From: Streptosporangium lutulentum
Lineage (GTDB): Bacteria > Actinomycetota > Actinomycetes > Streptosporangiales > Streptosporangiaceae
DNA: 64,000 bases
Direction: 5' to 3'
Assembly: GCF_030811455.1 (NCBI RefSeq)
Contig: NZ_JAUSQU010000001.1
Location: forward strand, 4,650,001 to 4,714,000
Shown one piece after another: positions 1 through 64,000 of the stretch. Made by a program: the position numbers and the translations under genes. The notes beneath the pieces were generated by a model. It did no database searches. It was not told the origin of the DNA and worked only from the letters and a program-made list of their open reading frames with translations. The first letter of the stretch is position 1. Each line of letters opens with the position of its first letter.

Positions 1-729
1 GCCGGTGAGCTCCAGCATCTGGCGGCGGGCCTCGACGCCGATGATGCGGGCGAAGTCGCGGACGATCTCCGGGAAGGGGTGCGGCCCGGCGATGGTGCCG
101 AAGAGATAGTGCGTGTGGTCGACGTTGGCGACCCAGTCGCGGAAGGCCTCGTTGATCGCGTCCTTGAGGGTCTGGCTGCCGTTGGTGACCGGGACGACGG
201 TGGCTCCGAGCAGCTTCATGCGGGCCACGTTGAGCGCCTGGCGCTCGCAGTCGACGGCCCCCATGTAGATCACGCACTCCAGGCCCATCAGGGCGGCGGC
301 GGTCGCGGTGGCGACGCCGTGCTGGCCGGCACCGGTCTCGGCGATCACCCGGCTCTTGCCCAGCCGCTTGGTCAGCAGGGCCTGGCCGAGCACGTTGTTG
401 ATCTTGTGTGCGCCGGTGTGCGTCAGGTCCTCGCGCTTGAGGATGATCCGGGCGCCGCCCGCCTGCTCGGCGAAGCGGGGCACCTCGGTCAGCGTGGTCG
501 GCCGCCCGGCGTAGGTGCGCAGCAGGTGATCGAACTCGCGGAGGAACGCGACGTCGTTCTTGGCCTTGTCGTATTCGGCCGCCACCTCGTCCAGCGCCGG
601 GATGAGCGCCTCGGGCACGTATCTTCCGCCGAAGATGCCGAACTTGCCGTGAATGTCCGGGTCGTTGCCGTGGGCGCCGTTCCCGGCGAGGTCGGCGGTG
701 CTGAGAACGGTTCCTTCTTGCGCTGTCAC
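1..729 (-). CDS. trpB: tryptophan synthase beta chain, 3' end beyond window
   Basis: TrpB condenses indole with L-serine to make tryptophan, using pyridoxal phosphate, in complex with TrpA. The GTG start at 729 lies 3 nt after the trpC stop, and 243 codons are visible. The N-terminus reads [14 protein letters not shown], as in bacterial TrpB. The PLP lysine is in the motif HTGAHKINN near residue 107, followed by [12 protein letters not shown]. The C-terminal part, and presumably trpA, lie left of the window. The spacing implies translational coupling to trpC. Assignment is secure by family motifs. Confidence 0.96.
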
Positions 730-732
730 TGC

Positions 733-1542
733 TTACTGCCCCTCGGGTCGGGATGCGGGGTGGGCACCGGCGGTGACCAGGTCGACCACGGCGGCCCGCG
801 GGTCCTTGCCTGTGACCAGGCTCTCGCCGACCAGGACGGCGTCGGCGCCGGCCCTGGCGTAGGCGAGGAGGTCGTGGGGCCCGCGCACGCCCGACTCGGC
901 GATCTTGATGATGCCTTCGGGAATCTTGGGCGCCAGCTTGGCGAACACCTCGCGGTCCACCTCAAGGGTCTTGAGGTCTCGCGCGTTGATGCCGATGATC
1001 TTAGCTCCGGCGGCGAGCGCCCGGTCGAGCTCCTCTTCGGTGTGCACCTCGACCAGCGGGGTCAGCCCGATCGACTCGGCCCGCTCGATGAGCGAGACCA
1101 GCGCGTTCTGGTCCAGCGCGGCCACGATCAGCAGTGCCAGGTCCGCGCCGTAGGCACGGGCCTCCCAGAGCTGGTAGGAGGTGACGACGAAGTCCTTGCG
1201 CAGCACCGGGATGTCGACGACGGCGCGCACGGCGGCCAGATCGTCGAGGCTGCCGCCGAAGCGGCGTCTCTCGGTCAGCACACTGATGACGTGGGCGCCG
1301 CCCGACTCGTAGTCGGCGGCGAGTGCCGCCGGGTCGGCGATCGCGGCCAGCGCCCCCTTGGACGGGCTCGAACGCTTGACCTCGGCGATGACCGCCACCT
1401 GGTCGCCGCCCAGCGCCGCGTAGGCGTCACGGGGTGCGGGGGCCCGCTCGGCCCGCTCCTTGAGCTCGGCCAGCGATACGCTCTTCTGCCGCTCGGCGAG
1501 GTCGGCCCGAACCCCTTCGAGGATCTCCTCCAGCACGCTCAC
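733..1542 (-). CDS. trpC: indole-3-glycerol phosphate synthase
   Basis: TrpC closes the indole ring, converting CdRP to indole-3-glycerol phosphate in the cytoplasm. The 269-aa product is a complete TIM barrel of normal length. Motifs include [10 protein letters not shown] near residue 53, LRKDF near 115 (catalytic Lys), IGINARDL and IAESGV. The GTG start at 1542 follows a strong GAGGAGG Shine-Dalgarno and overlaps a possible 26-codon ORF by 4 nt (GTGA). It is monofunctional, with no fused TrpF, so the isomerase step probably falls to PriA at 25154-25876. Confidence 0.97.
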
Positions 1543-1619
1543 TTGTCCTCCTCGCGAAGCTCGGAGGTCAGGTCCGCGAACGTTGCCGTGATCATGGTTC
1601 GCTCGCTCCGCTCGCTCAC
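1539..1619 (-). CDS. possible 26-aa ORF upstream of trpC
   Basis: A small ORF opens with GTG at 1619, nine bases after a GGGAGGG Shine-Dalgarno, and closes in a GTGA overlap with trpC. The peptide begins [17 protein letters not shown] and ends REEDK. It has no Trp residue, so it is not a classical trp leader peptide. Streptomyces carries a small trpM ORF in a similar place, but I see no clear sequence match. Its first eight codons lie in the near-palindromic run at about 1601-1619, so they may be repeat sequence rather than conserved protein. Position and overlap are the only support. Confidence 0.3.
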
Positions 1620-1710
1620 GAGTAAGGTCCCTCCCGGTCGATTGCCCTGTCCCGCCGATGGTATCGGCCCAGCCGAGGTCGCCCCACCACCGGGTAACGC
1701 CTATAGGCGA

Positions 1711-2142
1711 CTACGGAGCCAGAAATTCCCCAAAGGGAACATTTCGCACTATCCAAAATGCGATCATTAAAGTGAGAAATATCCATATATAGGCAGTACG
1801 TATAGATTTGCCGTTAAATGGCGCTCCGCGCCAGGAACGCAGTACCCAGCGTCCCCAGAGAACGGCCAGCACCGGCACCATGACCACGAGGAGCGGATTG
1901 AGCCCCAGGGCCGCGACGGGGTCGCCGTGGGCGAGGGCGTACACGCTTCGCAGCCCGCCGCAGCCGGGGCAGTAGAGCCCGGTGAGCATGAGGAACGGGC
2001 AGGTGGGGTAGTGACCGGGCTCGTTCGGGTCCACCGCGCTCACGAACGCCGTCGCGGCGAGCACCGCCGCCGCGACGCCGAGCGGCGCCAGCAGGGCCCG
2101 CGCCCGCGTCCCCCGCGACCCGGCGGCCTTCTCCGTCACCAT
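1711..2142 (-). CDS. DUF2752 small membrane protein
   Basis: The product is about 143 aa with three predicted membrane helices. The central motif CPGCGGLRS follows CPFLMLTGLY and is diagnostic of DUF2752. Function is unknown; the paired cysteines could bind a metal or form a disulfide. I chose ATG 2142 (MVTEKAAG) because the helices start soon after; TTG 2196 or the GTG 9 nt inside it are upstream alternatives. It lies in the trp operon on the same strand, 81 nt before the next gene upstream (DUF4190), and is probably co-transcribed. Confidence 0.75.
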   Translation of the reverse strand: MVTEKAAGSRGTRARALLAPLGVAAAVLAATAFVSAVDPNEPGHYPTCPFLMLTGLYCPGCGGLRSVYALAHGDPVAALGLNPLLVVMVPVLAVLWGRWVLRSWRGAPFNGKSIRTAYIWIFLTLMIAFWIVRNVPFGEFLAP

Positions 2143-2223
2143 GGCTCGGCCCAACCCCTTACGCGGCGACGACCTCTCACGGGCCACGATACCCAAGACG
2201 GGCGGGGCTCCTCCCCCGACGCC

Positions 2224-2604
2224 CTACAGGCTGCCCAGCCAGACCAGTCCCGCCAGCACGGCCAGCCAGCAGGCGATGCCGAAGTAGGACAGGACCAGGC
2301 CGGCGACGGCCATGCCCCGCCCCTCCTCGCCGCTCCGCTTGATCTGGCCCAGCGAGATGTGGCCGAGCACGGCGCCCACGATCGAGGTGGTACCGCACGC
2401 GAACAGCCCGGCGATGCCCATGACCAGCGCGGCGATGGCCATGCCGTTGTTGCCTCGGGGAGGCGGTGCGCCGTAGCCGTAGCCGCCATAGGGATCATGA
2501 CCGCCGGGTGGCGGGCCGTACCCGCCGGAACCGTATCCACCGGGGGAGCCGTAGCCGCCACCCTGAGGTGGTCCGTAACCACCCGGCTGATTCCCATAGC
2601 TCAT
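2224..2604 (-). CDS. DUF4190 domain membrane protein with Gly/Tyr/Pro-rich N-terminus
   Basis: A 126-aa protein with a low-complexity cytoplasmic N-terminus of about 55 residues (repeats such as GGYGPP and GGYGSP) and two C-terminal helices in the DUF4190 arrangement (MAIAALVMGIAGLF, then a loop with SLGQIKRSGEEGRGMA, then a second helix). ATG 2604 is preceded by GGGGAGCT; an in-frame upstream start at 2625 is less likely. DUF4190 proteins are widespread in actinobacteria and of unknown function. The aromatic repeats resemble segments that promote weak self-association. Position within the trp operon may be incidental. Confidence 0.75.
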   Translation of the reverse strand: MSYGNQPGGYGPPQGGGYGSPGGYGSGGYGPPPGGHDPYGGYGYGAPPPRGNNGMAIAALVMGIAGLFACGTTSIVGAVLGHISLGQIKRSGEEGRGMAVAGLVLSYFGIACWLAVLAGLVWLGSL

Positions 2605-2713
2605 GAATAGCTCCCCTATATACAAGTTGCGGGCGAAATCCTAGCGAAAACATGCCGTGGACGAGGAGCCCCGCCAACCTTGTGAGGAAGTTGTGGCCGG
2701 AAAGGAAACGTCG

Positions 2714-3328
2714 TCAGCGCTGTTCGCCGTTCTTCGGTTCGGCGTTCTCCGATTCGGCCGTGGGATCGACGCCGTGATCGATGGCGTCCCACAGCGCGCG
2801 CTCGCTGGGAGCGCTCTGGTCGAGGGTGCCTCCCGCACCCTCGGCACGCGAGCCGGGGCGGTCGTAGCGGTCGGACATGCCGGGCCAGCGACCGCCTCTG
2901 AGAGCCGCCGTCACCCCACCGGCCAGCAGGAGCAGCCCTCCGGCCGCGGCGAGCAGCGGCCAGGCGACGACGGAGGCGACCTGCGGAGTGCCGCCCCCGA
3001 CCATCGGCGCCCGATCGGCCGCGATCCGCAGCGCCTCGCCCGTGCCGCTCCCCCACCAGGCCGCGGCGATCACTCCGGCCCCGCAGAGCGCCATCACGCC
3101 CCCGATGAGTCTGCGCCACACGCCCCTGGTCGCGAGCACGGCGACCACCGCGGCGAGCGCGGCCCAGGCCGCCGGGCCGAGCACGGGAGCGAGTTCGGCG
3201 GCGGAGACCGCCACGTTCCGCGTGCCGTACGTCACGGTGAACCAGTTGCGCCCGGCGGTGAGCAGCACGAGCGCGGCGCCCGCCACGCACACGACCACCC
3301 AGGTCCACAGCGCCCGCCTGGCCGTCAC
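2714..3328 (-). CDS. Trp biosynthesis-associated membrane protein (TIGR02234-like)
   Basis: A 204-aa protein with four predicted helices and a hydrophilic tail from about residue 150. The N-terminus ([13 protein letters not shown]) and the following TAGRNWFTV segment match the family of membrane proteins usually found between trpE and trpC in actinomycetes. Function is unproven; a transport or regulatory role in tryptophan metabolism is inferred from context only. The GTG start overlaps the hisI stop by 4 nt (GTGA), so the two are co-translated. In many relatives trpE sits exactly here; it is absent. Confidence 0.8.
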
Positions 3329-3672
3329 GCCGTGGTCACCTCCAGCTCGTCGGCGTCGAAGCAGGTCCGGTCACCGGTGTGGCAGGCGGCGCCCGTCTGG
3401 TCGACCTTGAGCAGGATCGTGTCGCCGTCGCAGTCGAGGGCGGCGGACTTGACGTGCTGGACGTGACCGGAGGTGTCGCCCTTCACCCAGTAGGCTCCGC
3501 GGCTGCGCGACCAGTAGGTGGCCCTGCCGGACGTGAGCGTGCGATGCAGCGCCTCGTCGTCCATCCAGGCGAGCATCAGCACCTCGCCGGTGTCGTACTG
3601 CTGGACGACGGCGGGCACCAGCCCGTCGCCGGTGCGCTTCAGTCGTGCCGCGATGGCTGGGTCAAGGGACAT
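3325..3672 (-). CDS. hisI: phosphoribosyl-AMP cyclohydrolase
   Basis: HisI opens the adenine ring of PR-AMP in the third step of histidine synthesis. The 115-aa product has the single-domain length without fused HisE. It shows [17 protein letters not shown], the Mg-binding DCDGD motif and the two zinc cysteines in [13 protein letters not shown] 3672 (MSLDPAIA) is preferred over the in-frame upstream codon at 3690. It is separated from the other his genes by about 20 kb and instead heads the trp gene set, overlapping the next gene by 4 nt. Confidence 0.96.
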
Positions 3673-3830
3673 GCCGCAATTGTGCCGCAACCAGGGAGAG
3701 GGCCGGCGTCCGGCATGGCCGGACGGGCGGATCGGGGCTCCGGGAAAACCCGCCCCGCGAGCCGCCGGGCGGCGGCGGAGGGCTACCGCCCGGCCGGGCG
3801 CGCCGGCCGAGGGCGCGATCGGCGGGTCGA

Positions 3831-4811
3831 TCAGGCCGGCGGCGCGGACGACGATCCGGGCGCGCGGTCGTCGTCGAGCAGGTCGGTGGCGTGGACGACG
3901 ATCCGGGGGTCGGGAGAGCCCACGATCTCGTGGTCCTTGTTGTCGTACTCGAACAGGCTGAGGAGGTGGCGCATGGCCTCGATCCTGGCCCGCTTCTTGT
4001 CATTGCTCTTGATCACCGTCCACGGCGACTCCTCCGTGTCGGTGTGCAGGAACATGTCCTCCTTGGCCTCGGTGTACAGCTCCCACTTGTCCAGCGACTC
4101 CAGATCCATCGGCGACAGCTTCCACTGCCGTACCGGATCGACCTGGCGGATCACGAACCGGGTGCGCTGCTCGGAGCGGGACACCGAGAACCAGAACTTC
4201 ACCAGGTGGATGCCGTCACGGACGAGCATGCGCTCGAACTCGGGGGCCTGCTCCATGAACTCCAGGTATTCCTCCGGCGTGGCGAAGCCCATCACCCGCT
4301 CGACCCCGGCGCGGTTGTACCAGGACCGGTCGAAGAAGACCATCTCCCCCGCGGCCGGCAGGTGCGAGACGTAGCGCTGGAAGTACCACTGCGTGCTCTC
4401 GCGCTCGCTCGGCTTCTCCAGCGCGACCACGGTCGCCCCGCGCGGGTTGAGGTGCTCCATGAACCGCTTGATCGTGCCGCCCTTGCCCGCCGCGTCGCGC
4501 CCCTCGAACAGGACCACCAGCCGGCCGCCGGTGTCCTTTATCCAGTACTGCAGCTTGAGCAGCTCGATCTGGAGCAGACGCTTGAGCCGGTCGTACTCCG
4601 ACCGGTCCATCCGCTCGTTGTAGGGATATTTCTCCCGCCAGGTGTCGACCACGCTGCCGTCCAGCCGCACCAGGACGGGATCGTCGTCGTCATCGTCCCT
4701 CACCCGCAGATTCGGCAACTCGCTGAGCAGGTCGCCGCGAGCCACGGCGGAGCGCACGTCAAGGATCGGAAACTCTCTGTCCACCGGTTCATCACCCAGC
4801 ACGTTTGTCAT
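3831..4811 (-). CDS. ppk2: polyphosphate kinase 2 family protein
   Basis: PPK2 enzymes transfer phosphate between polyphosphate and nucleotides, usually toward making GTP or ATP from diphosphates. The 326-aa protein has Walker [11 protein letters not shown] (residues 104-113), Walker B-like [11 protein letters not shown] and the family segment [21 protein letters not shown] run of six aspartates lies near residue 40 and the C-terminus is a disordered DDD/SS/PP tail. ATG 4811 is preferred; GTG 4820 is possible. The neighbours upstream and downstream are separated by more than 150 nt, so it is probably monocistronic. Confidence 0.93.
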
Positions 4812-4979
4812 GATTCCCACCCCTGAGACAGAATTTAGCGCTCACTTCCATGCTCTGCCTCCCCTGGGGCTCCCTAATCCTCGGCGAGGAAAGCCCATGG
4901 GAACCCCTCGGGACCGTCATGACAAAAACCTACTGAACAAGCAGGTACCGGCGAAATCGCGGGCCCCGCGCCACGACGT

Positions 4980-5007
4980 GGGGGCCGATCCCGGGACATC
5001 GGCCCCC
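4980..5007 (-). terminator. hairpin terminator after the ABC exporter operon
   Basis: A perfect 10-bp stem (4980-4989 with 4998-5007) and an 8-nt loop lie 20 nt past the exporter stop codon. There is no U-tract, as is common for GC-rich actinobacterial terminators. The rest of the 4812-5026 gap shows no gene; it should also hold the ppk2 promoter. Confidence 0.6.
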
Positions 5008-5026
5008 GTCCCGTCGAAGACCTCCT

Positions 5027-6799
5027 CTAGGAGCTGCGGGCCGAGACCCAGGAGGCGTGCATGTCGGCGTAGACGCCGGGCTCCCGGACGAGCTCGGCGT
5101 GCGGGCCGCGCTGCACGATCCGGCCCCGGTCGAAGACCAGCACCTCGTCCGCCGCCTCGGCGGTGGACAGCCGGTGGGCGATGGAGACCGCGGTACGGCC
5201 CCGCGTGACGCCCTCGAGCGCCCGGGCCAGCCGCACCTCCGTCGCCGGGTCCACCGCGGAGGTGGCCTCGTCCAGCAGGAGCAGGTCCGGGTCGGCCAGG
5301 TAGGCACGGGCCAGCGCGACGAGCTGGCGCTCACCCGCCGACATCGACTCGCCGCGCTGGCCGACCCGGGTGGAGAGGTCGGCGGGCAGGCCTTCCAGCC
5401 AGTCGGTGAGCCCCAGCTCGGTCAGGGCCAGCCGGATCTCCTCGTCGGTCGCCGAGGGGCGGCCGAAGCGGATGTTCTCCGCCAGGGTGCCGTCGAACAG
5501 GAAGCCGTCCTGCGGCACCATGACGATCCGCTCGCGCAGCGAGGAGAAACGGACGGTCCGCAGGTCCTCCCCGTCCACGGTGACCCGGCCCGAGACCGGG
5601 TCCATCAGCCGGGTCAGCAGCTTGGCGAAGGTCGTCTTGCCCGAACCGGTCTCCCCCACCACGGCGATCCTGGAGCGCGGCGGGATGTTCACCGACACCT
5701 CGTGCAGCACCGGCGCGCCGCCGGGGTAGGCGAACCCGACGTCCTCGAAGGAGACCGAGATGGGACCGCGCGGCAGCTCGACGCCCTCCGTGCCCGGGTC
5801 GACGACGTCGGGCGGGGTGTCGAGCACGCCGAGGATGCGCCGCCACCCGGCGATCGCGTTCTGCGCCTCGTTGAGCACCTCGGTGGCGATCTGCAGCGGC
5901 GAGACGAACAGCGTGATCAGGAACAGGAAGGCGACCAGCCGCCCGACGGTGATGTCACCGTCAAGGCCCAGTTTCACCCCGAGCAGCACCACCCCGGCCA
6001 CGGCCACCGCCGCGACGATCTCGGTCAGCGGGAAGACGGTCGCGACGATCTTCTGGGTGCGGGCCTGGGCGGCCTTGTTGGCGTCGATCGCGACGTCGAG
6101 CCGCTCCGCCGTCCGGGCCTCCGAACCGTGGGCCCTGATCACCGCCGCGCCCACGACCGACTCGCTGACCGCGGAGAGCATGTCGCCGGCACGCTCGCGG
6201 ACCCGCGTGTAGGCGCCCGAGAGCCACCGCTGGAAGCGCGGCAGCGCCACCAGGAGCGGCAGGAAGCAGAGCCAGACCAGCAGGGCGAGCTGCCAGGAGT
6301 AGACGAACATCAGCACGGTGGCGACCATGAGCTGGCCCAGGGCGATGATGATCATCAATCCGCCCGACTGCATGAACACGCTGATCTGGTCCACGTCGCC
6401 GGTGACCCGGGAGACCAGGGCGCCGCGGCGCTCGGCGTTCTGGGTGAGCACCGACAGGTCGTGCACGTGCCGGAAACCGCGCACCCTGAGTGTGGCGAGG
6501 GAGGACTCGCTCACCTTGTAGAGGCGGACGTTCATCAGGTACGCGCACAGCGCGGTGAACACCACGGCCACCGCGCACAGCAGGACGGCGGTGCGGATGT
6601 AGGCCAGGTCGGGGCCCTCCCCCTTGAGCCCCGTGTCGATGGTCTGCTGGACGGCGATCGGCACGATCACCTTGCCCAGCGTCGCCACCACGGCCAGCGC
6701 GAGCGTCCCCGCCATCCCCCTGCGGAACTCCGGCGTGAGCGACAGTCCATGCCGGACGGTGGCGAGCGCCGACCGTTCGACCCCCTGCAACGAACTCAC
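5027..6799 (-). CDS. ABC exporter half-transporter, catalytic-site subunit
   Basis: A 590-aa protein with an N-terminal six-helix exporter domain (about residues 25-310) and a C-terminal ATPase. The ATPase has Walker A GETGSGKT, Walker B LLLLDEATSA with the catalytic Glu, and the switch region SIAHRLST. Its signature is MSAGERQ rather than LSGGQ. It overlaps the partner gene by 4 nt (GTGA at 6796-6799), so the two almost certainly form a heterodimer. Substrate is unknown; lipid, drug or peptide export are all possible. Odd point: signature and Walker B differences are complementary between the partners (see findings). Confidence 0.93.
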   Translation of the reverse strand: MSSLQGVERSALATVRHGLSLTPEFRRGMAGTLALAVVATLGKVIVPIAVQQTIDTGLKGEGPDLAYIRTAVLLCAVAVVFTALCAYLMNVRLYKVSESSLATLRVRGFRHVHDLSVLTQNAERRGALVSRVTGDVDQISVFMQSGGLMIIIALGQLMVATVLMFVYSWQLALLVWLCFLPLLVALPRFQRWLSGAYTRVRERAGDMLSAVSESVVGAAVIRAHGSEARTAERLDVAIDANKAAQARTQKIVATVFPLTEIVAAVAVAGVVLLGVKLGLDGDITVGRLVAFLFLITLFVSPLQIATEVLNEAQNAIAGWRRILGVLDTPPDVVDPGTEGVELPRGPISVSFEDVGFAYPGGAPVLHEVSVNIPPRSRIAVVGETGSGKTTFAKLLTRLMDPVSGRVTVDGEDLRTVRFSSLRERIVMVPQDGFLFDGTLAENIRFGRPSATDEEIRLALTELGLTDWLEGLPADLSTRVGQRGESMSAGERQLVALARAYLADPDLLLLDEATSAVDPATEVRLARALEGVTRGRTAVSIAHRLSTAEAADEVLVFDRGRIVQRGPHAELVREPGVYADMHASWVSARSS

Positions 6800-8598
6800 G
6801 CGCTGACCTCTTCCTCTGCGCCGAGCGCCTCGCGCTCGGCCTCTTGACGTTCGTAGGCGGTGACCAGGTTGCGGTAGCCCTCGCAGCGGAGCAGCAGCTC
6901 CTCGTGGGAGCCGCGGTCGGCGACCCGGCCCTGCTGAAGGTAGACGACCTCGTCGGCCAGGGCGATGGTGGCCATCCGGTAGGCGACGACGATCACGGTC
7001 GCGGCCTGGGCCGCGTCCCGCAGCCCGTACAGGATCCTGGCCTCGACCTGCGGGTCCACGCTGGAGGTGGCGTCGTCCAGGACAAGCAGCCGCGGCCGGC
7101 GGACCAGCGCGCGGGCCAGCGCCAGCCGCTGCCGCTGGCCGCCGGACAGCGTCGTGCCGCGCTCGCCGACCTTGGTGTCGAGCCCCGAGGGGAGCCCGCT
7201 GACGAATCCCTCGGCCTGGGCCAGGCGCAGTGCCGCCCAGACCTCCTCGTCACCGACCGGCAGGCCGAGGGTGATGTTGCCGCGCACGCTGTCGTCGAAC
7301 AGGAACGTCTGCTGGGGCACCAGCGCCACCGCGTCGCTGACCCCGCCGCGCGCGACCTCGCGCAGATCCACCCCGTCCACCAGCACGGCCCCCTCCTTCG
7401 GGTCCACCAGGCGGACGAAGGTCTGGGTGAGCGTGGACTTGCCGGAACCGGTGGGGCCGACCAGCGCGACGGTGCTTCCCGGCTCGACCTTCAGGCTCAC
7501 CTCGTGCAGGACGGGGAAGTCCTCGTAGGAGTAGCCGAGGTCGCGGACCTCCAGCCTGACCGGGGACGTTCCGCGCAGTGTGGCGGTGCCGTACTCCATG
7601 GAGCCCGTCGCGGCGAGCACGCCCTCGATCCGCTCGTAGCCGACGACCGCGCGGGGCAACTCGCCGAGCACCCAGCCGAGCGCGCGGATCGGGAAGGCCA
7701 GCAGGGTGAACAGGTAGGCGACCTGGACCAGGACGCCCGAGCTGATCGCGCCGCTCTCCAGCCGGAGCGCGCCGATCAGCAGCACCGCGAGCACGCCCAG
7801 CGTGGGCAGGGCCTCCAGCATCGGGTCGAACAGGCCGCGGACCCTGCCGACGGCGATGTTGGCGTCACGCAGCTCGTGGGCCTTGGCCTGGAACCTGGCG
7901 GTCTCCTCACTCTCGCGGCCGAGGGTCTTGACGACCAGGGCGCCGTCGAAGCTCTCGTGCGCGATCTCGCTGACCTCGGCGCGGAGCTGCTGGGCCCGGG
8001 TGGCCAGGGGGCTGAGCCGGCGCTGGTAGACCAGGTTCAGCACGGCGATCAGCGGGAAGATCAGGAAGCCCACCAGGGCGAGGATCGGATCGGTGATCAC
8101 CATCGCGACCGCCGCGGTGACCAGCATGACGATCACGCCGACCGCCATCGGCAGTGGGGCGAGCGGCGCCCAGGCGGCCTCGGCGTCGGCACTGGCGTTG
8201 GACAGGAGCTGGCCGGTGGGATGTCTGTGGTGCCAGGCCAGCGGGAGCTTCAGGTACTGGCGGGTGACGGCCCGGCGGGAGTGGGCCTGCATCCGGTACT
8301 GCATGACCCCGGCGAGGAACCGCCGTCCGGCCACGCCCGCCGCCTTGAGGAGGGCGACGCCGAGGATGAGGGCCGTGCCGAGGGTGAGCGTGCCGGTGGT
8401 GGCCTCTCCCCGCTCGAACGCGGGCAGCACGACGTTCTCCGTGGCCCAGCCGAGCGCCCACGCGGACGCGACCGTCATGCCTCCGTACAGGGCGCTGAAG
8501 ACGACGGCCGCGGTGAAGACCACCTTCTCTGTCCGGATGGCGACGCCGAGGACCCGAAGCCCTCGGCGCATGACGGCGGGAGTCACCTTGCTCGCCAC
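6796..8598 (-). CDS. ABC exporter half-transporter, degenerate-site subunit
   Basis: A 600-aa membrane-ATPase fusion, first gene of the exporter operon. Its ATPase has Walker A GPTGSGKS and a canonical LSGGQRQ signature, but Walker B reads LVLDDATSS: the catalytic Glu is Asp, and the switch His is Tyr in VAYRMAT. That is the pattern of the degenerate half of a heterodimeric exporter. The GTG start at 8598 is preceded by AAAGGA about 10 nt upstream. A 13-bp palindrome at 8637-8649 lies just upstream. Confidence 0.92.
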   Translation of the reverse strand: MASKVTPAVMRRGLRVLGVAIRTEKVVFTAAVVFSALYGGMTVASAWALGWATENVVLPAFERGEATTGTLTLGTALILGVALLKAAGVAGRRFLAGVMQYRMQAHSRRAVTRQYLKLPLAWHHRHPTGQLLSNASADAEAAWAPLAPLPMAVGVIVMLVTAAVAMVITDPILALVGFLIFPLIAVLNLVYQRRLSPLATRAQQLRAEVSEIAHESFDGALVVKTLGRESEETARFQAKAHELRDANIAVGRVRGLFDPMLEALPTLGVLAVLLIGALRLESGAISSGVLVQVAYLFTLLAFPIRALGWVLGELPRAVVGYERIEGVLAATGSMEYGTATLRGTSPVRLEVRDLGYSYEDFPVLHEVSLKVEPGSTVALVGPTGSGKSTLTQTFVRLVDPKEGAVLVDGVDLREVARGGVSDAVALVPQQTFLFDDSVRGNITLGLPVGDEEVWAALRLAQAEGFVSGLPSGLDTKVGERGTTLSGGQRQRLALARALVRRPRLLVLDDATSSVDPQVEARILYGLRDAAQAATVIVVAYRMATIALADEVVYLQQGRVADRGSHEELLLRCEGYRNLVTAYERQEAEREALGAEEEVSA

Positions 8599-8636
8599 TC
8601 GGGGGGTGTCCTTTCAGAGGGGGATGTTTCTACCTA

Positions 8637-8649
8637 AGTGACTATCACT
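8637..8649. promoter_or_regulatory. putative operator palindrome upstream of the ABC exporter
   Basis: AGTGACTATCACT is a perfect 5-3-5 inverted repeat, 39 bp upstream of the exporter GTG, in the 136-bp gap shared with a divergent gene. It is AT-richer than its surroundings. No regulator gene adjoins it, so the binding protein is unknown. Confidence 0.45.
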
Positions 8650-8722
8650 ATGGATCAAGCGCTTATTCCCGAACTCGTTACACCAAGAGCAATTCGCTCC
8701 CCGGCCGTCCGAACGACCTTGG

Positions 8723-8728
8723 TAAGAT
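8723..8728 (+). promoter_or_regulatory. -10 element of a probably leaderless gene
   Basis: TAAGAT fits the actinobacterial -10 consensus TANNNT and ends 6 bp before the ATG at 8735, with no Shine-Dalgarno between. The transcript would begin at or next to the start codon. No convincing -35 box was found. Confidence 0.45.
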
Positions 8729-8734
8729 CGACAT

Positions 8735-9364
8735 ATGACATACGCGCGTGCCGAGCGCGCCGCGCTCGGCGACCTGCTCGCCCGGCTGGGCCCCGACGCT
8801 CCCACGCTCTGCGAGGGCTGGACCACCTTCGACCTCGCCGCCCACCTGGTTCTCCGCGAACGCCGCGTCGACGCCGCCGGCGGCATCCTGCTCAAGCCAC
8901 TGGCCGGATACACCGCCAAGGTGCAGGAGTCGCTGAAGGCCACGCACGGATACGCGGGCCTCGTCGACCTCCTGCGCTCCGGCCCTTCCGGGCTCTACCG
9001 CCTGCCCGGCCTGGACCGGGCGGCCAACACCGTCGAGTTCTTCGTCCACCACGAGGACGTACGGCGCGCGCAGCGGGTCTGGGAACCGCGCGAGCTCCCC
9101 GCCGACCTCGAAGAGACCTTCTGGAAGCAGGCCCGCGGCGGCATCCGCCTGTTCCTGCGCAGGTCACCGGTCCGCGTCGCCCTGCACCGCCTCGGCGGCG
9201 GCGTCGCCGTCGGCGGCCCGAAGGACGCGCCCCAGGCCGAGGTGACCGGTACGGCGGGCGAGCTCCTGCTGTTCTGTTTCGGCCGCCAGTCCCATGCCAG
9301 GGTCGACGTCACCGGCGACGACGAGGTGGTGGCCAGGCTGATGGACGCCCCGCTGGGCGCCTGA
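8735..9364 (+). CDS. TIGR03085 family metal-binding protein (DinB / maleylpyruvate isomerase-like)
   Basis: A 209-aa cytoplasmic protein of the actinobacterial TIGR03085 group, a four-helix DinB-like fold. The segment LCEGWTTFDLAAHLVLRER near residue 26 and the later FFVHHEDVRRAQR supply the histidines that probably bind a divalent metal. No reaction is known for the subgroup; related mycothiol-dependent enzymes act on small metabolites, so a thiol-related role is only a guess. It is divergent from the ABC exporter operon and appears leaderless. It converges on the DUF1295 gene, with 20 nt between the stops. Confidence 0.8.
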   Translation: MTYARAERAALGDLLARLGPDAPTLCEGWTTFDLAAHLVLRERRVDAAGGILLKPLAGYTAKVQESLKATHGYAGLVDLLRSGPSGLYRLPGLDRAANTVEFFVHHEDVRRAQRVWEPRELPADLEETFWKQARGGIRLFLRRSPVRVALHRLGGGVAVGGPKDAPQAEVTGTAGELLLFCFGRQSHARVDVTGDDEVVARLMDAPLGA

Positions 9365-9384
9365 CCCGCCGGGCCCGCCCCGGC

Positions 9385-10203
9385 TCACCCGTCGCGCGAA
9401 CGCCCCCGGTCCTCACGCGCGCCCCTGGGCGGGAGCGGGAGGAATCCGCTCGTACGGCGAACGTAGTCGGCGTAGCCGGGACGGGATTCCGACAGCTGCG
9501 CCTCCAGCAACGGCTTGCCGGTCCTGGCCACCAGGAAGTAGGTCATGAGCACCGGGGAGAGCACCGTCAGCACGCCCGGCCACCGGTCGGCGGCGATCAG
9601 GAACAGGCCCCACCACACGCAGGCGTCGCCGAAGTAGTTGGGATGGCGGGTGTAGCGCCACAGGCCGGTGTCCAGGACCTCGCCCCTGTTGCCCGGATCG
9701 GCGCGGAAGCGGGCGAGCTGCCGGTCGCCGACCGTCTCGAACACGAACCCGACCAGCCACAGGGCCGTCCCGCTCCAGACGAGCCAGGAGCTCCGGCCGA
9801 GGGCGGCCGTCTCGGACAAGGCCACCTGGACCGGAAGCGAGACGAGGAGCAGGACGACGCCCTGGGTCACGTAGACGGCGCGGATCGCGTACAGAGTGCG
9901 GCTGCCGGGGGCGCGGGCGAGCATCCGCTCGTAGCGCGGGTCCTCGCTCTCCCCGATGTTGCGCCGCCCGATGTGCAGCGCCAGCCGTACTCCCCACACG
10001 GCGGTGAGCGCCGGCACCAGCAGCCGCCTGGCCGGGTCGCCGTCGGACATCAGGAAGGACACCAGCGCGACGACCGTGAACCCGAGCCCCCAGGCCACGT
10101 CGATCACCGAGTGACGGCCCACTCTGAGCGCCACCGCCAGGGTCGCCGCGAGCAGTGCGGCGAGGGCGGCCGCGGAGGCGAGCAGGGACCACCAGGACAT
10201 CAC
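9385..10203 (-). CDS. DUF1295 membrane protein (steroid 5-alpha-reductase/isoprenylcysteine methyltransferase-like fold)
   Basis: A 272-aa protein with about seven predicted helices. The conserved C-terminal motif GLWRYTRHPNYFGD near residue 187 is typical of DUF1295 and of 3-oxo-5-alpha-steroid 4-dehydrogenase C-terminal domains, where it binds a nucleotide or SAM-like cofactor. It is the last gene of a four-gene operon with a lipid methyltransferase, DUF1365 and an FAD oxidoreductase. A reductase or methyltransferase acting on membrane lipids fits the context, but the substrate is unknown. Confidence 0.85.
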   Translation of the reverse strand: MMSWWSLLASAAALAALLAATLAVALRVGRHSVIDVAWGLGFTVVALVSFLMSDGDPARRLLVPALTAVWGVRLALHIGRRNIGESEDPRYERMLARAPGSRTLYAIRAVYVTQGVVLLLVSLPVQVALSETAALGRSSWLVWSGTALWLVGFVFETVGDRQLARFRADPGNRGEVLDTGLWRYTRHPNYFGDACVWWGLFLIAADRWPGVLTVLSPVLMTYFLVARTGKPLLEAQLSESRPGYADYVRRTSGFLPLPPRGAREDRGRSRDG

Positions 10204-10252
10204 GGCCTCCTCGGCGCGGGGGGACGGGCGCGACCACGGCGAACGGGCGCGG

Positions 10253-11488
10253 TCACGATTCCCGCCCGAGGGTGAACTGCCAGACGTCCAGGTAGCGTGA
10301 GCGGAAACCCGCCTCCGAGTAGGCGAGGTAGAACGTCCACATGCGGTGGAAGACCTCGTCGAAGCCGAGCGCGCTCACGGCGTGGACACGCTCCAGGTAG
10401 CGTTCGCGCCAGAGCCGGAGCGTCTCGGCGTAGTCGTCGCGCAGCGAGAGCCTCCGCATGATCCGCAGCCCGCCGAGGTTCTCCTCGATCGCGGTCACCG
10501 AGGGCAGCATGCCCCCGGGAAAGATGTACTTCTGGATCCACGTGTGGGTGTTCAGGGTGGCCCTCATCCGCTCGTGCGGCATGGTGATCGTCTGGATCGC
10601 GATCCGGCCGCCGGGGGCGAGCAGTTCCTCCAGCGCGCGGAAGTAGACCGGCCAGTAGCGGGCGCCGACCGCCTCGATCATCTCGGCGCTGACGATCGCG
10701 TCGTAGACGCCGTCCACCTCCCGGTAGTCGGCCAGCAGGATCTCCACCCGGTCCGACAGCCCGGCGTCGGCGACCCTGGCGACGGCCAGCGCCCACTGCT
10801 CCTGCGACAGGGTGACGGAGGTGACCTCCGCGCCCCGCGACGCCGCCCGCAGCGCCAGTTCGCCCCAGCCGGTGCCGATCTCCAGCAGCCGGGTGCCCTG
10901 CCCCACCGCCGCCTGGTCCAGCAGCCGGTCGATCTTGGCCCGCTGGGCGCCGGCGAGCGTCTCCCACGACGCGGGCCCCTCGAACAGCGCGGCGGAGTAG
11001 GTCATGGTCTCGTCCAGGAACTCGGCGAACAGCTCGTTGGACAGGTCGTAGTGACGCGAGACGTTGCGCCGGGCGCTCTCCTCGCCGCCCAGCTCGTCCC
11101 GCGGCATCCCGCGCACGGCCAGCCGCCGCAACCGCTGCGACCACGGAGGGACGAGCGTGGGCAGCCGCTCGGCCATCACCGTGAGCACGCCGGGCAGGTC
11201 GTCGGCCTCCCAGTCGCGCGCCATGTAGGCCTCGCCGAACCCGATGAGCCCCGCGGCTCCGATCCGGCGGTAGAACGCCTCGGGGCGCGCCACCCGCATC
11301 ACGGGGCCACCGGTGCCGAGCGACCGCCCGCCCGGCAGTTCCACGGTCAGGGGCAGCCGCCGTACGGCGCGCAGGAAGAGCCGTCGCGCGAGCGCGCCGC
11401 GCAGTCGTGAGGCGGGCACGGTGCCGGCGTCGGGCCAGACGGCGGCCACCCGCTCGGTCGTCGAGGTCGTCGAGGTCATCGAGGTCAT
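10253..11488 (-). CDS. cyclopropane-fatty-acyl-phospholipid synthase family methyltransferase
   Basis: Enzymes of this family transfer a methyl group from SAM to the double bond of phospholipid acyl chains. The 411-aa protein has NVSRHYDLSNELF, the SAM-binding motif LEIGTGWGELALRAA, and MTYSAALFEG before it, all characteristic. Length matches bacterial Cfa (about 380-420 aa). ATG 11488 is preceded by AAGGA and overlaps the DUF1365 stop (ATGA). The N-terminal Thr/Ser/Met run is unusual. Operon context with an FAD enzyme suggests further modification of the methylated chain, for instance as part of an oxidative-stress lipid response (inference). Confidence 0.93.
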   Translation of the reverse strand: MTSMTSTTSTTERVAAVWPDAGTVPASRLRGALARRLFLRAVRRLPLTVELPGGRSLGTGGPVMRVARPEAFYRRIGAAGLIGFGEAYMARDWEADDLPGVLTVMAERLPTLVPPWSQRLRRLAVRGMPRDELGGEESARRNVSRHYDLSNELFAEFLDETMTYSAALFEGPASWETLAGAQRAKIDRLLDQAAVGQGTRLLEIGTGWGELALRAASRGAEVTSVTLSQEQWALAVARVADAGLSDRVEILLADYREVDGVYDAIVSAEMIEAVGARYWPVYFRALEELLAPGGRIAIQTITMPHERMRATLNTHTWIQKYIFPGGMLPSVTAIEENLGGLRIMRRLSLRDDYAETLRLWRERYLERVHAVSALGFDEVFHRMWTFYLAYSEAGFRSRYLDVWQFTLGRES

Positions 11489-12156
11489 CGGGGTCCTTCC
11501 GGGGGAACTGTTCTCAAACCGCGCAGATACAGGCCGATGCCCTGGCGGCGGATCCTGGCGCTGCCCACGAGGGGGGCCAGCGGGTACCTGACGGCCATCC
11601 GGTGGAGCCAGGGCCCGGTCGCCGGCCTGCGGCGTCCCCGGACTCCGGCGACGAAGGGGGGCCGTCCCGGCCTGTGCAGGACGACGGTGAGGGTGAGGCG
11701 CTCGCCGGGTTCGGGAAGGCTGAGCCGGTAACGGCCCTCCACCTCGTTGAACGGCGAGACACGGAACTCCTTGGCCACCTCGTGCTCGCCGGGGCGCAGC
11801 AGGTAGCGGTGGCGCCCGCCGTAGGTGTTGTGCACCTCGGCCACCACGGTGACGCCGTCGGCGGTGTCGCACCAGTAGACGGTCAGCGGGTTGAACACGT
11901 GGCCGAGCACGCGGGCGTTGGCGAGCATCGTGATCCGGCTCGCGGTGATCCCGTGCCCGGCGAGGAAGGCGTCGACGTTCTGCCTGATGCTCAGCGCGGG
12001 ATCGCCCGCGTGGTCACGCGCGTGGAAGGCGGCCAGCAGGCGGTTGCGGGGCAGCCGGTCCAGGTCCACCAGCCACAGGTAGGAGCCGTAGCTGAAGTCG
12101 TGGCGGATCGGCGCGGCCCTGACATGCGTGATCACGCATTCGTACAGTGCGGTCAC
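11485..12156 (-). CDS. DUF1365 family protein
   Basis: A 223-aa protein with the typical DUF1365 opening ITHVRAAPIRHDFSY and the conserved block ANARVLGHVFNPLTVYWC and HNTYGGRHRY. Function is not established, but the family is almost always next to a Cfa-like methyltransferase and an amine-oxidase-like FAD protein, as here. The GTG start at 12156 overlaps the upstream stop (GTGA), and its stop overlaps the Cfa start (ATGA), so three proteins are made from one coupled message. Confidence 0.88.
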   Translation of the reverse strand: MTALYECVITHVRAAPIRHDFSYGSYLWLVDLDRLPRNRLLAAFHARDHAGDPALSIRQNVDAFLAGHGITASRITMLANARVLGHVFNPLTVYWCDTADGVTVVAEVHNTYGGRHRYLLRPGEHEVAKEFRVSPFNEVEGRYRLSLPEPGERLTLTVVLHRPGRPPFVAGVRGRRRPATGPWLHRMAVRYPLAPLVGSARIRRQGIGLYLRGLRTVPPEGPR

Positions 12157-13409
12157 CACCGCACCCCGAGCGCCTCGGCCGCGCGGACGCCGGAGCGGCA
12201 GCCGTCCTCGTGGAATCCCCAGCCGTGGTAGGCCCCCGCGTAGACGATCACGCCGTCGTCGAGCGCGGGCAGCCGTCTCTGGGCGGCGACCGACTCGGGG
12301 GTGTAGACCGGGTGCTCGTAGGCCGTCCGGGCGATCGCGTGCTCGTCGGAGATCTCGGTGCCCAGGGTGACGAGGTGGGGCCGTGAGGTCTCCAGCCGCT
12401 GCAGGCGGTTCATGTCGTAGGTGATCCGGACCCCGGCGGCGTCCGCCGTACAGGACTCCATCCGGCAGTTCCACGAGGCCCGCGCGCGCCGCGCCCGGGG
12501 CAGCACCGACGGGTCGGTGTGCAGGACGGCGAGGTTGCGCGAGTAGCGGAACGCGCCGAGCACCTCCCGTTCGGCGGGGGTGGGCTCGGCGAGCAGGCGC
12601 AGCGCCTGGTCGGGGTGGGTGGCGACGACCGCCGCGTCGAAACGGCGGACGCCGTCGGCGTGGAGTTCCACCCCCTCCCCCGTACGGCGCAGCGCCCGGA
12701 CCGGAGTGGAGGTGTGCACGGCGGTGAGGGTCTTGGCGATCTTCTCGACATAACCGCGCGAACCCCCGGTGACGGTCCGCCACCGGGGGGAGCCGGAGAC
12801 GGCGAGCATCCCGTGATTGGCCAGGAACGCGAACAGGTAGCGCGCCGGATAGCGCCCGGCGACGGAGGGAGGGCACGACCAGACCGCCGACACCAGCGGG
12901 GTCGTGAAGTGGGCCGCGAAATAGGGCGAGAAGCCCGCGACGAACTCCCCCAGCGTCCGGTCGTCGTCGCGCTCCAGCGCCTCGCGCGCCAGCCGGTGGA
13001 AGCGCGGCACCTCGGCGAGCATCCTCAGGTACGGCGCGCGGGTCAGGCTGGAGGGCCGGGCGAACAGGCCCCGGGCTCCCCTGCCCCCGGCGTATTCGAG
13101 GCCGCAGCCCCCGCACGAGACCGACATGCTCATGTCGGAGGGCTGGGTCCGCACGCCCAGTTCGGCGAAGAGCCGGATGAGGTGCGGGTAGGTCCGCTCG
13201 TTGTGGACGATGAACCCGCTGTCGACCGCCAGCGTCCGGCCGCCCGCCGACGCCACGTCGTGGGTGTGGGCGTGCCCGCCGACGCGGTCGTCCGCCTCGA
13301 AGAGGACGACGTCGTCATACCTTCCCAGCACGTACGCCGCGGTGAGGCCGGCCACCCCGCTTCCGACGACGGCGATCCTGCGCCTTCCCACCTGCTCGCG
13401 CCCTCTCAC
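12153..13409 (-). CDS. FAD-dependent amine-oxidase-like protein
   Basis: A 418-aa flavoprotein with the dinucleotide-binding motif VVGSGVAGLTAAYVLG near residue 14 and the following acidic DDRVGGHAHTHDV. The family includes amine oxidases and phytoene-desaturase-like enzymes. C-terminal GAYHGWGFHEDGC is the usual FAD-contact end in members that sit with DUF1365 and Cfa genes. It heads the lipid operon. A cluster of related genes in Rhodobacter is induced by singlet oxygen, which suggests acyl-chain oxidation, but the actual substrate here is unknown. Confidence 0.87.
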   Translation of the reverse strand: MRGREQVGRRRIAVVGSGVAGLTAAYVLGRYDDVVLFEADDRVGGHAHTHDVASAGGRTLAVDSGFIVHNERTYPHLIRLFAELGVRTQPSDMSMSVSCGGCGLEYAGGRGARGLFARPSSLTRAPYLRMLAEVPRFHRLAREALERDDDRTLGEFVAGFSPYFAAHFTTPLVSAVWSCPPSVAGRYPARYLFAFLANHGMLAVSGSPRWRTVTGGSRGYVEKIAKTLTAVHTSTPVRALRRTGEGVELHADGVRRFDAAVVATHPDQALRLLAEPTPAEREVLGAFRYSRNLAVLHTDPSVLPRARRARASWNCRMESCTADAAGVRITYDMNRLQRLETSRPHLVTLGTEISDEHAIARTAYEHPVYTPESVAAQRRLPALDDGVIVYAGAYHGWGFHEDGCRSGVRAAEALGVRW

Positions 13410-13980
13410 GGCGCGGGCCGGGACGGCCCGCCGGCGGCCTCGCGGGAGGCGTTCCGGTGTCCCACCCGGCGGCCGGGCGAAAGGAAGGGAGCCTTCGTCT
13501 CCGGGCCGCGCCGGAGGGCGGTCCCGCGGAGCCGGGCCGGCGGCGCGGGTTCGCGGCGGGTGGAGCGACCGCCGAGGAGGGGAAGGGCGGAGGCAGATCG
13601 GGTCATTCGGGCCCCTTGGGTCGATTTGACCTCTTATTCGGAGCCTCTTGGTGTTTGGATGCCGCGGGATGGCGAGTTCTTGGGATTTTTCACATCAAGG
13701 CACGTCCGCGCGACGGGGCCGTGCCGCCGCGACCCTTCCCATGCCCGCCCGTAACGGCCGGAGCCTAGCCCTATCGGTACATCTGACAGTAAAGGTTGGA
13801 CAGAAGCCCCCGGCGACCTCACGATGACGGTGTGACCTATGCCAATCCGCGCTCAGGCCATGGATCGCGGCTGCAAGACGGGTATGATCACCAGAATCCG
13901 GGAGCCACTCGGGCCGCACATGTCAAAGATCGGTAAAATATGGGTACATACGGCTGGGAATGGAACTGCGGGAGGCCCCC
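13410..13980. other. 571-bp divergent intergenic region
   Basis: No gene is supported between the FAD oxidoreductase (-) and the small membrane protein (+). The left half is very GC-rich and contains the inverted repeat GCGGGCC/GGCCCGC near 13412-13430. The right half is AT-richer. For the + gene there are two possible -10 boxes, TATGAT at 13883-13888 and TAAAAT at 13934-13939, neither with a clear -35. The AT-rich stretch 13620-13700 may hold the promoter of the leftward operon. Confidence 0.4.
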
Positions 13981-14142
13981 ATGCAGGTCAAGAAGGTCCT
14001 CACCTACCTCGCGGTAGCGTTCGTGGTCTTCTATCTGTTTACCAGGCCCGCCGAGGCGGCGAGTGCGGTCAACGGAGTCTTTGATGGGATCGTGAGAGGA
14101 GCCGATCAGCTGGCTCTGTTCTTCACTCGAGTGCTCACCTGA
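13981..14142 (+). CDS. 53-aa membrane-associated protein of unknown function
   Basis: ATG 13981 follows a GGGAGG Shine-Dalgarno at proper spacing. The peptide starts MQVKKVLTYLAVAFVVFYLF, one N-terminal membrane helix or uncleaved signal anchor, followed by a small amphipathic part ending LALFFTRVLT. I do not recognise a named family. The tidy start, good ribosome site and codon use make a real gene likely. It stands alone, 142 nt before the glutamine synthetase homologue. Confidence 0.65.
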   Translation: MQVKKVLTYLAVAFVVFYLFTRPAEAASAVNGVFDGIVRGADQLALFFTRVLT

Positions 14143-14284
14143 CCAGCCGGCGGTGGTTTGCCCCGCCCTGATTTGATTTATTCGGCGCTCCCGCCCGAGC
14201 CACGGGGGAGCGCGGGATCCTCCCGATGCCGAGCGACCGTGCGATGTGCTTCCACTGTCCCCATGGACGTGTTAGGCAGAGAGC

Positions 14285-15679
14285 ATGGGCGATCGTCACG
14301 ACCTCACCGGAGCTCACACTCTCGGCCCCGCGGCGGGGCGCGTCGTCGAACGCGCCGACACCGAGGGCGTCGAGCTGATCCGTTTCCTCTACGCCGACCA
14401 CGGCGGTGTGATCCGGGGCAAGGCCGTCTCGCGTCCCCTGCTGGCCGAACGGCTCGACACCGGCATCGGGCACACCGTGGCGATGATGGCGATGAACATG
14501 CTCGACGAGCTTCAGGACGTCGAGCATCTCGGCCCGGTCGGCGAGGTCCGCATCGTCCCCGACCCCACCACGTTCGTCCGCCTGCCCTACGCTCCCGGCG
14601 CGGCGGCCATGCTGTCGGACCTGCGCATGCCGGACGGCTCCCCCTGGGCCGCCTGCCCGCGCACCTTCCTGCGTGAGGCCGTCGCCGCCCTGGCCGGCGC
14701 GGGTCACGCCCTCGTCGCCGCCTACGAACCCGAGTTCACCCTCGGCCACCGCGTCCCCGACCCGGCGGGCGGCCCGGACCGGCTGGTCCCCGTCGACGAC
14801 AGCCTGTGCTACGCCACCACCGGTTTCAACCAGACCCACGACTACACGATGTCCCTGGTCCGCGCTCTGGAGAGCCAGGGGCTGCGGACCGAGCACTGCC
14901 ACCCCGAGCTCGGCCACGGCCAGCAGGAGCTCTCGATCCACCACGCCCCCGCCCTCCGCGCCGCCGACAACCAGATGATCTACCGCGAGACGGTCCGGGG
15001 CGTCGCCACCCGGATGTCCATGTGGGCGTCCCTCGCTCCCAAACCCCTCGCCGATCAGCCGGGCAACGGCGCCCACATCCACCTCTCCCTCTGGGACCCC
15101 GAGCTCGGCGCCAACGCCTTCAGCGACCCCTCCGGCCGCTACGGCCTGTCGGCCACGGCGTACCGCTTCATCGGCGGCCTGCTCGCCCACCTTCCCGCGC
15201 TCACCGCGTTGACCTGCGGCTCGGTGAACGGCTTCCGGCGCCTGGCGCCGAGGATGTGGTCGAGCGCCCACGCCTGCTACGGCATGGACAACCGGGAGGC
15301 GGCGGTGCGGATCTGCTCCCCCACCGGCAAGGACGCCGCGGCGTCCACCAACCTGGAGTTCAAGCCCTCCGACTCCTCGGCCAACCCCTACCTGTCGCTC
15401 GGCGCCGTCATCCACGCCGGCCTGGACGGCATCCGCCGCGAGCTCGACCCCGGCGAGCCGGTCGACGTCGACCCCGCTACCCTCCCCGAAGGCAGCGTCC
15501 CCCGCCTTCCCGGCTCCCTGGACGAGGCCCTGGACGCCCTGGAGGCCGATGACGTCCTCATGAACGCCCTCGGCCCCCTCCGCGCCTCCGCCTACCTGGC
15601 CGTCAAACGCTCCGAGGCCAGGTCCTTCGCGGCCCAGGACGTCGCCTACGAGCTGTTCCACCACTTCAAGGCCTTCTGA
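14285..15679 (+). CDS. glutamine synthetase family protein (non-canonical GlnA)
   Basis: A 464-aa GS-fold ligase. It carries the N-terminal beta-grasp with GGVIRGKAVS, the catalytic-domain motif NGAHIHLSLWD near residue 263 and the late signature NREAAVRICSP. Classical GlnA has NGSGMHxH and a NRxxxxRIP segment; the changes here place it with GlnA3/GlnA4-like proteins, some of which gamma-glutamylate polyamines or ethanolamine. No adenylylation-site Tyr motif is evident. Its substrate cannot be told from sequence. It is monocistronic and followed by a hairpin. Confidence 0.85.
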   Translation: MGDRHDLTGAHTLGPAAGRVVERADTEGVELIRFLYADHGGVIRGKAVSRPLLAERLDTGIGHTVAMMAMNMLDELQDVEHLGPVGEVRIVPDPTTFVRLPYAPGAAAMLSDLRMPDGSPWAACPRTFLREAVAALAGAGHALVAAYEPEFTLGHRVPDPAGGPDRLVPVDDSLCYATTGFNQTHDYTMSLVRALESQGLRTEHCHPELGHGQQELSIHHAPALRAADNQMIYRETVRGVATRMSMWASLAPKPLADQPGNGAHIHLSLWDPELGANAFSDPSGRYGLSATAYRFIGGLLAHLPALTALTCGSVNGFRRLAPRMWSSAHACYGMDNREAAVRICSPTGKDAAASTNLEFKPSDSSANPYLSLGAVIHAGLDGIRRELDPGEPVDVDPATLPEGSVPRLPGSLDEALDALEADDVLMNALGPLRASAYLAVKRSEARSFAAQDVAYELFHHFKAF

Positions 15680-15700
15680 TCCCGGATGCTCGGGAGCGTC

Positions 15701-15727
15701 CCGGGCTCACCGCTCCGGCGAGCCCGG
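15701..15727 (+). terminator. hairpin after the glutamine synthetase homologue
   Basis: CCGGGCTC (15701-15708) pairs perfectly with GAGCCCGG (15720-15727) around an 11-nt loop, 22 nt past the stop. There is no U-tract. Confidence 0.5.
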
Positions 15728-15801
15728 CGATCGATGCCGGTCGACGGCCCCCGGGCGCCCGGCCGACCCGCTGCCGGGCCACTCGCGAGGGGTCCGCGAC
15801 C

Positions 15802-15846
15802 GGGACGGCAGTTCTCGCGCGGGGCCCATGACAGGGACGGCAGTTC
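15802..15846. repeat. 13-bp direct repeat in the 15680-16020 intergenic region
   Basis: GGGACGGCAGTTC occurs at 15802-15814 and 15834-15846, 32 bp apart, or about three helical turns. A regulator dimer bound on one face of the DNA is conceivable. The rest of this 341-bp gap shows no gene; the AT-rich TATAGGA at 15893-15899 could be part of a promoter for the next gene. Confidence 0.45.
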
Positions 15847-16020
15847 GAGCAATCGCGTGAGGCGTCACCCACGGGATCCACCACGCGCGGCCATATAGGA
15901 CAGAAATCGACCTGAACGGTCCCTACTCTCGATCACGTCACCCCGACGCCGCCCACCCCGGGGCGACGTGGCGGGCACACCCGCCGATCCCCCTCGTCCC
16001 CCGCCAAGGAGCCGCGCCCG

Positions 16021-17187
16021 ATGCCCGACCACTCGACGGAAGTCCCGCGCCTCTCCTGGGCCGAGGTGTGCGCCCGGCGCCTGGAACGGCACGCGCTGTC
16101 CGCCCCCTCCGAGGACACCGGCCCCGCCGGCATCGTGGGGGCCATGGCCGGCACGCACGCGCAGGTCATGTCGGCCGCCGAACTGGCCGTCGGGCTGCGC
16201 CTCGCCGGCGCGACGCGCACCGATGTCCGTGAGGCCCTCTGGACCGAGCACAGCCTGATCAAGACGTTCGGTCCGCGCGGCACCGTTCATCTGCTCCCCG
16301 CCCGGGACCTGCCCCTGTGGATCGCGGCGCTGTCGGCCCTCCCGGTATCCCAGGTCGGCTTCTCCGACGACGTGCGAATGACCCCCGGCCAGACCGAGGA
16401 GGTCCTGGCCGCCATCGGGGACGCGTTGCGGGACGCCGAACTCACGATCGACGAGCTCGGCGAAGCGGTCGTCCGCCGTACGGGACCGTGGGCCGGAGAT
16501 CTCGTCATGCCCGCGTTCCAGGGGATGTGGCCGCGCTGGCGCCAGGTCATGCACCTGGCCGGCATGCGGGGCGCCCTGTGCTTCGGCCCCGGCCGGGGGC
16601 GCAAGGTCACCTACACCGGTCCGGATCGATGGCTGCCCGGTTTCGTACCCGCCGACACGCGGGCCGCCCTGACCCATGTGGTGAAGAGCTACCTGCACGC
16701 GTACGGACCGGCCACACCACAGCGGTTCGCGCACTGGCTGAACGCCCCGGCCCGCTGGGCGAGCGATCTCTTCGCGTCACTGGCCGGCGAGCTCCAGAGG
16801 GTCGAGGTCGAAGGAGCCGCCGCGTGGGTGACGGCCGGTGACACCGCGGCGCCCTCCACCCCGCCGCGGGGCGTGCGGCTGCTCCCGTACTTCGACGGGT
16901 ACGCCTACCGGGTCGGCAACCAGCCACCCGGGCTGCTCTATCCCGGCCGCGCCGCCGAACGCGTGCTGCGCGGGAACTTCCAGACCCTCCTGGTCGACGG
17001 CGTCGTCGCCGGCCTGTGGCACCAGCGCCGCTCGGGCCGCCGGATCGACATCACCGTCGAGCCTCTCGTGGACCTCACCGCCGCACAACGCGACGAGCTC
17101 GATCATCAGGGGGAACGCGTCGGAGAGATCCTTGAGGCCAGGCCGCGGCTGACCATCGGCGTCGTGACCGTGGGGGGCCATGCCTGA
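16021..17187 (+). CDS. winged-helix DNA-binding domain protein (HTH_42 / AlkX-like)
   Basis: A 388-aa protein of the winged-helix family that includes the DNA glycosylases AlkX and YcaQ. The segment LIKTFGPRGTVHLLPARDL near residue 80 and the C-terminal VLRGNFQTLLVDGVVAGLWH fit. Most actinobacterial members are simply called crosslink repair DNA glycosylase-like; YcaQ unhooks interstrand crosslinks using a QxQ-type motif that I do not see clearly. A DNA repair role is therefore only possible. ATG 16021 starts a clean ORF. It converges on a TetR gene, and a hairpin spans both stops. Confidence 0.75.
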   Translation: MPDHSTEVPRLSWAEVCARRLERHALSAPSEDTGPAGIVGAMAGTHAQVMSAAELAVGLRLAGATRTDVREALWTEHSLIKTFGPRGTVHLLPARDLPLWIAALSALPVSQVGFSDDVRMTPGQTEEVLAAIGDALRDAELTIDELGEAVVRRTGPWAGDLVMPAFQGMWPRWRQVMHLAGMRGALCFGPGRGRKVTYTGPDRWLPGFVPADTRAALTHVVKSYLHAYGPATPQRFAHWLNAPARWASDLFASLAGELQRVEVEGAAAWVTAGDTAAPSTPPRGVRLLPYFDGYAYRVGNQPPGLLYPGRAAERVLRGNFQTLLVDGVVAGLWHQRRSGRRIDITVEPLVDLTAAQRDELDHQGERVGEILEARPRLTIGVVTVGGHA

Positions 17188-17207
17188 CCCTCCGCGGCGG
17201 GTCAGGC
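17182..17207. terminator. bidirectional hairpin between convergent genes
   Basis: GCCTGACCC (17182-17190) pairs perfectly with GGGTCAGGC (17199-17207). The left arm includes the stop of the winged-helix gene and the right arm abuts the stop of the TetR gene, so one structure probably ends both transcripts. Confidence 0.6.
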
Positions 17208-17795
17208 TCACGTCTTCGCCACGAGGCTGAGCAACCTGTCGACCAGCCCTCGCGCGTGGTCGGCGCCGGCCGGGCTGTTGAAGAAGATCACGTGGAAGTA
17301 GAGCGGCGCCAGCACGACCTCCAGCAGTTCCAGCAGGGTGGGCGGGCTCTCCCCCCGGTCCCTGGCGCGGTCGAGCATGGCCTGCAGCTGCATGCCCCGT
17401 TCCAGAAGGTAGATCTGCCGGGGTTGCTCCTCTCCCTCGGCACGTGTGCCGACCATCGCGGCACGAAGGAACACCGCCCCCAGGGGACTGGCCACGTCCT
17501 CCGCCACCTGGACCGCGTAGGCCTCCAGGTCGCCTCGGAGCGTCCCGGTGTCCGCGACGGGCGACGAGGACGTCAGCCGCTCGGTGACCACGTCGTCGAT
17601 CAGCGCGGCCAGGGTGCCCCAGCGCCGGTAGATCGTCGTCTGATGGACGCCGGACCGATCGGCCACCAGGGCGATGCTCAGGTCGTCCCATTCCTCCTCG
17701 CCGAGCAGGTCGACGACGGCCTGATGCACCGCCGCGCGAACGCGGGCCGTACGGCCTCCGGGGCGGCGAGCTGGTTGTTCTGCTGTCACGGTCAC
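17208..17795 (-). CDS. TetR/AcrR family transcriptional regulator
   Basis: A 195-aa repressor-type protein. The N-terminal helix-turn-helix reads LSIALVADRSGVHQTTIYRRWG (about residues 38-60, split by one residue in the turn), with a divergent ligand-binding C-terminus. The GTG start is 9 bp from a palindrome that recurs downstream in the same divergent gap, so it should repress itself and the hydrolase operon opposite. The ligand may be a substrate of the hydrolase. Confidence 0.9.
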   Translation of the reverse strand: MTVTAEQPARRPGGRTARVRAAVHQAVVDLLGEEEWDDLSIALVADRSGVHQTTIYRRWGTLAALIDDVVTERLTSSSPVADTGTLRGDLEAYAVQVAEDVASPLGAVFLRAAMVGTRAEGEEQPRQIYLLERGMQLQAMLDRARDRGESPPTLLELLEVVLAPLYFHVIFFNSPAGADHARGLVDRLLSLVAKT

Positions 17796-17803
17796 ATACT
17801 AAC

Positions 17804-17865
17804 GCAAAGATTCTTGCATTTAATGTGCCATCACCCTATGCTCCACCTGACGCAAGAAAACTTGC
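17804..17865. promoter_or_regulatory. divergent control region with two TetR operator-like palindromes
   Basis: GCAAAGATTCTTGC (17804-17817, near-perfect) and GCAAGAAAACTTGC (17852-17865, perfect GCAAG-N4-CTTGC) share half-sites. For the rightward hydrolase gene, TTGCAT (17814-17819) and TATGCT (17837-17842) form a -35/-10 pair with an ideal 17-bp spacer. Site 1 overlaps the -35 and abuts the TetR start; site 2 lies just after the expected transcription start. This layout predicts repression of both genes. Confidence 0.75.
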
Positions 17866-17879
17866 ATTAAGGGGAGAGT

Positions 17880-18905
17880 ATGCATCCGCTGGTCTTCGAG
17901 AAGGACGCCGTCTTCTGGTACGAGACGCTGCGCTCGTTCGGCCACATCGCCTACGGAGGCGCGGACTTCGGGGAGGTGGTGACGACCGCGCGACGCATCA
18001 CCGAGGGTGATTACGACAGCTGGCACGACGAGTGGCGGGCCACCGCCGACAGGGTCGCCGCCCAGGCGGAACGCAGCCTGGCGGCGGGTCACGAGGTCAG
18101 CGCCCGGGACGGATTCCTGCGGGCGTCCACCTACTACCGTTCGGCCGGGTTCTTCCTGCACGGCGACCCGTCCGACCCGCGCGTCGACAGCGCCTACCTG
18201 CGCGGGGTGGAGTGCTTTCGCGCGGCGGCCGAGCTGTTGGAGATCACGGTGGAGCCGGTGTCGATCCCCTACGAGCACACCACCCTCCCCGGCTACCTCT
18301 ACAGCGCGGGCGACGGCCGGACCCCCGGTCCCACGGTCGTGATGCACAACGGCTTCGACGGCAGCGCCGAGGAGATGCACTTCGTCGGCGCGGCGGCGCT
18401 GGTCGAGCGGGGATATCACGTCCTGACCTTCGACGGCCCCGGGCAGCCAGGGCCGATGCACCGCGAGGGACTGGTGTTCCGGCCGGACTGGGAGAACGTG
18501 GTCGGCCCGGTGCTCGACCACCTCCTCACGCTCCCCCAGGTCGATCCGGAGCGCGTCGCGCTGCTGGGCAACAGCATGGGAGGCCTGCTGGCGCCGCGCG
18601 CGGCGGCGTTCGACCCCCGGATCAAGGCGCTCGTCTCCCTCGACGGCGTCTACGACATGGGCATGACCGTCACCGGCGGCTTCGGCGGTGACCGCGACCG
18701 GGCGGGTGCCGTGCTGCGGGCCGAGGGGGACTTCGCCTTCCAGGGCCAGCCGGAGGCTCTGTACGAGCACCTCACCTGCCCGAAGACCTTCCTGGAGTTC
18801 ACCGACGAGGAGGGAGCCGGCGCCCACTGCCAGGCGGGCGCCCAGCGGCTGGCGATGACCCGCGTCGGCGACTGGCTGGACGAGACCTTCGGGAGCGCCC
18901 GATGA
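17880..18905 (+). CDS. alpha/beta hydrolase (prolyl oligopeptidase-like), internally shortened
   Basis: A 341-aa cytoplasmic hydrolase related to 2,6-dihydroxypseudooxynicotine hydrolase-type proteins. It has the oxyanion segment VVMHNGFDGSAEEMHF, the nucleophile elbow GNSMGG near residue 234, AEGDF in the acid-residue region and EEGAGAHCQAGA containing the catalytic His. From memory, relatives are about 400 aa; here VYDMGMTV runs almost straight into GAVLRAEGDFAFQGQPEA, so some 60 residues of the cap region appear to be missing in frame. GGGGAGAG precedes ATG 17880. It starts an operon controlled by the divergent TetR protein. Confidence 0.85.
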   Translation: MHPLVFEKDAVFWYETLRSFGHIAYGGADFGEVVTTARRITEGDYDSWHDEWRATADRVAAQAERSLAAGHEVSARDGFLRASTYYRSAGFFLHGDPSDPRVDSAYLRGVECFRAAAELLEITVEPVSIPYEHTTLPGYLYSAGDGRTPGPTVVMHNGFDGSAEEMHFVGAAALVERGYHVLTFDGPGQPGPMHREGLVFRPDWENVVGPVLDHLLTLPQVDPERVALLGNSMGGLLAPRAAAFDPRIKALVSLDGVYDMGMTVTGGFGGDRDRAGAVLRAEGDFAFQGQPEALYEHLTCPKTFLEFTDEEGAGAHCQAGAQRLAMTRVGDWLDETFGSAR

Positions 18906-19633
18906 GCCGGCCCGTCAGGCAGGACCACCAGGAGAGCACAATGAACCAGCCCGGCACGCGAACCCCCCAGGAGAAGGAAATGAACCGGTCCGGCAGAAGC
19001 GGGATCATCTCGGTCGTGCTGTGGGACGTCGCACCGATGATCGTCGTGTACTACGGATGCCGCGCGCTGGGCGTGAGCGAGTACGTCTCCATGCTGACGG
19101 CGGCGAGCGCCGGGTTCCTGCGCGTGGCCTACGTCGCCCTCCGGCAGCGCCGCTTCGACGGCTTCGCCGCCTTCATGGGAACCCTCTTCGGCGTGGGACT
19201 CGTCCTGTCCCTCCTGGCCGGGGACGAGAGATTCCTGATGGCCGTCAAGTCCGTCACCACCTCGGTCGCCGGTCTGATCTTCCTGGGCACCTGCGTCGCC
19301 GGCCGTCCCGCCGCCTTCGCCGTGGCCAAGCTCTTCGGCGCCGAGAACGCGGACACCGTACGGCGCTGGGAGGCCCTGTACGCCGCGGAGCCCGCCTTCC
19401 GCCGCGTCTACCTGGTGATGACCGTGGTGTGGGGCGTCGTCCTCCTCGCCGAGTCGGCCGCCCGCATCCCGCTGATCTACCTGCTGCCGGCCGACGTCAT
19501 GGTCGGACTGTCATCGATCCTCCTGATAGGGACCATCGGGCTGCTCGCCCTGTGGAGCTCCTGGTACGGCAAGCGCGGCGAGCAGGCGGCGCAGCGCTTC
19601 CACTCCGGCCCGGAGGCGGTCGGCATTCCGTGA
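18902..19633 (+). CDS. VC0807-like integral membrane protein
   Basis: A protein of up to 243 aa with about six predicted helices, similar to the VC0807 family of small membrane proteins of unknown function. The first ATG overlaps the hydrolase stop (ATGA, 18902-18905). In-frame ATGs at 18941 (after GGAGAG) and 18980 (after AGGAGAAGG, the best ribosome site) are alternatives, and the sequence before the first helix is polar and poorly structured. It is co-transcribed with the hydrolase and probably under TetR control. A transport role is only a guess. Confidence 0.75.
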   Translation: MSRPVRQDHQESTMNQPGTRTPQEKEMNRSGRSGIISVVLWDVAPMIVVYYGCRALGVSEYVSMLTAASAGFLRVAYVALRQRRFDGFAAFMGTLFGVGLVLSLLAGDERFLMAVKSVTTSVAGLIFLGTCVAGRPAAFAVAKLFGAENADTVRRWEALYAAEPAFRRVYLVMTVVWGVVLLAESAARIPLIYLLPADVMVGLSSILLIGTIGLLALWSSWYGKRGEQAAQRFHSGPEAVGIP

Positions 19634-19639
19634 GCACGA

Positions 19640-19662
19640 CCCCGCGGACGTCCGCCGCGGGG
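19640..19662. terminator. hairpin between convergent genes
   Basis: CCCCGCGG (19640-19647) and CCGCGGGG (19655-19662) form a perfect stem with a 7-nt loop, between the VC0807-like gene and the convergent alcohol dehydrogenase gene. Confidence 0.55.
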
Positions 19663-19688
19663 CCGGGATCGAGCACGTCCTGACCTCG

Positions 19689-20858
19689 CTACGGGGTCAG
19701 GACGATCTTGTTGCACTCGTCCTGCTTGTTCTTGAACATCTCGTAGCCGCGCGGGGCGTCCTCCAGCCTCATGCGATGGCTGATGACGAAGCTGGGATCG
19801 ATGTCGCCGTTGCGGATCCGGCCCAGCAGGGGCTTCAGATACCGCTGCACGTGGCACTGGCCGCCCCTCAGTGTCAGTGACCGGTTCATCAGCGAGCCCA
19901 TCGGGAACTTGTCGAGCAGGCCGCCGTAGACGCCGATCACGGAGACGGTCCCGCCGTTGCGGCAGGCCATGATCGCCTCGCGCAGGGCGTGCGGCCGCTC
20001 GGTCTCCATCCGGGTCGCCTGCTTGACCCGGTCGTAGGCGTGCACGGGGCCGGTGGGGTGGTGGGCCTCCATGCCCACCGCGTCGATGCACCCGTCCGGG
20101 CCGCGGCCCGCGGTGAGGTCCCGCAGCGCGTCGAGGACGTCGACCTCCTCGTAGTTGAGCGTCCGCGCGCCCGCCCGTTCGGCTCTCTTCAGCCGGTACG
20201 GAAAACGGTCGATGGCGATGACCTGCTCGGCCCCCATCAGGAACGCGCTGGCGACCGCGAACTGACCGACGGGTCCCGCTCCCCACACCGCGATGACGTC
20301 ACCGGGCTTGATGTCGCACATCTCCGCGCCCATCCAGCCGGTGGGCAGGATGTCGGACAGGAACAGCACCTGCTCGTCCGGCAGGTCGCCCTCGATCTTG
20401 ATCGGTCCCACGTCGGCGAACGGCACGCGCGCGTACTCCGCCTGGCCCCCCGGGTAGCCGCCGAGCATGTGGGAGTAACCGAAGATGCCCGCGGGGGCGT
20501 GGCCCATGAACTTCTCCGCCAGGCCCGCGTTGGGATTGGAGTTCTCGCACACCGAGAACATCTCGTGCCGGCAGGCGACGCAGTTGCCGCAGGCGATCGG
20601 AAAGGGGACGACCACCCGGTCGCCGACCCGCAGGGTCGACACCCTCGGGCCCACCTCCACCACCTCGCCCATGAACTCGTGGCCGAGGATGTCGCCCTTC
20701 TTCATGGTCGGGACGTAGCCGTCGTACAGGTGCAGGTCGGAGCCGCAGATCGCGGTCGAGGTGATGCGGACGATAGCGTCGTGGCCGTTCAGGATCCCGG
20801 GGTCGGGAACCTCCTGGACCTCGACGGTGTTCCGGCCCATCCAGCAGTTGGCCTTCAT
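19689..20858 (-). CDS. zinc-dependent alcohol dehydrogenase (glutathione-independent formaldehyde dehydrogenase-like)
   Basis: A 389-aa medium-chain dehydrogenase. The catalytic zinc site is [11 protein letters not shown] with [12 protein letters not shown]; the structural zinc cysteines lie in [18 protein letters not shown]; the NAD-binding motif is [10 protein letters not shown] near residue 190. The long [13 protein letters not shown] insertion matches glutathione-independent formaldehyde dehydrogenases. It starts 11 nt after an SRPBCC gene and is probably the second gene of that operon. Formaldehyde or another small alcohol or aldehyde is the likely substrate. Confidence 0.92.
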
Positions 20859-20868
20859 GGAATTCTCC

Positions 20869-21525
20869 TTACCTCACGGGCTGGGCGGGACGCTGCCTGA
20901 CCTGGCGCGACGCACGGGTGCCCTCGGGGCTGCCCTCGGAACGGACCACCTCGCCGGTCTCCATGACCTGCTTGAACCGGCGCAGGTCGTCTCGCACCTG
21001 CTGCTCGGGGTGCTCGCCCAGCAGCCTGGCGAGGGCGAGGCCGGCCCTGCCGCCCGGCGGGTCGTAGATGAGGCGCACCCGCACCTCCGTACCGCGCCCG
21101 CCGGGAGCGTCGGAGAAACTCACGAAACCGCGGTTACCGGCGAGGACGCCCTTCGTGGAACGCCAGGAGATCAGCTCGCCGGAGCAGTCTTCGACGATCT
21201 CCGCCTCCCACTCGACGGTCCTCTTCAGCGGTGCTCTCGCCTTCCAGCGCGAGTGCCCGTCGCCGATCGTCTCCACCGACTCCAGGTGCGTCATGAAGCG
21301 GGGAAGTTTCTCGAAGTCGCGCCAGTACAGGTACACCTCCTCGCGAGGGCGGTTGATCGTGATGGCCGCGTGAAGATTCATCCTGCGCTCCCTCATTCCG
21401 TGCTCACGGCTCCGGTTCGCGCGTAGCGCGGTGTACAGGTCGACGGCGGCGATGCCGGCGACCGCCATCGCGACGGCGGCGACAGGCGATGTCCCACCGA
21501 TTTCATAACCACACAAAGTACTCAA
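20869..21525 (-). CDS. SRPBCC family protein with N-terminal hydrophobic segment
   Basis: Up to 218 aa. Residues 15-35 are hydrophobic and could anchor the protein; the rest is a START-like fold ([24 protein letters not shown] through the usual W-K-A-R segment). Such domains bind lipids or polyketide-like molecules. The TTG start at 21525 is uncertain; ATG 21468 is in frame. It leads a two-gene unit with the alcohol dehydrogenase, a pairing that I recall from other actinomycetes and proteobacteria. Upstream, GTACTT occurs twice 21 bp apart in an AT-rich region. Confidence 0.8.
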
Positions 21526-21616
21526 ACAATCACATTAAGTACCCAATGCGCCCAGAACAACACCGACTATCCGAATTCTTTGGATACTCCACACCCGTCT
21601 CCCATTGGGCGACGGG

Positions 21617-22882
21617 TCATCGGCGGCTCAGCAGTCGCCGGGTCCCGTACAGGATCGCGCCGGCCGCGAGAACGGCGCCGCCGGAGAGCACCGCGTCCGG
21701 CGGGAGGCTGAACGCCAGCGCCACGCAGCCGGCGAGGCCCAGGACGGGAACGGCCCGGGGCGGGCGGCCTTCGCCGGGAGGCAGGGTCCAGGCGGAGGCG
21801 TTGGCGATGGCGTAGTACACCAGCACGCCGACGGAGGAGAATCCGATGGCACCACGCAGGTCACCGGCCAGCACGAGCACGGCGACGACGGCGCCGACGG
21901 CGAGCTCGGCCCGGTGCGGCACCTTGAAACGCGGATGCACGGCGGCCAGGACGGGCGGCAGGTAGCGGTCCCTGGCCATGGCCAGGGTGGTGCGGGAGAC
22001 GCCGAGGATCAGCGCCAGCAACGACCCGAGGGCGGCGATCGCGGCGCCGGCCTGGACCACCGGGACCAGAGCCGGCACACCCGCGACACCGACCGCCTCG
22101 GCCAGCGGGGCGGTCGTCTCGCCCAGCCTCCGGGGGCCCAGGACCGCCAGGACGCTGACGGCCACGGCCGCGTAGACGACCAGGGTGATGCCGAGGGCGA
22201 CGGGGATCGCGCGCGGGATCGTCCGGACCGGGTCGCGCACCTCCTCACCCAGGGTGGCGATGCGGGCGTAGCCGGCGAAGGCGAAGAACAACAGGCCCGC
22301 GGCCTGCAGCACCCCGCGCACGCCCGTGTCGAGGGAGATGTCCAGTCCCGCCGCCCGGGCCTGCCCGCCGGCCACGCTCGCCACCACCACGGCGGCCAGA
22401 ACCAGGAGCACCACCGCGACGATCGTGCGGGTCAGCCACGCGGCCTTCCGCACCCCGGTGTAGTTCAGCGCGGTCAGGGCCACCACCGTGGCCGCGGCCA
22501 CCTCCCGCTGGTGCCCCGGCCACACGTAGGCGCCCACGGTCAAGGCCATCGCCGCGCAGGAAGCGAGCTTGCCGACCACAAAACTCCAGCCGGCCAGGTA
22601 GCCCCAGAAGGGGCCCAGGCGCATCCGGCCGTAGACGTAGGTGCCGCCGGAGTCGGGATAGCGCGCCGCCAGCCGGGCGGAGGAGGTGGCGTTGCAGTAG
22701 GCCACCACCGCCGCGAGGCCCAGTCCCGGCAGCAGTCCCGATCCGGCCGCCGCCGCGGCCGGGGCGAGCGCGGAGAAGACCCCGGCGCCGATCATCGACC
22801 CCAGGCCGATCACCACCGCGTCCGCCAGGCCCAGCCGGCGCTCCAGCCTCGGCAGCCCGGGATCGGCAGATGTCCCCGCCAC
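21617..22882 (-). CDS. APC superfamily amino-acid permease
   Basis: A transporter of about 421 aa with 11-12 helices. The first helix has the motif GLGSMIGAGVFSALAP, which forms the substrate site in APC transporters, and FAFAGYARIATLGEEV near the middle is typical of cationic or neutral amino-acid permeases. I chose GTG 22882 (MAGTSADPG) because the ORF upstream to 22999 is low-complexity and runs through a hairpin. Substrate is unknown. It is divergent from the SDR gene with structured sequence between them. Confidence 0.88.
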   Translation of the reverse strand: MAGTSADPGLPRLERRLGLADAVVIGLGSMIGAGVFSALAPAAAAAGSGLLPGLGLAAVVAYCNATSSARLAARYPDSGGTYVYGRMRLGPFWGYLAGWSFVVGKLASCAAMALTVGAYVWPGHQREVAAATVVALTALNYTGVRKAAWLTRTIVAVVLLVLAAVVVASVAGGQARAAGLDISLDTGVRGVLQAAGLLFFAFAGYARIATLGEEVRDPVRTIPRAIPVALGITLVVYAAVAVSVLAVLGPRRLGETTAPLAEAVGVAGVPALVPVVQAGAAIAALGSLLALILGVSRTTLAMARDRYLPPVLAAVHPRFKVPHRAELAVGAVVAVLVLAGDLRGAIGFSSVGVLVYYAIANASAWTLPPGEGRPPRAVPVLGLAGCVALAFSLPPDAVLSGGAVLAAGAILYGTRRLLSRR

Positions 22883-22970
22883 GGCGCCCCCCGCACTTCC
22901 AGACAGACCGGAACTCGATACCGGGCCACGATAACGGGCCGCGACGCGCGGACATCGTCCGGGACCGGCC

Positions 22971-22999
22971 GTGCGGGCCCCGCTCAGCGGAGCCCGCAC
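22971..22999. repeat. 29-nt hairpin between APC permease and SDR genes
   Basis: GTGCGGG (22971-22977) pairs with CCCGCAC (22993-22999), and an inner CCGC/GCGG extends the stem. It is on the 5' side of the permease and not at a gene end, so it may be an operator or part of the permease leader. Confidence 0.4.
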
Positions 23000-23005
23000 C
23001 TATCC

Positions 23006-23020
23006 ATAACCACCGGTTAT
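23006..23020. promoter_or_regulatory. putative operator palindrome upstream of the SDR gene
   Basis: ATAACCACCGGTTAT is a perfect 6-3-6 inverted repeat, 80 bp before the SDR start and 124 bp before the permease start. It looks like a dimeric regulator site. No regulator gene is adjacent. Confidence 0.5.
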
Positions 23021-23099
23021 GACCTCAGGTCTTGGACAGGCCGTCGACGCCTCCGGCAGGGTTGATCGAGCACCGAGACCGCACAACGAGGGAGAACCG

Positions 23100-23927
23100 A
23101 TGAACAAGGTCTGGCTGATCACTGGAGCCGGCAGCGGCTTCGGCCAGGCGATCACTCAGGCGGCGGTCGCCGCCGGCGACGTCGTCATCGCGACCGCCCG
23201 CCGCGTCGCGACATTGAACGACCTGGTCACGGCGCACCCGGGCCAGGTCGAGGCGCTGCCGCTCGACGTCACCGACACCGCCGCCATCGAGGCCACGGTG
23301 CGGGACGTCGTCGACCGCCACGGACGGATCGACGTACTGGTCAACAACGCCGGCCGCAGCCACGTCGGCGCGGCCGAGGAGACCACCGACGCCGAGCTGC
23401 GCTCGCTGTTCGAGGTCCACGTCTTCGGGCCCGCCTCGCTGATCCGCGCGGTGCTGCCGCACATGCGCGACCGCCGGTCCGGGGCGATCGTGCAGTTGAG
23501 CAGCATGGGCGGCCAGATGTCCTTCGCCGGGTTCTCCGCCTACAGCGCCACCAAGTTCGCGCTTGAGGGGATGTCCGAGGCGCTGGCGGAGGAGGTTCGC
23601 CCGCTCGGCGTCAAGGTGCTGGTCGTGGAGCCGGGCGCCTTCCGCACCGCCCTGTTCGGCAACATCAGCGCCAGTGCGCAGATCTCCGACTACGCGGACA
23701 CCGTCGGCCCGACCAGGCGGATGGTCGAGACCGGGCACGGCACGCAGCCCGGCGACCCGGCCAAGGCGGCGGCCGCCATCCTCACCGCGCTGGAGACCGA
23801 CGAGACCCCACTGCGCCTGCCCCTGGGAGACGACGCCGTCGACGCCATCCTCGGCCACCACGACACCGTCCGCGCGGAGATCTCCGCCTGGGAGAAGGTC
23901 GCCCGCGACACCCGCCACGCGGACTGA
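23100..23927 (+). CDS. SDR family oxidoreductase
   Basis: A 275-aa classical short-chain dehydrogenase. The cofactor motif is TGAGSGFG at residues 8-15, followed by DVTD, NNAG, the catalytic Ser in QLSSMGG and YSATK (Tyr and Lys). The Arg pair after TARR favours NADP. ATG 23100 follows GAGGGAGA. It is alone, preceded by an operator-like palindrome and followed by the repeat region before hisF. Substrate is unknown. Confidence 0.92.
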   Translation: MNKVWLITGAGSGFGQAITQAAVAAGDVVIATARRVATLNDLVTAHPGQVEALPLDVTDTAAIEATVRDVVDRHGRIDVLVNNAGRSHVGAAEETTDAELRSLFEVHVFGPASLIRAVLPHMRDRRSGAIVQLSSMGGQMSFAGFSAYSATKFALEGMSEALAEEVRPLGVKVLVVEPGAFRTALFGNISASAQISDYADTVGPTRRMVETGHGTQPGDPAKAAAAILTALETDETPLRLPLGDDAVDAILGHHDTVRAEISAWEKVARDTRHAD

Positions 23928-23952
23928 AACCCTCCCTGCCCTGAACTCCTTT

Positions 23953-24017
23953 CCGCAGGGCCGCTTCAGCGACGGCGACCAACCCTCAGCCGGACCGCAC
24001 GGAGGCTTCAGCGTCGG
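23953..24017. repeat. imperfect 23-bp direct repeat
   Basis: 23953-23975 and 23995-24017 match at 19 of 23 positions and share the core GCTTCAGCG. The period is 42 bp. Confidence 0.5.
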
Positions 24018-24089
24018 GACGCGTTCTGAGCGGCCCGAAACGGAGCGGCTACGGCTCGCACGCCGTACGGCGGGGCAGAGGGGCGCGGA

Positions 24090-24204
24090 GGCGGGCCGGT
24101 GTTCCGGGCGGCGTATGAAAAAGCGCAACCGCCACGCCCGCGCAGGCCGGAGGCCTGAATCACAGGACAGCAACCGAGACGGCCGCCCGGAACACCGGCC
24201 CGCC
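24090..24204. repeat. 115-bp element bounded by a perfect 23-bp inverted repeat
   Basis: Bases 24090-24112 are the exact reverse complement of 24182-24204. The 69-nt interior has a second perfect hairpin, CAGGCC-GGA-GGCCTG (24143-24157). The arms are far too long for an ordinary terminator. There is no ORF or transposase inside. It could be a miniature inverted-repeat element, a large bidirectional terminator or a structured RNA. Confidence 0.7.
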
Positions 24205-24298
24205 GCAGCGCAAACCACGCCCAACCACCCCCGAATCACCCGGCCGCACCCAAAACGCACCTGACCGTACTCGGCCGCGTCTCCGTACGGCGGCGAAA

Positions 24299-25069
24299 TC
24301 AGCGGACGGGGTGGCCCGCCTGGCGGAGGGTCTCCTTGACCTCGCCGATCTTGAGCTGGCCGAAGTGGAACACCGACGCCGCCAGGACCGCGTCGGCCCC
24401 CGCCTCGACGGCCGGGGGGAAGTGCTCCAGCGAGCCCGCGCCGCCGCTGGCGATCACGGGGACCGACACGGCCCGCCGTACGGCGCGGATCATCTCCAGG
24501 TCGTAGCCGTCGCGGGTGCCGTCGCCGTCCATGGAGTTGAGCAGGATCTCCCCCGCGCCGAGCTCCTCGCCCCTGCGGGCCCACTCGACCGCGTCGATGC
24601 CGGTGCCCCGGCGACCGCCGTGGGTGGTCACCTCGAACCCGGACGGGGTCGGCGGGCCGTCCACGACCCGGCGGGCGTCCACCGACAGCACGATGCACTG
24701 CGCGCCGTACCGCTGCGACGCCTCGGTCAGCAGCTCGGGCCGGGCGATCGCCGCGGTGTTCAGGCCCACCTTGTCCGCACCCGCGCGCAGCAGCCTGTCG
24801 ACGTCCTCGACCGAGCGCACGCCCCCGCCCACGGTCAGCGGGATGAACACCTGCTCGGCCGTCCGGCTGACCACGTCGTACATCGTGGACCGGTCGGAGC
24901 TGGAGGCCGTGATGTCGAGGAACGTCAGCTCGTCGGCCCCCTCGGCGTCGTAGCGGCGGGCCAGCTCCACCGGGTCTCCGGCGTCACGGAGGTTCTCGAA
25001 GTTGACGCCCTTGACCACCCGCCCGGCGTCCACGTCCAGGCAGGGAATCACTCGTACCGCGACACTCAT
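24299..25069 (-). CDS. hisF: imidazole glycerol phosphate synthase cyclase subunit
   Basis: HisF joins ammonia from HisH to PRFAR, giving imidazole glycerol phosphate and AICAR. The 256-aa TIM barrel has the catalytic Asp in [12 protein letters not shown] near residue 12 and the second in LSVDAR near 131, plus GGGVRS and ASGGAGS phosphate-binding loops. ATG 25069 follows GAGGAGC. It is the last gene of the main his operon; the gap of 84 nt from priA shows only a possible 22-codon ORF. Confidence 0.97.
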
Positions 25070-25153
25070 CTACAGCTCCTCAACCACGGCAGGCCTCCGC
25101 CTCCGCCTCGACCGGCAGCGGCGGGTCACCGCGACGTCCCCTCATCACGCAAC

Positions 25154-25876
25154 CTACGACCTCACCGCGGCGAGAGCCTCCTCAAGGGTGAACTCCTGCG
25201 CGTAGAGAGCCTTCCCCACGATCGCCCCCTCGACGCCGATCGGGACCAGCCCGGCCAGGGCACGCAGGTCGTCCAGGGAGGAGACGCCCCCGCTGGCGAC
25301 CACCGGCTTGTCGGTACGGGAGCAGAACTCGCGGAGCAGCTCCAGGTTGGGGCCGAGCAGCGTGCCGTCCTTGGTGACGTCGGTGACGACGTAGCGGGGG
25401 CAGCCGTCGGCCTCAAGACGTTCGAGGACCTCCCACAGGTCGCCGCCCTCCTGGGTCCAGCCGCGGGCGGCGAGGGTGGTGCCGCGCACGTCGAGGCCGA
25501 TCGCGATGCTGTCGCCGTACTCAGCGATGATCTTGGAGCACCAGGCCGGGTTCTCCAGGGCCGCGGTGCCGATGTTCACCCGGCGGCAGCCGGTGGCCAG
25601 CGCGGCCTCCAGGGAGGCGTCGTCGCGGATCCCGCCGGACATCTCCACCTTGACGTCGAGCGCGTCCACGACGGTGGCGAGCAGGTCCCGGTTCGTACCG
25701 CGGCCGAAGGCGGCGTCGAGGTCGACCAGGTGGATCCACTCGGCGCCGGCCTCCTGCCACATGAGCGCCGCGGAGAGGGGGTCGCCGTAGGAAGTCTCGG
25801 TGCCGGCCGCGCCCTGGACCAGGCGAACCGCCCGGCCGTCGGCGACGTCCACGGCGGGGAGCAGCTCTAGCGACAT
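25154..25876 (-). CDS. priA: phosphoribosyl isomerase A (bifunctional HisA/TrpF)
   Basis: PriA isomerises both ProFAR (His pathway) and PRA (Trp pathway) in actinobacteria that lack trpF. The 240-aa barrel begins [20 protein letters not shown], with the acid Asp in AVDV and the second in [15 protein letters not shown], as in PriA proteins. I chose ATG 25876 (MSLELLP), with GGAGG 11 nt upstream, over an ORF extension to 25924. It starts 4 nt after the stop of the small membrane protein upstream. No trpF was seen in the window, which fits a dual role. Confidence 0.95.
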
Positions 25877-25880
25877 CTGA

Positions 25881-26222
25881 TCAAGACCTCCGGTCGAAGA
25901 CAAGGGTGACGAGAAGCGGTACAAAAAGCAGCGACAGGACGAGGACTCCGAACCGCGCGCTCCACGAGGACCACAGCAGCCAGGCGATCACTTGGACGAT
26001 CATGAAAAGCACCGCCACGCCGCCGTTCTGCGCGCGGCGGCGGCGGGCGATGATGCCGCCCTGGGAGGCGATGCGAACGGGCCTGCCGGGCAGGAGGGCC
26101 GTGATCCTGCCGATCCGCCGGCGGCGCCGTGCCAGTTTGGCCTCGCGCTCGGCCTGCAGGACCGCCTGACGTGCCTGCTCGGCCTCGCGTTCGGCCCTGC
26201 GGCGGGCCCGTTCCTTGCTCAT
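25881..26222 (-). CDS. small membrane protein with Arg-rich coiled N-terminus (his operon)
   Basis: A 113-aa protein. The first 40 residues are a highly charged helix of Arg, Glu and Ala ([16 protein letters not shown]), probably a coiled coil, followed by an Arg cluster and two predicted helices ending [10 protein letters not shown]. It lies between hisH and priA in the operon with a 4-nt gap to priA. I do not recognise a named family, and no histidine role is known. Similar membrane ORFs at this spot recur in actinomycetes (recollection). Confidence 0.7.
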
Positions 26223-26277
26223 GGGGGATCCAATGGGGGGGTCGGTAAGGGAACCGCCGAAAGATCCGATCGAGGGC

Positions 26278-26910
26278 TCACCTTACGGTTCCGAGCCAGT
26301 TCGTGAGCAGCTGGGCTCCGGCGTCGCCCGACTTCTCGGGGTGGAACTGGGTGGCCGTCAGCGGGCCGTTCTCCACCGCCGCCACGAACGGGACGTTGTG
26401 CTCCGACCAGGTGACCAGGGGGTCGTCGAAGCCCGGTCCCGCCTGGAGCTCCCAGGTCCGCACGCCGTACGAGTGGACGAAGTAGAAGCGCGTCTCCGGA
26501 TCGATCCCGGCGAACAGCACGGTGTCGGCGGGCGGCTTGACGGTGTTCCAGCCCATGTGGGGCAGGACCGGGGCGTCGAGACGCTCCACCGTGCCCGGCC
26601 ACTCGCCGCAGCCCTCGGTCGTGACGCCGTGCTCGACGCCCGTCTCGAAGAGGATCTGCATGCCGACGCAGATGCCGAGAACCGGCCGCCCCGCCGCCAG
26701 GCGCCGCCCGATGACGCGCTCGCCTCGTACGGCGCGCAGCCCGGCCATGCAGGCGGCGAACGCCCCGACACCCGGGACGACGAGGCCGTCGGCCTCCATC
26801 GCCGCCGTGTAGTCGGAGGTCACCGTGACGTCGGCGCCGACCCGGGCCAGGGCCCGTTCCGCCGAGCGGAGGTTGCCCGAGCCGTAGTCGAGAACGGTTA
26901 TGTTCACCAT
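26278..26910 (-). CDS. hisH: imidazole glycerol phosphate synthase glutaminase subunit
   Basis: HisH releases ammonia from glutamine for HisF. The 210-aa class I amidotransferase starts with [14 protein letters not shown] and has the nucleophile Cys in [12 protein letters not shown] near residue 83 and the His-Glu pair in [12 protein letters not shown] near 190. Length is normal. It lies 7 nt after the small membrane protein gene and acts in a complex with HisF. Confidence 0.97.
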
Positions 26911-26917
26911 CGGAGCC

Positions 26918-27073
26918 TCACCACCAGAGCACCGCCGCCGTCGCCGCCAGGGCCGCGAGGGCGCCGAGCAGCAGCGCGCCCTTCTTCAGTCCCTGCTTGA
27001 AGAACGAGAAGATCCCGCCCACCAGGAAAAGGGCGATGAAGGCCATCGCCGTGGCCGCCCAGTTGCTGCTCAT
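26918..27073 (-). CDS. 51-aa membrane protein between hisB and hisH
   Basis: [20 protein letters not shown] starts the protein at ATG 27073, after GGGGGAGGCGGC. It has two predicted helices with a short FKQGLKKG loop. An in-frame extension to 27142 would be encoded by a 15-bp tandem repeat and is not trusted. Small membrane ORFs are often seen between hisB and hisH in actinomycetes, but I know of no function. It is probably co-transcribed with the his genes. Confidence 0.7.
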
Positions 27074-27105
27074 GCCGCCTCCCCCACCCGAAGGGACGGC
27101 CCGCC

Positions 27106-27150
27106 GCTCCACGGTGCGCCGCTCCACGGTGCGCCGCTCCACGGCGCGCG
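27106..27150. repeat. three 15-bp tandem repeats in the hisB to 51-aa ORF gap
   Basis: GCTCCACGGTGCGCC is repeated exactly at 27106-27120 and 27121-27135, with a third copy at 27136-27150 differing at two positions. A 14-mer, GGGACGGCCCGCCG, flanks the array on both sides (27093-27106 and 27153-27166). The unit is a multiple of three, so the array is in frame with the downstream small ORF. Confidence 0.85.
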
Positions 27151-27221
27151 CGGGGACGGCCCGCCGTTCGGCGTGGCCTCCCTCGCCACCCGGAAGCCGG
27201 CGGCCCGCTCGTCGCGGCCGC

Positions 27222-27839
27222 TCACAGCACGCCCTTCGTGCTCGGCACGCCGGTGGCGCGGGGGTCGAGCTCGGACGCCTCGCGCAAGGCCCTGGCCAGA
27301 GCCTTGAACTGGGCCTCCACGATGTGGTGGGCGTTGCGGCCGTAAGGGACGTGGACGTGCAGGCAGATGGCGGCCTGCGCGACGAACGACTCCAGGATGT
27401 GCCTGGTCATCGTCGTGTCGTAGTCGGGGCCGATCATCGGGGCCATGCCCTCGGGCTCGCTGTGCACGAGGTACGGGCGGCCGGACAGGTCGACGGTGAC
27501 CTGGGCGAGAGCCTCGTCCAGCGGGCAGGACGCGTTCCCGAACCTCCGGATGCCCGACTTGTCGCCCAGAGCCTCGCGGAACGCGGCCCCCAGGGCGATC
27601 GAGGTGTCCTCGATCGTGTGGTGGGAGTCGATGTGGAGGTCGCCCTCGGTCTTCACGGTCAGGTCGAACAGTCCGTGCTTGCCGAGCTGGTTCAGCATGT
27701 GGTCGTAGAACCCGACACCCGTGGACACGTCGACGTTTCCGGTGCCGTCGAGGTCGACCTCGACCAGCACCGAGGTCTCCTTGGTGCCACGCTCGACACG
27801 ACCGCGACGCGGCGCGAACTCACCGGCGGTACTGCTCAC
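27222..27839 (-). CDS. hisB: imidazoleglycerol-phosphate dehydratase
   Basis: HisB removes water from IGP to give imidazole acetol phosphate. The 205-aa monofunctional enzyme has two copies of the manganese-binding His cluster, [14 protein letters not shown] and [17 protein letters not shown], and [19 protein letters not shown] 27839 overlaps the hisC stop (GTGA). The ORF extension further upstream lies inside hisC and is not used. Confidence 0.97.
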
Positions 27840-28906
27840 AGGGTTCCCTCCAGGGCGGCGCGGAACGCCGCCATCTCCTTGGCCGTTCCGATGGACACTC
27901 TCAGCCATTCCGGCGGGCCCACCTCACGGATCAGCACTCCGTGCTCAAGCATGCCCTCCCAGACCGCGTGCCTATCCGGGAAACGGCCGAACAGCACGAA
28001 GTTGGCGTCCGAGTCGGCGACCGTCAGCCCCTTGCCGCGCAGCCACTCCACCGTCTCGTCCCGCTCGGCCCGCAGCATGTCGACGGTGCCGAGCAGCTCG
28101 GCCTGGTGGGCGAGCGCGACGCGCGCCGCCGTCTGGGTGAGCGTGGACAGATGGTACGGCAGGCGCACCAGGAGCAGCGCCTCGATCACCGCCGGGTCGG
28201 CGGCGAGGTAGCCGAGGCGGGTGCCCGCCATGGCGAACGCCTTGGACATCGTCCGGGTGACGATGAGCCGGGGGTTGTCCGGCAGCAGGACCAGCGCCGA
28301 CGGGGTGCCGCCGCGCGCGAACTCGAAGTAGGCCTCGTCCACGACGACCATGCCAGGCGCGGCCTGGACGACCTTGGCGATCACGTCCGGGGCGAGCGCG
28401 GTGCCGGTCGGGTTGTTGGGCGAGGTGAGGAAGACGATGTCGGGCCGGTGCTCCTCGATCGCGGCGACGGCCTTGTCCGGGTCGAGCCCGAAGTCCTCCT
28501 CGCGCGCCCCGGAGATCCACTCGGTCGAGGAGCCGCCGGTGATGATCGGGTGCATCGAGTAGGACGGCTCGAAGCCCATCGCGGTGCGGCCGTGACCGCC
28601 GAAGGCCTGCAGGATCTGCTGGAGCACCTCGTTGGAGCCGTTGGCGGCCCAGACCCGCTCGACGGTCAGGTCGTGGCCGAGATAGGCGGCCAGGTCCCGG
28701 CGGAGCGCGACGGCGTCACGGTCGGGGTAGCGGTTGAGCCCCGCCGCGCCGTGCCGCACCGCCTCGGCCAGGTCGGTGACCAGGGAGGCCGAGGGGCCGT
28801 AGGGGTTCTCGTTGGTGTTGAGCCTGACCGGGACGTCGATCTGCGGGGCGCCGTACGGCGTGCGCCCCCGAAGGTCGTCCCTGATCGGCAGGTCTTCGAG
28901 CCTCAC
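27836..28906 (-). CDS. hisC: histidinol-phosphate aminotransferase
   Basis: HisC transaminates imidazole acetol phosphate, using PLP. The 356-aa fold-type I enzyme has NENPYGPS near residue 34, [21 protein letters not shown] and the PLP lysine in [20 protein letters not shown] 28906 overlaps the hisD stop by 4 nt and starts [12 protein letters not shown], as expected. Coupled on both sides in hisD-hisC-hisB order. Confidence 0.97.
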
Positions 28907-30210
28907 GAGGGGATCTCCCAGTCGAAACGCGCGCGGACGGCGGCGCCGTGCGCGGGAAGGTCTTCGGCGTCGGCGAGCACGCACACGTGGGCGGCCGCCT
29001 CGGCGAGGGCCTCACGGCTGTAGTCGACGACGTGGATGCCCCGCAGGAAGGTCTGCACCGACAGCCCCGAGGAGTGGCAGGCGCAGCCGCCGGTGGGCAG
29101 CACGTGGTTGGACCCGGCGAGGTAGTCGCCGAGCGAGACCGGCGCGTAGGCGCCGACGAAGACGGCCCCGGCGTTGCGCACCCTGGCGGCCAGCGCGGAC
29201 GCCCCGGCGGTGTGGATCTCCAGGTGCTCGGCGGCGTAGGCGTCGACGACGCGCAGCCCGGCCTCCATGTCGTCGACGAGGAGGATGCCGGACTGGCGCC
29301 CGGCCAGGGCCTCGGTGATCCGCTCGCCGTGCTTGGTGGCGGCGACCTGGCGGGGCAGCTCCCGCTCGACGGCCTCGGCCAGCTCCTCGGAGTCGGTGAC
29401 GAGGACGGCGGCGGCGATCGTGTCGTGCTCGGCCTGGCTGATGAGGTCGGCGGCGAGGTGCACCGGGTCGGCGGTGGAGTCGGCGAGGATCGCGATCTCG
29501 GTGGGGCCGGCCTCGGAGTCGATGCCGATGCGGCCCTTGAGCAGGCGCTTGGCGGCGGCGACCCAGATGTTGCCGGGGCCGGTGACCATGTCGACCGGGG
29601 CGCACTCCTCGGTGCCGTAGGCGAACATCGCCACGGCCTGGGCCCCGCCGACGGCGTGGACCTCGTCCACCCCGAGCAGCGCGCACGCGGCCAGGATGGT
29701 CGGGTGCGGCAGCCCGCCGAACTCCCGCTGCGCGGGCGAGGCGACCGCGAGGGAGGAGACCCCGGCCTCCTGGGCGGGGACCACGTTCATGACCACGCTG
29801 GAGGGGTACACCGCCCGGCCGCCGGGGACGTACAGGCCCACGCGCTCGACGGGGACCCAGCGCTCGGTGACGGTGCCGCCGGGCACGACCTGGGTGGTGA
29901 CGTCGGTGCGCCGCTGGTCGCGGTGGACGAGACGGGCCCGGCGGATCGACTCCTCAAGGGCCGCCCGGATCCTCGGGTCGAGCGCCTCCAGCGCCTCGGT
30001 GACCGCCTGGACGGGGACGCGGGTGGACTCCAGCTCCACGCCGTCGAACCGGGCGGTCCACTCTCGTACGGCCGCGGCCCCGCGATGACGCACGTCGTCG
30101 CAGATCGACCGCACCTTCTCCAGGGCGGCTTCGACGTCGAGCTGGGCACGGGGCAGCACGCCGTGGAGATCCTCGGGGAGGGCTCCACGCAGGTCGGTAC
30201 GGGAAATCAC
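28903..30210 (-). CDS. hisD: histidinol dehydrogenase
   Basis: HisD oxidises histidinol to histidine in two NAD-dependent steps at a zinc site. The 435-aa protein shows [45 protein letters not shown] and the conserved AEHLEIHT, and the His pair near [14 protein letters not shown] 30210 begins the operon. The 294-nt upstream gap gives no His-rich leader peptide, and no T-box was recognised. Promoter unknown. Confidence 0.97.
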
Positions 30211-30504
30211 CCGTCCAGTCTACGGAGGGTTGGCACCCGGTCCCATCGTGTCCACCATCCGGACGCTTCATCCTTTCGTTAAACAGCGGAAAATACGGAG
30301 GGTACTCAGGCGAAGCCGTATAGTCAGCTTCGACGTTTCCTCGCCTCGCGAAATGCTCCGACGTCACGGGCACCCCAGACCGGACATTCCGTGCGACGGA
30401 GTCCCCCCTCCGTCCTGAGCGGCCGCTCGACACACGAGCGCGCTTCTTTACGTTGTAGATTCGTTCGACGTCCTACGCCGCCGGTCGTGAGTAAGCTTCG
30501 GATC

Positions 30505-31017
30505 GTGAGTAAGTCGAAGCGCACCGGTGGTCAGGGGACCCCGGCGACGGTGACGTTGACCCAGGCCGACGTGGATTTCACCCTTCACCCCTACGACCAC
30601 GACGCCGACGCGCAGGCCTACGGCGAGGAGGCGGCCGACGCCCTCGGCGTGCCGTACGGGCAGATCTTCAAGACGCTCGTCGCCGAGGTGGAGAGCGGAC
30701 TGGCCGTCGCGGTCGTGCCGGTGGCGGGCAAGCTCGACCTCAAGGCCTTCGCGGCGGCGCTGAAGAGCAAGCGGGCCGCGATGGCCGACGCGGCCAAGGT
30801 GGAACGCGTCACCGGTTACGTGGTGGGCGGCATCAGCCCGCTGGGGCAGCGCAAGCGCCTGCCGACCGTGATCGACGCCTCCGCCCTGGACTTCGAGACG
30901 ATCTACTTCTCCGCCGGGCGGCGCGGGCTGCAGATCGAGACCGCCCCCTCCGAGCTGGTACGGCTCACACAGGCGATCACGGCGCCCATCGGCAAGACGG
31001 GCCAGCCTCCCCGGTGA
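30505..31017 (+). CDS. ybaK: Cys-tRNA(Pro) deacylase (YbaK/EbsC family)
   Basis: A 170-aa editing factor that hydrolyses misacylated Cys-tRNA(Pro). It contains ADVDFTLHPYDHDADAQAYGEEAADALGV (split by family gaps), GQIFKTLVAEV with the catalytic Lys, and YVVGGISPLGQRKRLPTVID, which is diagnostic. GTG 30505 starts MSKSKRTGGQ; a second in-frame GTG at 30487 lies in an 18-bp near-duplicate (GTGAGTAAG twice), so the start is ambiguous. There is no Shine-Dalgarno; a TAGATT -10 lies at 30456-30461. Confidence 0.92.
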   Translation: MSKSKRTGGQGTPATVTLTQADVDFTLHPYDHDADAQAYGEEAADALGVPYGQIFKTLVAEVESGLAVAVVPVAGKLDLKAFAAALKSKRAAMADAAKVERVTGYVVGGISPLGQRKRLPTVIDASALDFETIYFSAGRRGLQIETAPSELVRLTQAITAPIGKTGQPPR

Positions 31018-31196
31018 GAGCCTCCGGAGGATCGGGCGAAGAGCTCCCGGGGACGGGCGGGCCTCCCATCGGGTATCGAGCCCGTTTCCTCAATGGTCCC
31101 GTCGAATCCCGGGCGATCCTGTCGAAGGTTGCCGACGCGCTCGACGACGGCCTTCGGCGAGACTGCGACGCAGGCCGTACCTGATCGGGGGAGCAG

Positions 31197-32588
31197 ATGT
31201 TTTACCTGACCGCTACCGAGATGATCAAGCTGCTGCGCGCGGGGGAGGTCAGCGCGGTCGAGCTGCTCGACGCGCACCTGCGCCGGATCGAGGAGGTCAA
31301 CCCGCAGGTCAACGCGATCGTCACACTGGTGGCCGACCGCGCCCGCGAGGAGGCGAGGGAGGCCGACCGTGACCTGGCGCGGGGCCACTGGCGCGGGCCG
31401 CTGCACGGGCTGCCGGTCGCGCACAAGGACCTGGCGGACACCGCGGGGATCCGCACCACATACGGCTCACCGCTCTTCGCCGACCACGTCCCCGTCAGGG
31501 ACGCGCCGATCGTGCGGCGGATGCGCGAGGCCGGGGCGATCACCGTGGGCAAGACCAACACCCCGGAGTTCGGCACCGGCTCGCACACCGTGAACGAGCT
31601 GTTCGGCGCCACCCGCAACCCGTACGACCTGTCGAAGTCGGCGGGCGGCAGCAGCGGCGGGGCGGCGGCGGCACTGGCGACCGGGATGGTGGCCCTGGCC
31701 GACGGCTCGGACATGGGCGGCTCGCTGCGCAACCCGGCCTCGTTCTGCAACGTGGCGGGGCTGCGGCCGACGCCGGGCCGGGTGCCGTCGTCGTCGGCGA
31801 CCGCGGCGTGGTTCACCCTCGGCGTGCCGGGGCCGATGGCCCGCACCGCCGAGGACCTGGCGCTGCTGATGAGCGCGGTGGCCGGGTTCGACGCCGCCTC
31901 TCCCCTGTCGATCACCGAGAGCGGCGCGGTCTTCGCCGAGCCGCTGGAGCTGGACGTGACCGGGCTGCGCATCGCGTGGAGCCCCGACCTGGGCGGGCTG
32001 CCGGTCGACGCGGAGACGGCGAAGGTCACGGCACAGGCCCCGGCGGTGTTCGAGAGCCTGGGCGCGCGGGTCGAACGGGTGGACCTGGACCTGTCGGACG
32101 CCGAGGACGCGTTCCGGATCTACCGGGCGTGGCACTACGCGTCGTCCTTCGGCGACCTCCCCCAGGACCGTGTGGGGGAGAACGTCCGGTGGAACGTCGA
32201 GCGGGGCCGCGAGGTGACCGGGGCGGACCTGGCGCGCGCGGAGCGGCTGCGCAGCGGCCTCTACCAGCGGATGGACGACTTCTTCCGCACCTACGACTTC
32301 CTGATCGCGCCGGTCAGCCAGGTGCCGCCGTTCCCGGTGGACGCGCCGTACGTCTCGGAGATCAACGGGCAGGCGCTGCCCGACTACCTGTCATGGATGC
32401 GCTCGGCCTACTGGATCAGCGTGCTGCACGCCCCCGCGGCGTCGGTGCCGTGCGGGTTCACCGGTGACGGACTGCCGGTCGGCGTGCAGATCGTCGGACG
32501 GCCCTTCGCCGACATGCGGGTCCTGCGCCTGGCCCACGCCTTCGAGCGGGCCACCGGGCACGGTGCGCGCAGGCCCGCCCGCCCCTGA
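31197..32588 (+). CDS. amidase signature family enzyme
   Basis: A 463-aa amidase. The Ser-Ser-Lys triad is visible: Lys in PVAHKDLADTAG, cis-Ser in GSDMGGSLRNPAS and nucleophile Ser within that block, with the Gly/Ser-rich SAGGSSGGAAAALATG. Family members act on many amides or are GatA-like. GatA usually keeps a longer C-terminal part and a gatB/gatC context, absent here, so a general amidase is preferred. GGGGGAG precedes ATG 31197. It converges on the DUF2567-like gene. Confidence 0.9.
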   Translation: MFYLTATEMIKLLRAGEVSAVELLDAHLRRIEEVNPQVNAIVTLVADRAREEAREADRDLARGHWRGPLHGLPVAHKDLADTAGIRTTYGSPLFADHVPVRDAPIVRRMREAGAITVGKTNTPEFGTGSHTVNELFGATRNPYDLSKSAGGSSGGAAAALATGMVALADGSDMGGSLRNPASFCNVAGLRPTPGRVPSSSATAAWFTLGVPGPMARTAEDLALLMSAVAGFDAASPLSITESGAVFAEPLELDVTGLRIAWSPDLGGLPVDAETAKVTAQAPAVFESLGARVERVDLDLSDAEDAFRIYRAWHYASSFGDLPQDRVGENVRWNVERGREVTGADLARAERLRSGLYQRMDDFFRTYDFLIAPVSQVPPFPVDAPYVSEINGQALPDYLSWMRSAYWISVLHAPAASVPCGFTGDGLPVGVQIVGRPFADMRVLRLAHAFERATGHGARRPARP

Positions 32589-32652
32589 CGTCACGCCCCG
32601 GCGAACGGCGGCCCCGTGAGGAGTCCGACCGGGTCTCCCGCAGGACCTCGCG

Positions 32653-33216
32653 CTACCGGTCGCTGATGTCGTAGGCGGACAGCGGTCCGTAGGGGTCCTC
32701 CCCGCCGAACGGACGGCGCAGCGGCGAGTCCCGGTAGCCCGCGATGCTCTCCAGGGCGAAGAAGAGCCCGACGGCGAGCACCGGCCACGCCAGCAGCACG
32801 CCCTGAGCGGTCAGGCCCAGCGGGCCGGCGATCAGGTGCGTGGACGTCCCGGAGGCGGCGACCGTCACCGCACCGAGGTTGACCGCCCGGCCGACCAGCA
32901 GGGCGACGTACGAGCCGAGCAGGCCGCCCGCCCCCAGCCCCAGCACCACCGCGAGCGGGCGGCCCCTGCGCGACAGGCTGTAGCCGATGGCGCCGCAGGC
33001 CAGGCCGATGGCGCCGGCGATGATGGCGAACCAGCCGTCGGCCGCGATGAGCGCCTGGGTGGTGGGGTCGGCCAGCAGCGGGCCCTGGTCGGTGACGACA
33101 TACGGCGGGCGCGGCGCGGCGAGCGACCACAGGACTCCGGCGATCACCCCGGCCAGGCCAAGTGCCAGCACGGTGACGGCGAAGTCACGTGCGTTCCGCA
33201 ATGTGGTTCCCTTCAC
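32653..33216 (-). CDS. DUF2567-like membrane protein
   Basis: About 187 aa with four predicted helices. The core has WSLAAPRPPYVV, DPTTQALIAADGWFAI and ends with ALESIAGYRDSPLRRPF and a polar tail ending SAYDISDR. GTG 33216 or TTG 33201 is the likely start, with GGGA upstream of the latter; the ORF extension to 33258 is not trusted. Similar proteins occur beside murA in actinobacteria (recollection). Function unknown. Confidence 0.6.
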   Translation of the reverse strand: MKGTTLRNARDFAVTVLALGLAGVIAGVLWSLAAPRPPYVVTDQGPLLADPTTQALIAADGWFAIIAGAIGLACGAIGYSLSRRGRPLAVVLGLGAGGLLGSYVALLVGRAVNLGAVTVAASGTSTHLIAGPLGLTAQGVLLAWPVLAVGLFFALESIAGYRDSPLRRPFGGEDPYGPLSAYDISDR

Positions 33217-33300
33217 CCTCTGTATTGATGTGCCCGATGTTACCCACCGGCTCGCCACGCGTTACCGGAGGTTCAGACCGAGTCCGGCTACTCTGTCCAG

Positions 33301-34617
33301 GTGAACGAAGAGGCATGGCTGATCGAACCCTCCGGACCGCTCCGCGGTGACGTCGAGGTACGCGGTTCCAAAAACGGCGTCTCCAAGCACATGGTCGCCG
33401 CGATGCTCGGCATCGGTGAGAGCACGATCCACAACGCCCCCGACGTGGGTGAGGTCGGGATCACCGCGCAGATGCTGCGCGCGCTCGGCATCGACGTGGA
33501 GATCACCGCTGGAGAGATCATCATCTCTCAGGGGCCACAGATCAACCCCCACGTTCCGGCGGCGTTCACCGGCCTCAACCGGATCCCCATCCTGATGCTG
33601 GGCCCGCTGCTGCACCTGGCGGGCGAGGCCTTCGTGCCGCTGGTCGGCGGCGACCCGATCGGGCGCCGGCCCGTCGACTTCCACGTCGAGGCGCTGCGCG
33701 CGATGGGCGCCGAGGTCGAGGTGAGCGACACCGGCATCTACGCCAAGGCCAAGCGGCTGCGCGGGACCCGCATCGAGCTTCCCTACCCCAGCGTGGGCGC
33801 GACCGAGACGATCCTGATGTCGGCGGTGCTGGCCCAGGGCAAGACCGTGCTCAAGGGCGCGGCCATGGAGCCCGAGGTGGTGGAGCTCGCCCTGTTCCTG
33901 CAGCGCATGGGCGCGCGCATCGAGCTCAGCCCGGACCGGCGCATCGTGATCGAGGGGGTGGACCGCCTGCACGGCGCGTCCACCTGGCTGAACGGTGACC
34001 GGATCGAGGCGTTCTCCTACCTGGCGGCCGGTCTGATCACCGGCGGGCAGGTGCGGGTGCACGGCTGCCCGCAGGACCGGCTGGTCACCGCGATCACCAC
34101 GCTGGCCCGGATGGGCGCCGAGATGGACATCACCGACGACTACCTGTCGGCGTCGGCGCCGAACGGGTTACGGGCGGCGGCGGTGCAGACCGACACCCAC
34201 CCGGGGTTCATGACCGACTGGCAGACGCCCCTGATGGTGCTGTTCACCCAGGCCCAGGGCATGTCGGTGCTGCACGAGACGGTGTTCGAGAACCGCCTCG
34301 TCTACGTGCCCGCCCTGCAGAAGATGGGCTGCGAGATCGAGGTCTTCGACGTGTGCCTCGGCGGCCCCGCCTGCCGCTACCACGACACCAACGCCAAGCA
34401 CTCGGCGGTCGTCCGCGGCGTGTCGAAGCTGAGCGGCGCCGACGTGACCCTGCCGGACATCCGGGCCGGGTTCTCCGCCGTGCTCGCGGCCGCGGCCGCG
34501 GAGGGCACCTCCACGCTGCGCGGGGTGCATCACATCGAACGGGGCTACCACCGGCCGTTCGAGCAGTTCGCCTCGCTGGGCCTGAAGATCAGTAGAGAAA
34601 AGGTGCAGGACGGGTAA
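33301..34617 (+). CDS. murA: UDP-N-acetylglucosamine 1-carboxyvinyltransferase homologue with Asp at the PEP-site Cys
   Basis: MurA adds enolpyruvate to UDP-GlcNAc in the first committed step of peptidoglycan synthesis. The 438-aa protein has the EPSP-synthase-like fold with RGSKNG near residue 21 and the flexible loop VGGDPIGRRPVDFH, where residue 118 is Asp instead of the usual Cys that fosfomycin alkylates. GTG 33301 follows TACTCT at 33289-33294 with no Shine-Dalgarno, so the message may be leaderless. KHMVAAML replaces the common LPLLAA. It may be the essential MurA or a paralogue. Confidence 0.9.
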   Translation: MNEEAWLIEPSGPLRGDVEVRGSKNGVSKHMVAAMLGIGESTIHNAPDVGEVGITAQMLRALGIDVEITAGEIIISQGPQINPHVPAAFTGLNRIPILMLGPLLHLAGEAFVPLVGGDPIGRRPVDFHVEALRAMGAEVEVSDTGIYAKAKRLRGTRIELPYPSVGATETILMSAVLAQGKTVLKGAAMEPEVVELALFLQRMGARIELSPDRRIVIEGVDRLHGASTWLNGDRIEAFSYLAAGLITGGQVRVHGCPQDRLVTAITTLARMGAEMDITDDYLSASAPNGLRAAAVQTDTHPGFMTDWQTPLMVLFTQAQGMSVLHETVFENRLVYVPALQKMGCEIEVFDVCLGGPACRYHDTNAKHSAVVRGVSKLSGADVTLPDIRAGFSAVLAAAAAEGTSTLRGVHHIERGYHRPFEQFASLGLKISREKVQDG

Positions 34618-34669
34618 GGATTCGCAATAGGGCGTTTGTAGGTGATCACCCGGTTGCACCTTACTATGC

Positions 34670-36886
34670 GTGACATTGCGACGCGAGGAGAGACGTAAGC
34701 CCTCCGCGTGCCTGCGCGGGCTGGTGACCTGCGGCGTACTCGGCGGGCTGCTGGCGGCGATGGCGGCCCTGCCCCTGGTCTGCACCGTGGGTCTCACCAC
34801 CAACAAGGTCACGACCGCCCTCACCGACCTGCCGCCGAGCCCGCGAGAGGACCCGCTCTCCCAGCGCACCGTTCTCCTGGACCGGCGCGGCGACCAGTTC
34901 GCCCAGTTCTACAAGCAGAACCGGACCCTCGTGAGGCTCGACCAGGTCGCCCCTGTCATGCGCGACGCGATCGTGGCGATCGAGGACTCCCGGTTCTACG
35001 AGCACGCGGGCCTGGACATCAAGGGGACGCTGCGCGCGCTGGTGACCAACACCCAGGCGGGCGAGGTACGGCAGGGCGGCTCCTCCCTCACCCAGCAGCT
35101 CGTGAAGAACATCCTGGTCGAGAACTCCGAGAGCGACACCGAGCGCGCCCAGGCCCGCGCGCCGAGCATCAAGCGCAAGATCACCGAGCTGCGGTACGCG
35201 CTGGCGATGGAGAAGAAGTACAGCAAGGCCGAGATCCTGGAGCGGTATCTCAACATCGCCTACTTCGGCGCGGGGGCCTTCGGGGTGGAGGCCGCGGCCC
35301 AGCGGTTCTTCTCGATCCCGGCGTCGAAACTGTCCCTGTCGCAGGCCGCGACGCTGGCCGGCGCGGTGCGCGCGCCGTACTCGACCGACCCGTCGCTGGG
35401 CAGGCAGCGCCGCGAGCGCCTGCGGGAGCGCAGGGACCTCGTCCTGGACCGGATGGCCCAGCTCTCGCTCGCCCCCCGGCAGAAGGCCGAAGCCGCCAAG
35501 CGGCGCGCCCTGAACATCCATCTCAAACCGGAGCCGGGTGGCTGCGCCGAGAGCTCCTACCCCTACTTCTGCCTCTACGTCCATCGGGAGCTGCTGACCA
35601 ACCCCGCGTTCGGCCCGAGCCGCCCGGAGCGGGAGCGGCGGCTGGCCCGGGGCGGCCTCGTGCTGCACACCACCCTGGACCCGCAGGACCAGCGGGCCGC
35701 GCAGCGTGCCATCTCCTCGCGGGTCGGCCGGCGCGACACCCAGGTCGCGGCCGAGGCCATGGTCGAGCCGGGCACCGGACGGATCAGGGCGCTGGCCGCG
35801 AGCAAGAAGTACGGCCGCGACTCCGGCAAGGACAACAACGGCCCCAGCACCACGTTCAACCTTCCCGCGGACGTGGCGCACGGCGGCGGCCAGGGTTTCC
35901 AGGCGGGGTCCACGTTCAAGATCTTCACCCTGGCGACCGCGCTGAGCAAGGGCTGGCGGTTCGACGACGGTTTCATGACGCCGGGCATGTTCGTCCCTCG
36001 CGAGGGCTTCACCGACTGTACCGGCCGGAAGGTCAACGCCCCCAAGGCCAGGATCTTCAACGCCAGCGGCGAGGGCTCGGGCGGCCCGCAGAGCATCTAC
36101 ACCGGCACCTGGAAGTCGGTGAACATCTTCTACATGATGCTGGAGCAGCGGGTGGGGCTGTGCTCGGTGGTCAAGACCGCCAAGGCGCTGGGGGTCGTCC
36201 GCGCCGACGGCACCCCGCTGCGGGAGGTCCCGACCTTCACCCTCGGGGTGAACGAGATGGATCCGCTGACGGTGGCGGCCTCGGTCGCCACGTTCGGCGC
36301 GCGGGGCCGCTACTGCCGCCCGATGGCCATCCTCGACATCGTCGAACGGGACGGCACTCACGTGGCGGTCCGGCCGAGCTGCAAGAGGGTGATCGACCGC
36401 GAGGTGGCCGACGCGGTGAACCACGTGCTGTCCGGGGTGTTCACCAAGGGCACCATGACGGGCCAGGGCATCGGCCGCGACGCGGCGGGCAAGACCGGCA
36501 CCAACAACGGCTACACCTCGGCCTGGTTCGCCGGATACACCCCCGACCTGGCCGCCGCGGTCAGCGTGGGCGACATCCGCGGCGCCTACAAGCATCCGCT
36601 GACCGGCGTGCAGATCGGCGACGAGTACTACGGCGCGGTCCAGGGCGCCTCCCTGCCGGGACCGATCTGGGTGTCGTCGATGACCAGGGCCCTGCGCGGC
36701 GTCCCTGAGACCTCCTTCCGCCACCCGGACATGGGCCGTTTCGGCGGCGGGTTCACTCCCGGCATGAAGGAGGCGCTGGAGGCCGAACGCCGCGAGGAGG
36801 AGGGGCGCGGCGACGAGGACCGCGCCGGTGAGCGCCGTGCGCACCGCGTCGCCGGCCGGCGCCACCACATGGGGCAGCGCGGCTGA
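34670..36886 (+). CDS. class A penicillin-binding protein (transglycosylase-transpeptidase)
   Basis: A 738-aa bifunctional cell-wall polymerase. It has an N-terminal membrane helix (about 15-42), a GT51 domain with the catalytic Glu in IEDSRFYEH near residue 104 and RQGGSSLTQQLVKN, and a transpeptidase with the Ser-x-x-Lys in AGSTFKIF near 417, the SVN motif in TWKSVNIFYM and KTGT near 608. No PASTA repeats. A basic tail ends the protein. GTG 34670 is 3 nt after a TACTAT -10 (34662-34667), so it is probably leaderless. It is 52 nt after the MurA homologue. Confidence 0.94.
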   Translation: MTLRREERRKPSACLRGLVTCGVLGGLLAAMAALPLVCTVGLTTNKVTTALTDLPPSPREDPLSQRTVLLDRRGDQFAQFYKQNRTLVRLDQVAPVMRDAIVAIEDSRFYEHAGLDIKGTLRALVTNTQAGEVRQGGSSLTQQLVKNILVENSESDTERAQARAPSIKRKITELRYALAMEKKYSKAEILERYLNIAYFGAGAFGVEAAAQRFFSIPASKLSLSQAATLAGAVRAPYSTDPSLGRQRRERLRERRDLVLDRMAQLSLAPRQKAEAAKRRALNIHLKPEPGGCAESSYPYFCLYVHRELLTNPAFGPSRPERERRLARGGLVLHTTLDPQDQRAAQRAISSRVGRRDTQVAAEAMVEPGTGRIRALAASKKYGRDSGKDNNGPSTTFNLPADVAHGGGQGFQAGSTFKIFTLATALSKGWRFDDGFMTPGMFVPREGFTDCTGRKVNAPKARIFNASGEGSGGPQSIYTGTWKSVNIFYMMLEQRVGLCSVVKTAKALGVVRADGTPLREVPTFTLGVNEMDPLTVAASVATFGARGRYCRPMAILDIVERDGTHVAVRPSCKRVIDREVADAVNHVLSGVFTKGTMTGQGIGRDAAGKTGTNNGYTSAWFAGYTPDLAAAVSVGDIRGAYKHPLTGVQIGDEYYGAVQGASLPGPIWVSSMTRALRGVPETSFRHPDMGRFGGGFTPGMKEALEAERREEEGRGDEDRAGERRAHRVAGRRHHMGQRG

Positions 36887-36903
36887 ACACGGATCGAACC
36901 CGA

Positions 36904-36927
36904 CCCCGTGGAGCTGACGCTCCGGGG
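36904..36927. terminator. hairpin between PBP and DAHP synthase-like gene
   Basis: CCCC (36904-36907) and GGAGC (36910-36914) pair with GCTCC (36919-36923) and GGGG (36924-36927), with a 2-nt bulge. It lies in the 61-bp gap between convergent genes. Confidence 0.45.
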
Positions 36928-36947
36928 ATGCCGGAACGGTCCCGGGC

Positions 36948-37892
36948 TCACTCCGCGCGGGCGCGGCCCCGGTCGGCCGCCATCCGTTCCTCCGCGAGGT
37001 GCAGGCCCGCCTCGATGACGGCGTTCATGATGGAGGCGAGACGGTCCTCCCCGAGGCCGGGGGCGCGCCGGGCCATGTCGGCGACCAGGCGGCGCTCCCG
37101 GTCCATGTCGCGACCGGCGAAGCCGCCGACGGGCTTGAGCCGCTGGATGACGCCCGCGAGCTCGGCCCGGCGTTCCAGGAGGAGGGCGAGGGCCGCGTCG
37201 ACGCGGTCGATGGCCCCGCGCGCGGCCGGCAGGGAGCCGGGGTCCTCCCTGCGGGTGACGGCTCCGACGATCTTCACGGCCTCGTGGACGGCGAGGGCCT
37301 CCCGCTCGGTGGAGCCGGGGGGCAGGAGCAGCCCGTCGGCGCCGGCGGCGATCGCGGCGGCGGCCAGGCCGGGGTCGCCGCCGAGGTCCGCCAGGACGGG
37401 GCGGCCGGACCTCTCCCGGGCGGCGCGCATCAGGGCCAGGTCGAGGGTGACCCCGCCCAGGTGTGTACGGCTGCCGCTCTCGCAGAGCACGACCCTGTCG
37501 TTGCCCTCGGCCACGCAGTAGTCGGCGACGGCCAGCCACTCCTCCAGGGTCGCGGAGGGGGCACGCTGGACGAGCACCGGAAGGCCGAGCCGGGCGACCG
37601 CGCGGACCAGCTGGAAGTCCTGCATCCAGGCCGCGCCCACCACCGCGCCGACGGCGTTCGCGGCGATCTCCGGCAGGTCGGCCGCCGAGAACGGCTCCAC
37701 CAGGACGGGTCCCCGCCAGCCGGCGCGGACCGCCGCCACCGACTCGGACGCGAGGACGCGCCCGTGGTTCTCACGCAGGTTGATCCAGCGGGCGTCCGCC
37801 CCGGCGCCGCCGATCACCACGACCGGTCCGGCCCCCACCGTGAGCGTCCCGAACCTCACGACCCCGCGCTCCAGGTCTGCGGTCAACGACAT
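36948..37892 (-). CDS. DAHP synthase-like domain fused to chorismate mutase
   Basis: A 314-aa two-domain protein. Residues 1 to about 225 resemble the type I-beta DAHP synthase barrel (VAGPCAVES-type N-terminus replaced by VVVIGGAGA; WMQDFQLVRAVARLGLPVLVQRAPSATLEEW split over the usual QNF and KRG sites). The C-terminus is an AroQ chorismate mutase: RGAIDRVDAALALLLERR, the Lys in QRLKPVGG and DMDRERRLV. ATG 37892 follows GGGAG. It is preceded by the structured RNA at 37943-38040. Several catalytic positions of the first domain are changed (see findings). Confidence 0.8.
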   Translation of the reverse strand: MSLTADLERGVVRFGTLTVGAGPVVVIGGAGADARWINLRENHGRVLASESVAAVRAGWRGPVLVEPFSAADLPEIAANAVGAVVGAAWMQDFQLVRAVARLGLPVLVQRAPSATLEEWLAVADYCVAEGNDRVVLCESGSRTHLGGVTLDLALMRAARERSGRPVLADLGGDPGLAAAAIAAGADGLLLPPGSTEREALAVHEAVKIVGAVTRREDPGSLPAARGAIDRVDAALALLLERRAELAGVIQRLKPVGGFAGRDMDRERRLVADMARRAPGLGEDRLASIMNAVIEAGLHLAEERMAADRGRARAE

Positions 37893-37942
37893 CTCGGCTC
37901 CCATGGTCGGCCGGCGCGCGTCCCGCGAGCCGGCGGGTTCGT

Positions 37943-38040
37943 AAGAAACAGAAAAGGCAGAGACGATGCGTCTCTGCCTCGTGCCGGCTCCGGATGGGTC
38001 ACTGAATCATGCTGTCACGACCGGCCCTCCGGAGCCGGCT
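37943..38040 (-). ncRNA. candidate structured RNA with intrinsic terminator (leader or small RNA)
   Basis: Reading leftward: a TAAGGT -10 box (38052-38047) is followed, near the expected start, by a 12-bp perfect stem (38028-38039 with 37983-37994, 33-nt loop). Then comes an 11-bp perfect hairpin (37969-37979 with 37955-37965, loop ATG) and a T-rich tail, TTTTCTGTTTCTT (37955-37943). A U-tract of this quality is rare here. It lies 50 nt before the DAHP synthase-like start, so it could be an attenuator, riboswitch or independent sRNA. It is not a T-box, 6C RNA, SRP RNA or known SAM element that I can recognise. Confidence 0.6.
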
Positions 38041-38206
38041 CGATAAACCTTAAACAGCAAGTCATGCGAGCAACGATAGGCCATGCCCCCACCACCTGCC
38101 ACTTACCGGACACCACGTCTCGGTATCTGGACCCCATAACCTCGTTTAAGTCGATCACTTTACTTGGCTATGAGAGTATTCGGGGGTTTAGAAGGAGGTA
38201 AGGCGG

Positions 38207-40321
38207 TTGATGGCCGAAGCACAGCCTGAGGGGCGCCGGGTCGCCTCCCGCTACCACCTGCTCGAAGCCATCGGCCGAGGTGGCATGGGCATCGTCTGGC
38301 GGGCCCACGACGAGTTCCTCGACCGCGAAGTCGCGATCAAGGAAGTCCGCTACGCCGACATGCTCGGCGAGGACAACCAGGAGGACTTCAATCGGCGCAC
38401 CAAGCGTGAGGCGCGCGCCGCCGGGCGGCTGACCCACCCGAACGTGGTGGTGGTCCACGACGTCGTCGAGGAGGACGGGCGGCCCTGGATCGTCATGCAG
38501 CTGGTGGAGTCCCGCTCCCTCGGCAAGGTCATGCGGCAGGACGGGCCGTTGCCGCCCAAGCGGGTGGCGGAGATCGGGCTCCAGTTGCTGGACGCGCTGC
38601 GTGCCGCGCACACCCAGGGAGTGCTGCACCGTGACGTCAAGCCGGAGAACGTCCTGCTGGCCGACGACGGCCGGGTGGTCCTGACCGACTTCGGCATCGC
38701 GACGCTCGAAGCCGAGACGGCGTTGACCATGACCGGGATCGCCGGAACCCCCGCGTTCATCCCGCCTGAGCGCATCAAGGGCGCGAGCGCGCAGCGCGAG
38801 TCCGACCTGTGGTCCCTCGGGGCGACGCTGTACGCGGCCGTGGAGGGCAAGCCCCCTCACGACCGCGGCGGGGCGCTGCCGACCATGCACGCCATCCTGA
38901 ACGACGAGCCCGAGCCCCCGGCCCGCGCCGGAAGGCTGGCCCCGGTTCTCGAAGGGCTGCTCCGCAAGGACCCGGCCCTGCGCATGAACTACGCCGAGGC
39001 CGAGGGGCTGCTGCGCGCGGTGGCCGAGGGCGAGGAGAAACCCGAGAAGCCCGCCAGGAAACGGCCCGCCAAGACGGCTGTCATGCCCGCCGTGGTGGCC
39101 GCCTCGGCCACGGCCGACACCGATCCGGGAGCCCGGTTCCAGGCCGACGACTTCCCCGCCACGGGGGCGAAGCTGGGCGTCGCCGTACCGGCCCCCCCGA
39201 AGCCCCCGGCTCCGCGGGAAGAACCGCGGGAGCCCGCCGCGAAGGCGCCGGTCGAGGAGGCGCCGGCCGAGGACGCGGGGCGGAAGCCCGAGGCGGAGCG
39301 GAACCCCACCCCGCCCGCACGGTCGGAGACCGTCTCACCCGAACGGCCGAAGACCGCCCCGCCGGTACAGCAGGGTCCCGTCCCCGCACCCCGGCCCGAG
39401 CCCGCCCCGTCACGGCCGGCCCCCGCTCCCGGAGGCCGGCCGAACCCCTTCCCTCCCGTCCGGCAGCCCGTCCCGGCCCCACGGCCCGAGCCCGCCCCCC
39501 GCGCGTCCGAGGGGTTCGTCCCCGAGGTTCACCAGGACGGCGCGGGGACCCTGGACCCCTCCTCCCAGATGATGACGATGACGTCGCAGGGCGGGTCGCG
39601 GACGCCGGTGAAGCGGGGCCTGCTGGTGATCCTGCCCGCCCTGCTGATCGTCGGGATGGTCGCGGGATGGCTCGGGCTGCGCAGCGGCCAGTCCACCGAG
39701 GAGCAGGCCACCGGACCGTCGCAGGCGCGCCCGGGCGGGTCGGGCGAGCCGAGTGGGTCGGGCTCGGGCGGGTCGACCGGCCCTGCCGAGACGACCCCGG
39801 AGAGCACTCCCGAGCAGAAGCCCTCGCCGGCTCCCTCACCGAGTCCCACCCCGACGAAGAAGAAGGAGGAGTCCGCGCTTCCCGCCGGCTGGCACATGCA
39901 CAAGGACAGCAACGGCTTCTCCGTCGGCCTGCCCAAGGGGTGGTACGTGGCGAGCCGGAGCGGGAGGCAGGTGCGGTTCCGCGGGCCGAACGACTCGGTG
40001 AGCTACATGATGATCGAGTACGTCGACAAGGGGGGTGCCGACCCCAAGAAGGACTGGGAGAAGCAGGAGCCCTACAGCAGGGGCAACTTCCCGGGCTACA
40101 AGCGGATCCGGATCGAGAAGGTCGACTACATGGTGAAGGCCGCCGACTGGGAGTTCACCTGGAACATCAGCGCGGGCAAGGCCCGGGTGATCAACCGGGG
40201 GTTCATCGCCAACAAGGGCGGCCGGGGATACGCCATCTACTGGCACACCCTCGCCTCCGACTGGAAGAAGAACCTGCCCCTCTTCGAGGGGTTCGCCAAG
40301 ACCTTCTCGTCGAAGAAGTGA
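38207..40321 (+). CDS. transmembrane Ser/Thr protein kinase 1
   Basis: A 704-aa receptor kinase. The cytoplasmic kinase spans about residues 14-275 (GRGGMG, VAIKEV Lys, HRDVKPENV near 142, DFG, GTPAFIPPE). A Pro/Ala/Glu-rich linker follows to about 465, then one membrane helix (about 471-491), a Ser/Gly/Pro linker and an extracellular domain from about 560 to the end with GWHMHKDSNGFSVGLPKGW and YAIYW. No PASTA. AAGGAGGT (38192-38199) fits TTG 38207 (8 nt) better than ATG 38210 (11 nt). It is the first of two tandem kinases. Confidence 0.95.
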   Translation: MMAEAQPEGRRVASRYHLLEAIGRGGMGIVWRAHDEFLDREVAIKEVRYADMLGEDNQEDFNRRTKREARAAGRLTHPNVVVVHDVVEEDGRPWIVMQLVESRSLGKVMRQDGPLPPKRVAEIGLQLLDALRAAHTQGVLHRDVKPENVLLADDGRVVLTDFGIATLEAETALTMTGIAGTPAFIPPERIKGASAQRESDLWSLGATLYAAVEGKPPHDRGGALPTMHAILNDEPEPPARAGRLAPVLEGLLRKDPALRMNYAEAEGLLRAVAEGEEKPEKPARKRPAKTAVMPAVVAASATADTDPGARFQADDFPATGAKLGVAVPAPPKPPAPREEPREPAAKAPVEEAPAEDAGRKPEAERNPTPPARSETVSPERPKTAPPVQQGPVPAPRPEPAPSRPAPAPGGRPNPFPPVRQPVPAPRPEPAPRASEGFVPEVHQDGAGTLDPSSQMMTMTSQGGSRTPVKRGLLVILPALLIVGMVAGWLGLRSGQSTEEQATGPSQARPGGSGEPSGSGSGGSTGPAETTPESTPEQKPSPAPSPSPTPTKKKEESALPAGWHMHKDSNGFSVGLPKGWYVASRSGRQVRFRGPNDSVSYMMIEYVDKGGADPKKDWEKQEPYSRGNFPGYKRIRIEKVDYMVKAADWEFTWNISAGKARVINRGFIANKGGRGYAIYWHTLASDWKKNLPLFEGFAKTFSSKK

Positions 40322-40368
40322 GCGGCGTCTCGACCGGCGACGATTCGTGAGCTTGGGGGCAAGAGGAA

Positions 40369-42495
40369 TTGACCGAACGGAAGGTCACGGGACGCTACCG
40401 GCTGCTCGAACCCATCGGTGAAGGCGGGATGGGCATCGTCTGGCGGGCCCACGACGAACTCCTCGACCGGGTCGTGGCGATCAAGGAGGTTCGCTACCGC
40501 GGGGTCGACGAGAAGGCACGGGCCGACCTGAACCGGCGGACGATCAGGGAGGCCAGGACCGCCGGGCGGCTCGACCATCCGTCCGTGGTCATCGTGCACG
40601 ACGTGGTCGAGGAGGAGGGCCGGCCCTGGATCGTCATGCAGCTGGTCCGGTCGCGGTCGCTGGGCGCGGTCGTCCGTGAGGACGGGCCGCTGGCACCCGG
40701 CCAGGTGGCCTCGGTCGGCCTGCACGTGCTGAGCGCGCTGCGGGCGGCGCACGCCTCGGGAGTGCTGCACCGCGACGTCAAGCCGGAGAACGTCCTGCTG
40801 GCCGACGACGGCCGGGTGGTCCTGACCGACTTCGGCATCGCCGCGATGACGAACGAGACCGGGATCACCCGGACGGGCGGGATGGTCGGCACGCCGGCGT
40901 TCCTGCCCCCCGAGCGGCTCCACGGCCTGGCGGCCACCCCCCTGTCGGACCTGTGGTCCCTCGGGGCGACCCTGTACGCCGCCCTGGAGGGCCGACCGCC
41001 CTTCGAGCGTGCCACGGCCGCCGCGACCATGCAGGCCGTCCTTCAGGGCGAGCCCAGCCCCATGACGCACACCGGGCCCCTCGCCGTCGTGATCCTCGGT
41101 CTGATGTCCACGGACCCCGGCTCCCGGATGGACCCCGACCAGGCCGAGGCCCTGCTCAACCGCGTGTCCTCGGAGCAGTCCCCGGCGCAGCCCTCGGGAC
41201 ACCCGCCGGGGCGCTCCCCGGGGCACGGGGGTCAGGCCGTGGAGCACGAGAACCAGGCCTCCCTGCGCAGGGCCCTCCCCGACGTGGCCGGGCCGCCGGA
41301 GGACCACGGCTTCGCACCCCGCCCCACCCTGGGGTTCCCCCAGGGCGCCGCGGCACCCCGGAGCGAGCCGCCGTACGGGTCCCGGCCGCCGTACGCCGGG
41401 GAACCGGCTCCTCCGGCCGGGGCGGCCCCGGACACCTGGCACCCGCACCCGGGGCAGCCGTTCTCCGGCGCCCCCGGGCGAGGTGTGCCCGCCGAACCGG
41501 GACGGTTCGCTCACCCCGGGCAGCAGTCCCCGCGGAGTGATCCGGCACCCGGCCGGCCCTCCCCTCAGACCGGGCCGGCAGGACCGGGCCGGGCCGACCG
41601 TCCGGGTGGTCCGGCCGGACCCGGGCTGCCCGCCTACGGGGGCAATCCGACACATTCCTCGCACCAGGGCGGAACCCAGCATTCCGGGCAGTCGCCCTAC
41701 GGCGGCGAACCTCCGTATCAGGGCGCGCCCGCGCACTCCGGGCAACCGCCCTACGGCACCGAGCCGTCGTATCCGGGTTCCCGCCCGCGTCAGGGGCCGC
41801 CCGGCGGCGCCGGGGGCGGGCACGCCCTCCGGCGGCCGGGGGTGGAGCGGATCGCGCTCCTGGTCGGGGTGCCCGCCCTCGTGGTGACGGTCGGAGTCGG
41901 CGGCTGGCTGCTGACCGCCGACCCCGACACCCCGTCGGACCGGGGAAGCAGGCCGGTGCCCACGACCGTGTTCCCCGACGTCACGGCCGCCGAGCCCTCC
42001 CCCCGTCCCTCGAAGACCCGCCGGACGACTCCCGCCCCGTCCTCCCCCACCCAGGCCATTCCGCCGGGCTGGCGGCTGCACAAGGACACGATGGGCTTCA
42101 CCGTCGCGATGCCCAAGGGCTGGAGCGCCAAGCGGTTCTCCAACCGCGACCGGGTGGAGTTCCGCGACCCGGACTCGGACGCCTTCCTGTGGATCGAGTC
42201 GACCGAGGATTCCGAGACGGACCCGGTCAGGCACTGGCAGAAAGTCGAGAAGGCCGGGACGGCCCGGAATCTCTGGCCGGGGTACCAGCGGATCCGCATC
42301 ACCTTGCTGACCTATCGCGGCGTGGCCGCCGCGGACTGGGAGTTCCTCTACGTCAAGAAGGGCGTCCGGACGCGCGTCCTCGACCGGGGGTTCCGCACGC
42401 CCTCGGGCCGGCCGTACGCGATCTACTGGGAGAGCCCCGCCTCCGAGTGGGATCCGGCGTTCTTCGACGCCTTCACGGCGACCTTCAAGCCTTGA
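40369..42495 (+). CDS. transmembrane Ser/Thr protein kinase 2
   Basis: A 708-aa paralogue of the preceding kinase, 47 nt downstream and likely co-transcribed. The kinase (about 9-265) has GEGGMG, VAIKEV, HRDVKPEN near 131, DFG and GTPAFLPPE. A 220-residue Gly/Pro/Tyr-rich linker with repeats of SGQPPYGTEP type follows, then one helix (about 497-520) and an extracellular domain from about 565 (GWRLHKDTMGFTVAMPKGW and YAIYW), clearly homologous to that of kinase 1. The start is TTG 40369 after AGAGGAA. Confidence 0.94.
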   Translation: MTERKVTGRYRLLEPIGEGGMGIVWRAHDELLDRVVAIKEVRYRGVDEKARADLNRRTIREARTAGRLDHPSVVIVHDVVEEEGRPWIVMQLVRSRSLGAVVREDGPLAPGQVASVGLHVLSALRAAHASGVLHRDVKPENVLLADDGRVVLTDFGIAAMTNETGITRTGGMVGTPAFLPPERLHGLAATPLSDLWSLGATLYAALEGRPPFERATAAATMQAVLQGEPSPMTHTGPLAVVILGLMSTDPGSRMDPDQAEALLNRVSSEQSPAQPSGHPPGRSPGHGGQAVEHENQASLRRALPDVAGPPEDHGFAPRPTLGFPQGAAAPRSEPPYGSRPPYAGEPAPPAGAAPDTWHPHPGQPFSGAPGRGVPAEPGRFAHPGQQSPRSDPAPGRPSPQTGPAGPGRADRPGGPAGPGLPAYGGNPTHSSHQGGTQHSGQSPYGGEPPYQGAPAHSGQPPYGTEPSYPGSRPRQGPPGGAGGGHALRRPGVERIALLVGVPALVVTVGVGGWLLTADPDTPSDRGSRPVPTTVFPDVTAAEPSPRPSKTRRTTPAPSSPTQAIPPGWRLHKDTMGFTVAMPKGWSAKRFSNRDRVEFRDPDSDAFLWIESTEDSETDPVRHWQKVEKAGTARNLWPGYQRIRITLLTYRGVAAADWEFLYVKKGVRTRVLDRGFRTPSGRPYAIYWESPASEWDPAFFDAFTATFKP

Positions 42496-42535
42496 CGGCG
42501 TGGTCCGGACGCGCCTTCGAGCCGCTCCGGAGCCG

Positions 42536-43387
42536 CTACTGCCAGGCTCGCGCGTATCGCCGGTAGGTCCCGTCGTGCGTACGCAGGTGCACCCACTCGT
42601 CGACGTAGTTCGTGAACTCCTGATCACCGCGCGGCAGCAGGTACGCCTTCTCGGCGAAGGTGAACGGCCGGTCGGGGTGGATCGCGCACAGCGCCGGATG
42701 CAGCCGGGCCCGGTAGAGCGCCTCGCCGGCATCGGTGATCATCACGTCCGCCCGGCCGGCCACGATCTCGTCGAAGATCGTGTTGTTGTCCCGGTGCACG
42801 ATGATCGTCGCGTGGTGCAGGTGCGCGCGGGCGAACGTCTCGTTCGTCCCGCCCGGGTTGACGATCACTCGTACGCCGGCCCGGTCGATCCGCGCCAGCG
42901 TGCCGTACCGGTCCTTGTCCGCGCACCGCGCGATCGGCGTCTTGCCGTCGGTCCGGTACGGCTCGCTGAACACCGCCTCGCGGGCGCGGTCCAAGGTCAC
43001 CGAGATTCCGCCCATGCCGATGTCACAGCGGCCCGCGGTCAGATCCGTGAGCAGGTTCCCCCAGGTCGTGGGGGTGAACTCGGCCTTGGCGCCGAGGCTC
43101 CCCGCCAGGTCCCGCGCCATGTCGATGTCGATGCCGCTGTACGAGCCGGTCCTCGGGTCCCGGTAGGTGAACGGCCGGTAGTCACCGGTGGTGCACACGC
43201 GCAGCCTCCCGCTGTGCCGCACCTCGTCCAGCAGCGTGCCGGAGGGCGCGGGACTCGGCCGCGCCCGCTCGGCGGCGAGCCCGGCGCCCGCGGTCGTGCC
43301 GGCCAGGACGGCCAGGACGGTGACCACGACGGTGACCACGACCAGGGCCAGGGCCGACGGGACGCCGGCACGTCGTCTCACGCTCAC
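42536..43387 (-). CDS. exported cyclohexadienyl dehydratase-like / family 3 solute-binding protein
   Basis: A 283-aa protein with a basic N-terminus and one hydrophobic segment (signal peptide or anchor, residues about 8-32). The mature part aligns by eye with Pseudomonas PheC: GRLRVCTTGDYRPFTY, CDIGMGGISVTLDRAR, NPGGTNETFARAHL, LHPALCAIHPDRPFTFAEKAYLLPRGD. PheC is a solute-binding-protein fold that dehydrates prephenate and arogenate. GTG 43387 follows GGAG and begins MSVRRRAG. It is convergent to kinase 2 and divergent to kinase 3. Enzyme or amino-acid binding protein is undecided. Confidence 0.8.
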   Translation of the reverse strand: MSVRRRAGVPSALALVVVTVVVTVLAVLAGTTAGAGLAAERARPSPAPSGTLLDEVRHSGRLRVCTTGDYRPFTYRDPRTGSYSGIDIDMARDLAGSLGAKAEFTPTTWGNLLTDLTAGRCDIGMGGISVTLDRAREAVFSEPYRTDGKTPIARCADKDRYGTLARIDRAGVRVIVNPGGTNETFARAHLHHATIIVHRDNNTIFDEIVAGRADVMITDAGEALYRARLHPALCAIHPDRPFTFAEKAYLLPRGDQEFTNYVDEWVHLRTHDGTYRRYARAWQ

Positions 43388-43782
43388 AGGTCGCTCCTCC
43401 GCTCGCCTCTCCACCCGGCGCATGCCGTTGAGGGACAAAAGACCCGGACCGGGCCGGCCGTCCCCCGGATGACGTCCGGACCGTTCTCGGCGCGGCACGG
43501 GGAGGCTCTCACGGTGGTTTATCCGGTCAGAGCGAGTTCATGCAGGTGAGCGCCCTTCCGCGTCCCGCGGCCGGTCGCGTTCCGACCGGTCGATCACGAC
43601 ACGATGGCAATCAAAGATCTACGGATGGAACGCTTCCGCCGCCGACTCCTCGTAGAATGGCCTTTTCGCGCTGGGCCAAGGCCTTCGAGCCATGACAAAG
43701 GGGCGGGCCGTACCCCCACCTCTCCCACCGCCAGATACCGTGTATACGGATTGTTGACCTCATATGGGGGTACTCGAGGCAC
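43388..43782. other. 395-bp divergent intergenic region
   Basis: No gene is supported. A perfect 7-bp inverted repeat (43571-43577 with 43583-43589, CCGGTCG/CGACCGG) lies near the middle. Close to the kinase 3 start are the near-palindrome CCGTGTATACGG (43738-43749) and TTGACC (43754-43759), without a clear -10 at 17 bp. The region must hold promoters for both neighbours. Confidence 0.4.
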
Positions 43783-45429
43783 ATGTCCGACTCTCAGGAG
43801 ATCATCGGGGCCCGTTACCGATTGCTGGAACGCATCGGCAGCGGAGGCATGGGAACGGTCTGGCGGGCACGCGACGAGGTCCTCGGCCGGGAGGTCGCGG
43901 TCAAAGAGATCATTCCCTCTCCCGACCTGACCGGTCCCGAGCGCGAGATCTTCACCATGCGAACGCTCAGAGAGGCCCATACCGCCGGGCGGATCGGGCA
44001 TCCGGGCGTCGCCACGGTCTACGACGTGATCGAGGAGAACGGGCGTCCGTGGATCGTGATGCAGCTGGTGAACTCCCGGACCCTCGGGGCCGTGGTCAGG
44101 CAGGACGGGCCGCTGCCGCCGGTGCGTGTGGCCCAGATCGGGATCGAGGTGCTCGCGGCGCTGTTCGCGGCTCAGCACGTGGGCGTCCTGCACCGCGACG
44201 TGAAGCCGGACAACGTGCTGCTCGCGGAGGACGGGCGGGCCGTGCTGACGGACTTCGGCATCGCCGTCCTCGAGGGTGACTCCTCGCTGACCAAGACCGG
44301 CTCGCTCATCGGCACCCCGGCGTTCATCGCGCCCGAACGGGCGGCCGGAGGGCCCGCGGAGTTCGCCTCCGACCTGTGGTCGCTCGGCGTGACGCTCTAC
44401 GTGGCGGTCGAGGGGCGTTCCCCCTTCGAGCGGGCCCATCCGCTGGCGACGCTCAGCGCGGTCATGCACCAGCATCCGGAGCCGCTGAAACTCGCCGGTC
44501 CGCTGGGTCCGGTGATCCTCGGCCTGCTCCGCAAGGATCCGGCGGAGCGCATGTCCGCGCAGGAGGCGCAGACCCACCTCTGGTCGATCGTGAACGGGAC
44601 CGCCTCGCAGTCCACCATGCCGATCGACCTCCCGGCCTCGGACTCCACCCTCGTCGCGGCCCCGGCACCGGCCGCCGTGCCGTCTTTCCCGCCGCCGGCC
44701 CCGCGGGACGCCCCCGCCCGGCCTCCGGTGGACGAGACGCCGTCGGAGGCGCCGCCCATCGCCACGGACCCCGGGCCCGTCCTGCCCCCCGGCGGGGGAC
44801 GGCGGCGCCCGGTGCTGCTCGCCGTCATGGCGATGGCGGTCGCCATCGCCATGACCTCGGCCGGGATGGCATGGGTCGCCTCGAACTCTTCCACGACGAG
44901 CCCGGTGGAACCGCCGGTCTCGTCAAGCGTTCCCGCGCAGGAGCCCACCCCGAAGAGCAAGCCCGAGCAGGCGAGGCTTCCCGAACGGAACGACCCCGCA
45001 CCGACCAGGACGTGGGAGGCTCCCCGCGAACCCGCCTATCGTCCCGCCCCGGGGACGTCCGAGGAGTTCAAGCCCTCCCCGTCGGGCAGACCCACGGACA
45101 AGCCCTCGGCGAAACCCTCCACGAAGCCCTCGGCGAAGCCCTCTCCGGACGAGCCCGAGGACGACCAGGGAGACGACTCGGGTGACGACTCGGGTGACGA
45201 CTCGGGGAACAACCCGGGCCATAACTCGGGCGACGGTTCGGGGAACGACTCCGGAGACGGCTCCGGGGAGGGGCCGCAGGGCGGCGACCCGGGCCAGAAC
45301 GCCGACCAGGGCTCGGGCCAGGACTCGAATTCGGGCACGGGCACGGGGGAGGACTCGGCGCCGAACCAGGGCGGCAACGCCGCCTCCCAGCTCGCCCCCG
45401 CGGGAGGGACGGACCCCCTCGGCTCCTGA
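43783..45429 (+). CDS. transmembrane Ser/Thr protein kinase 3 with acidic repeat tail
   Basis: A 548-aa kinase. The catalytic domain (about 11-270) has GSGGMG, VAVKEI, HRDVKPDN near 140, DFG and GTPAFIAPE. A proline linker leads to one membrane helix (about 343-366). The extracellular part is disordered: first Pro/Glu/Lys, with PSAKPSTKPSAKPSP, then a run of Asp/Ser/Gly repeats (DDSGDDSGDDSGNN) ending NAASQLAPAGG. It lacks the shared ectodomain of kinases 1 and 2. ATG 43783 is used. It is followed by a terminator. Confidence 0.94.
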   Translation: MSDSQEIIGARYRLLERIGSGGMGTVWRARDEVLGREVAVKEIIPSPDLTGPEREIFTMRTLREAHTAGRIGHPGVATVYDVIEENGRPWIVMQLVNSRTLGAVVRQDGPLPPVRVAQIGIEVLAALFAAQHVGVLHRDVKPDNVLLAEDGRAVLTDFGIAVLEGDSSLTKTGSLIGTPAFIAPERAAGGPAEFASDLWSLGVTLYVAVEGRSPFERAHPLATLSAVMHQHPEPLKLAGPLGPVILGLLRKDPAERMSAQEAQTHLWSIVNGTASQSTMPIDLPASDSTLVAAPAPAAVPSFPPPAPRDAPARPPVDETPSEAPPIATDPGPVLPPGGGRRRPVLLAVMAMAVAIAMTSAGMAWVASNSSTTSPVEPPVSSSVPAQEPTPKSKPEQARLPERNDPAPTRTWEAPREPAYRPAPGTSEEFKPSPSGRPTDKPSAKPSTKPSAKPSPDEPEDDQGDDSGDDSGDDSGNNPGHNSGDGSGNDSGDGSGEGPQGGDPGQNADQGSGQDSNSGTGTGEDSAPNQGGNAASQLAPAGGTDPLGS

Positions 45430-45451
45430 GGCGAGGGCCGGGACGACACGA

Positions 45452-45475
45452 CCGGCGATCCGTGGAGATCGCCGG
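45452..45475. terminator. bidirectional hairpin between kinase 3 and pseudouridine synthase
   Basis: CCGGCGATC (45452-45460) pairs perfectly with GATCGCCGG (45467-45475) around CGTGGA. It lies between two convergent genes. Confidence 0.6.
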
Positions 45476-45507
45476 ACCGGCGCCCGGACGGCTCGGGACG
45501 GGCCGCG

Positions 45508-46437
45508 CTAGGAGTCTCCGCCCACGGCCTTCAGCGCGTGGGCCAGGTCTTCCGGGTAATCGGTGGTGAAGGCGACCCACTCCCCCGTCGCCGGGTGCTC
45601 GAAGGCCAGGGAGACCGCGTGCAGCCACTGCCGGGTGATGCCCAGGCGCGCGGCCAGCGTGGGGTCGGCGCCGTACATCATGTCGCCGACGCACGGGTGG
45701 CGCAGCGCCGACATGTGAACCCGGATCTGATGGGTCCGGCCCGTCTCCAGCTTGATGTCCAGCAGGGAGGCCGCGCGGAACGCCTCGATCGTGTCGTAGT
45801 GCGTGACCGACTCCTTGCCCCCGGCCACGACGGCCCAGCGGCCGTCCCCGGCGGGGTGGCGGTCGATCGGGGCGTCCACGGTGCCGCGCGACGGGTCGGG
45901 GTGACCCTGGACCAGCGCGTGATAGCGCTTTTCGACCGTGCGTTCCTTGAAGGCCCGCTTCAGGTGGGAGTAGGCGTGCTCGCTCTTGGCCACGACCATG
46001 GCGCCGGTGGTGTTGGCGTCCAGGCGGTGCACGATGCCCTGGCGCTCGGCCGCGCCGCTGGTCGCGACCCGGTGCCCGGTGCCGAGCAGGCCGCCGATCA
46101 CGGTCGGCCCGGTCCAGCCGGTGGTCGGATGGGCGGCCACGCCTATGGGCTTGTTGACGACCACGATGTCGTCGTCCTCGTAGACGATCGTCATACCGGG
46201 GATCGGCTCGGCCACCGGCATCGGCGCGACGGGCGGCGGCGGCAGCGTCACCTCCAGCCACGCACCCCCCTGGACCCGGTCGGACTTGGCCGCGAGCGAG
46301 CCGTCCACGAGCACGTCACCGGCGGTGATCAACTCAGCCGCGCGGGTGCGGGAGAAGCCGAACAACCGCGACAGAGCGGCGTCGAGGCGCTCACCTTCCA
46401 GTCCCTCGGGAACCGGGAGACTCCGCTGTTCAGCCAT
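45508..46437 (-). CDS. rluD: RluA/RluD family pseudouridine synthase
   Basis: A 309-aa RNA modification enzyme. It has an N-terminal S4 RNA-binding domain ([26 protein letters not shown], split here for length: residues about 17-42), then the catalytic Asp motif [12 protein letters not shown], and [13 protein letters not shown]. RluD-type enzymes modify 23S rRNA helix 69; the exact target here is not proven. ATG 46437 overlaps the lspA stop by 8 nt and follows AGAAGAGAAG. lspA-rluD order is common in bacteria. Confidence 0.93.
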
Positions 46438-47035
46438 CGTTCTTCTCTTCTCTTGTGTCGCGCGTGCCGTCGATCTGGTAGCCACGCCAGGCGAGGAAGA
46501 CGGCCAGGATTCCGCCGCAGACAATCGCCGAGTCTGCCACGTTCCAGATGGCGAAGTGCCCGGGGAAGGTCTCGACGAAGTCGACGACGTGTCCCTGGAA
46601 CGGCGAGGGCCTGCCGAAGCCCGACGGCCAGCGGAAGACGCGGTCGGTCAAATTGCCGAGCGCTCCGCCGAGCAGCAGGCTCAGTGTGATCGCCCACGGC
46701 AGGCTTCGCAGATTGCGCGCGGTGCGCAGAATGGCCACGACGACCGCGGCCGCGACGATCGTGAAGATGATCGTCATACCGGTGCCGATGCTGAACGCGG
46801 CCCCGGAGTTGAAAATCACTCGAAACTGGAGCACACCGGGGATGACGACGAACGGCTCTTTACCCTCAAGGGTTTTCAGCACGATCGTCTTCGTGACGAA
46901 GTCAAGGATGTAGATGATCGGGGCGATTACCGCGAGCACACCGATCCGGCGCGCCGCGAGCGGGGCGGCCGGAGCCGCCCCGTCAACGGTGTCGCCGGTC
47001 AGCGGCGCTCCTCCCGCTGCTTGCAGGCCACGCAC
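46430..47035 (-). CDS. lspA: lipoprotein signal peptidase
   Basis: Signal peptidase II cleaves prolipoproteins in the membrane. The product has four predicted helices and the family motifs [19 protein letters not shown] with the first catalytic Asp, GHVVDFVE and [11 protein letters not shown] with the second. N-terminal residues before about 30 are polar. The start is uncertain: GTG 47035 (used) after GAGGG, or a non-standard CTG at 47002 that overlaps the dksA stop and has an excellent GGGAGGAG site 5 nt upstream. Translation is coupled to dksA. Confidence 0.93.
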
Positions 47036-47418
47036 AGCGTCGCCCTCGGAAACGCCTGAAGGCGTTCCTTGCCGATCGGCTGATGGCACGATTCGCACAC
47101 TCCATAGGTCCCGGCGTCGATCCGGGCGATCGCTCGCTCGTTCTGCGCGACCAGGTCGCGTGAGTTCAGAGTAAGGGCGATCTCGCGTTCGCGTTCATAT
47201 GTCCGGGCTCCGGCATCCGCCTGATCGTCGCCCGCTCCGTCGGTGACATCGCTCGAAGCGATCTCGGACTCGGACTTGGCGATCTCGCCGTTCAGTTCCT
47301 CGATCTCCGTGGCCAGTTGCGCGCGGACGTCCGCGAGCTCCTTGGCCGACCAGGTGACGACAGCACCGTTCGACGGCGGCACCACCGCGCTTTCATCAGC
47401 GCGCACAGTCGCGGCCAT
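46999..47418 (-). CDS. DksA/TraR family zinc-finger protein
   Basis: A 139-aa protein. The middle is a coiled coil (DVRAQLATEIEELNGEIAKSE) and the C-terminus has a four-cysteine zinc finger: CESCHQPIGKERLQAFP, then CVAC (Cys-x2-Cys-x17-Cys-x2-Cys). DksA proteins bind RNA polymerase, often with ppGpp; the coiled-coil tip acidic residues are not clear here, so it may be a distinct actinobacterial paralogue. ATG 47418 follows AAGGAGG at 7-nt spacing. It starts the dksA-lspA-rluD operon. Confidence 0.92.
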   Translation of the reverse strand: MAATVRADESAVVPPSNGAVVTWSAKELADVRAQLATEIEELNGEIAKSESEIASSDVTDGAGDDQADAGARTYEREREIALTLNSRDLVAQNERAIARIDAGTYGVCESCHQPIGKERLQAFPRATLCVACKQREERR

Positions 47419-47614
47419 GTCGGCCTCCTTACTCGATCGGACCGTATCCAAAGCGGTAAACGGTGCGGGCAGCTTAGATCTCATATAACAGAACGGCAAA
47501 CGACCCGCCGCAATGTTTACCACTCCCGTAACATCCGCTCCCTTCCTCCTGATTCCATCCGGGCCTCCCCCAAACCGGGAAGCTTCGGGGAGGTCCTTGC
47601 GTTATCGTTTGAGG

Positions 47615-47870
47615 CTGCAAGGCGTTGATGGGGACAGCTACCTCCGTACCCCCTCGCACGAGCGACCCGGGGACGGTGTGAGCCCGGGGCGAGGCACGGA
47701 GGGACGATCACCCCGGAGCCGCCGGAAGAACGGTCTCCCCGACCCAGTAGACCCGGCAGCAGAACCAAGGAAGAGGGCCTTCCCAGCGAGGAGGGCCAAG
47801 GAGGGTGGTACCGCGGGGCCCGAAGGGTCTCGTCCCTCCACGCCACTGCCCACACCAGCGTGGAGGTCCC
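47615..47870 (+). ncRNA. T-box leader of ileS (translational type)
   Basis: The T-box core GAGGGTGGTACCGCGG lies at 47801-47816. CGATCACC at 47705-47712 offers ATC, an Ile codon, as specifier in Stem I. CCTCCACGC (47835-47843) can pair perfectly with GCGTGGAGG (47858-47866), which contains the ileS Shine-Dalgarno: the sequestering hairpin. GGAGGG (47800-47805) can instead pair with CCCTCC (47834-47839) when uncharged tRNA binds. A TATCGT -10 lies at 47603-47608. Confidence 0.92.
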
Positions 47871-47877
47871 GCTCGCC

Positions 47878-50800
47878 ATGTCCGCCTATTTCCGTTCCCT
47901 TCCCGCGCAGGTAGATCTTCCCGCCCTCGAACACAAGGTCCTCGACCGCTGGCGGGACGGCAAGGTCTTCGAGCGCTCGGTCGAGCAGAACGCCGGCGGC
48001 CCCAACTGGGTCTTCTACGAGGGCCCGCCCACCGCCAACGGCATGCCGGGCGTGCATCACGTCGAGGCCCGCGTCTTCAAGGACCTCTTCCCCCGCTACA
48101 AGTCGATGCAGGGCTACAACGTGCCCCGCAAGGCCGGCTGGGACTGCCACGGCCTGCCCGTCGAGGTCGCCGTCGAGAAAGAACTCGGCCTGACCGGCAA
48201 GAAGGACATCGAGGCGTACGGCGTCGCCGAGTTCAACGCCCGATGCCGCGAGTCGGTGCTGCGGCACGTGGACGCCTTCGAGGCGATGACCGAGCGGATG
48301 GGCTACTGGATCGACCTGTCCCAGGCCTACCGGACGATGGACCCGGACTACATCGAGTCGGTCTGGTGGTCCCTCAAGGTCATCTTCGACAAGGACCTCC
48401 TCTCCCGCGACTTCCGGATCACGCCCTACTGCCCCCGCTGCGGCACCGGCCTGTCCGACCACGAGCTGGGCCAGCCGGGCGGCTACGAGACGGTCAGCAG
48501 CCCGTCCGTCTACGTCCGCATGCCCGCCACCTCGGGCCCGCTGGCCGAGCTCGGCGCCTCCCTGCTGATCTGGACCACCACCCCGTGGACGCTGGTCTCC
48601 AACACGGCGGTGGCCGTGCACCCCGACGTGACCTACGTCGCGGCGCGCCCGGCCGGGTCCGACGAGGTGCTGGTGGTGGCCGAGCCGCTGCTGGCCTCCG
48701 CGCTGGGCGAGGACGCCGAGGTTCTGGCCACCTTCCAGGGGACGGAGCTGGAGCACACCACCTACTCGCGCCCCTTCGACCTGATCGACATCCCCGGCGC
48801 GCACTACGTGGTGCTCGGCTACTACGTCACCACCGAGGACGGCACCGGCCTGGTCCACCAGGCGCCGGCCTTCGGCGCCGACGACCTGACGACCTGCAAG
48901 CGGTACGGCCTGCCGGTGGTCAACCCGATCGGCCCCGACGGGCGCTTCCTGGAGAACGTCCCCCAGGTCGGCGGCCAGTTCTTCAAGGACGCCGACGAGG
49001 GTCTCACCGCGGATCTGCGGGCGCGCGGCCTGCTCTACCGCGGCGGCCACTTCGAGCACAGCTACCCGCACTGCTGGCGCTGCCACACCGCGCTGCTCTA
49101 CTACGCGCTCCCCGCCTGGTACATCCGCACCACCGCGATCAAGGACCAGCTCCTCGCCGAGAACGAGAAGACCAGCTGGTACCCCGAGACGATCAAGTGG
49201 GGCCGCTTCGGCGAGTGGTTGCGCAACAACGTCGACTGGTCGCTGTCGCGGTCACGGTACTGGGGCACCCCGCTGCCGCTGTGGATCTGCTCGGCCCACG
49301 AGGAGCACATCACCTGCGTCGGCTCCCTGGCCGAGCTGAGCCAGCTCTCCGGTCAGGACGTCTCCGCCCTCGACCCGCACCGTCCCTACGTCGACGACAT
49401 CACGCTGCCCTGCCCCACCTGCGGCGCCGAGGCGCGCCGGGTGCCGGACGTGATCGACGCCTGGTACGACTCGGGTTCGATGCCCTTCGCCCAGTGGGGC
49501 GCCCCCCAAAAGAACGCCGACATGCTCCAGAAGGCCTACCCCGCGCAGTTCATCTGCGAGGCCACCGACCAGACGCGCGGCTGGTTCTACTCGCTGATGG
49601 CCGTCGGCACGCTGGTCTTCGACCGGTCGTCGTACGAGAACGTGCTCTGCCTGGGGCTGATCCTCGCCGACGACGGCCGCAAGATGAGCAAGCACCTGGG
49701 CAACGTGCTGGAACCGATCCCGCTGATGGACCAGCACGGCGCCGACGCGCTGCGCTGGTACATGGCCTGCGGCGGCTCGCCGTGGGCGGCCCGCCGGGTG
49801 GGGCACAGCGCCCTGGAGGAGATCGTCCGCAAGGTCCTGCTGACCTACTGGAACACGGCGTCGTTCTTCACCCTCTACGCCAACGCCGAGTCCTGGTCGC
49901 CGTCGATGCTCTCTGAGGCCCCCGCGTACGCCGAGCGCCCGCTGATCGACCGCTGGGCCCTGGCCGAGCTGCACCGTACGGTGGCCGAGGTCACCGCGTC
50001 GATGGACGACTACGACACCGCCCGGGTGGGGCGGCGGCTGATGGAGTTCCTCGACGACCTGTCCAACTGGTACGTCCGGCGCTCCCGCCGCCGGTTCTGG
50101 TCCGGCGACGTCTCGGCGTTCGCCACGCTGTACGAGTGCCTGGAGACCGTCACCCGGCTGATGTCGCCGGTCGTGCCGTTCACCACCGACTACGTCTGGG
50201 ACGTGCTCCGCGACACCGACGCCCCCGTCTCGGTCCACCTGTCCACCTGGCCCACGGTCAACGGCGACCTGCTGAACGAGGCGCTGTCGGAGCAGATGGC
50301 GCTGGTCCGCCGCCTGGTGGAGCTGGGCCGTTCGGCCCGCGCCTCCAGCGGGGTGAAGACCCGCCAGCCGCTCGGCCGCGCCCTGATCGGCGCTCGCGGC
50401 TGGGCCGCGCTCTCCCCCGAGTTGCGCGAGCTGATCGCCGACGAGCTCAACGTGAAGGGTCTGGAAGACCTGTCCAGCGTTGAGTCCGACCTGGTCTCCT
50501 TCACGGTCAAGCCCAACTTCCGCGCGCTGGGCAAGCGGTTCGGCTCGCAGACCAAACTGGTCGCCGCGGCCGTCACCTCCGCCGACGCCGGGGAGCTCGC
50601 CCACGCGCTCCGCTCGGGGTCGACGGCCTCGGTGGACGCGGGCGAGCTGGGCACCGTGGAACTCACCACCGAGGACGTGATCGTCACCGAGCAGCCGAGG
50701 TCCGGCTGGGCGGTGGAGACCGGAGCGGTCGACACCGGCACCGGTGAGACCGTCGCCCTCGACCTGACCATCACCGACGACCTGCGCCGTGCGGGTCTGA

Positions 50801-51042
50801 TCCGCGACGTCGTCCGGCTGCTCCAGGACGCCCGCAAGTCCACGGGCCTGTCCATCTCCGACCGGATCGACGTGTGGTGGTCCACCGGCGACGCGGACCT
50901 GGCCGAGGCCCTCCGCACCCAGGGCGGGACGGTGGCCGACGAGGTCCTCGCCCTGTCGCTCACCGAGGGCGCCACGAGCGACCTTCCGAGCCACCAGGAC
51001 ACCGACCTGGGCCTGACCTTCCAGCTCCGCCGTACCCTCTGA
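47878..51042 (+). CDS. ileS: isoleucyl-tRNA synthetase
   Basis: IleRS charges tRNA(Ile). The 1054-aa class I synthetase has PPTANGMPGVHHVEAR (HIGH equivalent, about residues 57-61), the KMSK loop KMSKHLGN near 602, a CP1 editing domain with TTTPWTLVSNTAV, and a long C-terminal domain. The length and motif spelling resemble the eukaryote-like IleRS2 group common in actinomycetes, often mupirocin tolerant. ATG 47878 (MSAYFRSLP) is 11 nt after the GGAGG held in the T-box. It is followed by a strong terminator. Confidence 0.98.
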   Translation: MSAYFRSLPAQVDLPALEHKVLDRWRDGKVFERSVEQNAGGPNWVFYEGPPTANGMPGVHHVEARVFKDLFPRYKSMQGYNVPRKAGWDCHGLPVEVAVEKELGLTGKKDIEAYGVAEFNARCRESVLRHVDAFEAMTERMGYWIDLSQAYRTMDPDYIESVWWSLKVIFDKDLLSRDFRITPYCPRCGTGLSDHELGQPGGYETVSSPSVYVRMPATSGPLAELGASLLIWTTTPWTLVSNTAVAVHPDVTYVAARPAGSDEVLVVAEPLLASALGEDAEVLATFQGTELEHTTYSRPFDLIDIPGAHYVVLGYYVTTEDGTGLVHQAPAFGADDLTTCKRYGLPVVNPIGPDGRFLENVPQVGGQFFKDADEGLTADLRARGLLYRGGHFEHSYPHCWRCHTALLYYALPAWYIRTTAIKDQLLAENEKTSWYPETIKWGRFGEWLRNNVDWSLSRSRYWGTPLPLWICSAHEEHITCVGSLAELSQLSGQDVSALDPHRPYVDDITLPCPTCGAEARRVPDVIDAWYDSGSMPFAQWGAPQKNADMLQKAYPAQFICEATDQTRGWFYSLMAVGTLVFDRSSYENVLCLGLILADDGRKMSKHLGNVLEPIPLMDQHGADALRWYMACGGSPWAARRVGHSALEEIVRKVLLTYWNTASFFTLYANAESWSPSMLSEAPAYAERPLIDRWALAELHRTVAEVTASMDDYDTARVGRRLMEFLDDLSNWYVRRSRRRFWSGDVSAFATLYECLETVTRLMSPVVPFTTDYVWDVLRDTDAPVSVHLSTWPTVNGDLLNEALSEQMALVRRLVELGRSARASSGVKTRQPLGRALIGARGWAALSPELRELIADELNVKGLEDLSSVESDLVSFTVKPNFRALGKRFGSQTKLVAAAVTSADAGELAHALRSGSTASVDAGELGTVELTTEDVIVTEQPRSGWAVETGAVDTGTGETVALDLTITDDLRRAGLIRDVVRLLQDARKSTGLSISDRIDVWWSTGDADLAEALRTQGGTVADEVLALSLTEGATSDLPSHQDTDLGLTFQLRRTL

Positions 51043-51071
51043 TCCGTCGGCGGGCACGCGGGACGGACGAC

Positions 51072-51111
51072 GGAAAGGGCCCCGGGGGAATCTCCCCCCG
51101 GGGCCCTTTCC
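51072..51111 (+). terminator. strong hairpin terminator of ileS
   Basis: A perfect 16-bp stem (51072-51087 with 51096-51111) with an 8-nt loop, 29 nt past the stop. It also faces the convergent 51312-53060 gene. Confidence 0.85.
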
Positions 51112-51113
51112 CT

Positions 51114-51211
51114 GTCCTGTGTGTCCCGGCGCGGCCTCTACCGGCCACGCGCATCCCGTTTTCTCGGTCCTGCGTGTCCCGGCCGGGCCTCTACCGGCCG
51201 CGCGCATCCCG
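51114..51211. repeat. 45-bp imperfect direct repeat between ileS and the zinc-motif gene
   Basis: 51114-51158 and 51167-51211 match at 41 of 45 positions, period 53 bp. Each copy holds the inner hairpin GGCC-TCTACC-GGCC. No ORF is supported. Confidence 0.75.
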
Positions 51212-51311
51212 ATCGGCCCGTGCCGCCCGGGACCCCCGCCCGCTCACGACGCCGGGAGCCCTTCACCCGCGGCGGAAGACCCGACCGGCGGCCCGGCGAC
51301 CGTTCCCGGGT

Positions 51312-53060
51312 CTAGTGATCGCTCAGGCAGACCGGGCAGCCGCTCAGGCCCGCCTCCTCGGCCTCGGCCTGGGACATGGTCTCGACGCCACTGCCGCCCA
51401 TGCCCTTGACGAGAGGGCAGGAGGAGTCGTGGAAGCGACGGGTTCCGGCGATGACCCTGACCGTTTCCCGCTTCGGCTCGGGCCCCGTCTCCGGGTCCTC
51501 CGGATCCGGCTGAACCCAGACGATCGGGATACCGCCGGGGGAGGTGTCGTCGTCGTCGCGGTCCTCGAACGAGACCTTCTCCTCAGCCTCGTCGGACCCG
51601 GCCGCCGAGGTGGGGCCGGCGGGGACCGGCCGCCCGGCGCGCCCGGGTGCGGTCTCGGCCGGCTCCACGGGGTCGGCGACGTCCTCCGCCGGTTCCGCGG
51701 ACGCGACGGGAGCCTTCCCCTTCACCGCGGAGGACTCCTGGGGAGCCTCTCCCGTGGCGGGAGAGGTCTCGGAGGTGGCGGATCCGGGCTTGACCGGCTC
51801 AGACCGGGAGGTCTCGGGCTCGGCGGGTTCGGGTCCGGAGGTCTCGGGCTTGACCGGCTCGGATCCTGCGGCCTCGGGCCTGGGCTTCCCAGGTTCGGCC
51901 GTCTCGGATCCGGAGGCTTCGGGCGTGACCGGCTCGGTTCCGGTCGAGGCCTCGGACCGGGCCGGAGCCTCAGACCTGGCCGGCGTCTCGGCCGCCGTGG
52001 ACGACCCGGACGCGGATTCGGCGGGTGACCCGGACGTGACGGGCTCGGGATCGGGATCCGCCGGGACTTCGAGGTCGGAGGCCGAAGGCGAGAACGCGTC
52101 GCGGTTGAACCAGCTGGGCGCCTCGGACTCCGCCGGGGGAATCTCCGGAACGGACGGCGACAGGAACGGGAGCGCCGGGGCGGCGGGCTGTTCGGCACGC
52201 TGCGGCGGGCTCACCGGCTCCTGAGAACGGCTCTGAGCCGAGGGCTGGGCGTAGGGCCTGGAGGGGGTGACCGCCTCGGGCCGGGGCGAGGTCTCCTGCC
52301 CGACGGGCGAGGTCTCACGACCGGCTGCCGGGCTTTCCTGCCCGGCGGGCGAACTCTCCTGCTCGGCCGGCGGGGAGACGGGCTTGTAGGGGGACGTGAA
52401 CCTGGCGGTGGAGTCGTGCGGGCCGGGTTCCGGAGCGGCGCCGAGGGAACCGGACTCCTGGGAGGAGACCAGGGGCCTGGTGGGCTCCTGTGCCCCCGCG
52501 GGAGCGTCCTGTGGCCGCGTCCCGGCGGTGGAGTCGGGCAGGCACGTGGTGCAGGGCGTGAAGCCCTCTTCCCGTGCCTCCTCGCGCGTGAGCTCCTCAT
52601 GATCCCTGCCGACCAGCTGCCGGCATCCCGCGACGTGATAACGCTTGCGTCCGGGGATCACCAGCACGATCGCCTCGTCGCCCGGGGAGCCCCGCCTCAC
52701 GGCGGGGACGGGACCGGCCATCGGACTCAGCCGGGGCTGGGTCGCGACGGTCGCCGTCTGCTGCATGCCGCGCGGCATCATCATCGGCGGGGGGTGAGGG
52801 ACGGGCTGGTTCGACATCATGTGGGGTGCGGGCATCGGCCCGGCCGGAGCCGGCCCCTTCTGGGGGAACGCCGGAGTGACCCCGGCGTGCCCGCCGGGGA
52901 ACAGCTCGTGGCGGCGCAACAACGCCCCGATCACCAGGAAGACCGCGGACAGAAGACTGATCGCGATCGACCACATGACCAGATATGCCTGGCCCAACAC
53001 GAATCCCGCGATGAGCAGGACGATGGCCGTGAGTACCAAACCAGCGCTGACAAGGATCAC
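51312..53060 (-). CDS. membrane protein with two Ada-like Cys/His domains
   Basis: A 582-aa protein. Two N-terminal helices (about 2-20 and 28-48) are followed by a Met/Pro-rich stretch and domain 1 (about 130-170): YHVAGCRQLVGRD and TREEAREEGFTPCTTC. A disordered acidic linker of about 340 residues with EPVKPE-type repeats follows, then domain 2 at the end: FHDSSCPLV and MSQAEAEEAGLSGCPVC. Each domain has His-x3-Cys plus Cys-x2-Cys, like the Ada zinc-binding domain. Function is unknown. GTG 53060 follows CAGGAG. It is next to divIVA, 44 nt downstream. Confidence 0.75.
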   Translation of the reverse strand: MILVSAGLVLTAIVLLIAGFVLGQAYLVMWSIAISLLSAVFLVIGALLRRHELFPGGHAGVTPAFPQKGPAPAGPMPAPHMMSNQPVPHPPPMMMPRGMQQTATVATQPRLSPMAGPVPAVRRGSPGDEAIVLVIPGRKRYHVAGCRQLVGRDHEELTREEAREEGFTPCTTCLPDSTAGTRPQDAPAGAQEPTRPLVSSQESGSLGAAPEPGPHDSTARFTSPYKPVSPPAEQESSPAGQESPAAGRETSPVGQETSPRPEAVTPSRPYAQPSAQSRSQEPVSPPQRAEQPAAPALPFLSPSVPEIPPAESEAPSWFNRDAFSPSASDLEVPADPDPEPVTSGSPAESASGSSTAAETPARSEAPARSEASTGTEPVTPEASGSETAEPGKPRPEAAGSEPVKPETSGPEPAEPETSRSEPVKPGSATSETSPATGEAPQESSAVKGKAPVASAEPAEDVADPVEPAETAPGRAGRPVPAGPTSAAGSDEAEEKVSFEDRDDDDTSPGGIPIVWVQPDPEDPETGPEPKRETVRVIAGTRRFHDSSCPLVKGMGGSGVETMSQAEAEEAGLSGCPVCLSDH

Positions 53061-53104
53061 AGAAAAACTCCTGTGCGGATCATAGGGGGATGACCCGCGA
53101 CACC

Positions 53105-53965
53105 CTAGCGTCGGTCGTTGTGAGGACCGTCAACGCCCTGGAAGGCGCCTGAATGCTGCGACGGGTCGCCACCGAACGGGTTGTTGGGGGGAACCTGCAT
53201 CGGCTGCTGAACGCCCGGAGTCACGGCGTGGGACATGGCCGGAGGCCCGCTCACGATCGGGAATCCGCCGCTGCCCTCAGCCGCCACGTTCAGCTCGGCG
53301 AGCTGGTTCTCCAGGTACAGCTTCAGACGGCTGCGATACTCGCGCTCGAAGGAGCGGAGCTCCTCGACCTTGCGCTCGAGCTCGTCACGGGTCTGCACCA
53401 GAGAGCCCATGGCCTGGCGGTGCCGCTCCTGCGCGTCACGCTCAAGCGTCTCGGCGCGAGCGCGGGCGTCGCCGATGACCTGCTCGGCCTGGCGACGCGC
53501 CTTGCCGAGAATGTCGTCGGCCTCGCGACGCGCCCTGGTCACCGTCTCGTCCGCCTCCCGGCGGGCGTCGGCGATCGCCTGGTCGGCGGTCTGCTGGGCG
53601 AGGGCGAGCACGCGAGCCGCGGTGTCCATGTTGTCCTCAGCCGGGGGCATCCCCATGCCGACGGGAACAGGCTGCTGATGCTGCACCGGCTCTGGAGCGC
53701 GCATCGGCTCCGGCTGCTGCATCATCATCTCAGGTTTGGGCTCGGCGATCGGGGCGGGCGCCATGGACATGCCCATCCCGCCGGGGACCTTGCCCCGCAG
53801 GCACTCCGCCAGCTTGGCGCGGAGCTCCTCGTTCTCCTGAATGAGGCGGTCCAGTTCGGACTCCACCTCGTCCAGGAAGGCGTCCACCTCTTCCTCGTCG
53901 TAACCCGGCCTGAGTCGGGTCGTACTAAATTGCTTGTTCCGCACATCAGCGGGCGTCAGCGGCAT
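53105..53965 (-). CDS. divIVA: DivIVA/Wag31 cell-pole scaffold
   Basis: DivIVA marks curved membrane and directs polar growth in actinobacteria. The 286-aa protein begins PLTPADVRNKQFSTTRLRPG and YDEEEVDAFLDEVE (lipid-binding domain, residues 1-60), then a Met/Pro/Gln-rich linker (about 65-110), then a long coiled coil (115-235) with repeated ARREAD heptads, and a disordered tail with NNPFGG. AAGGAG precedes ATG 53965. In mycobacteria the homologue is phosphorylated by PknA/B near residue 73; here that region is the Met/Pro linker. Confidence 0.97.
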   Translation of the reverse strand: MPLTPADVRNKQFSTTRLRPGYDEEEVDAFLDEVESELDRLIQENEELRAKLAECLRGKVPGGMGMSMAPAPIAEPKPEMMMQQPEPMRAPEPVQHQQPVPVGMGMPPAEDNMDTAARVLALAQQTADQAIADARREADETVTRARREADDILGKARRQAEQVIGDARARAETLERDAQERHRQAMGSLVQTRDELERKVEELRSFEREYRSRLKLYLENQLAELNVAAEGSGGFPIVSGPPAMSHAVTPGVQQPMQVPPNNPFGGDPSQHSGAFQGVDGPHNDRR

Positions 53966-54031
53966 TTCGGTCTCCTTGGCGCGCTTGGAGTCTGTCCGGA
54001 GGACGGTACTCGATCACCGAAGCGCGAACAC

Positions 54032-54126
54032 GAGTTGGATCAAGACCAAGACCACAATGAAACGAGTCTGGTCAAGATCAGGACCACAACGAAACGAGCT
54101 GGATCAAGATCAAGACCACAATGAAC
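54032..54126. repeat. three tandem 32-bp repeats over the yggT 3' end
   Basis: Copies at 54032-54063, 54064-54095 and 54096-54126 (last 31 bp). Each has the core GGATCAAGA or a close variant followed by ACCACAA. Copies 2 (in part) and 3 encode the yggT C-terminus and stop; copy 1 and the rest of copy 2 lie downstream. The 32-bp unit is not a multiple of three. Confidence 0.9.
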
Positions 54127-54365
54127 AGCACTGTGAAGCTTAGGTCAAAGGCCACCGTACCCAACCGGAGTGGTGGAATGAAACGGCGGAGGAACTTGAG
54201 AGGTGGATCGGTCACGGTGTATATGGCTTCCGCCAGCACCAGGACGATCCCGGTGGGGCGCCACTGCCGTGCGAACGCCTGCACCGTCTCGAAGATCATT
54301 CTGCCGATCAGCAGAACGAGGTAGATGGACAGGACGGTGACCAAGATCCCACTAATGAGCGCCAC
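54078..54365 (-). CDS. yggT: YggT family membrane protein
   Basis: A small division-cluster membrane protein of about 95 aa with two helices, from VALISGILVTVLSIYLVLLIGR to SFTVLFIVVLILIQLV (spans given in part). RPTGIVLVLAEAIYTVTDPPL and the RRFIPPLRLG loop are typical. GTG 54365 is favoured by family; an earlier GTG at 54431 would add a polar leader. The last residues SLWS come from a tandem repeat; the expected end FALR is present further downstream, in copy 1, out of frame. Role unknown, linked to SepF. Confidence 0.85.
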   Translation of the reverse strand: MALISGILVTVLSIYLVLLIGRMIFETVQAFARQWRPTGIVLVLAEAIYTVTDPPLKFLRRFIPPLRLGTVAFDLSFTVLFIVVLILIQLVSLWS

Positions 54366-54447
54366 AGTCTGCCCCTGTCTCCACTCTGTTCCGCCGACTC
54401 CGGTCCCGTCGGGGTCTGTCCGGTCGGTCACTGTTCATGGTGGAACT

Positions 54448-54951
54448 CTAGCTCTGGTTGAAGAACCCGCGTTCCGCGATTCGGGCCTTGTCCTCGGCGG
54501 TCACCTCAACATTGGCTGGGGACAACAGGAACACCTTGTTGGTAACACGTTCAATGCTGCCATGTAGGCCAAAGACAAGACCTGCCGCAAAATCAACAAG
54601 TCGTTTTGCGTCGCTGTCAACCATCTCGGTCAGATTCATGATGACCGGGGTGCCGTCACGGAAGTGCTCACCAATCGTGCGCGCCTCATTGTAGGTGCGG
54701 GGGTGAAGCGTCGTGATACGGGCCAGATCGGTCGTACGACGCTCCAGGACGGTCGTCGCGGGCCTCGGGGCGGGCACACCGGCTTCGGCGTCGTCCTCGC
54801 GGTCCTGGACCGCGCCGGACCTCTCCTCGCCCTCTCGCCGGGGATCGTCGAAATCTTCGTACTCGTCGTCGGAATAGCTGTCGTATCTCTCGTAGCGGTC
54901 GTCCTCCACAAGACCGAGGTAGACCGCCATCTTGCGCATCGCGCCGGCCAT
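54448..54951 (-). CDS. sepF: cell division protein SepF
   Basis: SepF anchors FtsZ to the membrane and organises the ring. The 167-aa protein starts [18 protein letters not shown] (membrane-binding amphipathic helix), followed by an acidic Asp/Tyr linker to about 60 and the C-terminal FtsZ-binding beta domain with [33 protein letters not shown] and [16 protein letters not shown] 54951 follows GGAGGAA. It is in the conserved position between yggS and yggT. Confidence 0.97.
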
Positions 54952-55071
54952 CGCTAGTTCTTCCTCCGTCTTACTTTGATTTGCCCGGGGCGGCAGCCAT
55001 ACCCCCTTGGAGCTCACCACCGTTCGACCTCTATCTGGATACGCGGACGCCAAGGCCCACTTGAAGGGACA

Positions 55072-55776
55072 TTACCTGACGAAGGGCTTCCTGCGACCGA
55101 GCAACGCCGTACCGACACGCAGGTGTGTCGCACCATTCGCAATAGCTTGGGACATATCGCCACTCATTCCAGCCGAGATGACGTCCGCCCCAGGATGGGC
55201 GTCCCGTACGACCTGCGCGATCTCCCGCAACCTGGCGAAGGCCCTGGAGGGGTCCTCTCCCAGCGGCGCGACCGCCATCACCCCGCCCAGCCTTATCCCC
55301 CCGGCTCCGGCAATGGCCTCGGCCAGAGCCGGCACCTCCTGGGGCCGCGCGCCGCCTCGCTCCGGGCCGTCGCCCAGGGCGACCTGCACCAGGCAGGTGA
55401 TCTGCCGGCCCGCCCTGAGCGCCTCCTGGCTGAGCGCGGCCACCAGGCGCGGGCGGTCCACCGAGTGGACGACATCGGAGTAGCCGATCACCGAACGGAC
55501 CTTGTTGGTCTGCAGCTGGCCGACGAAATGCCAGACGAGGCCCAGGTCGGCGCACTCCCGCGCCTTGGCCGAGGCCTCCTGGTCACGGTTCTCCCCCACG
55601 TCCCCCACCCCCAGCTCGGCCAGCAGTCGCACGTCCGAGGCCGGGTATGTCTTGCTCACCGCGACGAGTGTCAGCTCCCGGCGGGTACGGCCGGCGGCCC
55701 GGCAGGCCTCGGCGATCTCCGCCTCCACCCCGGCCAGTCCGGCCGCGATCTCATCACGTCGTGTTGTTTCCGTCAC
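55072..55776 (-). CDS. yggS: YggS family PLP homeostasis protein
   Basis: A 234-aa single-domain PLP-binding protein that regulates vitamin B6 and amino-acid pools. The PLP lysine is in VAVSKTYPASD near residue 42; WHFVGQLQTNKVRSVIG, GVMAVAP and SAGMSGDMSQAIANGATHLRVG follow, all typical. GTG 55776. It lies directly after ftsZ; in many actinomycetes a laccase-domain gene (ylmD/pgeF) stands between, but none is present here. Confidence 0.95.
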   Translation of the reverse strand: MTETTRRDEIAAGLAGVEAEIAEACRAAGRTRRELTLVAVSKTYPASDVRLLAELGVGDVGENRDQEASAKARECADLGLVWHFVGQLQTNKVRSVIGYSDVVHSVDRPRLVAALSQEALRAGRQITCLVQVALGDGPERGGARPQEVPALAEAIAGAGGIRLGGVMAVAPLGEDPSRAFARLREIAQVVRDAHPGADVISAGMSGDMSQAIANGATHLRVGTALLGRRKPFVR

Positions 55777-55825
55777 GTCTCCGCCGCTCGAATACCGACA
55801 AACAGGCGGAATTCATTCTCCATGC

Positions 55826-55859
55826 CACGGCTGAGTGATCTGACATCCACCCAGCCGTG
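55826..55859 (-). terminator. hairpin between ftsZ and yggS
   Basis: CACGGCTG (55826-55833) pairs with CAGCCGTG (55852-55859), 8 nt past the ftsZ stop, loop 18 nt. It could reduce transcription into yggS-sepF or protect the ftsZ mRNA. Confidence 0.4.
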
Positions 55860-55866
55860 AGCAATG

Positions 55867-57267
55867 TCACTTCAGGAAGTCGGGGACGTCCAGTTCCTCT
55901 TCCTGCTCTTCGAAGATCACCGGACGCCGGCGGCCGGGATCGGGAACCCTCGCGGAGATCGAGCTCGGGTGCGAGGGCTCGGGAGCCGGGCGCGGGATCG
56001 ACACCTGCGGGGAGTGCGGCTCCTCCGTACGGTGCGGCTCGGCGTGCTCCGCCGGGGGATGCGCCTGCGGAGCGGTCTGGGCCGAGTGGACCTGCTGAAC
56101 CGGCTGCTGCGCGGGCTGCGCCTCCGCCGGGGCGGCCGACGGGCCCGAGACCGGCCGCACCGGCGGCGGAGCGTACTCGACCCTCGGCTCCGGACGGGGC
56201 TCGGCCTTGACCGTGGGCGGCATCGGGCGGACCGGGGGGGTCGCCGAGGCCGGCGGAACCGGGCGGGACGCCTGCTGCGGGCGGGAGGCCGGCTGGGGGA
56301 CGACCGTCTTGACCTCAGCGACCGGCTCGTCGAACCCAGCCGCGATCACGGTGACGCGCACCTCGTCGCCGAGGGCGTCGTCGATGACCGTACCGAAGAT
56401 GATGTTGGCGTCCGGCGCGGCCGCGTTGGAGACGAGCTGAGCCGCTTCGTTGATCTCGAAGAGCCCCAGGTCGGAACCACCGGCGATCGACAGCAGCACG
56501 CCGTGCGCGCCGTCGATGCTGGCCTCCAGCAGCGGGCTGGAGACGGCCATCTCGGCCGCCGCGACCGACCTGTCGTCGCCGCGCGCGTGGCCGATGCCCA
56601 TGAGCGCCGAGCCGGCGCCGGACATGACCGACTTCACGTCGGCGAAGTCGAGGTTGATCAGACCCGGCGTGGTGATGAGATCGGTGATGCCCTGAACACC
56701 GGAGAGCAGCACCTGGTCGGCCGCCTTGAAGGCGTCCAGCACGCTCACCTGCCGGTCGGAGATCGACAGCAGCCGGTCGTTCGGGATCACGATGAGGGTG
56801 TCGACCTCCTCGCGAAGGGTCTCGATCCCCGCGTCGGCCTGCATCGCCCTGCGCCGGCCCTCGAAGCTGAAGGGCCTGGTCACCACGCCGATGGTCAGGG
56901 CGCCCAGGGAACGGGCGATGTTGGCCACCACCGGAGCTCCGCCGGTGCCCGTGCCGCCGCCCTCACCGGCGGTGACGAACACCATGTCGGCGCCCTTGAT
57001 GACCTCTTCGATCTCCTCACGGTGGTCCTCGGCCGCCTTGCGCCCGACTTCGGGATTGGCTCCCGCGCCGAGGCCGCGGGTGAGTTCGCGCCCGACATCC
57101 AGCTTGACGTCGGCGTCACTCATCAGCAGCGCCTGGGCGTCGGTATTGATGGCGATGAACTCGACGCCCTTGAGTCCCTCCTCGATCATCCGGTTGACGG
57201 CGTTGACTCCGCCTCCGCCGATTCCTACAACCTTGATGACCGCGAGGTAGTTCTGCGGTGCTGCCAC
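55867..57267 (-). CDS. ftsZ: cell division protein FtsZ
   Basis: FtsZ is the tubulin-like GTPase of the division ring. The 466-aa protein has [15 protein letters not shown] near residue 15, the GTP loop [10 protein letters not shown] near 106, NFADVKSVM-type DFADVKSVM, and a T7 loop before it (INLD). After about residue 315 there is a disordered Pro/Ala/Gln-rich linker of some 140 residues, then the conserved tail DVPDFLK that binds SepF. GTG 57267 follows AAAGG; the extension to 57312 is not used. Confidence 0.98.
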
Positions 57268-57493
57268 GACGAGGGGCCTTTCCGCTCGTTGACTTGCAAT
57301 TTCATGCGGCACGGGGCCCGTGCCGTCGTTTCCAAAACCCTCACCCTCAAGTTGAGATTTAGCTTTATGTCAACCTGAGGAGTGATACGGACAGTAGGAG
57401 TTACGCTCCAGGCGGGTCAACTAACCGCGCCGCAAGCGCGCCCGGCGTGTCGCAGGCCGTCCTTATTCAGAGAACGCGCGTGATCCAATGACG
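57268..57493 (-). promoter_or_regulatory. ftsZ promoter region
   Basis: This 226-bp gap between ftsQ and ftsZ is AT-richer than its flanks. On the minus strand TTGACA (57373-57368) looks like a -35, followed by the palindrome CTCAACTTGAG (57356-57346); no clean -10 is at 17 bp. A separate ftsZ promoter here is expected in actinomycetes, where ftsZ is raised at sporulation. Confidence 0.5.
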
Positions 57494-58162
57494 TCACTTA
57501 ACGGTCACAACGTCGGGCGAACTGACGTCATAGGTGTCGGCCGGACGTCTAAGCAGCGTAACAAGGATCCGCGCCTTGTCCGCCGGACGGTCTCCGCCAC
57601 CCCACACGACCGTGCGGCCGTCCTTGAGACGCAGCGAGACCGTTTCGGTGGAGGGCGCGAGCACCTCCGCCACCCGCGGGGCCAGATCCCGCGGCAGGGC
57701 GCCTATGACGGTCAGCGCCGCGGCAGTCGCCGGATCGCCCGGCCCCGGGCGGTCCACCCGCAGCAGGGGAAGGGTCGGAGGCGCGACGTCCCTGATCTCG
57801 GTCACCACCCCGTGCCGGTCCATGAGCGCGAACCTGGTCCCCTCTTGTATCACCGCCACCGGCTCACGCTCCACGATCTCGACCAGCAGGGTGCCCGGCC
57901 AGCCGCGGCTGACCGTGACCGACTCGATCTGCGGGATCCTGCCGATCCGGCCCTCGACCTCGGCCACGTCCACCGTGGCCAGGGGCTTGCCGTCGGCCAC
58001 CCCCGCCACCTGCTGGATCCGCTGGGCGGGAAGGCCGAGGTTGCCCACCACCTGGATCTCCCGCACCCCGAGCACCGATGAGAAGAACACCAGCCAGGCG
58101 GCGGTGCTCACCACCCCCACGGTGAGCAGGGCCAGGAAGGCCGACCGCCACACCCTTCTCAT
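57494..58162 (-). CDS. ftsQ: cell division protein FtsQ
   Basis: FtsQ (DivIB) bridges early and late division proteins. The 222-aa bitopic protein has a short cytoplasmic end, one helix (about 7-28), a POTRA domain (VREIQVVGNLGLPAQRIQQV through WPGTLLVEIVEREPVAV) and a beta domain with FALMDRHGVV. ATG 58162. Between murC and ftsZ as usual; the 40-nt gap to murC suggests co-transcription. Length is typical of actinobacteria without the long N-terminal extension. Confidence 0.95.
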   Translation of the reverse strand: MRRVWRSAFLALLTVGVVSTAAWLVFFSSVLGVREIQVVGNLGLPAQRIQQVAGVADGKPLATVDVAEVEGRIGRIPQIESVTVSRGWPGTLLVEIVEREPVAVIQEGTRFALMDRHGVVTEIRDVAPPTLPLLRVDRPGPGDPATAAALTVIGALPRDLAPRVAEVLAPSTETVSLRLKDGRTVVWGGGDRPADKARILVTLLRRPADTYDVSSPDVVTVK

Positions 58163-58202
58163 CGTCCCTCCCCTCGCGGCCCCCCGCGTCGTCCGGCGTG
58201 GG

Positions 58203-59609
58203 TCACCGCGCGGCCAGCTCCGCCACGATCCTGGGACCGAGCTCGGTCACGTCGCCCGCGCCCATGGTGAGCACGATGTCGCCGGGCCTGGCCCTGCCTG
58301 CCACCAGGGCGGGAACGCCCTCCCGGTGCGGCGCGTAGGCCACCCGGTCGGCGGGAAGCGGCACCTTGCCCGCAACCAGCGCCCCCGAGACCCCCGGCTC
58401 GGGATCCTCGCGGGCACCGTAGACGTCCATGACGATGGCCTCGTCGGCCAGCCCGAGGGCGGCGCCGAACTCGTCGGCGAAGAACCTGGTCCGCGAGTAG
58501 AGGTGCGGCTGGAAGACCGCGATGACCCGTCCCGTGCCCGAGAAGGAGGCCACCACGTCCCGGGCCGCGCGCAGATCCGCGGCGAGTTCGGTCGGGTGGT
58601 GGGCGTAGCTGTCGAAGACCGCGACTCCCCCGGCCTCCCCCTTGGCCTCGAAGCGGCGCTTGGCCCCGGTGAAGGCGGCCAGGCCGTCACGGATCTCGTC
58701 GAAGGACACCCCCAGCTCCGCCGCCACCGCGATGGCCGCGGCGGCGTTGAGCGCGTTGTGGCGGCCGGGGACGGCCAGCCTGACCTCCCCGTGACCGTGG
58801 ACCTCGAAGGTGATGCCCAGGCCGTCGGGAGTGATCCCGCTCACCCTGAGGTCGGCGTCCTCACCCTCTCCGTACGTGATCACTCTGAGGCCGCGCGCAC
58901 GGGCGATCGGGACCAGCGCGGCGGAGCCGGGGTCGTCGGCGCAGATGACCATGGTTTTGCCGACGCGCTCGACGAAACGGGCGAAGCTGTCGTAGACCGC
59001 GCGCGGATCGCCGTAGTTGTCCAGATGATCCGGCTCCACGTTGGTCACCACGGCGATGTCCGGAGCCAGCATGAGGAAGGAGCCGTCGCTCTCGTCGGCC
59101 TCGGCGACGAAGACCTCGCCCGCGCCCTCGTCGGCCCCCAGACCGGTGGTCACCAGCTGGCCTCCGACGCAGTAGGACGGGTCGGCGCCGCATTTCTGCA
59201 GCGCCACCGTGAGCATCGAGGTCGTGGTGGTCTTGCCGTGGGTCCCGGCCAGGGCGACCCCGACCCTGCCCGCCATGACGGAGGCCAGCGCGGCGGCCCT
59301 GGGGATCACCCGCAGGCCCTGGCGCAGCGCCTCGCCGAGTTCCGGGTTGGAGTCGCGGATCGCGGTGGAGACCACGACGGTGTCGATGTTCTTGATGTGC
59401 GAGGCGGCGTGGCCGAGGTGGACCCTGGCCCCCAGCTCCCGCAGTTCGTTCAGCATGTCCGAGCCGCGTGCGTCGCTGCCGGAGACCGGGACGCCACGTT
59501 TAAGCAGAATGCGGGCGATTCCCGACATTCCGGAGCCGCCGATCCCGATGAAGTGGACCCGCCCGAGATCCTCTGCCGCGACCGGATCGACCAACTTGAC
59601 CAGATTCAT
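58203..59609 (-). CDS. murC: UDP-N-acetylmuramate-L-alanine ligase
   Basis: MurC adds L-Ala to UDP-MurNAc using ATP. The 468-aa Mur ligase has VHFIGIGGSGMSGIARIL near residue 18, the P-loop AGTHGKTTTTSM, EADESDGSFL, NVEPDHLDNY and DSYAHHPTEL. ATG 59609 (MNLVKLVDP). It follows murG with a 102-nt gap. No truncation seen. Confidence 0.97.
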   Translation of the reverse strand: MNLVKLVDPVAAEDLGRVHFIGIGGSGMSGIARILLKRGVPVSGSDARGSDMLNELRELGARVHLGHAASHIKNIDTVVVSTAIRDSNPELGEALRQGLRVIPRAAALASVMAGRVGVALAGTHGKTTTTSMLTVALQKCGADPSYCVGGQLVTTGLGADEGAGEVFVAEADESDGSFLMLAPDIAVVTNVEPDHLDNYGDPRAVYDSFARFVERVGKTMVICADDPGSAALVPIARARGLRVITYGEGEDADLRVSGITPDGLGITFEVHGHGEVRLAVPGRHNALNAAAAIAVAAELGVSFDEIRDGLAAFTGAKRRFEAKGEAGGVAVFDSYAHHPTELAADLRAARDVVASFSGTGRVIAVFQPHLYSRTRFFADEFGAALGLADEAIVMDVYGAREDPEPGVSGALVAGKVPLPADRVAYAPHREGVPALVAGRARPGDIVLTMGAGDVTELGPRIVAELAAR

Positions 59610-59711
59610 CGGTCGCTCACCACTCCTCGTTCGGTACACGGACGGTCTCGTCCCTCAACCGGTCACCGCGCTCACCGCGCCGGGCTCCCGCCGTACTGCC
59701 CATCCGGCCGC

Positions 59712-60803
59712 TCACCTGCCTCTTCCCTGCTGTGCGATCCGCATCACCTGGCGGGCGAGCGTCACGTCGGCGTCCTTGCGGCCCATCCTGGACGCCGCCT
59801 CAGACATGATCACCACGCGTTCGGGATCCGACAGGATGGGCAGCACGTTCTGGATGATCCACTCCGAGGTCAGGTCGGCGTCGTCGACCATGAGACCGCC
59901 CCCGCCCTGCACGATCGGCGTGGCGTTGAGCCGCTGCTCGCCGTTGCCGTGCGGGAGCGGGATGTAGGCGGCCGGCAGGCCCACGGCGGTCAGCTCGGCA
60001 CAGGTCATGGCGCCGCTCCTGCACAGGGCGAAGTCGGCGGCGGCGTAGGCCAGGTCCATCCGGTCGACGTACTGCAGCACGACGTACTGAGGGTCGCCGG
60101 GGGGCGGCTCCTCCTCGAGCGTGTTCTTCGGACCGATGACGTGCAGCACCTGCACTCCGGCCCGGCGCAGCGCGGAGGCGGCGCCCAGGGCCGCCTGGTT
60201 GAGCGACCGCGCGCCCTGGGAGCCCCCGGTGACCAGCAGCGTGGGCAGATCGGCCTCCAGGCCGAACCACGAGCGCGCCTTGTCACCCATGGACAGCCGG
60301 TCCAGCGTGACGATCTCGCGGCGAAGGGGGATCCCGACATACTGCGAGCGGGCCAGCGGGGTGTCGGGGTGGCCGGTGAACACGTGCTCGGTGAGCCGCG
60401 CGCCCAGCCGGTTGGCCAGGCCGGGCCGCGGATTGGCCTCGTGCACCACGATCGGCACCCCGCGCCGCCGTGCCGCCAGGTAGGCGGGGGTCGCCACGTA
60501 ACCGCCGAACCCGACCAGCACGTCGGCCTGGACGCGGTCCATGATCCCCGCGGCCGCGTTGATGGCGCCCGCCAGGCGCCCGGGCACGCTCAGGAGCTGG
60601 GGCGTGATGGCCCTGGGCAGCGGCACGGCGGGCACGAGCTGCAGCTCGTAACCCCGCGCCGGCACCAACCGGGTCTCCAGGCCACGCTCCGTGCCGAGAC
60701 AGGTGATCCCGATGTTCGGGTCAAGTTGGCGCAGCGCGTCGGCGAGAGCCAGCGCTGGTTCGATATGACCGGCCGTCCCGCCGCCGGCGAGGACCACCCT
60801 CAT
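59712..60803 (-). CDS. murG: lipid II-forming GlcNAc transferase MurG
   Basis: MurG moves GlcNAc from UDP-GlcNAc to lipid I on the inner membrane face. The 363-aa GT-B enzyme has [20 protein letters not shown] at the start, [37 protein letters not shown] and [19 protein letters not shown] 60803 follows AAAGGA. The order ftsW-murG-murC is conserved; the ftsW stop is 15 nt upstream. Confidence 0.97.
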
Positions 60804-60817
60804 GCCGATCCTTTCGC

Positions 60818-62098
60818 TTATCGTTTTCCGCGGACCGGCCATCGTCTTCGCACCGGACCACCCAGGCCAAGCCAGCTTAGGCCCCGCGCCACCGGTCCGG
60901 GGCCATGCGCGGCGAGAGCCTCGCGCGCGCCGGGCTCATGTTTCGCGAACGAGAGCAGCATGCCGAGCGCGGCGAGGGTGGGTATCAGGGCCGACCCACC
61001 GTAGGAGACCAGCGGCAGCGGGATTCCGGTGATGGGCAGCACGCCGATGACCGCTCCGATGTTGACCATCGCCTGGCCCGCGATCCAGGCGACCGCGGCG
61101 GCCGAGGCCAGCCGGACGAACGGGTCCTTGACCCGGGTGGCCACTCGCAGCCCCGCGTAGCCGAGCAGGCCGAACAGCGCGATCACGACGAGCGTGCCCA
61201 TCAGGCCGAGCTCCTCCCCGAGGATGGAGAAGATGAAGTCGCTCTCGGCGTGCGGGATCCAGCTCCACTTCTGCCTGCTGGAACCCAGGCCCAGCCCGAA
61301 CCAGCCGCCGCTGCCCATGGCGATCTGTCCCTGCACCGCCTGGAAGCCCGAGGTCTGGGCGTTGCCCCACGGGTCCAGCCACCCCGTGATCCGGTCGGAG
61401 CGGTACCCCTCGGTGCTGATCATGACGATGACCGCGAGCGCCGCCACCGAGAGGATCCCGCCGAACAGCTTCAGCGGCGCGCCCACCACCCACAGCAGCG
61501 CCAGGAAGATCAGCATCAGCACCAGCGTGGTGCCGAGGTCACTTCCCAGCATGACCATGACGGCCAGGATCGCCGTACCCGGCATCAGCGGGATGAACAG
61601 GTTGCGCCACTCGATCCGGCCGTTGCGCGCCTTACGGGCCAGCAGGTCGGCCCCCCAGAGCATCAGTCCCAGCTTGGCCGGCTCGGACGGCTGCAGATAG
61701 ATGGGGCCGAGGTCGATCCAGCGCTGGGCGCCGAGATGGGAGGTGCCGAGGAACAGCACCAGCACCAGCCCGAGGATCGACAGCGCCATCAGCGGGTAGC
61801 CGGCGAGCCTGAAGAACCGCGGCGGCAGATGCGCGCAGACCCACATCACCGGGATGCCGAGCGCGACCGAGATCGACTGCTTGAAGAACCAGGAGAACGG
61901 GCTTCCCGTCAGCTGCAGCGCCTCGATGCTGGAGGCCGACAGCACCATCATCAGGCCCAGCGCGAGCAGCAGGGCGCTGCATCCCAGGATCAGGTAGTAG
62001 GAGGTCAGCGGCCGGTTGAGCAGCTCACGGAAGGCGTTCAGATGCTCGCGGAACCCGTCTTGGCGGGAGGCGGTCTCCTGGTGCGCCGTCACGCTCAC
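60818..62098 (-). CDS. ftsW: SEDS family peptidoglycan polymerase FtsW
   Basis: FtsW polymerises septal glycan with FtsI. The 426-aa protein has about ten helices with [31 protein letters not shown] and [17 protein letters not shown], the SEDS signatures. A basic tail ([10 protein letters not shown]) ends it. The GTG start at 62098 overlaps the murD stop (GTGA). The reading frame extends much further upstream, but inside murD, so that part is not used. Confidence 0.97.
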
Positions 62099-63498
62099 GC
62101 CCGTCTCCCGCCGTCCCCCGCGGCGAGCCGGTGCACGGCTCGGGCGAACGCCTCCCCCCGGGCCGGGTAGTTGGCGAACATGTCCAGAGAGGCGCCGGCC
62201 GGAGCCAGCAGCACGGTGTCTCCGGGGGCGGCGAGCCTTGCGGCTTCGGTGACGACGCGATCCATGACCCCAGTGTCTTGCCCCGACACCTCCACGACCG
62301 GAACATTCCCGGCGTGTCGCGCCAGAGCCTCGCGAATTCGCTCGCGATCGACGCCCAGGAGCACCGCGCCGCGCAGGCGCGGCGCGGCCCGCCGTACGAG
62401 CTCGTTCACGTCGGCGCCCTTGAGCTGTCCCCCGGCGACCCAGACGATCGACGGATAGGCGGCGAGCGACGCGGCGGCGGCGTGCGGGTTGGTGGCCTTG
62501 GAGTCGTCCACGTAGTCGACCTCGCCGACCCGGGCCACGTGCGCGATCCGGTGCGGGTCGGGGACGAAGTCCAGCAGGCCCCGTCGCACGGCCTCGGCCG
62601 GCACCCCGTAGGACCTGGCCATGGCCGCGGCGGCGAGCGCGTTGGCCACGTTGTGCGGCGCGAACGGCCGGATGTCGACGAACGAGGCGAGCTCCTCGGC
62701 GTTGCGCGCGGGGTCGGCCACGAACGCCCGGTCCACCAGCAGGTCCTCGACCACGCCGAGCTGGCCGGGCCCGGGGACGGCGAGGGTGAAGCTCACGCTC
62801 CGCACGGCTCCGCCGCCTTCCGTCGCGTTCCGGTACGGCTCGGCCAGGCGGGCGGCCCACTCGTCGTCGGCGTTGTGGACGACCGTCCCGGCCCGGGTGA
62901 AGATCTCGCCCTTGGCGCGGGCGTACTCCTCCATGGAACCGTGCCAGTCGAGATGGTCGGGGGCGACGTTGAGCAGGGCCGCGGTGTGCGGCGCCACGCT
63001 GGGCGAGCGGTGCAGCTGGAAGCTGGACAGCTCCACCGCCAGGACGTCCCAGGAGCCGGTGACGGCCTCCAGGACCGGGGTGCCGACGTTGCCGGCGGCG
63101 AGCGCCCTGTGCCCCGCGGCGGTCAGGATCGAGGTGAGCATCCGCACCGCGGTGGTCTTGCCGTTGGTTCCGGTCAGCGCCAGCCAGGGCGCCGCTCCGG
63201 CCGGGCGGATCCGCCAGGCGAGTTCGACCTCGCTGATCACCTCGATCCCGGCCTCCGCCGCCGCGGCGAGCAGCGGGTGGTGCGGCGGCCAGCCGGTCGT
63301 GACGACGACGGAGGTGCCCGGAGGCGGCTCGGAGGGCTCACCGAAGCGGACCTCGATCCCGAGCCCGGCCAGCTCTTCGGCCGTCGCCCTGGCGCGCTCG
63401 CCGTCCCGGCCCTCCAGGACGACCACCTTCTCGCCCCGGGCGGCCATGATCCGGGCGACGGCCGTGCCGGAGACCCCGAGGCCGGCGACGCAGATCAC
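62095..63498 (-). CDS. murD: UDP-N-acetylmuramoylalanine-D-glutamate ligase
   Basis: MurD adds D-Glu to UDP-MurNAc-L-Ala. The 467-aa ligase has VAGLGVSGTAVARIMA at the N-terminus, the P-loop LTGTNGKTTAVRML, NVAPDHLDWHGS, RPFAPHNVANALAA and DSKATNPHAAAASL. GTG 63498 follows GGGGGAGG with 4-nt spacing. Just upstream an in-frame-incompatible 12-codon ORF (MSVAATTAGEAA) ends in the same GTGA, which is probably chance. Confidence 0.97.
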   Translation of the reverse strand: MICVAGLGVSGTAVARIMAARGEKVVVLEGRDGERARATAEELAGLGIEVRFGEPSEPPPGTSVVVTTGWPPHHPLLAAAAEAGIEVISEVELAWRIRPAGAAPWLALTGTNGKTTAVRMLTSILTAAGHRALAAGNVGTPVLEAVTGSWDVLAVELSSFQLHRSPSVAPHTAALLNVAPDHLDWHGSMEEYARAKGEIFTRAGTVVHNADDEWAARLAEPYRNATEGGGAVRSVSFTLAVPGPGQLGVVEDLLVDRAFVADPARNAEELASFVDIRPFAPHNVANALAAAAMARSYGVPAEAVRRGLLDFVPDPHRIAHVARVGEVDYVDDSKATNPHAAAASLAAYPSIVWVAGGQLKGADVNELVRRAAPRLRGAVLLGVDRERIREALARHAGNVPVVEVSGQDTGVMDRVVTEAARLAAPGDTVLLAPAGASLDMFANYPARGEAFARAVHRLAAGDGGRRA

Positions 63499-63549
63499 GC
63501 GGCCTCCCCCGCGGTCGTGGCTGCCACGCTCATCGTGTGCTCGTCTTCA

Positions 63550-64000
63550 CTACTTGGGCATCCATTCCACGTAGAACAGTCCGAGCCCGGCGGCGGCGCA
63601 GAGGGCGGCGATGAGCCAGAAGCGCACCACGATCGTCGTCTCCGCCCAGCCCGCCAGCTCGAAGTGGTGCTGGAGTGGCGCCATCCTGAAGACCCGTTTG
63701 CCGGTCATCTTGAAGAAACCGACCTGGATGATCACCGACATCGTGATGATCACGCACATTCCGGCCAGGATGATCAGCAGGAACTGGGTACGGGTGGTGA
63801 TGGCCAGCCCGGCCAGCACGCCTCCCAGGGCCAGCGAGCCCGTGTCACCCATGAAGATCTTGGCCGGCGGGGCGTTCCACCACAGGAATCCGACCAGGGC
63901 GCCGAGCACGGCGGCGGCGACCACCGCCAGGTCCAGCGGGTCCCGGACCCAGTAGCAGTTGGGACCGAGCTGGACGGTGCAGCTGTTGCGGAGCTGCCAG
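63550..64000 (-). CDS. mraY: phospho-MurNAc-pentapeptide-transferase, 5' end beyond window
   Basis: MraY makes lipid I from UDP-MurNAc-pentapeptide and undecaprenyl phosphate. The last 149 codons are seen: [45 protein letters not shown] (split over two helices; the HHF is diagnostic) and the end LFYVEWMPK. The reading frame is open to the right edge. The stop is 51 nt before murD. Confidence 0.96.

Follow-up and report, generated by a model that had tools for sequence, protein, structure and literature searches.

A putative leader-peptide attenuator for aromatic amino-acid supply ahead of a chorismate-mutase gene in Streptosporangium

What does the short, strongly structured RNA ahead of a chorismate-mutase gene in Streptosporangium lutulentum do? 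It lies on the minus strand of the window (the whole stretch of 64,000 nucleotides that was analysed), and a sequence-only reading had proposed for it either an attenuator responding to aromatic metabolites or an independent small RNA. Our comparison with relatives suggests that the element is probably a cis-acting, ribosome-mediated attenuator of transcription that serves aromatic amino-acid supply. The attenuator thus stands in its general sense, given the covariation, the position before chorismate-mutase and DAHP-synthase genes and the aromatic codons described below. A metabolite as the likely signal does not: the signal is likely to be charged tRNA, read by a ribosome on a short upstream open reading frame (uORF), rather than a metabolite bound to the RNA.

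Along the minus strand, a -10 element and the uORF are followed by arms A, B and C, 2 nt, terminator hairpin D with its U-rich tail, a third hairpin, GGGAGCCGAG and the gene (Table 1). The gene starts at 37892, after GGGAG, or alternatively at 37904.

Table 1. Features of the leader and its gene, in window coordinates.
Feature	Position	Strand	Basis
-10 element TATCGT (TAnnnT), candidate leader promoter	38073..38078	-	conserved spacing to the uORF start
uORF, ATG...TGA, predicted leaderless, MTCCLRFIEPAPEGRS*	38015..38065	-	108 of 111 distinct leaders parsed
Last Phe codon TTT, putative control codon, 5 nt ahead of helix A	38045..38047	-	codon counts in relatives
Segment A, 5' arm of stem 1 (P1), inside the coding part of the uORF	38028..38039	-	pairing counts
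Segment B, possible alternative partner of A instead of C (hairpin A:B)	38020..38027	-	pairs in 99.0% of cells, double-sided changes absent
Segment C, 3' arm of stem 1 (P1)	37983..37994	-	double-sided changes at two pairs
Terminator hairpin D, 2 nt past P1	37954..37980	-	four pairs with double-sided changes; terminator scan
U-rich tail of the terminator, TTTTCTGTTTCTT	37943..37955	-	sequence
Third hairpin, between terminator and gene	37910..37934	-	sequence
Candidate regulated gene: degenerate DAHP-synthase-like domain and chorismate mutase	36948..37892	-	Pfam

The architecture had been read correctly in several respects. Stem 1 has 12 perfect pairs (38028-38039 with 37983-37994) around a 33-nt loop, and the terminator is real, with its hairpin at 37980-37954 and, down to 37943, a U-rich tail. 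The RNA is also compact and structured as described: the 98-nt segment has a folding energy of -59.3 kcal/mol, compared with -33.1 ± 3.6 in 200 shuffles (z -7.2), and its opposite strand gives z -7.2 as well, as perfect hairpins would. Across the 16 kb that were scanned (30000-46000) there are 10 terminator-like sites, with 4.1 expected from shuffles, and D has the most pairs (12) among them. We rejected D as an ordinary gene-end terminator: the kinase gene on its other side is divergent, as had been noted, and when read on the plus strand the hairpin is not followed by a U-run. That gene belongs to a kinase-like pair of similar build on the plus strand (38207-40321 and 40369-42495; Pfam was run on the first alone).

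The downstream gene encodes two domains (Pfam DAHP_synth_1, 8.5e-14; CM_2, 1.3e-9). Its N-terminal domain matches the DAHP synthase of PDB 3nvt, residues 64-189, with KRG replaced by QRA, DVTHSTG by DLGGDPG and the domain order reversed; judged by that enzyme, the DAHP-synthase-like domain has presumably lost catalytic residues. Calling the gene degenerate is apt for this domain; the chorismate-mutase domain lies above the Pfam cut-off. A second chorismate-mutase match in the genome (C1:9223276-9223476) has no match to the leader model nearby.

Is the leader conserved with the gene? A match to the gene turned up in 16 of 16 genomes within the genus, and among named records the best is that of Streptosporangium subroseum (90% at the amino-acid level), which bears out Streptosporangiales, the order in which the sequence-only reading had proposed to look for homologous leaders. 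When 200 family genomes were searched with the 121-nt leader, 130 had matches at E ≤ 0.1, many of these matches short and likely due to chance. From that search we kept 30 loci and 40 further places down to E 8.8e-4 (the partial matches G192, G151 and G098 were omitted), and pooled them for a profile with the loci of the gene matches and 80 from a search of named records. The profile found the leader in 166 of 181 loci; the 15 misses are 14 weaker protein matches in the genus (L018-L031, about 40% identity) and L168. Removal of duplicates left 111 distinct leaders, 108 of which could be parsed, and 88 of these were aligned with MAFFT. By sequence comparison the element is conserved across the Streptosporangiaceae and their kin. 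No strong second, unlinked copy was found in the window's genome (best unlinked model score 18.1 bits, against 112.2), and a phage search gave no match.

Three leaders depart from the common layout. In one Streptosporangium genome (L012) the 300 bases before the uORF (within 1000-1310) include a sequence that resembles what we take to be the 3' end of a group II intron; it ends 2 nt before the ATG, at the place of the -10, with uORF and terminator retained. In L013 and L107 (S. amethystogenes) the uORF-side TAG is separated by 168 nt from the inner arm of stem 1 (GCGACC), a distance that is close to nil in the other leaders; both keep arm C and the terminator.

The covariation check that had been proposed was run on the homologous leaders, and stem 1, the inner stem and the terminator all show compensatory changes. 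In the 88-leader alignment P1 (A:C), the inner stem (P2) and D together have 98.5% of cells paired, compared with 32-44% in slid controls. Double-sided changes fall in 9 pairs (25 cells), against 2.0 pairs and 2.6 cells in shuffles, and 0 of 500 shuffles scored as high. The A:B hairpin is paired in 99.0% of cells with zero double-sided changes, so it is possible rather than proven. The RNAalifold consensus chose A:B and D, not A:C; by mean fold energy A-to-B is the weaker (-13.6 versus -33.3 kcal/mol for A-to-C).

The geometry is also kept. The linker between P1 and D is 0-4 nt in 108 of 108 leaders, and in 103 of them the loop of the inner stem has the stop codon within it or at its margin. 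The distance from the last Phe codon to A is fixed by the parsing pattern and so is not independent for these leaders, but none of the 88 rows of the MAFFT alignment has a gap there. An intrinsic terminator stands between leader ORF and gene in the window and in the 108 kin, with a weaker U-tract in other families.

The 5' arm of the window's third hairpin is similar to segment A; C and the ribosome-binding site are both potential partners for it. Pairing with C is plausible in the window; as a general feature we rejected it, the third-hairpin sequence being different (by eye) in relatives such as L218. Relatives have a hairpin at this position with other sequence (by eye), and the region folds barely better than shuffles in 108 leaders (mean z -0.44).

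Where would transcription start? The sequence-only reading took TAAGGT (38047-38052) as the promoter, with a transcript starting near 38040. We rejected this promoter. The hexamer sits within the uORF codons TTA AGG TTT and is unique to the window among the 88 aligned leaders, and with it the start near 38040 loses its support. Relatives share instead a TAnnnT that is 26 nt farther upstream. It lies at -14 to -11 from the uORF start in 183 of 183 parsed leaders (2.4% in a shuffled control), a count biased by a choice of start codon that favoured starts with such a -10. The accessible text of PMC8079986 describes leaderless transcripts (17%) and a TAnnnT -10 in Streptomyces lividans.

The uORF itself was parsed in the same 108 of 111 distinct leaders, and in relatives it commonly has the form M-x-x-R-Y-x-x-F-[IT]-x-P-A-P. 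Of the three that do not fit, L012 and L013 carry a uORF by eye and L098 has Val in place of the last Phe. The sequences point to a short leader ORF with codons for the amino acids of the pathway. Residues before the last Phe in chorismate-mutase leaders are 13.5% Tyr and 8.2% Phe (n = 658), as against about 0.1% each after it (n = 1,421). Tyr is written as TAT (49) and TAC (40), which indicates that the amino acid is kept and not one DNA word. Among chorismate-mutase leaders 123 of 126 write the last Phe as TTT, and among DAHP-synthase leaders 54 of 55 do so (177 of 181 together), under a parsing pattern that requires TTT or TTC. Phe codons upstream of it are TTC in 56 of 56 cases, and TTT is very rare, at 0 of 76 Phe codons in five window genes. 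A TTT here may be a slow codon at the gate, or may reflect a need for unpaired U-rich RNA.

The window's own uORF has no Tyr codon and one Phe codon left, which counts against an attenuator for aromatic supply. It also holds a TTA codon (38051-38053, minus strand), the sole one in 183 parsed uORFs (1 of the 88 aligned leaders), and five neighbouring genes have one TTA in 2,907 codons; the uORF TTA could add control through the rare Leu tRNA.

The leader extends well beyond the family of the window. A covariance model built from the 88 aligned leaders matched 64 of 394 genomes of the class at E ≤ 0.01; at E ≤ 0.001 it matched 20 of 22 in family f19, 29 of 151 in f4 and 5 of 296 in a sample of the phylum. 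We examined 102 loci, excluding L188-L204 (mostly leaders of the window's family). Without duplicates 77 remained, and 75 were parsed. The gene that follows, classed by script from sequence motifs, is a DAHP synthase in 55 (class I, as we take them to be from their motifs), a chorismate mutase in 18 and unclassed in two. The downstream gene therefore belongs to the pathway of the leader's amino acids in the window, with its chorismate mutase, and in 73 of 75 leaders elsewhere. Chorismate-mutase genes without a DAHP-synthase-like part are also preceded by the leader (L244, L246), so the leader goes with the mutase. We found it in five families (f1, f4, f19, f36 and f37); a sixth, f46, has no clear terminator. 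In f19, 10 of 22 genomes have it in two separate places, the second mostly ahead of a chorismate-mutase gene. The P1-D linker is -2 to 5 nt in 71 of these 75 leaders; in L224, L273, L292 and L300 linkers of 7-16 nt were parsed, with no clear hairpin in the usual place.

Some outlying loci are worth recording. L224, L292 and L300 carry YYWF, YFWF and YYWF before a DAHP synthase, with no clear U-tailed hairpin parsed in the usual place, and perhaps use another mode of control. L256 (f17), unparsed, was dropped because it has no uORF. The other unparsed locus, L225 (f47; E 0.0015), has no Phe codon in the parsed place and stands outside all counts. By eye it may be a related leader, with one Tyr codon, ahead of a tyrosyl-tRNA-synthetase-like gene, and a terminator-like hairpin adjoins a C-like arm (oriented position about 300-420); it is a single lead.

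Chorismate mutase serves Phe and Tyr, and DAHP synthase serves Phe, Tyr and Trp. The codon content of the uORF tends to follow this division, as far as sequence comparison can tell. Trp occurs upstream of the last Phe in 41 of 55 DAHP-synthase leaders (39 of 52 distinct peptides) and in 0 of 126 chorismate-mutase leaders (0 of 110); Fisher's p of 1.3e-26 overstates the case because the sequences share descent and are not independent. Tyr is present in 55 of 55 and 88 of 126, respectively. The Trp comparison excludes L234 and L241, the leaders of unclassed genes, neither of which has Trp before the last Phe. The search model, built from chorismate-mutase leaders only, favours the Phe codon, not Trp. 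Outside f19 all 36 DAHP-synthase leaders have Trp. Within f19, which has both kinds of gene, the contrast is weak (5 of 19 DAHP-synthase against 0 of 9 chorismate-mutase leaders, p 0.14), so several clades carry it, not a large number of independent events.

How might such a leader work? Promoter use, translation of the uORF, stalling and the direction of regulation are all proposed here from the layout, and the way in which stem 1 relieves termination is the most conjectural part. Transcription from the promoter at 38078-38073 would give a leaderless mRNA starting at or beside the ATG, and a ribosome would translate the short uORF behind RNA polymerase. When charged tRNA for Phe is plentiful (relatives would add that for Tyr and, ahead of many DAHP-synthase genes, that for Trp), the ribosome would reach the stop codon in the loop of stem 1 and cover A and B; stem 1 would be blocked and the terminator would end transcription, leaving, if made, an RNA of about 120 nt. 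When the last Phe codon is in the ribosomal A site, the mRNA entry lies at about the first base of segment A. A ribosome at any of the control codons would therefore leave A free, and passage beyond the last would open it. During a stall at an aromatic codon, stem 1 (A:C) would thus form and abut the terminator, and polymerase would read through into the gene.

In our folding model P1 has a probability of 0.99 in the stalled state and 0.84 in untranslated RNA, and cannot form with the ribosome at the stop. The mean probability of the terminator at equilibrium is 0.98 stalled, 0.98 at the stop and 0.97 untranslated. Stem 1 is hence the structure that differs between the modelled states, and competition for base pairs alone does not switch the terminator. 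Nor did we find, upstream of D, an antiterminator that shares bases with it. The best upstream partners of the terminator arms are no better than those of shuffled arms (mean z +0.93 and +0.20; +0.53 and -0.03 in a second test), and we rejected such an antiterminator against mononucleotide shuffles of the arm.

What could then relieve termination? The helix of stem 1, 0-4 nt away, may compete with the lower pairs of the terminator for space at the RNA exit channel. If the element is an attenuator, we give this steric competition a little less than an even chance. That stem 1 should relieve termination at all follows from feedback logic, which calls for readthrough on starvation. We found no published demonstration, in the open literature as far as it was accessible, of an abutting helix that does so.

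The strongest rival keeps the same attenuator and lets stem 1 act otherwise: it would aid termination within a cluster of hairpins, or the outcome would depend on where the ribosome stands with respect to RNA polymerase or on weak pairing of A/B with the terminator. We consider this possible, though unlikely. It fits a terminator that forms in every modelled state, and the accessible part of PMC8355165 argues that clustered hairpins promote termination, which counts against relief by abutment. However, a stem 1 that aided termination would make starvation reduce synthesis of the enzyme. As for A/B, the best upstream partner of the terminator's 3' arm does lie at the end of A or the start of B in 71 of 108 leaders, but it is no better than for shuffled arms (the mean z of +0.20 and -0.03 above).

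Could the RNA instead be read by a small molecule or protein, as a riboswitch or an antiterminator-protein site, with the uORF incidental? The strong structure and its conservation would suit this. Yet the aromatic codons vary with the gene, Tyr codons are exchanged for synonyms, and the end of the uORF shifts frame (GGPV.. or EGRS*) with the stop nonetheless in or at the loop. Moreover, as the sequence-only reading had said of known families, Rfam 15, with its leader and riboswitch families, gives no match at gathering score in the window and none up to E 0.5 in six relatives; the five matches up to E 10 in 37880-38210 are weak and fall far short of the gathering score. We regard this reading as highly improbable.

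Equally doubtful is the independent RNA of the sequence-only reading, a small RNA acting in trans after early termination. The element is compact and stable and likely has its own promoter and terminator, but its single strong copy in the genome and the constancy of the gene behind it, in 73 of the 75 parsed leaders from the other searches, make such an RNA less likely than control in cis. Arrest by a nascent peptide that senses a ligand is the least probable of all, for although [RC]Y..F[IT].PAP recurs, the peptide varies by clade (AYWRF, RRYPYF, MRTYLAF) and its frame shifts after the last Phe while the RNA pairing persists.

Ribosome-mediated attenuation would thus place leader-peptide sensing of aromatic supply in five families of the class, as is suggested by f1, f4, f19, f36 and f37. 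Two points would be controlled, the entry step of the pathway and the Phe/Tyr branch point, and the codon content tends to fit the branch. We tentatively raise a broader idea, in which we have less than moderate trust: a class of attenuators, widespread in actinobacteria, that does without a competing antiterminator. In it, ribosome position would decide whether a helix forms flush with the terminator, and this helix, not competition for base pairs, would block termination; a rare TTT, placed 5 nt ahead of the helix, would be the common gate, and Tyr and Trp codons would be swapped to match the gene. If true, the abutting-helix step would be a different way of running attenuation. The leader could also find use in strains that produce aromatic amino acids or natural products.

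Well-known attenuators of E. coli, those of trp, pheA and pheST, have a leader peptide with codons for the product and a U-tailed terminator before the gene. The element of the window is like them in its pathway codons and in its U-tailed terminator ahead of the gene. It is unlike them in its putative leaderless start, in that no base-sharing antiterminator was found and in that a stalled ribosome would leave the first arm free rather than mask it. It does not take the classical trp/phe form, and we file it as a variant. The E. coli cases are among those named in the accessible text of PMC11802643.

Our search of the open literature on leader peptides, uORFs and attenuation of chorismate-mutase and DAHP-synthase genes in actinobacteria showed nothing on this element among the papers listed. 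A comparative survey of 2005 (PMC1262725) reported, in the part accessible, no conserved RNA structure before Phe/Tyr operons in the Actinobacteria it considered, in contrast to the leaders described here. The same text relates that substituting candidate codons in the ilvB leader of Streptomyces coelicolor left regulation unchanged, and this counts against the reading given here. Closer likenesses exist. The ilvB-II motif of Corynebacterium (PMC10272879, accessible part) has a uORF, usually of 15-17 codons' worth of amino acids, that overlaps the first hairpin and is followed by a terminator hairpin, and it occurs once per genome ahead of the same gene; its codons, however, are branched-chain and its drawn antiterminator shares bases. 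The trpL1, leuL and ilvL leaders of S. lividans (PMC8079986) are likewise actinobacterial leader peptides with a leaderless start, and some have U-rich terminators, but they serve other amino acids, and Phe and Tyr are absent among the eight leaders named in the accessible text. By description the nearest known case is aroR-aroF of Corynebacterium glutamicum. There, in the accessible accounts (PMC11802643 and PMC4046766, attributed to Neshat et al. 2014), a short aromatic leader peptide, aroR, with Phe-Tyr-Phe before a DAHP-synthase gene, lets aroF be induced on limitation of Phe and not by Tyr. The gene in the window, by contrast, is a chorismate mutase, and related leaders that precede a DAHP synthase often carry Trp codons too.
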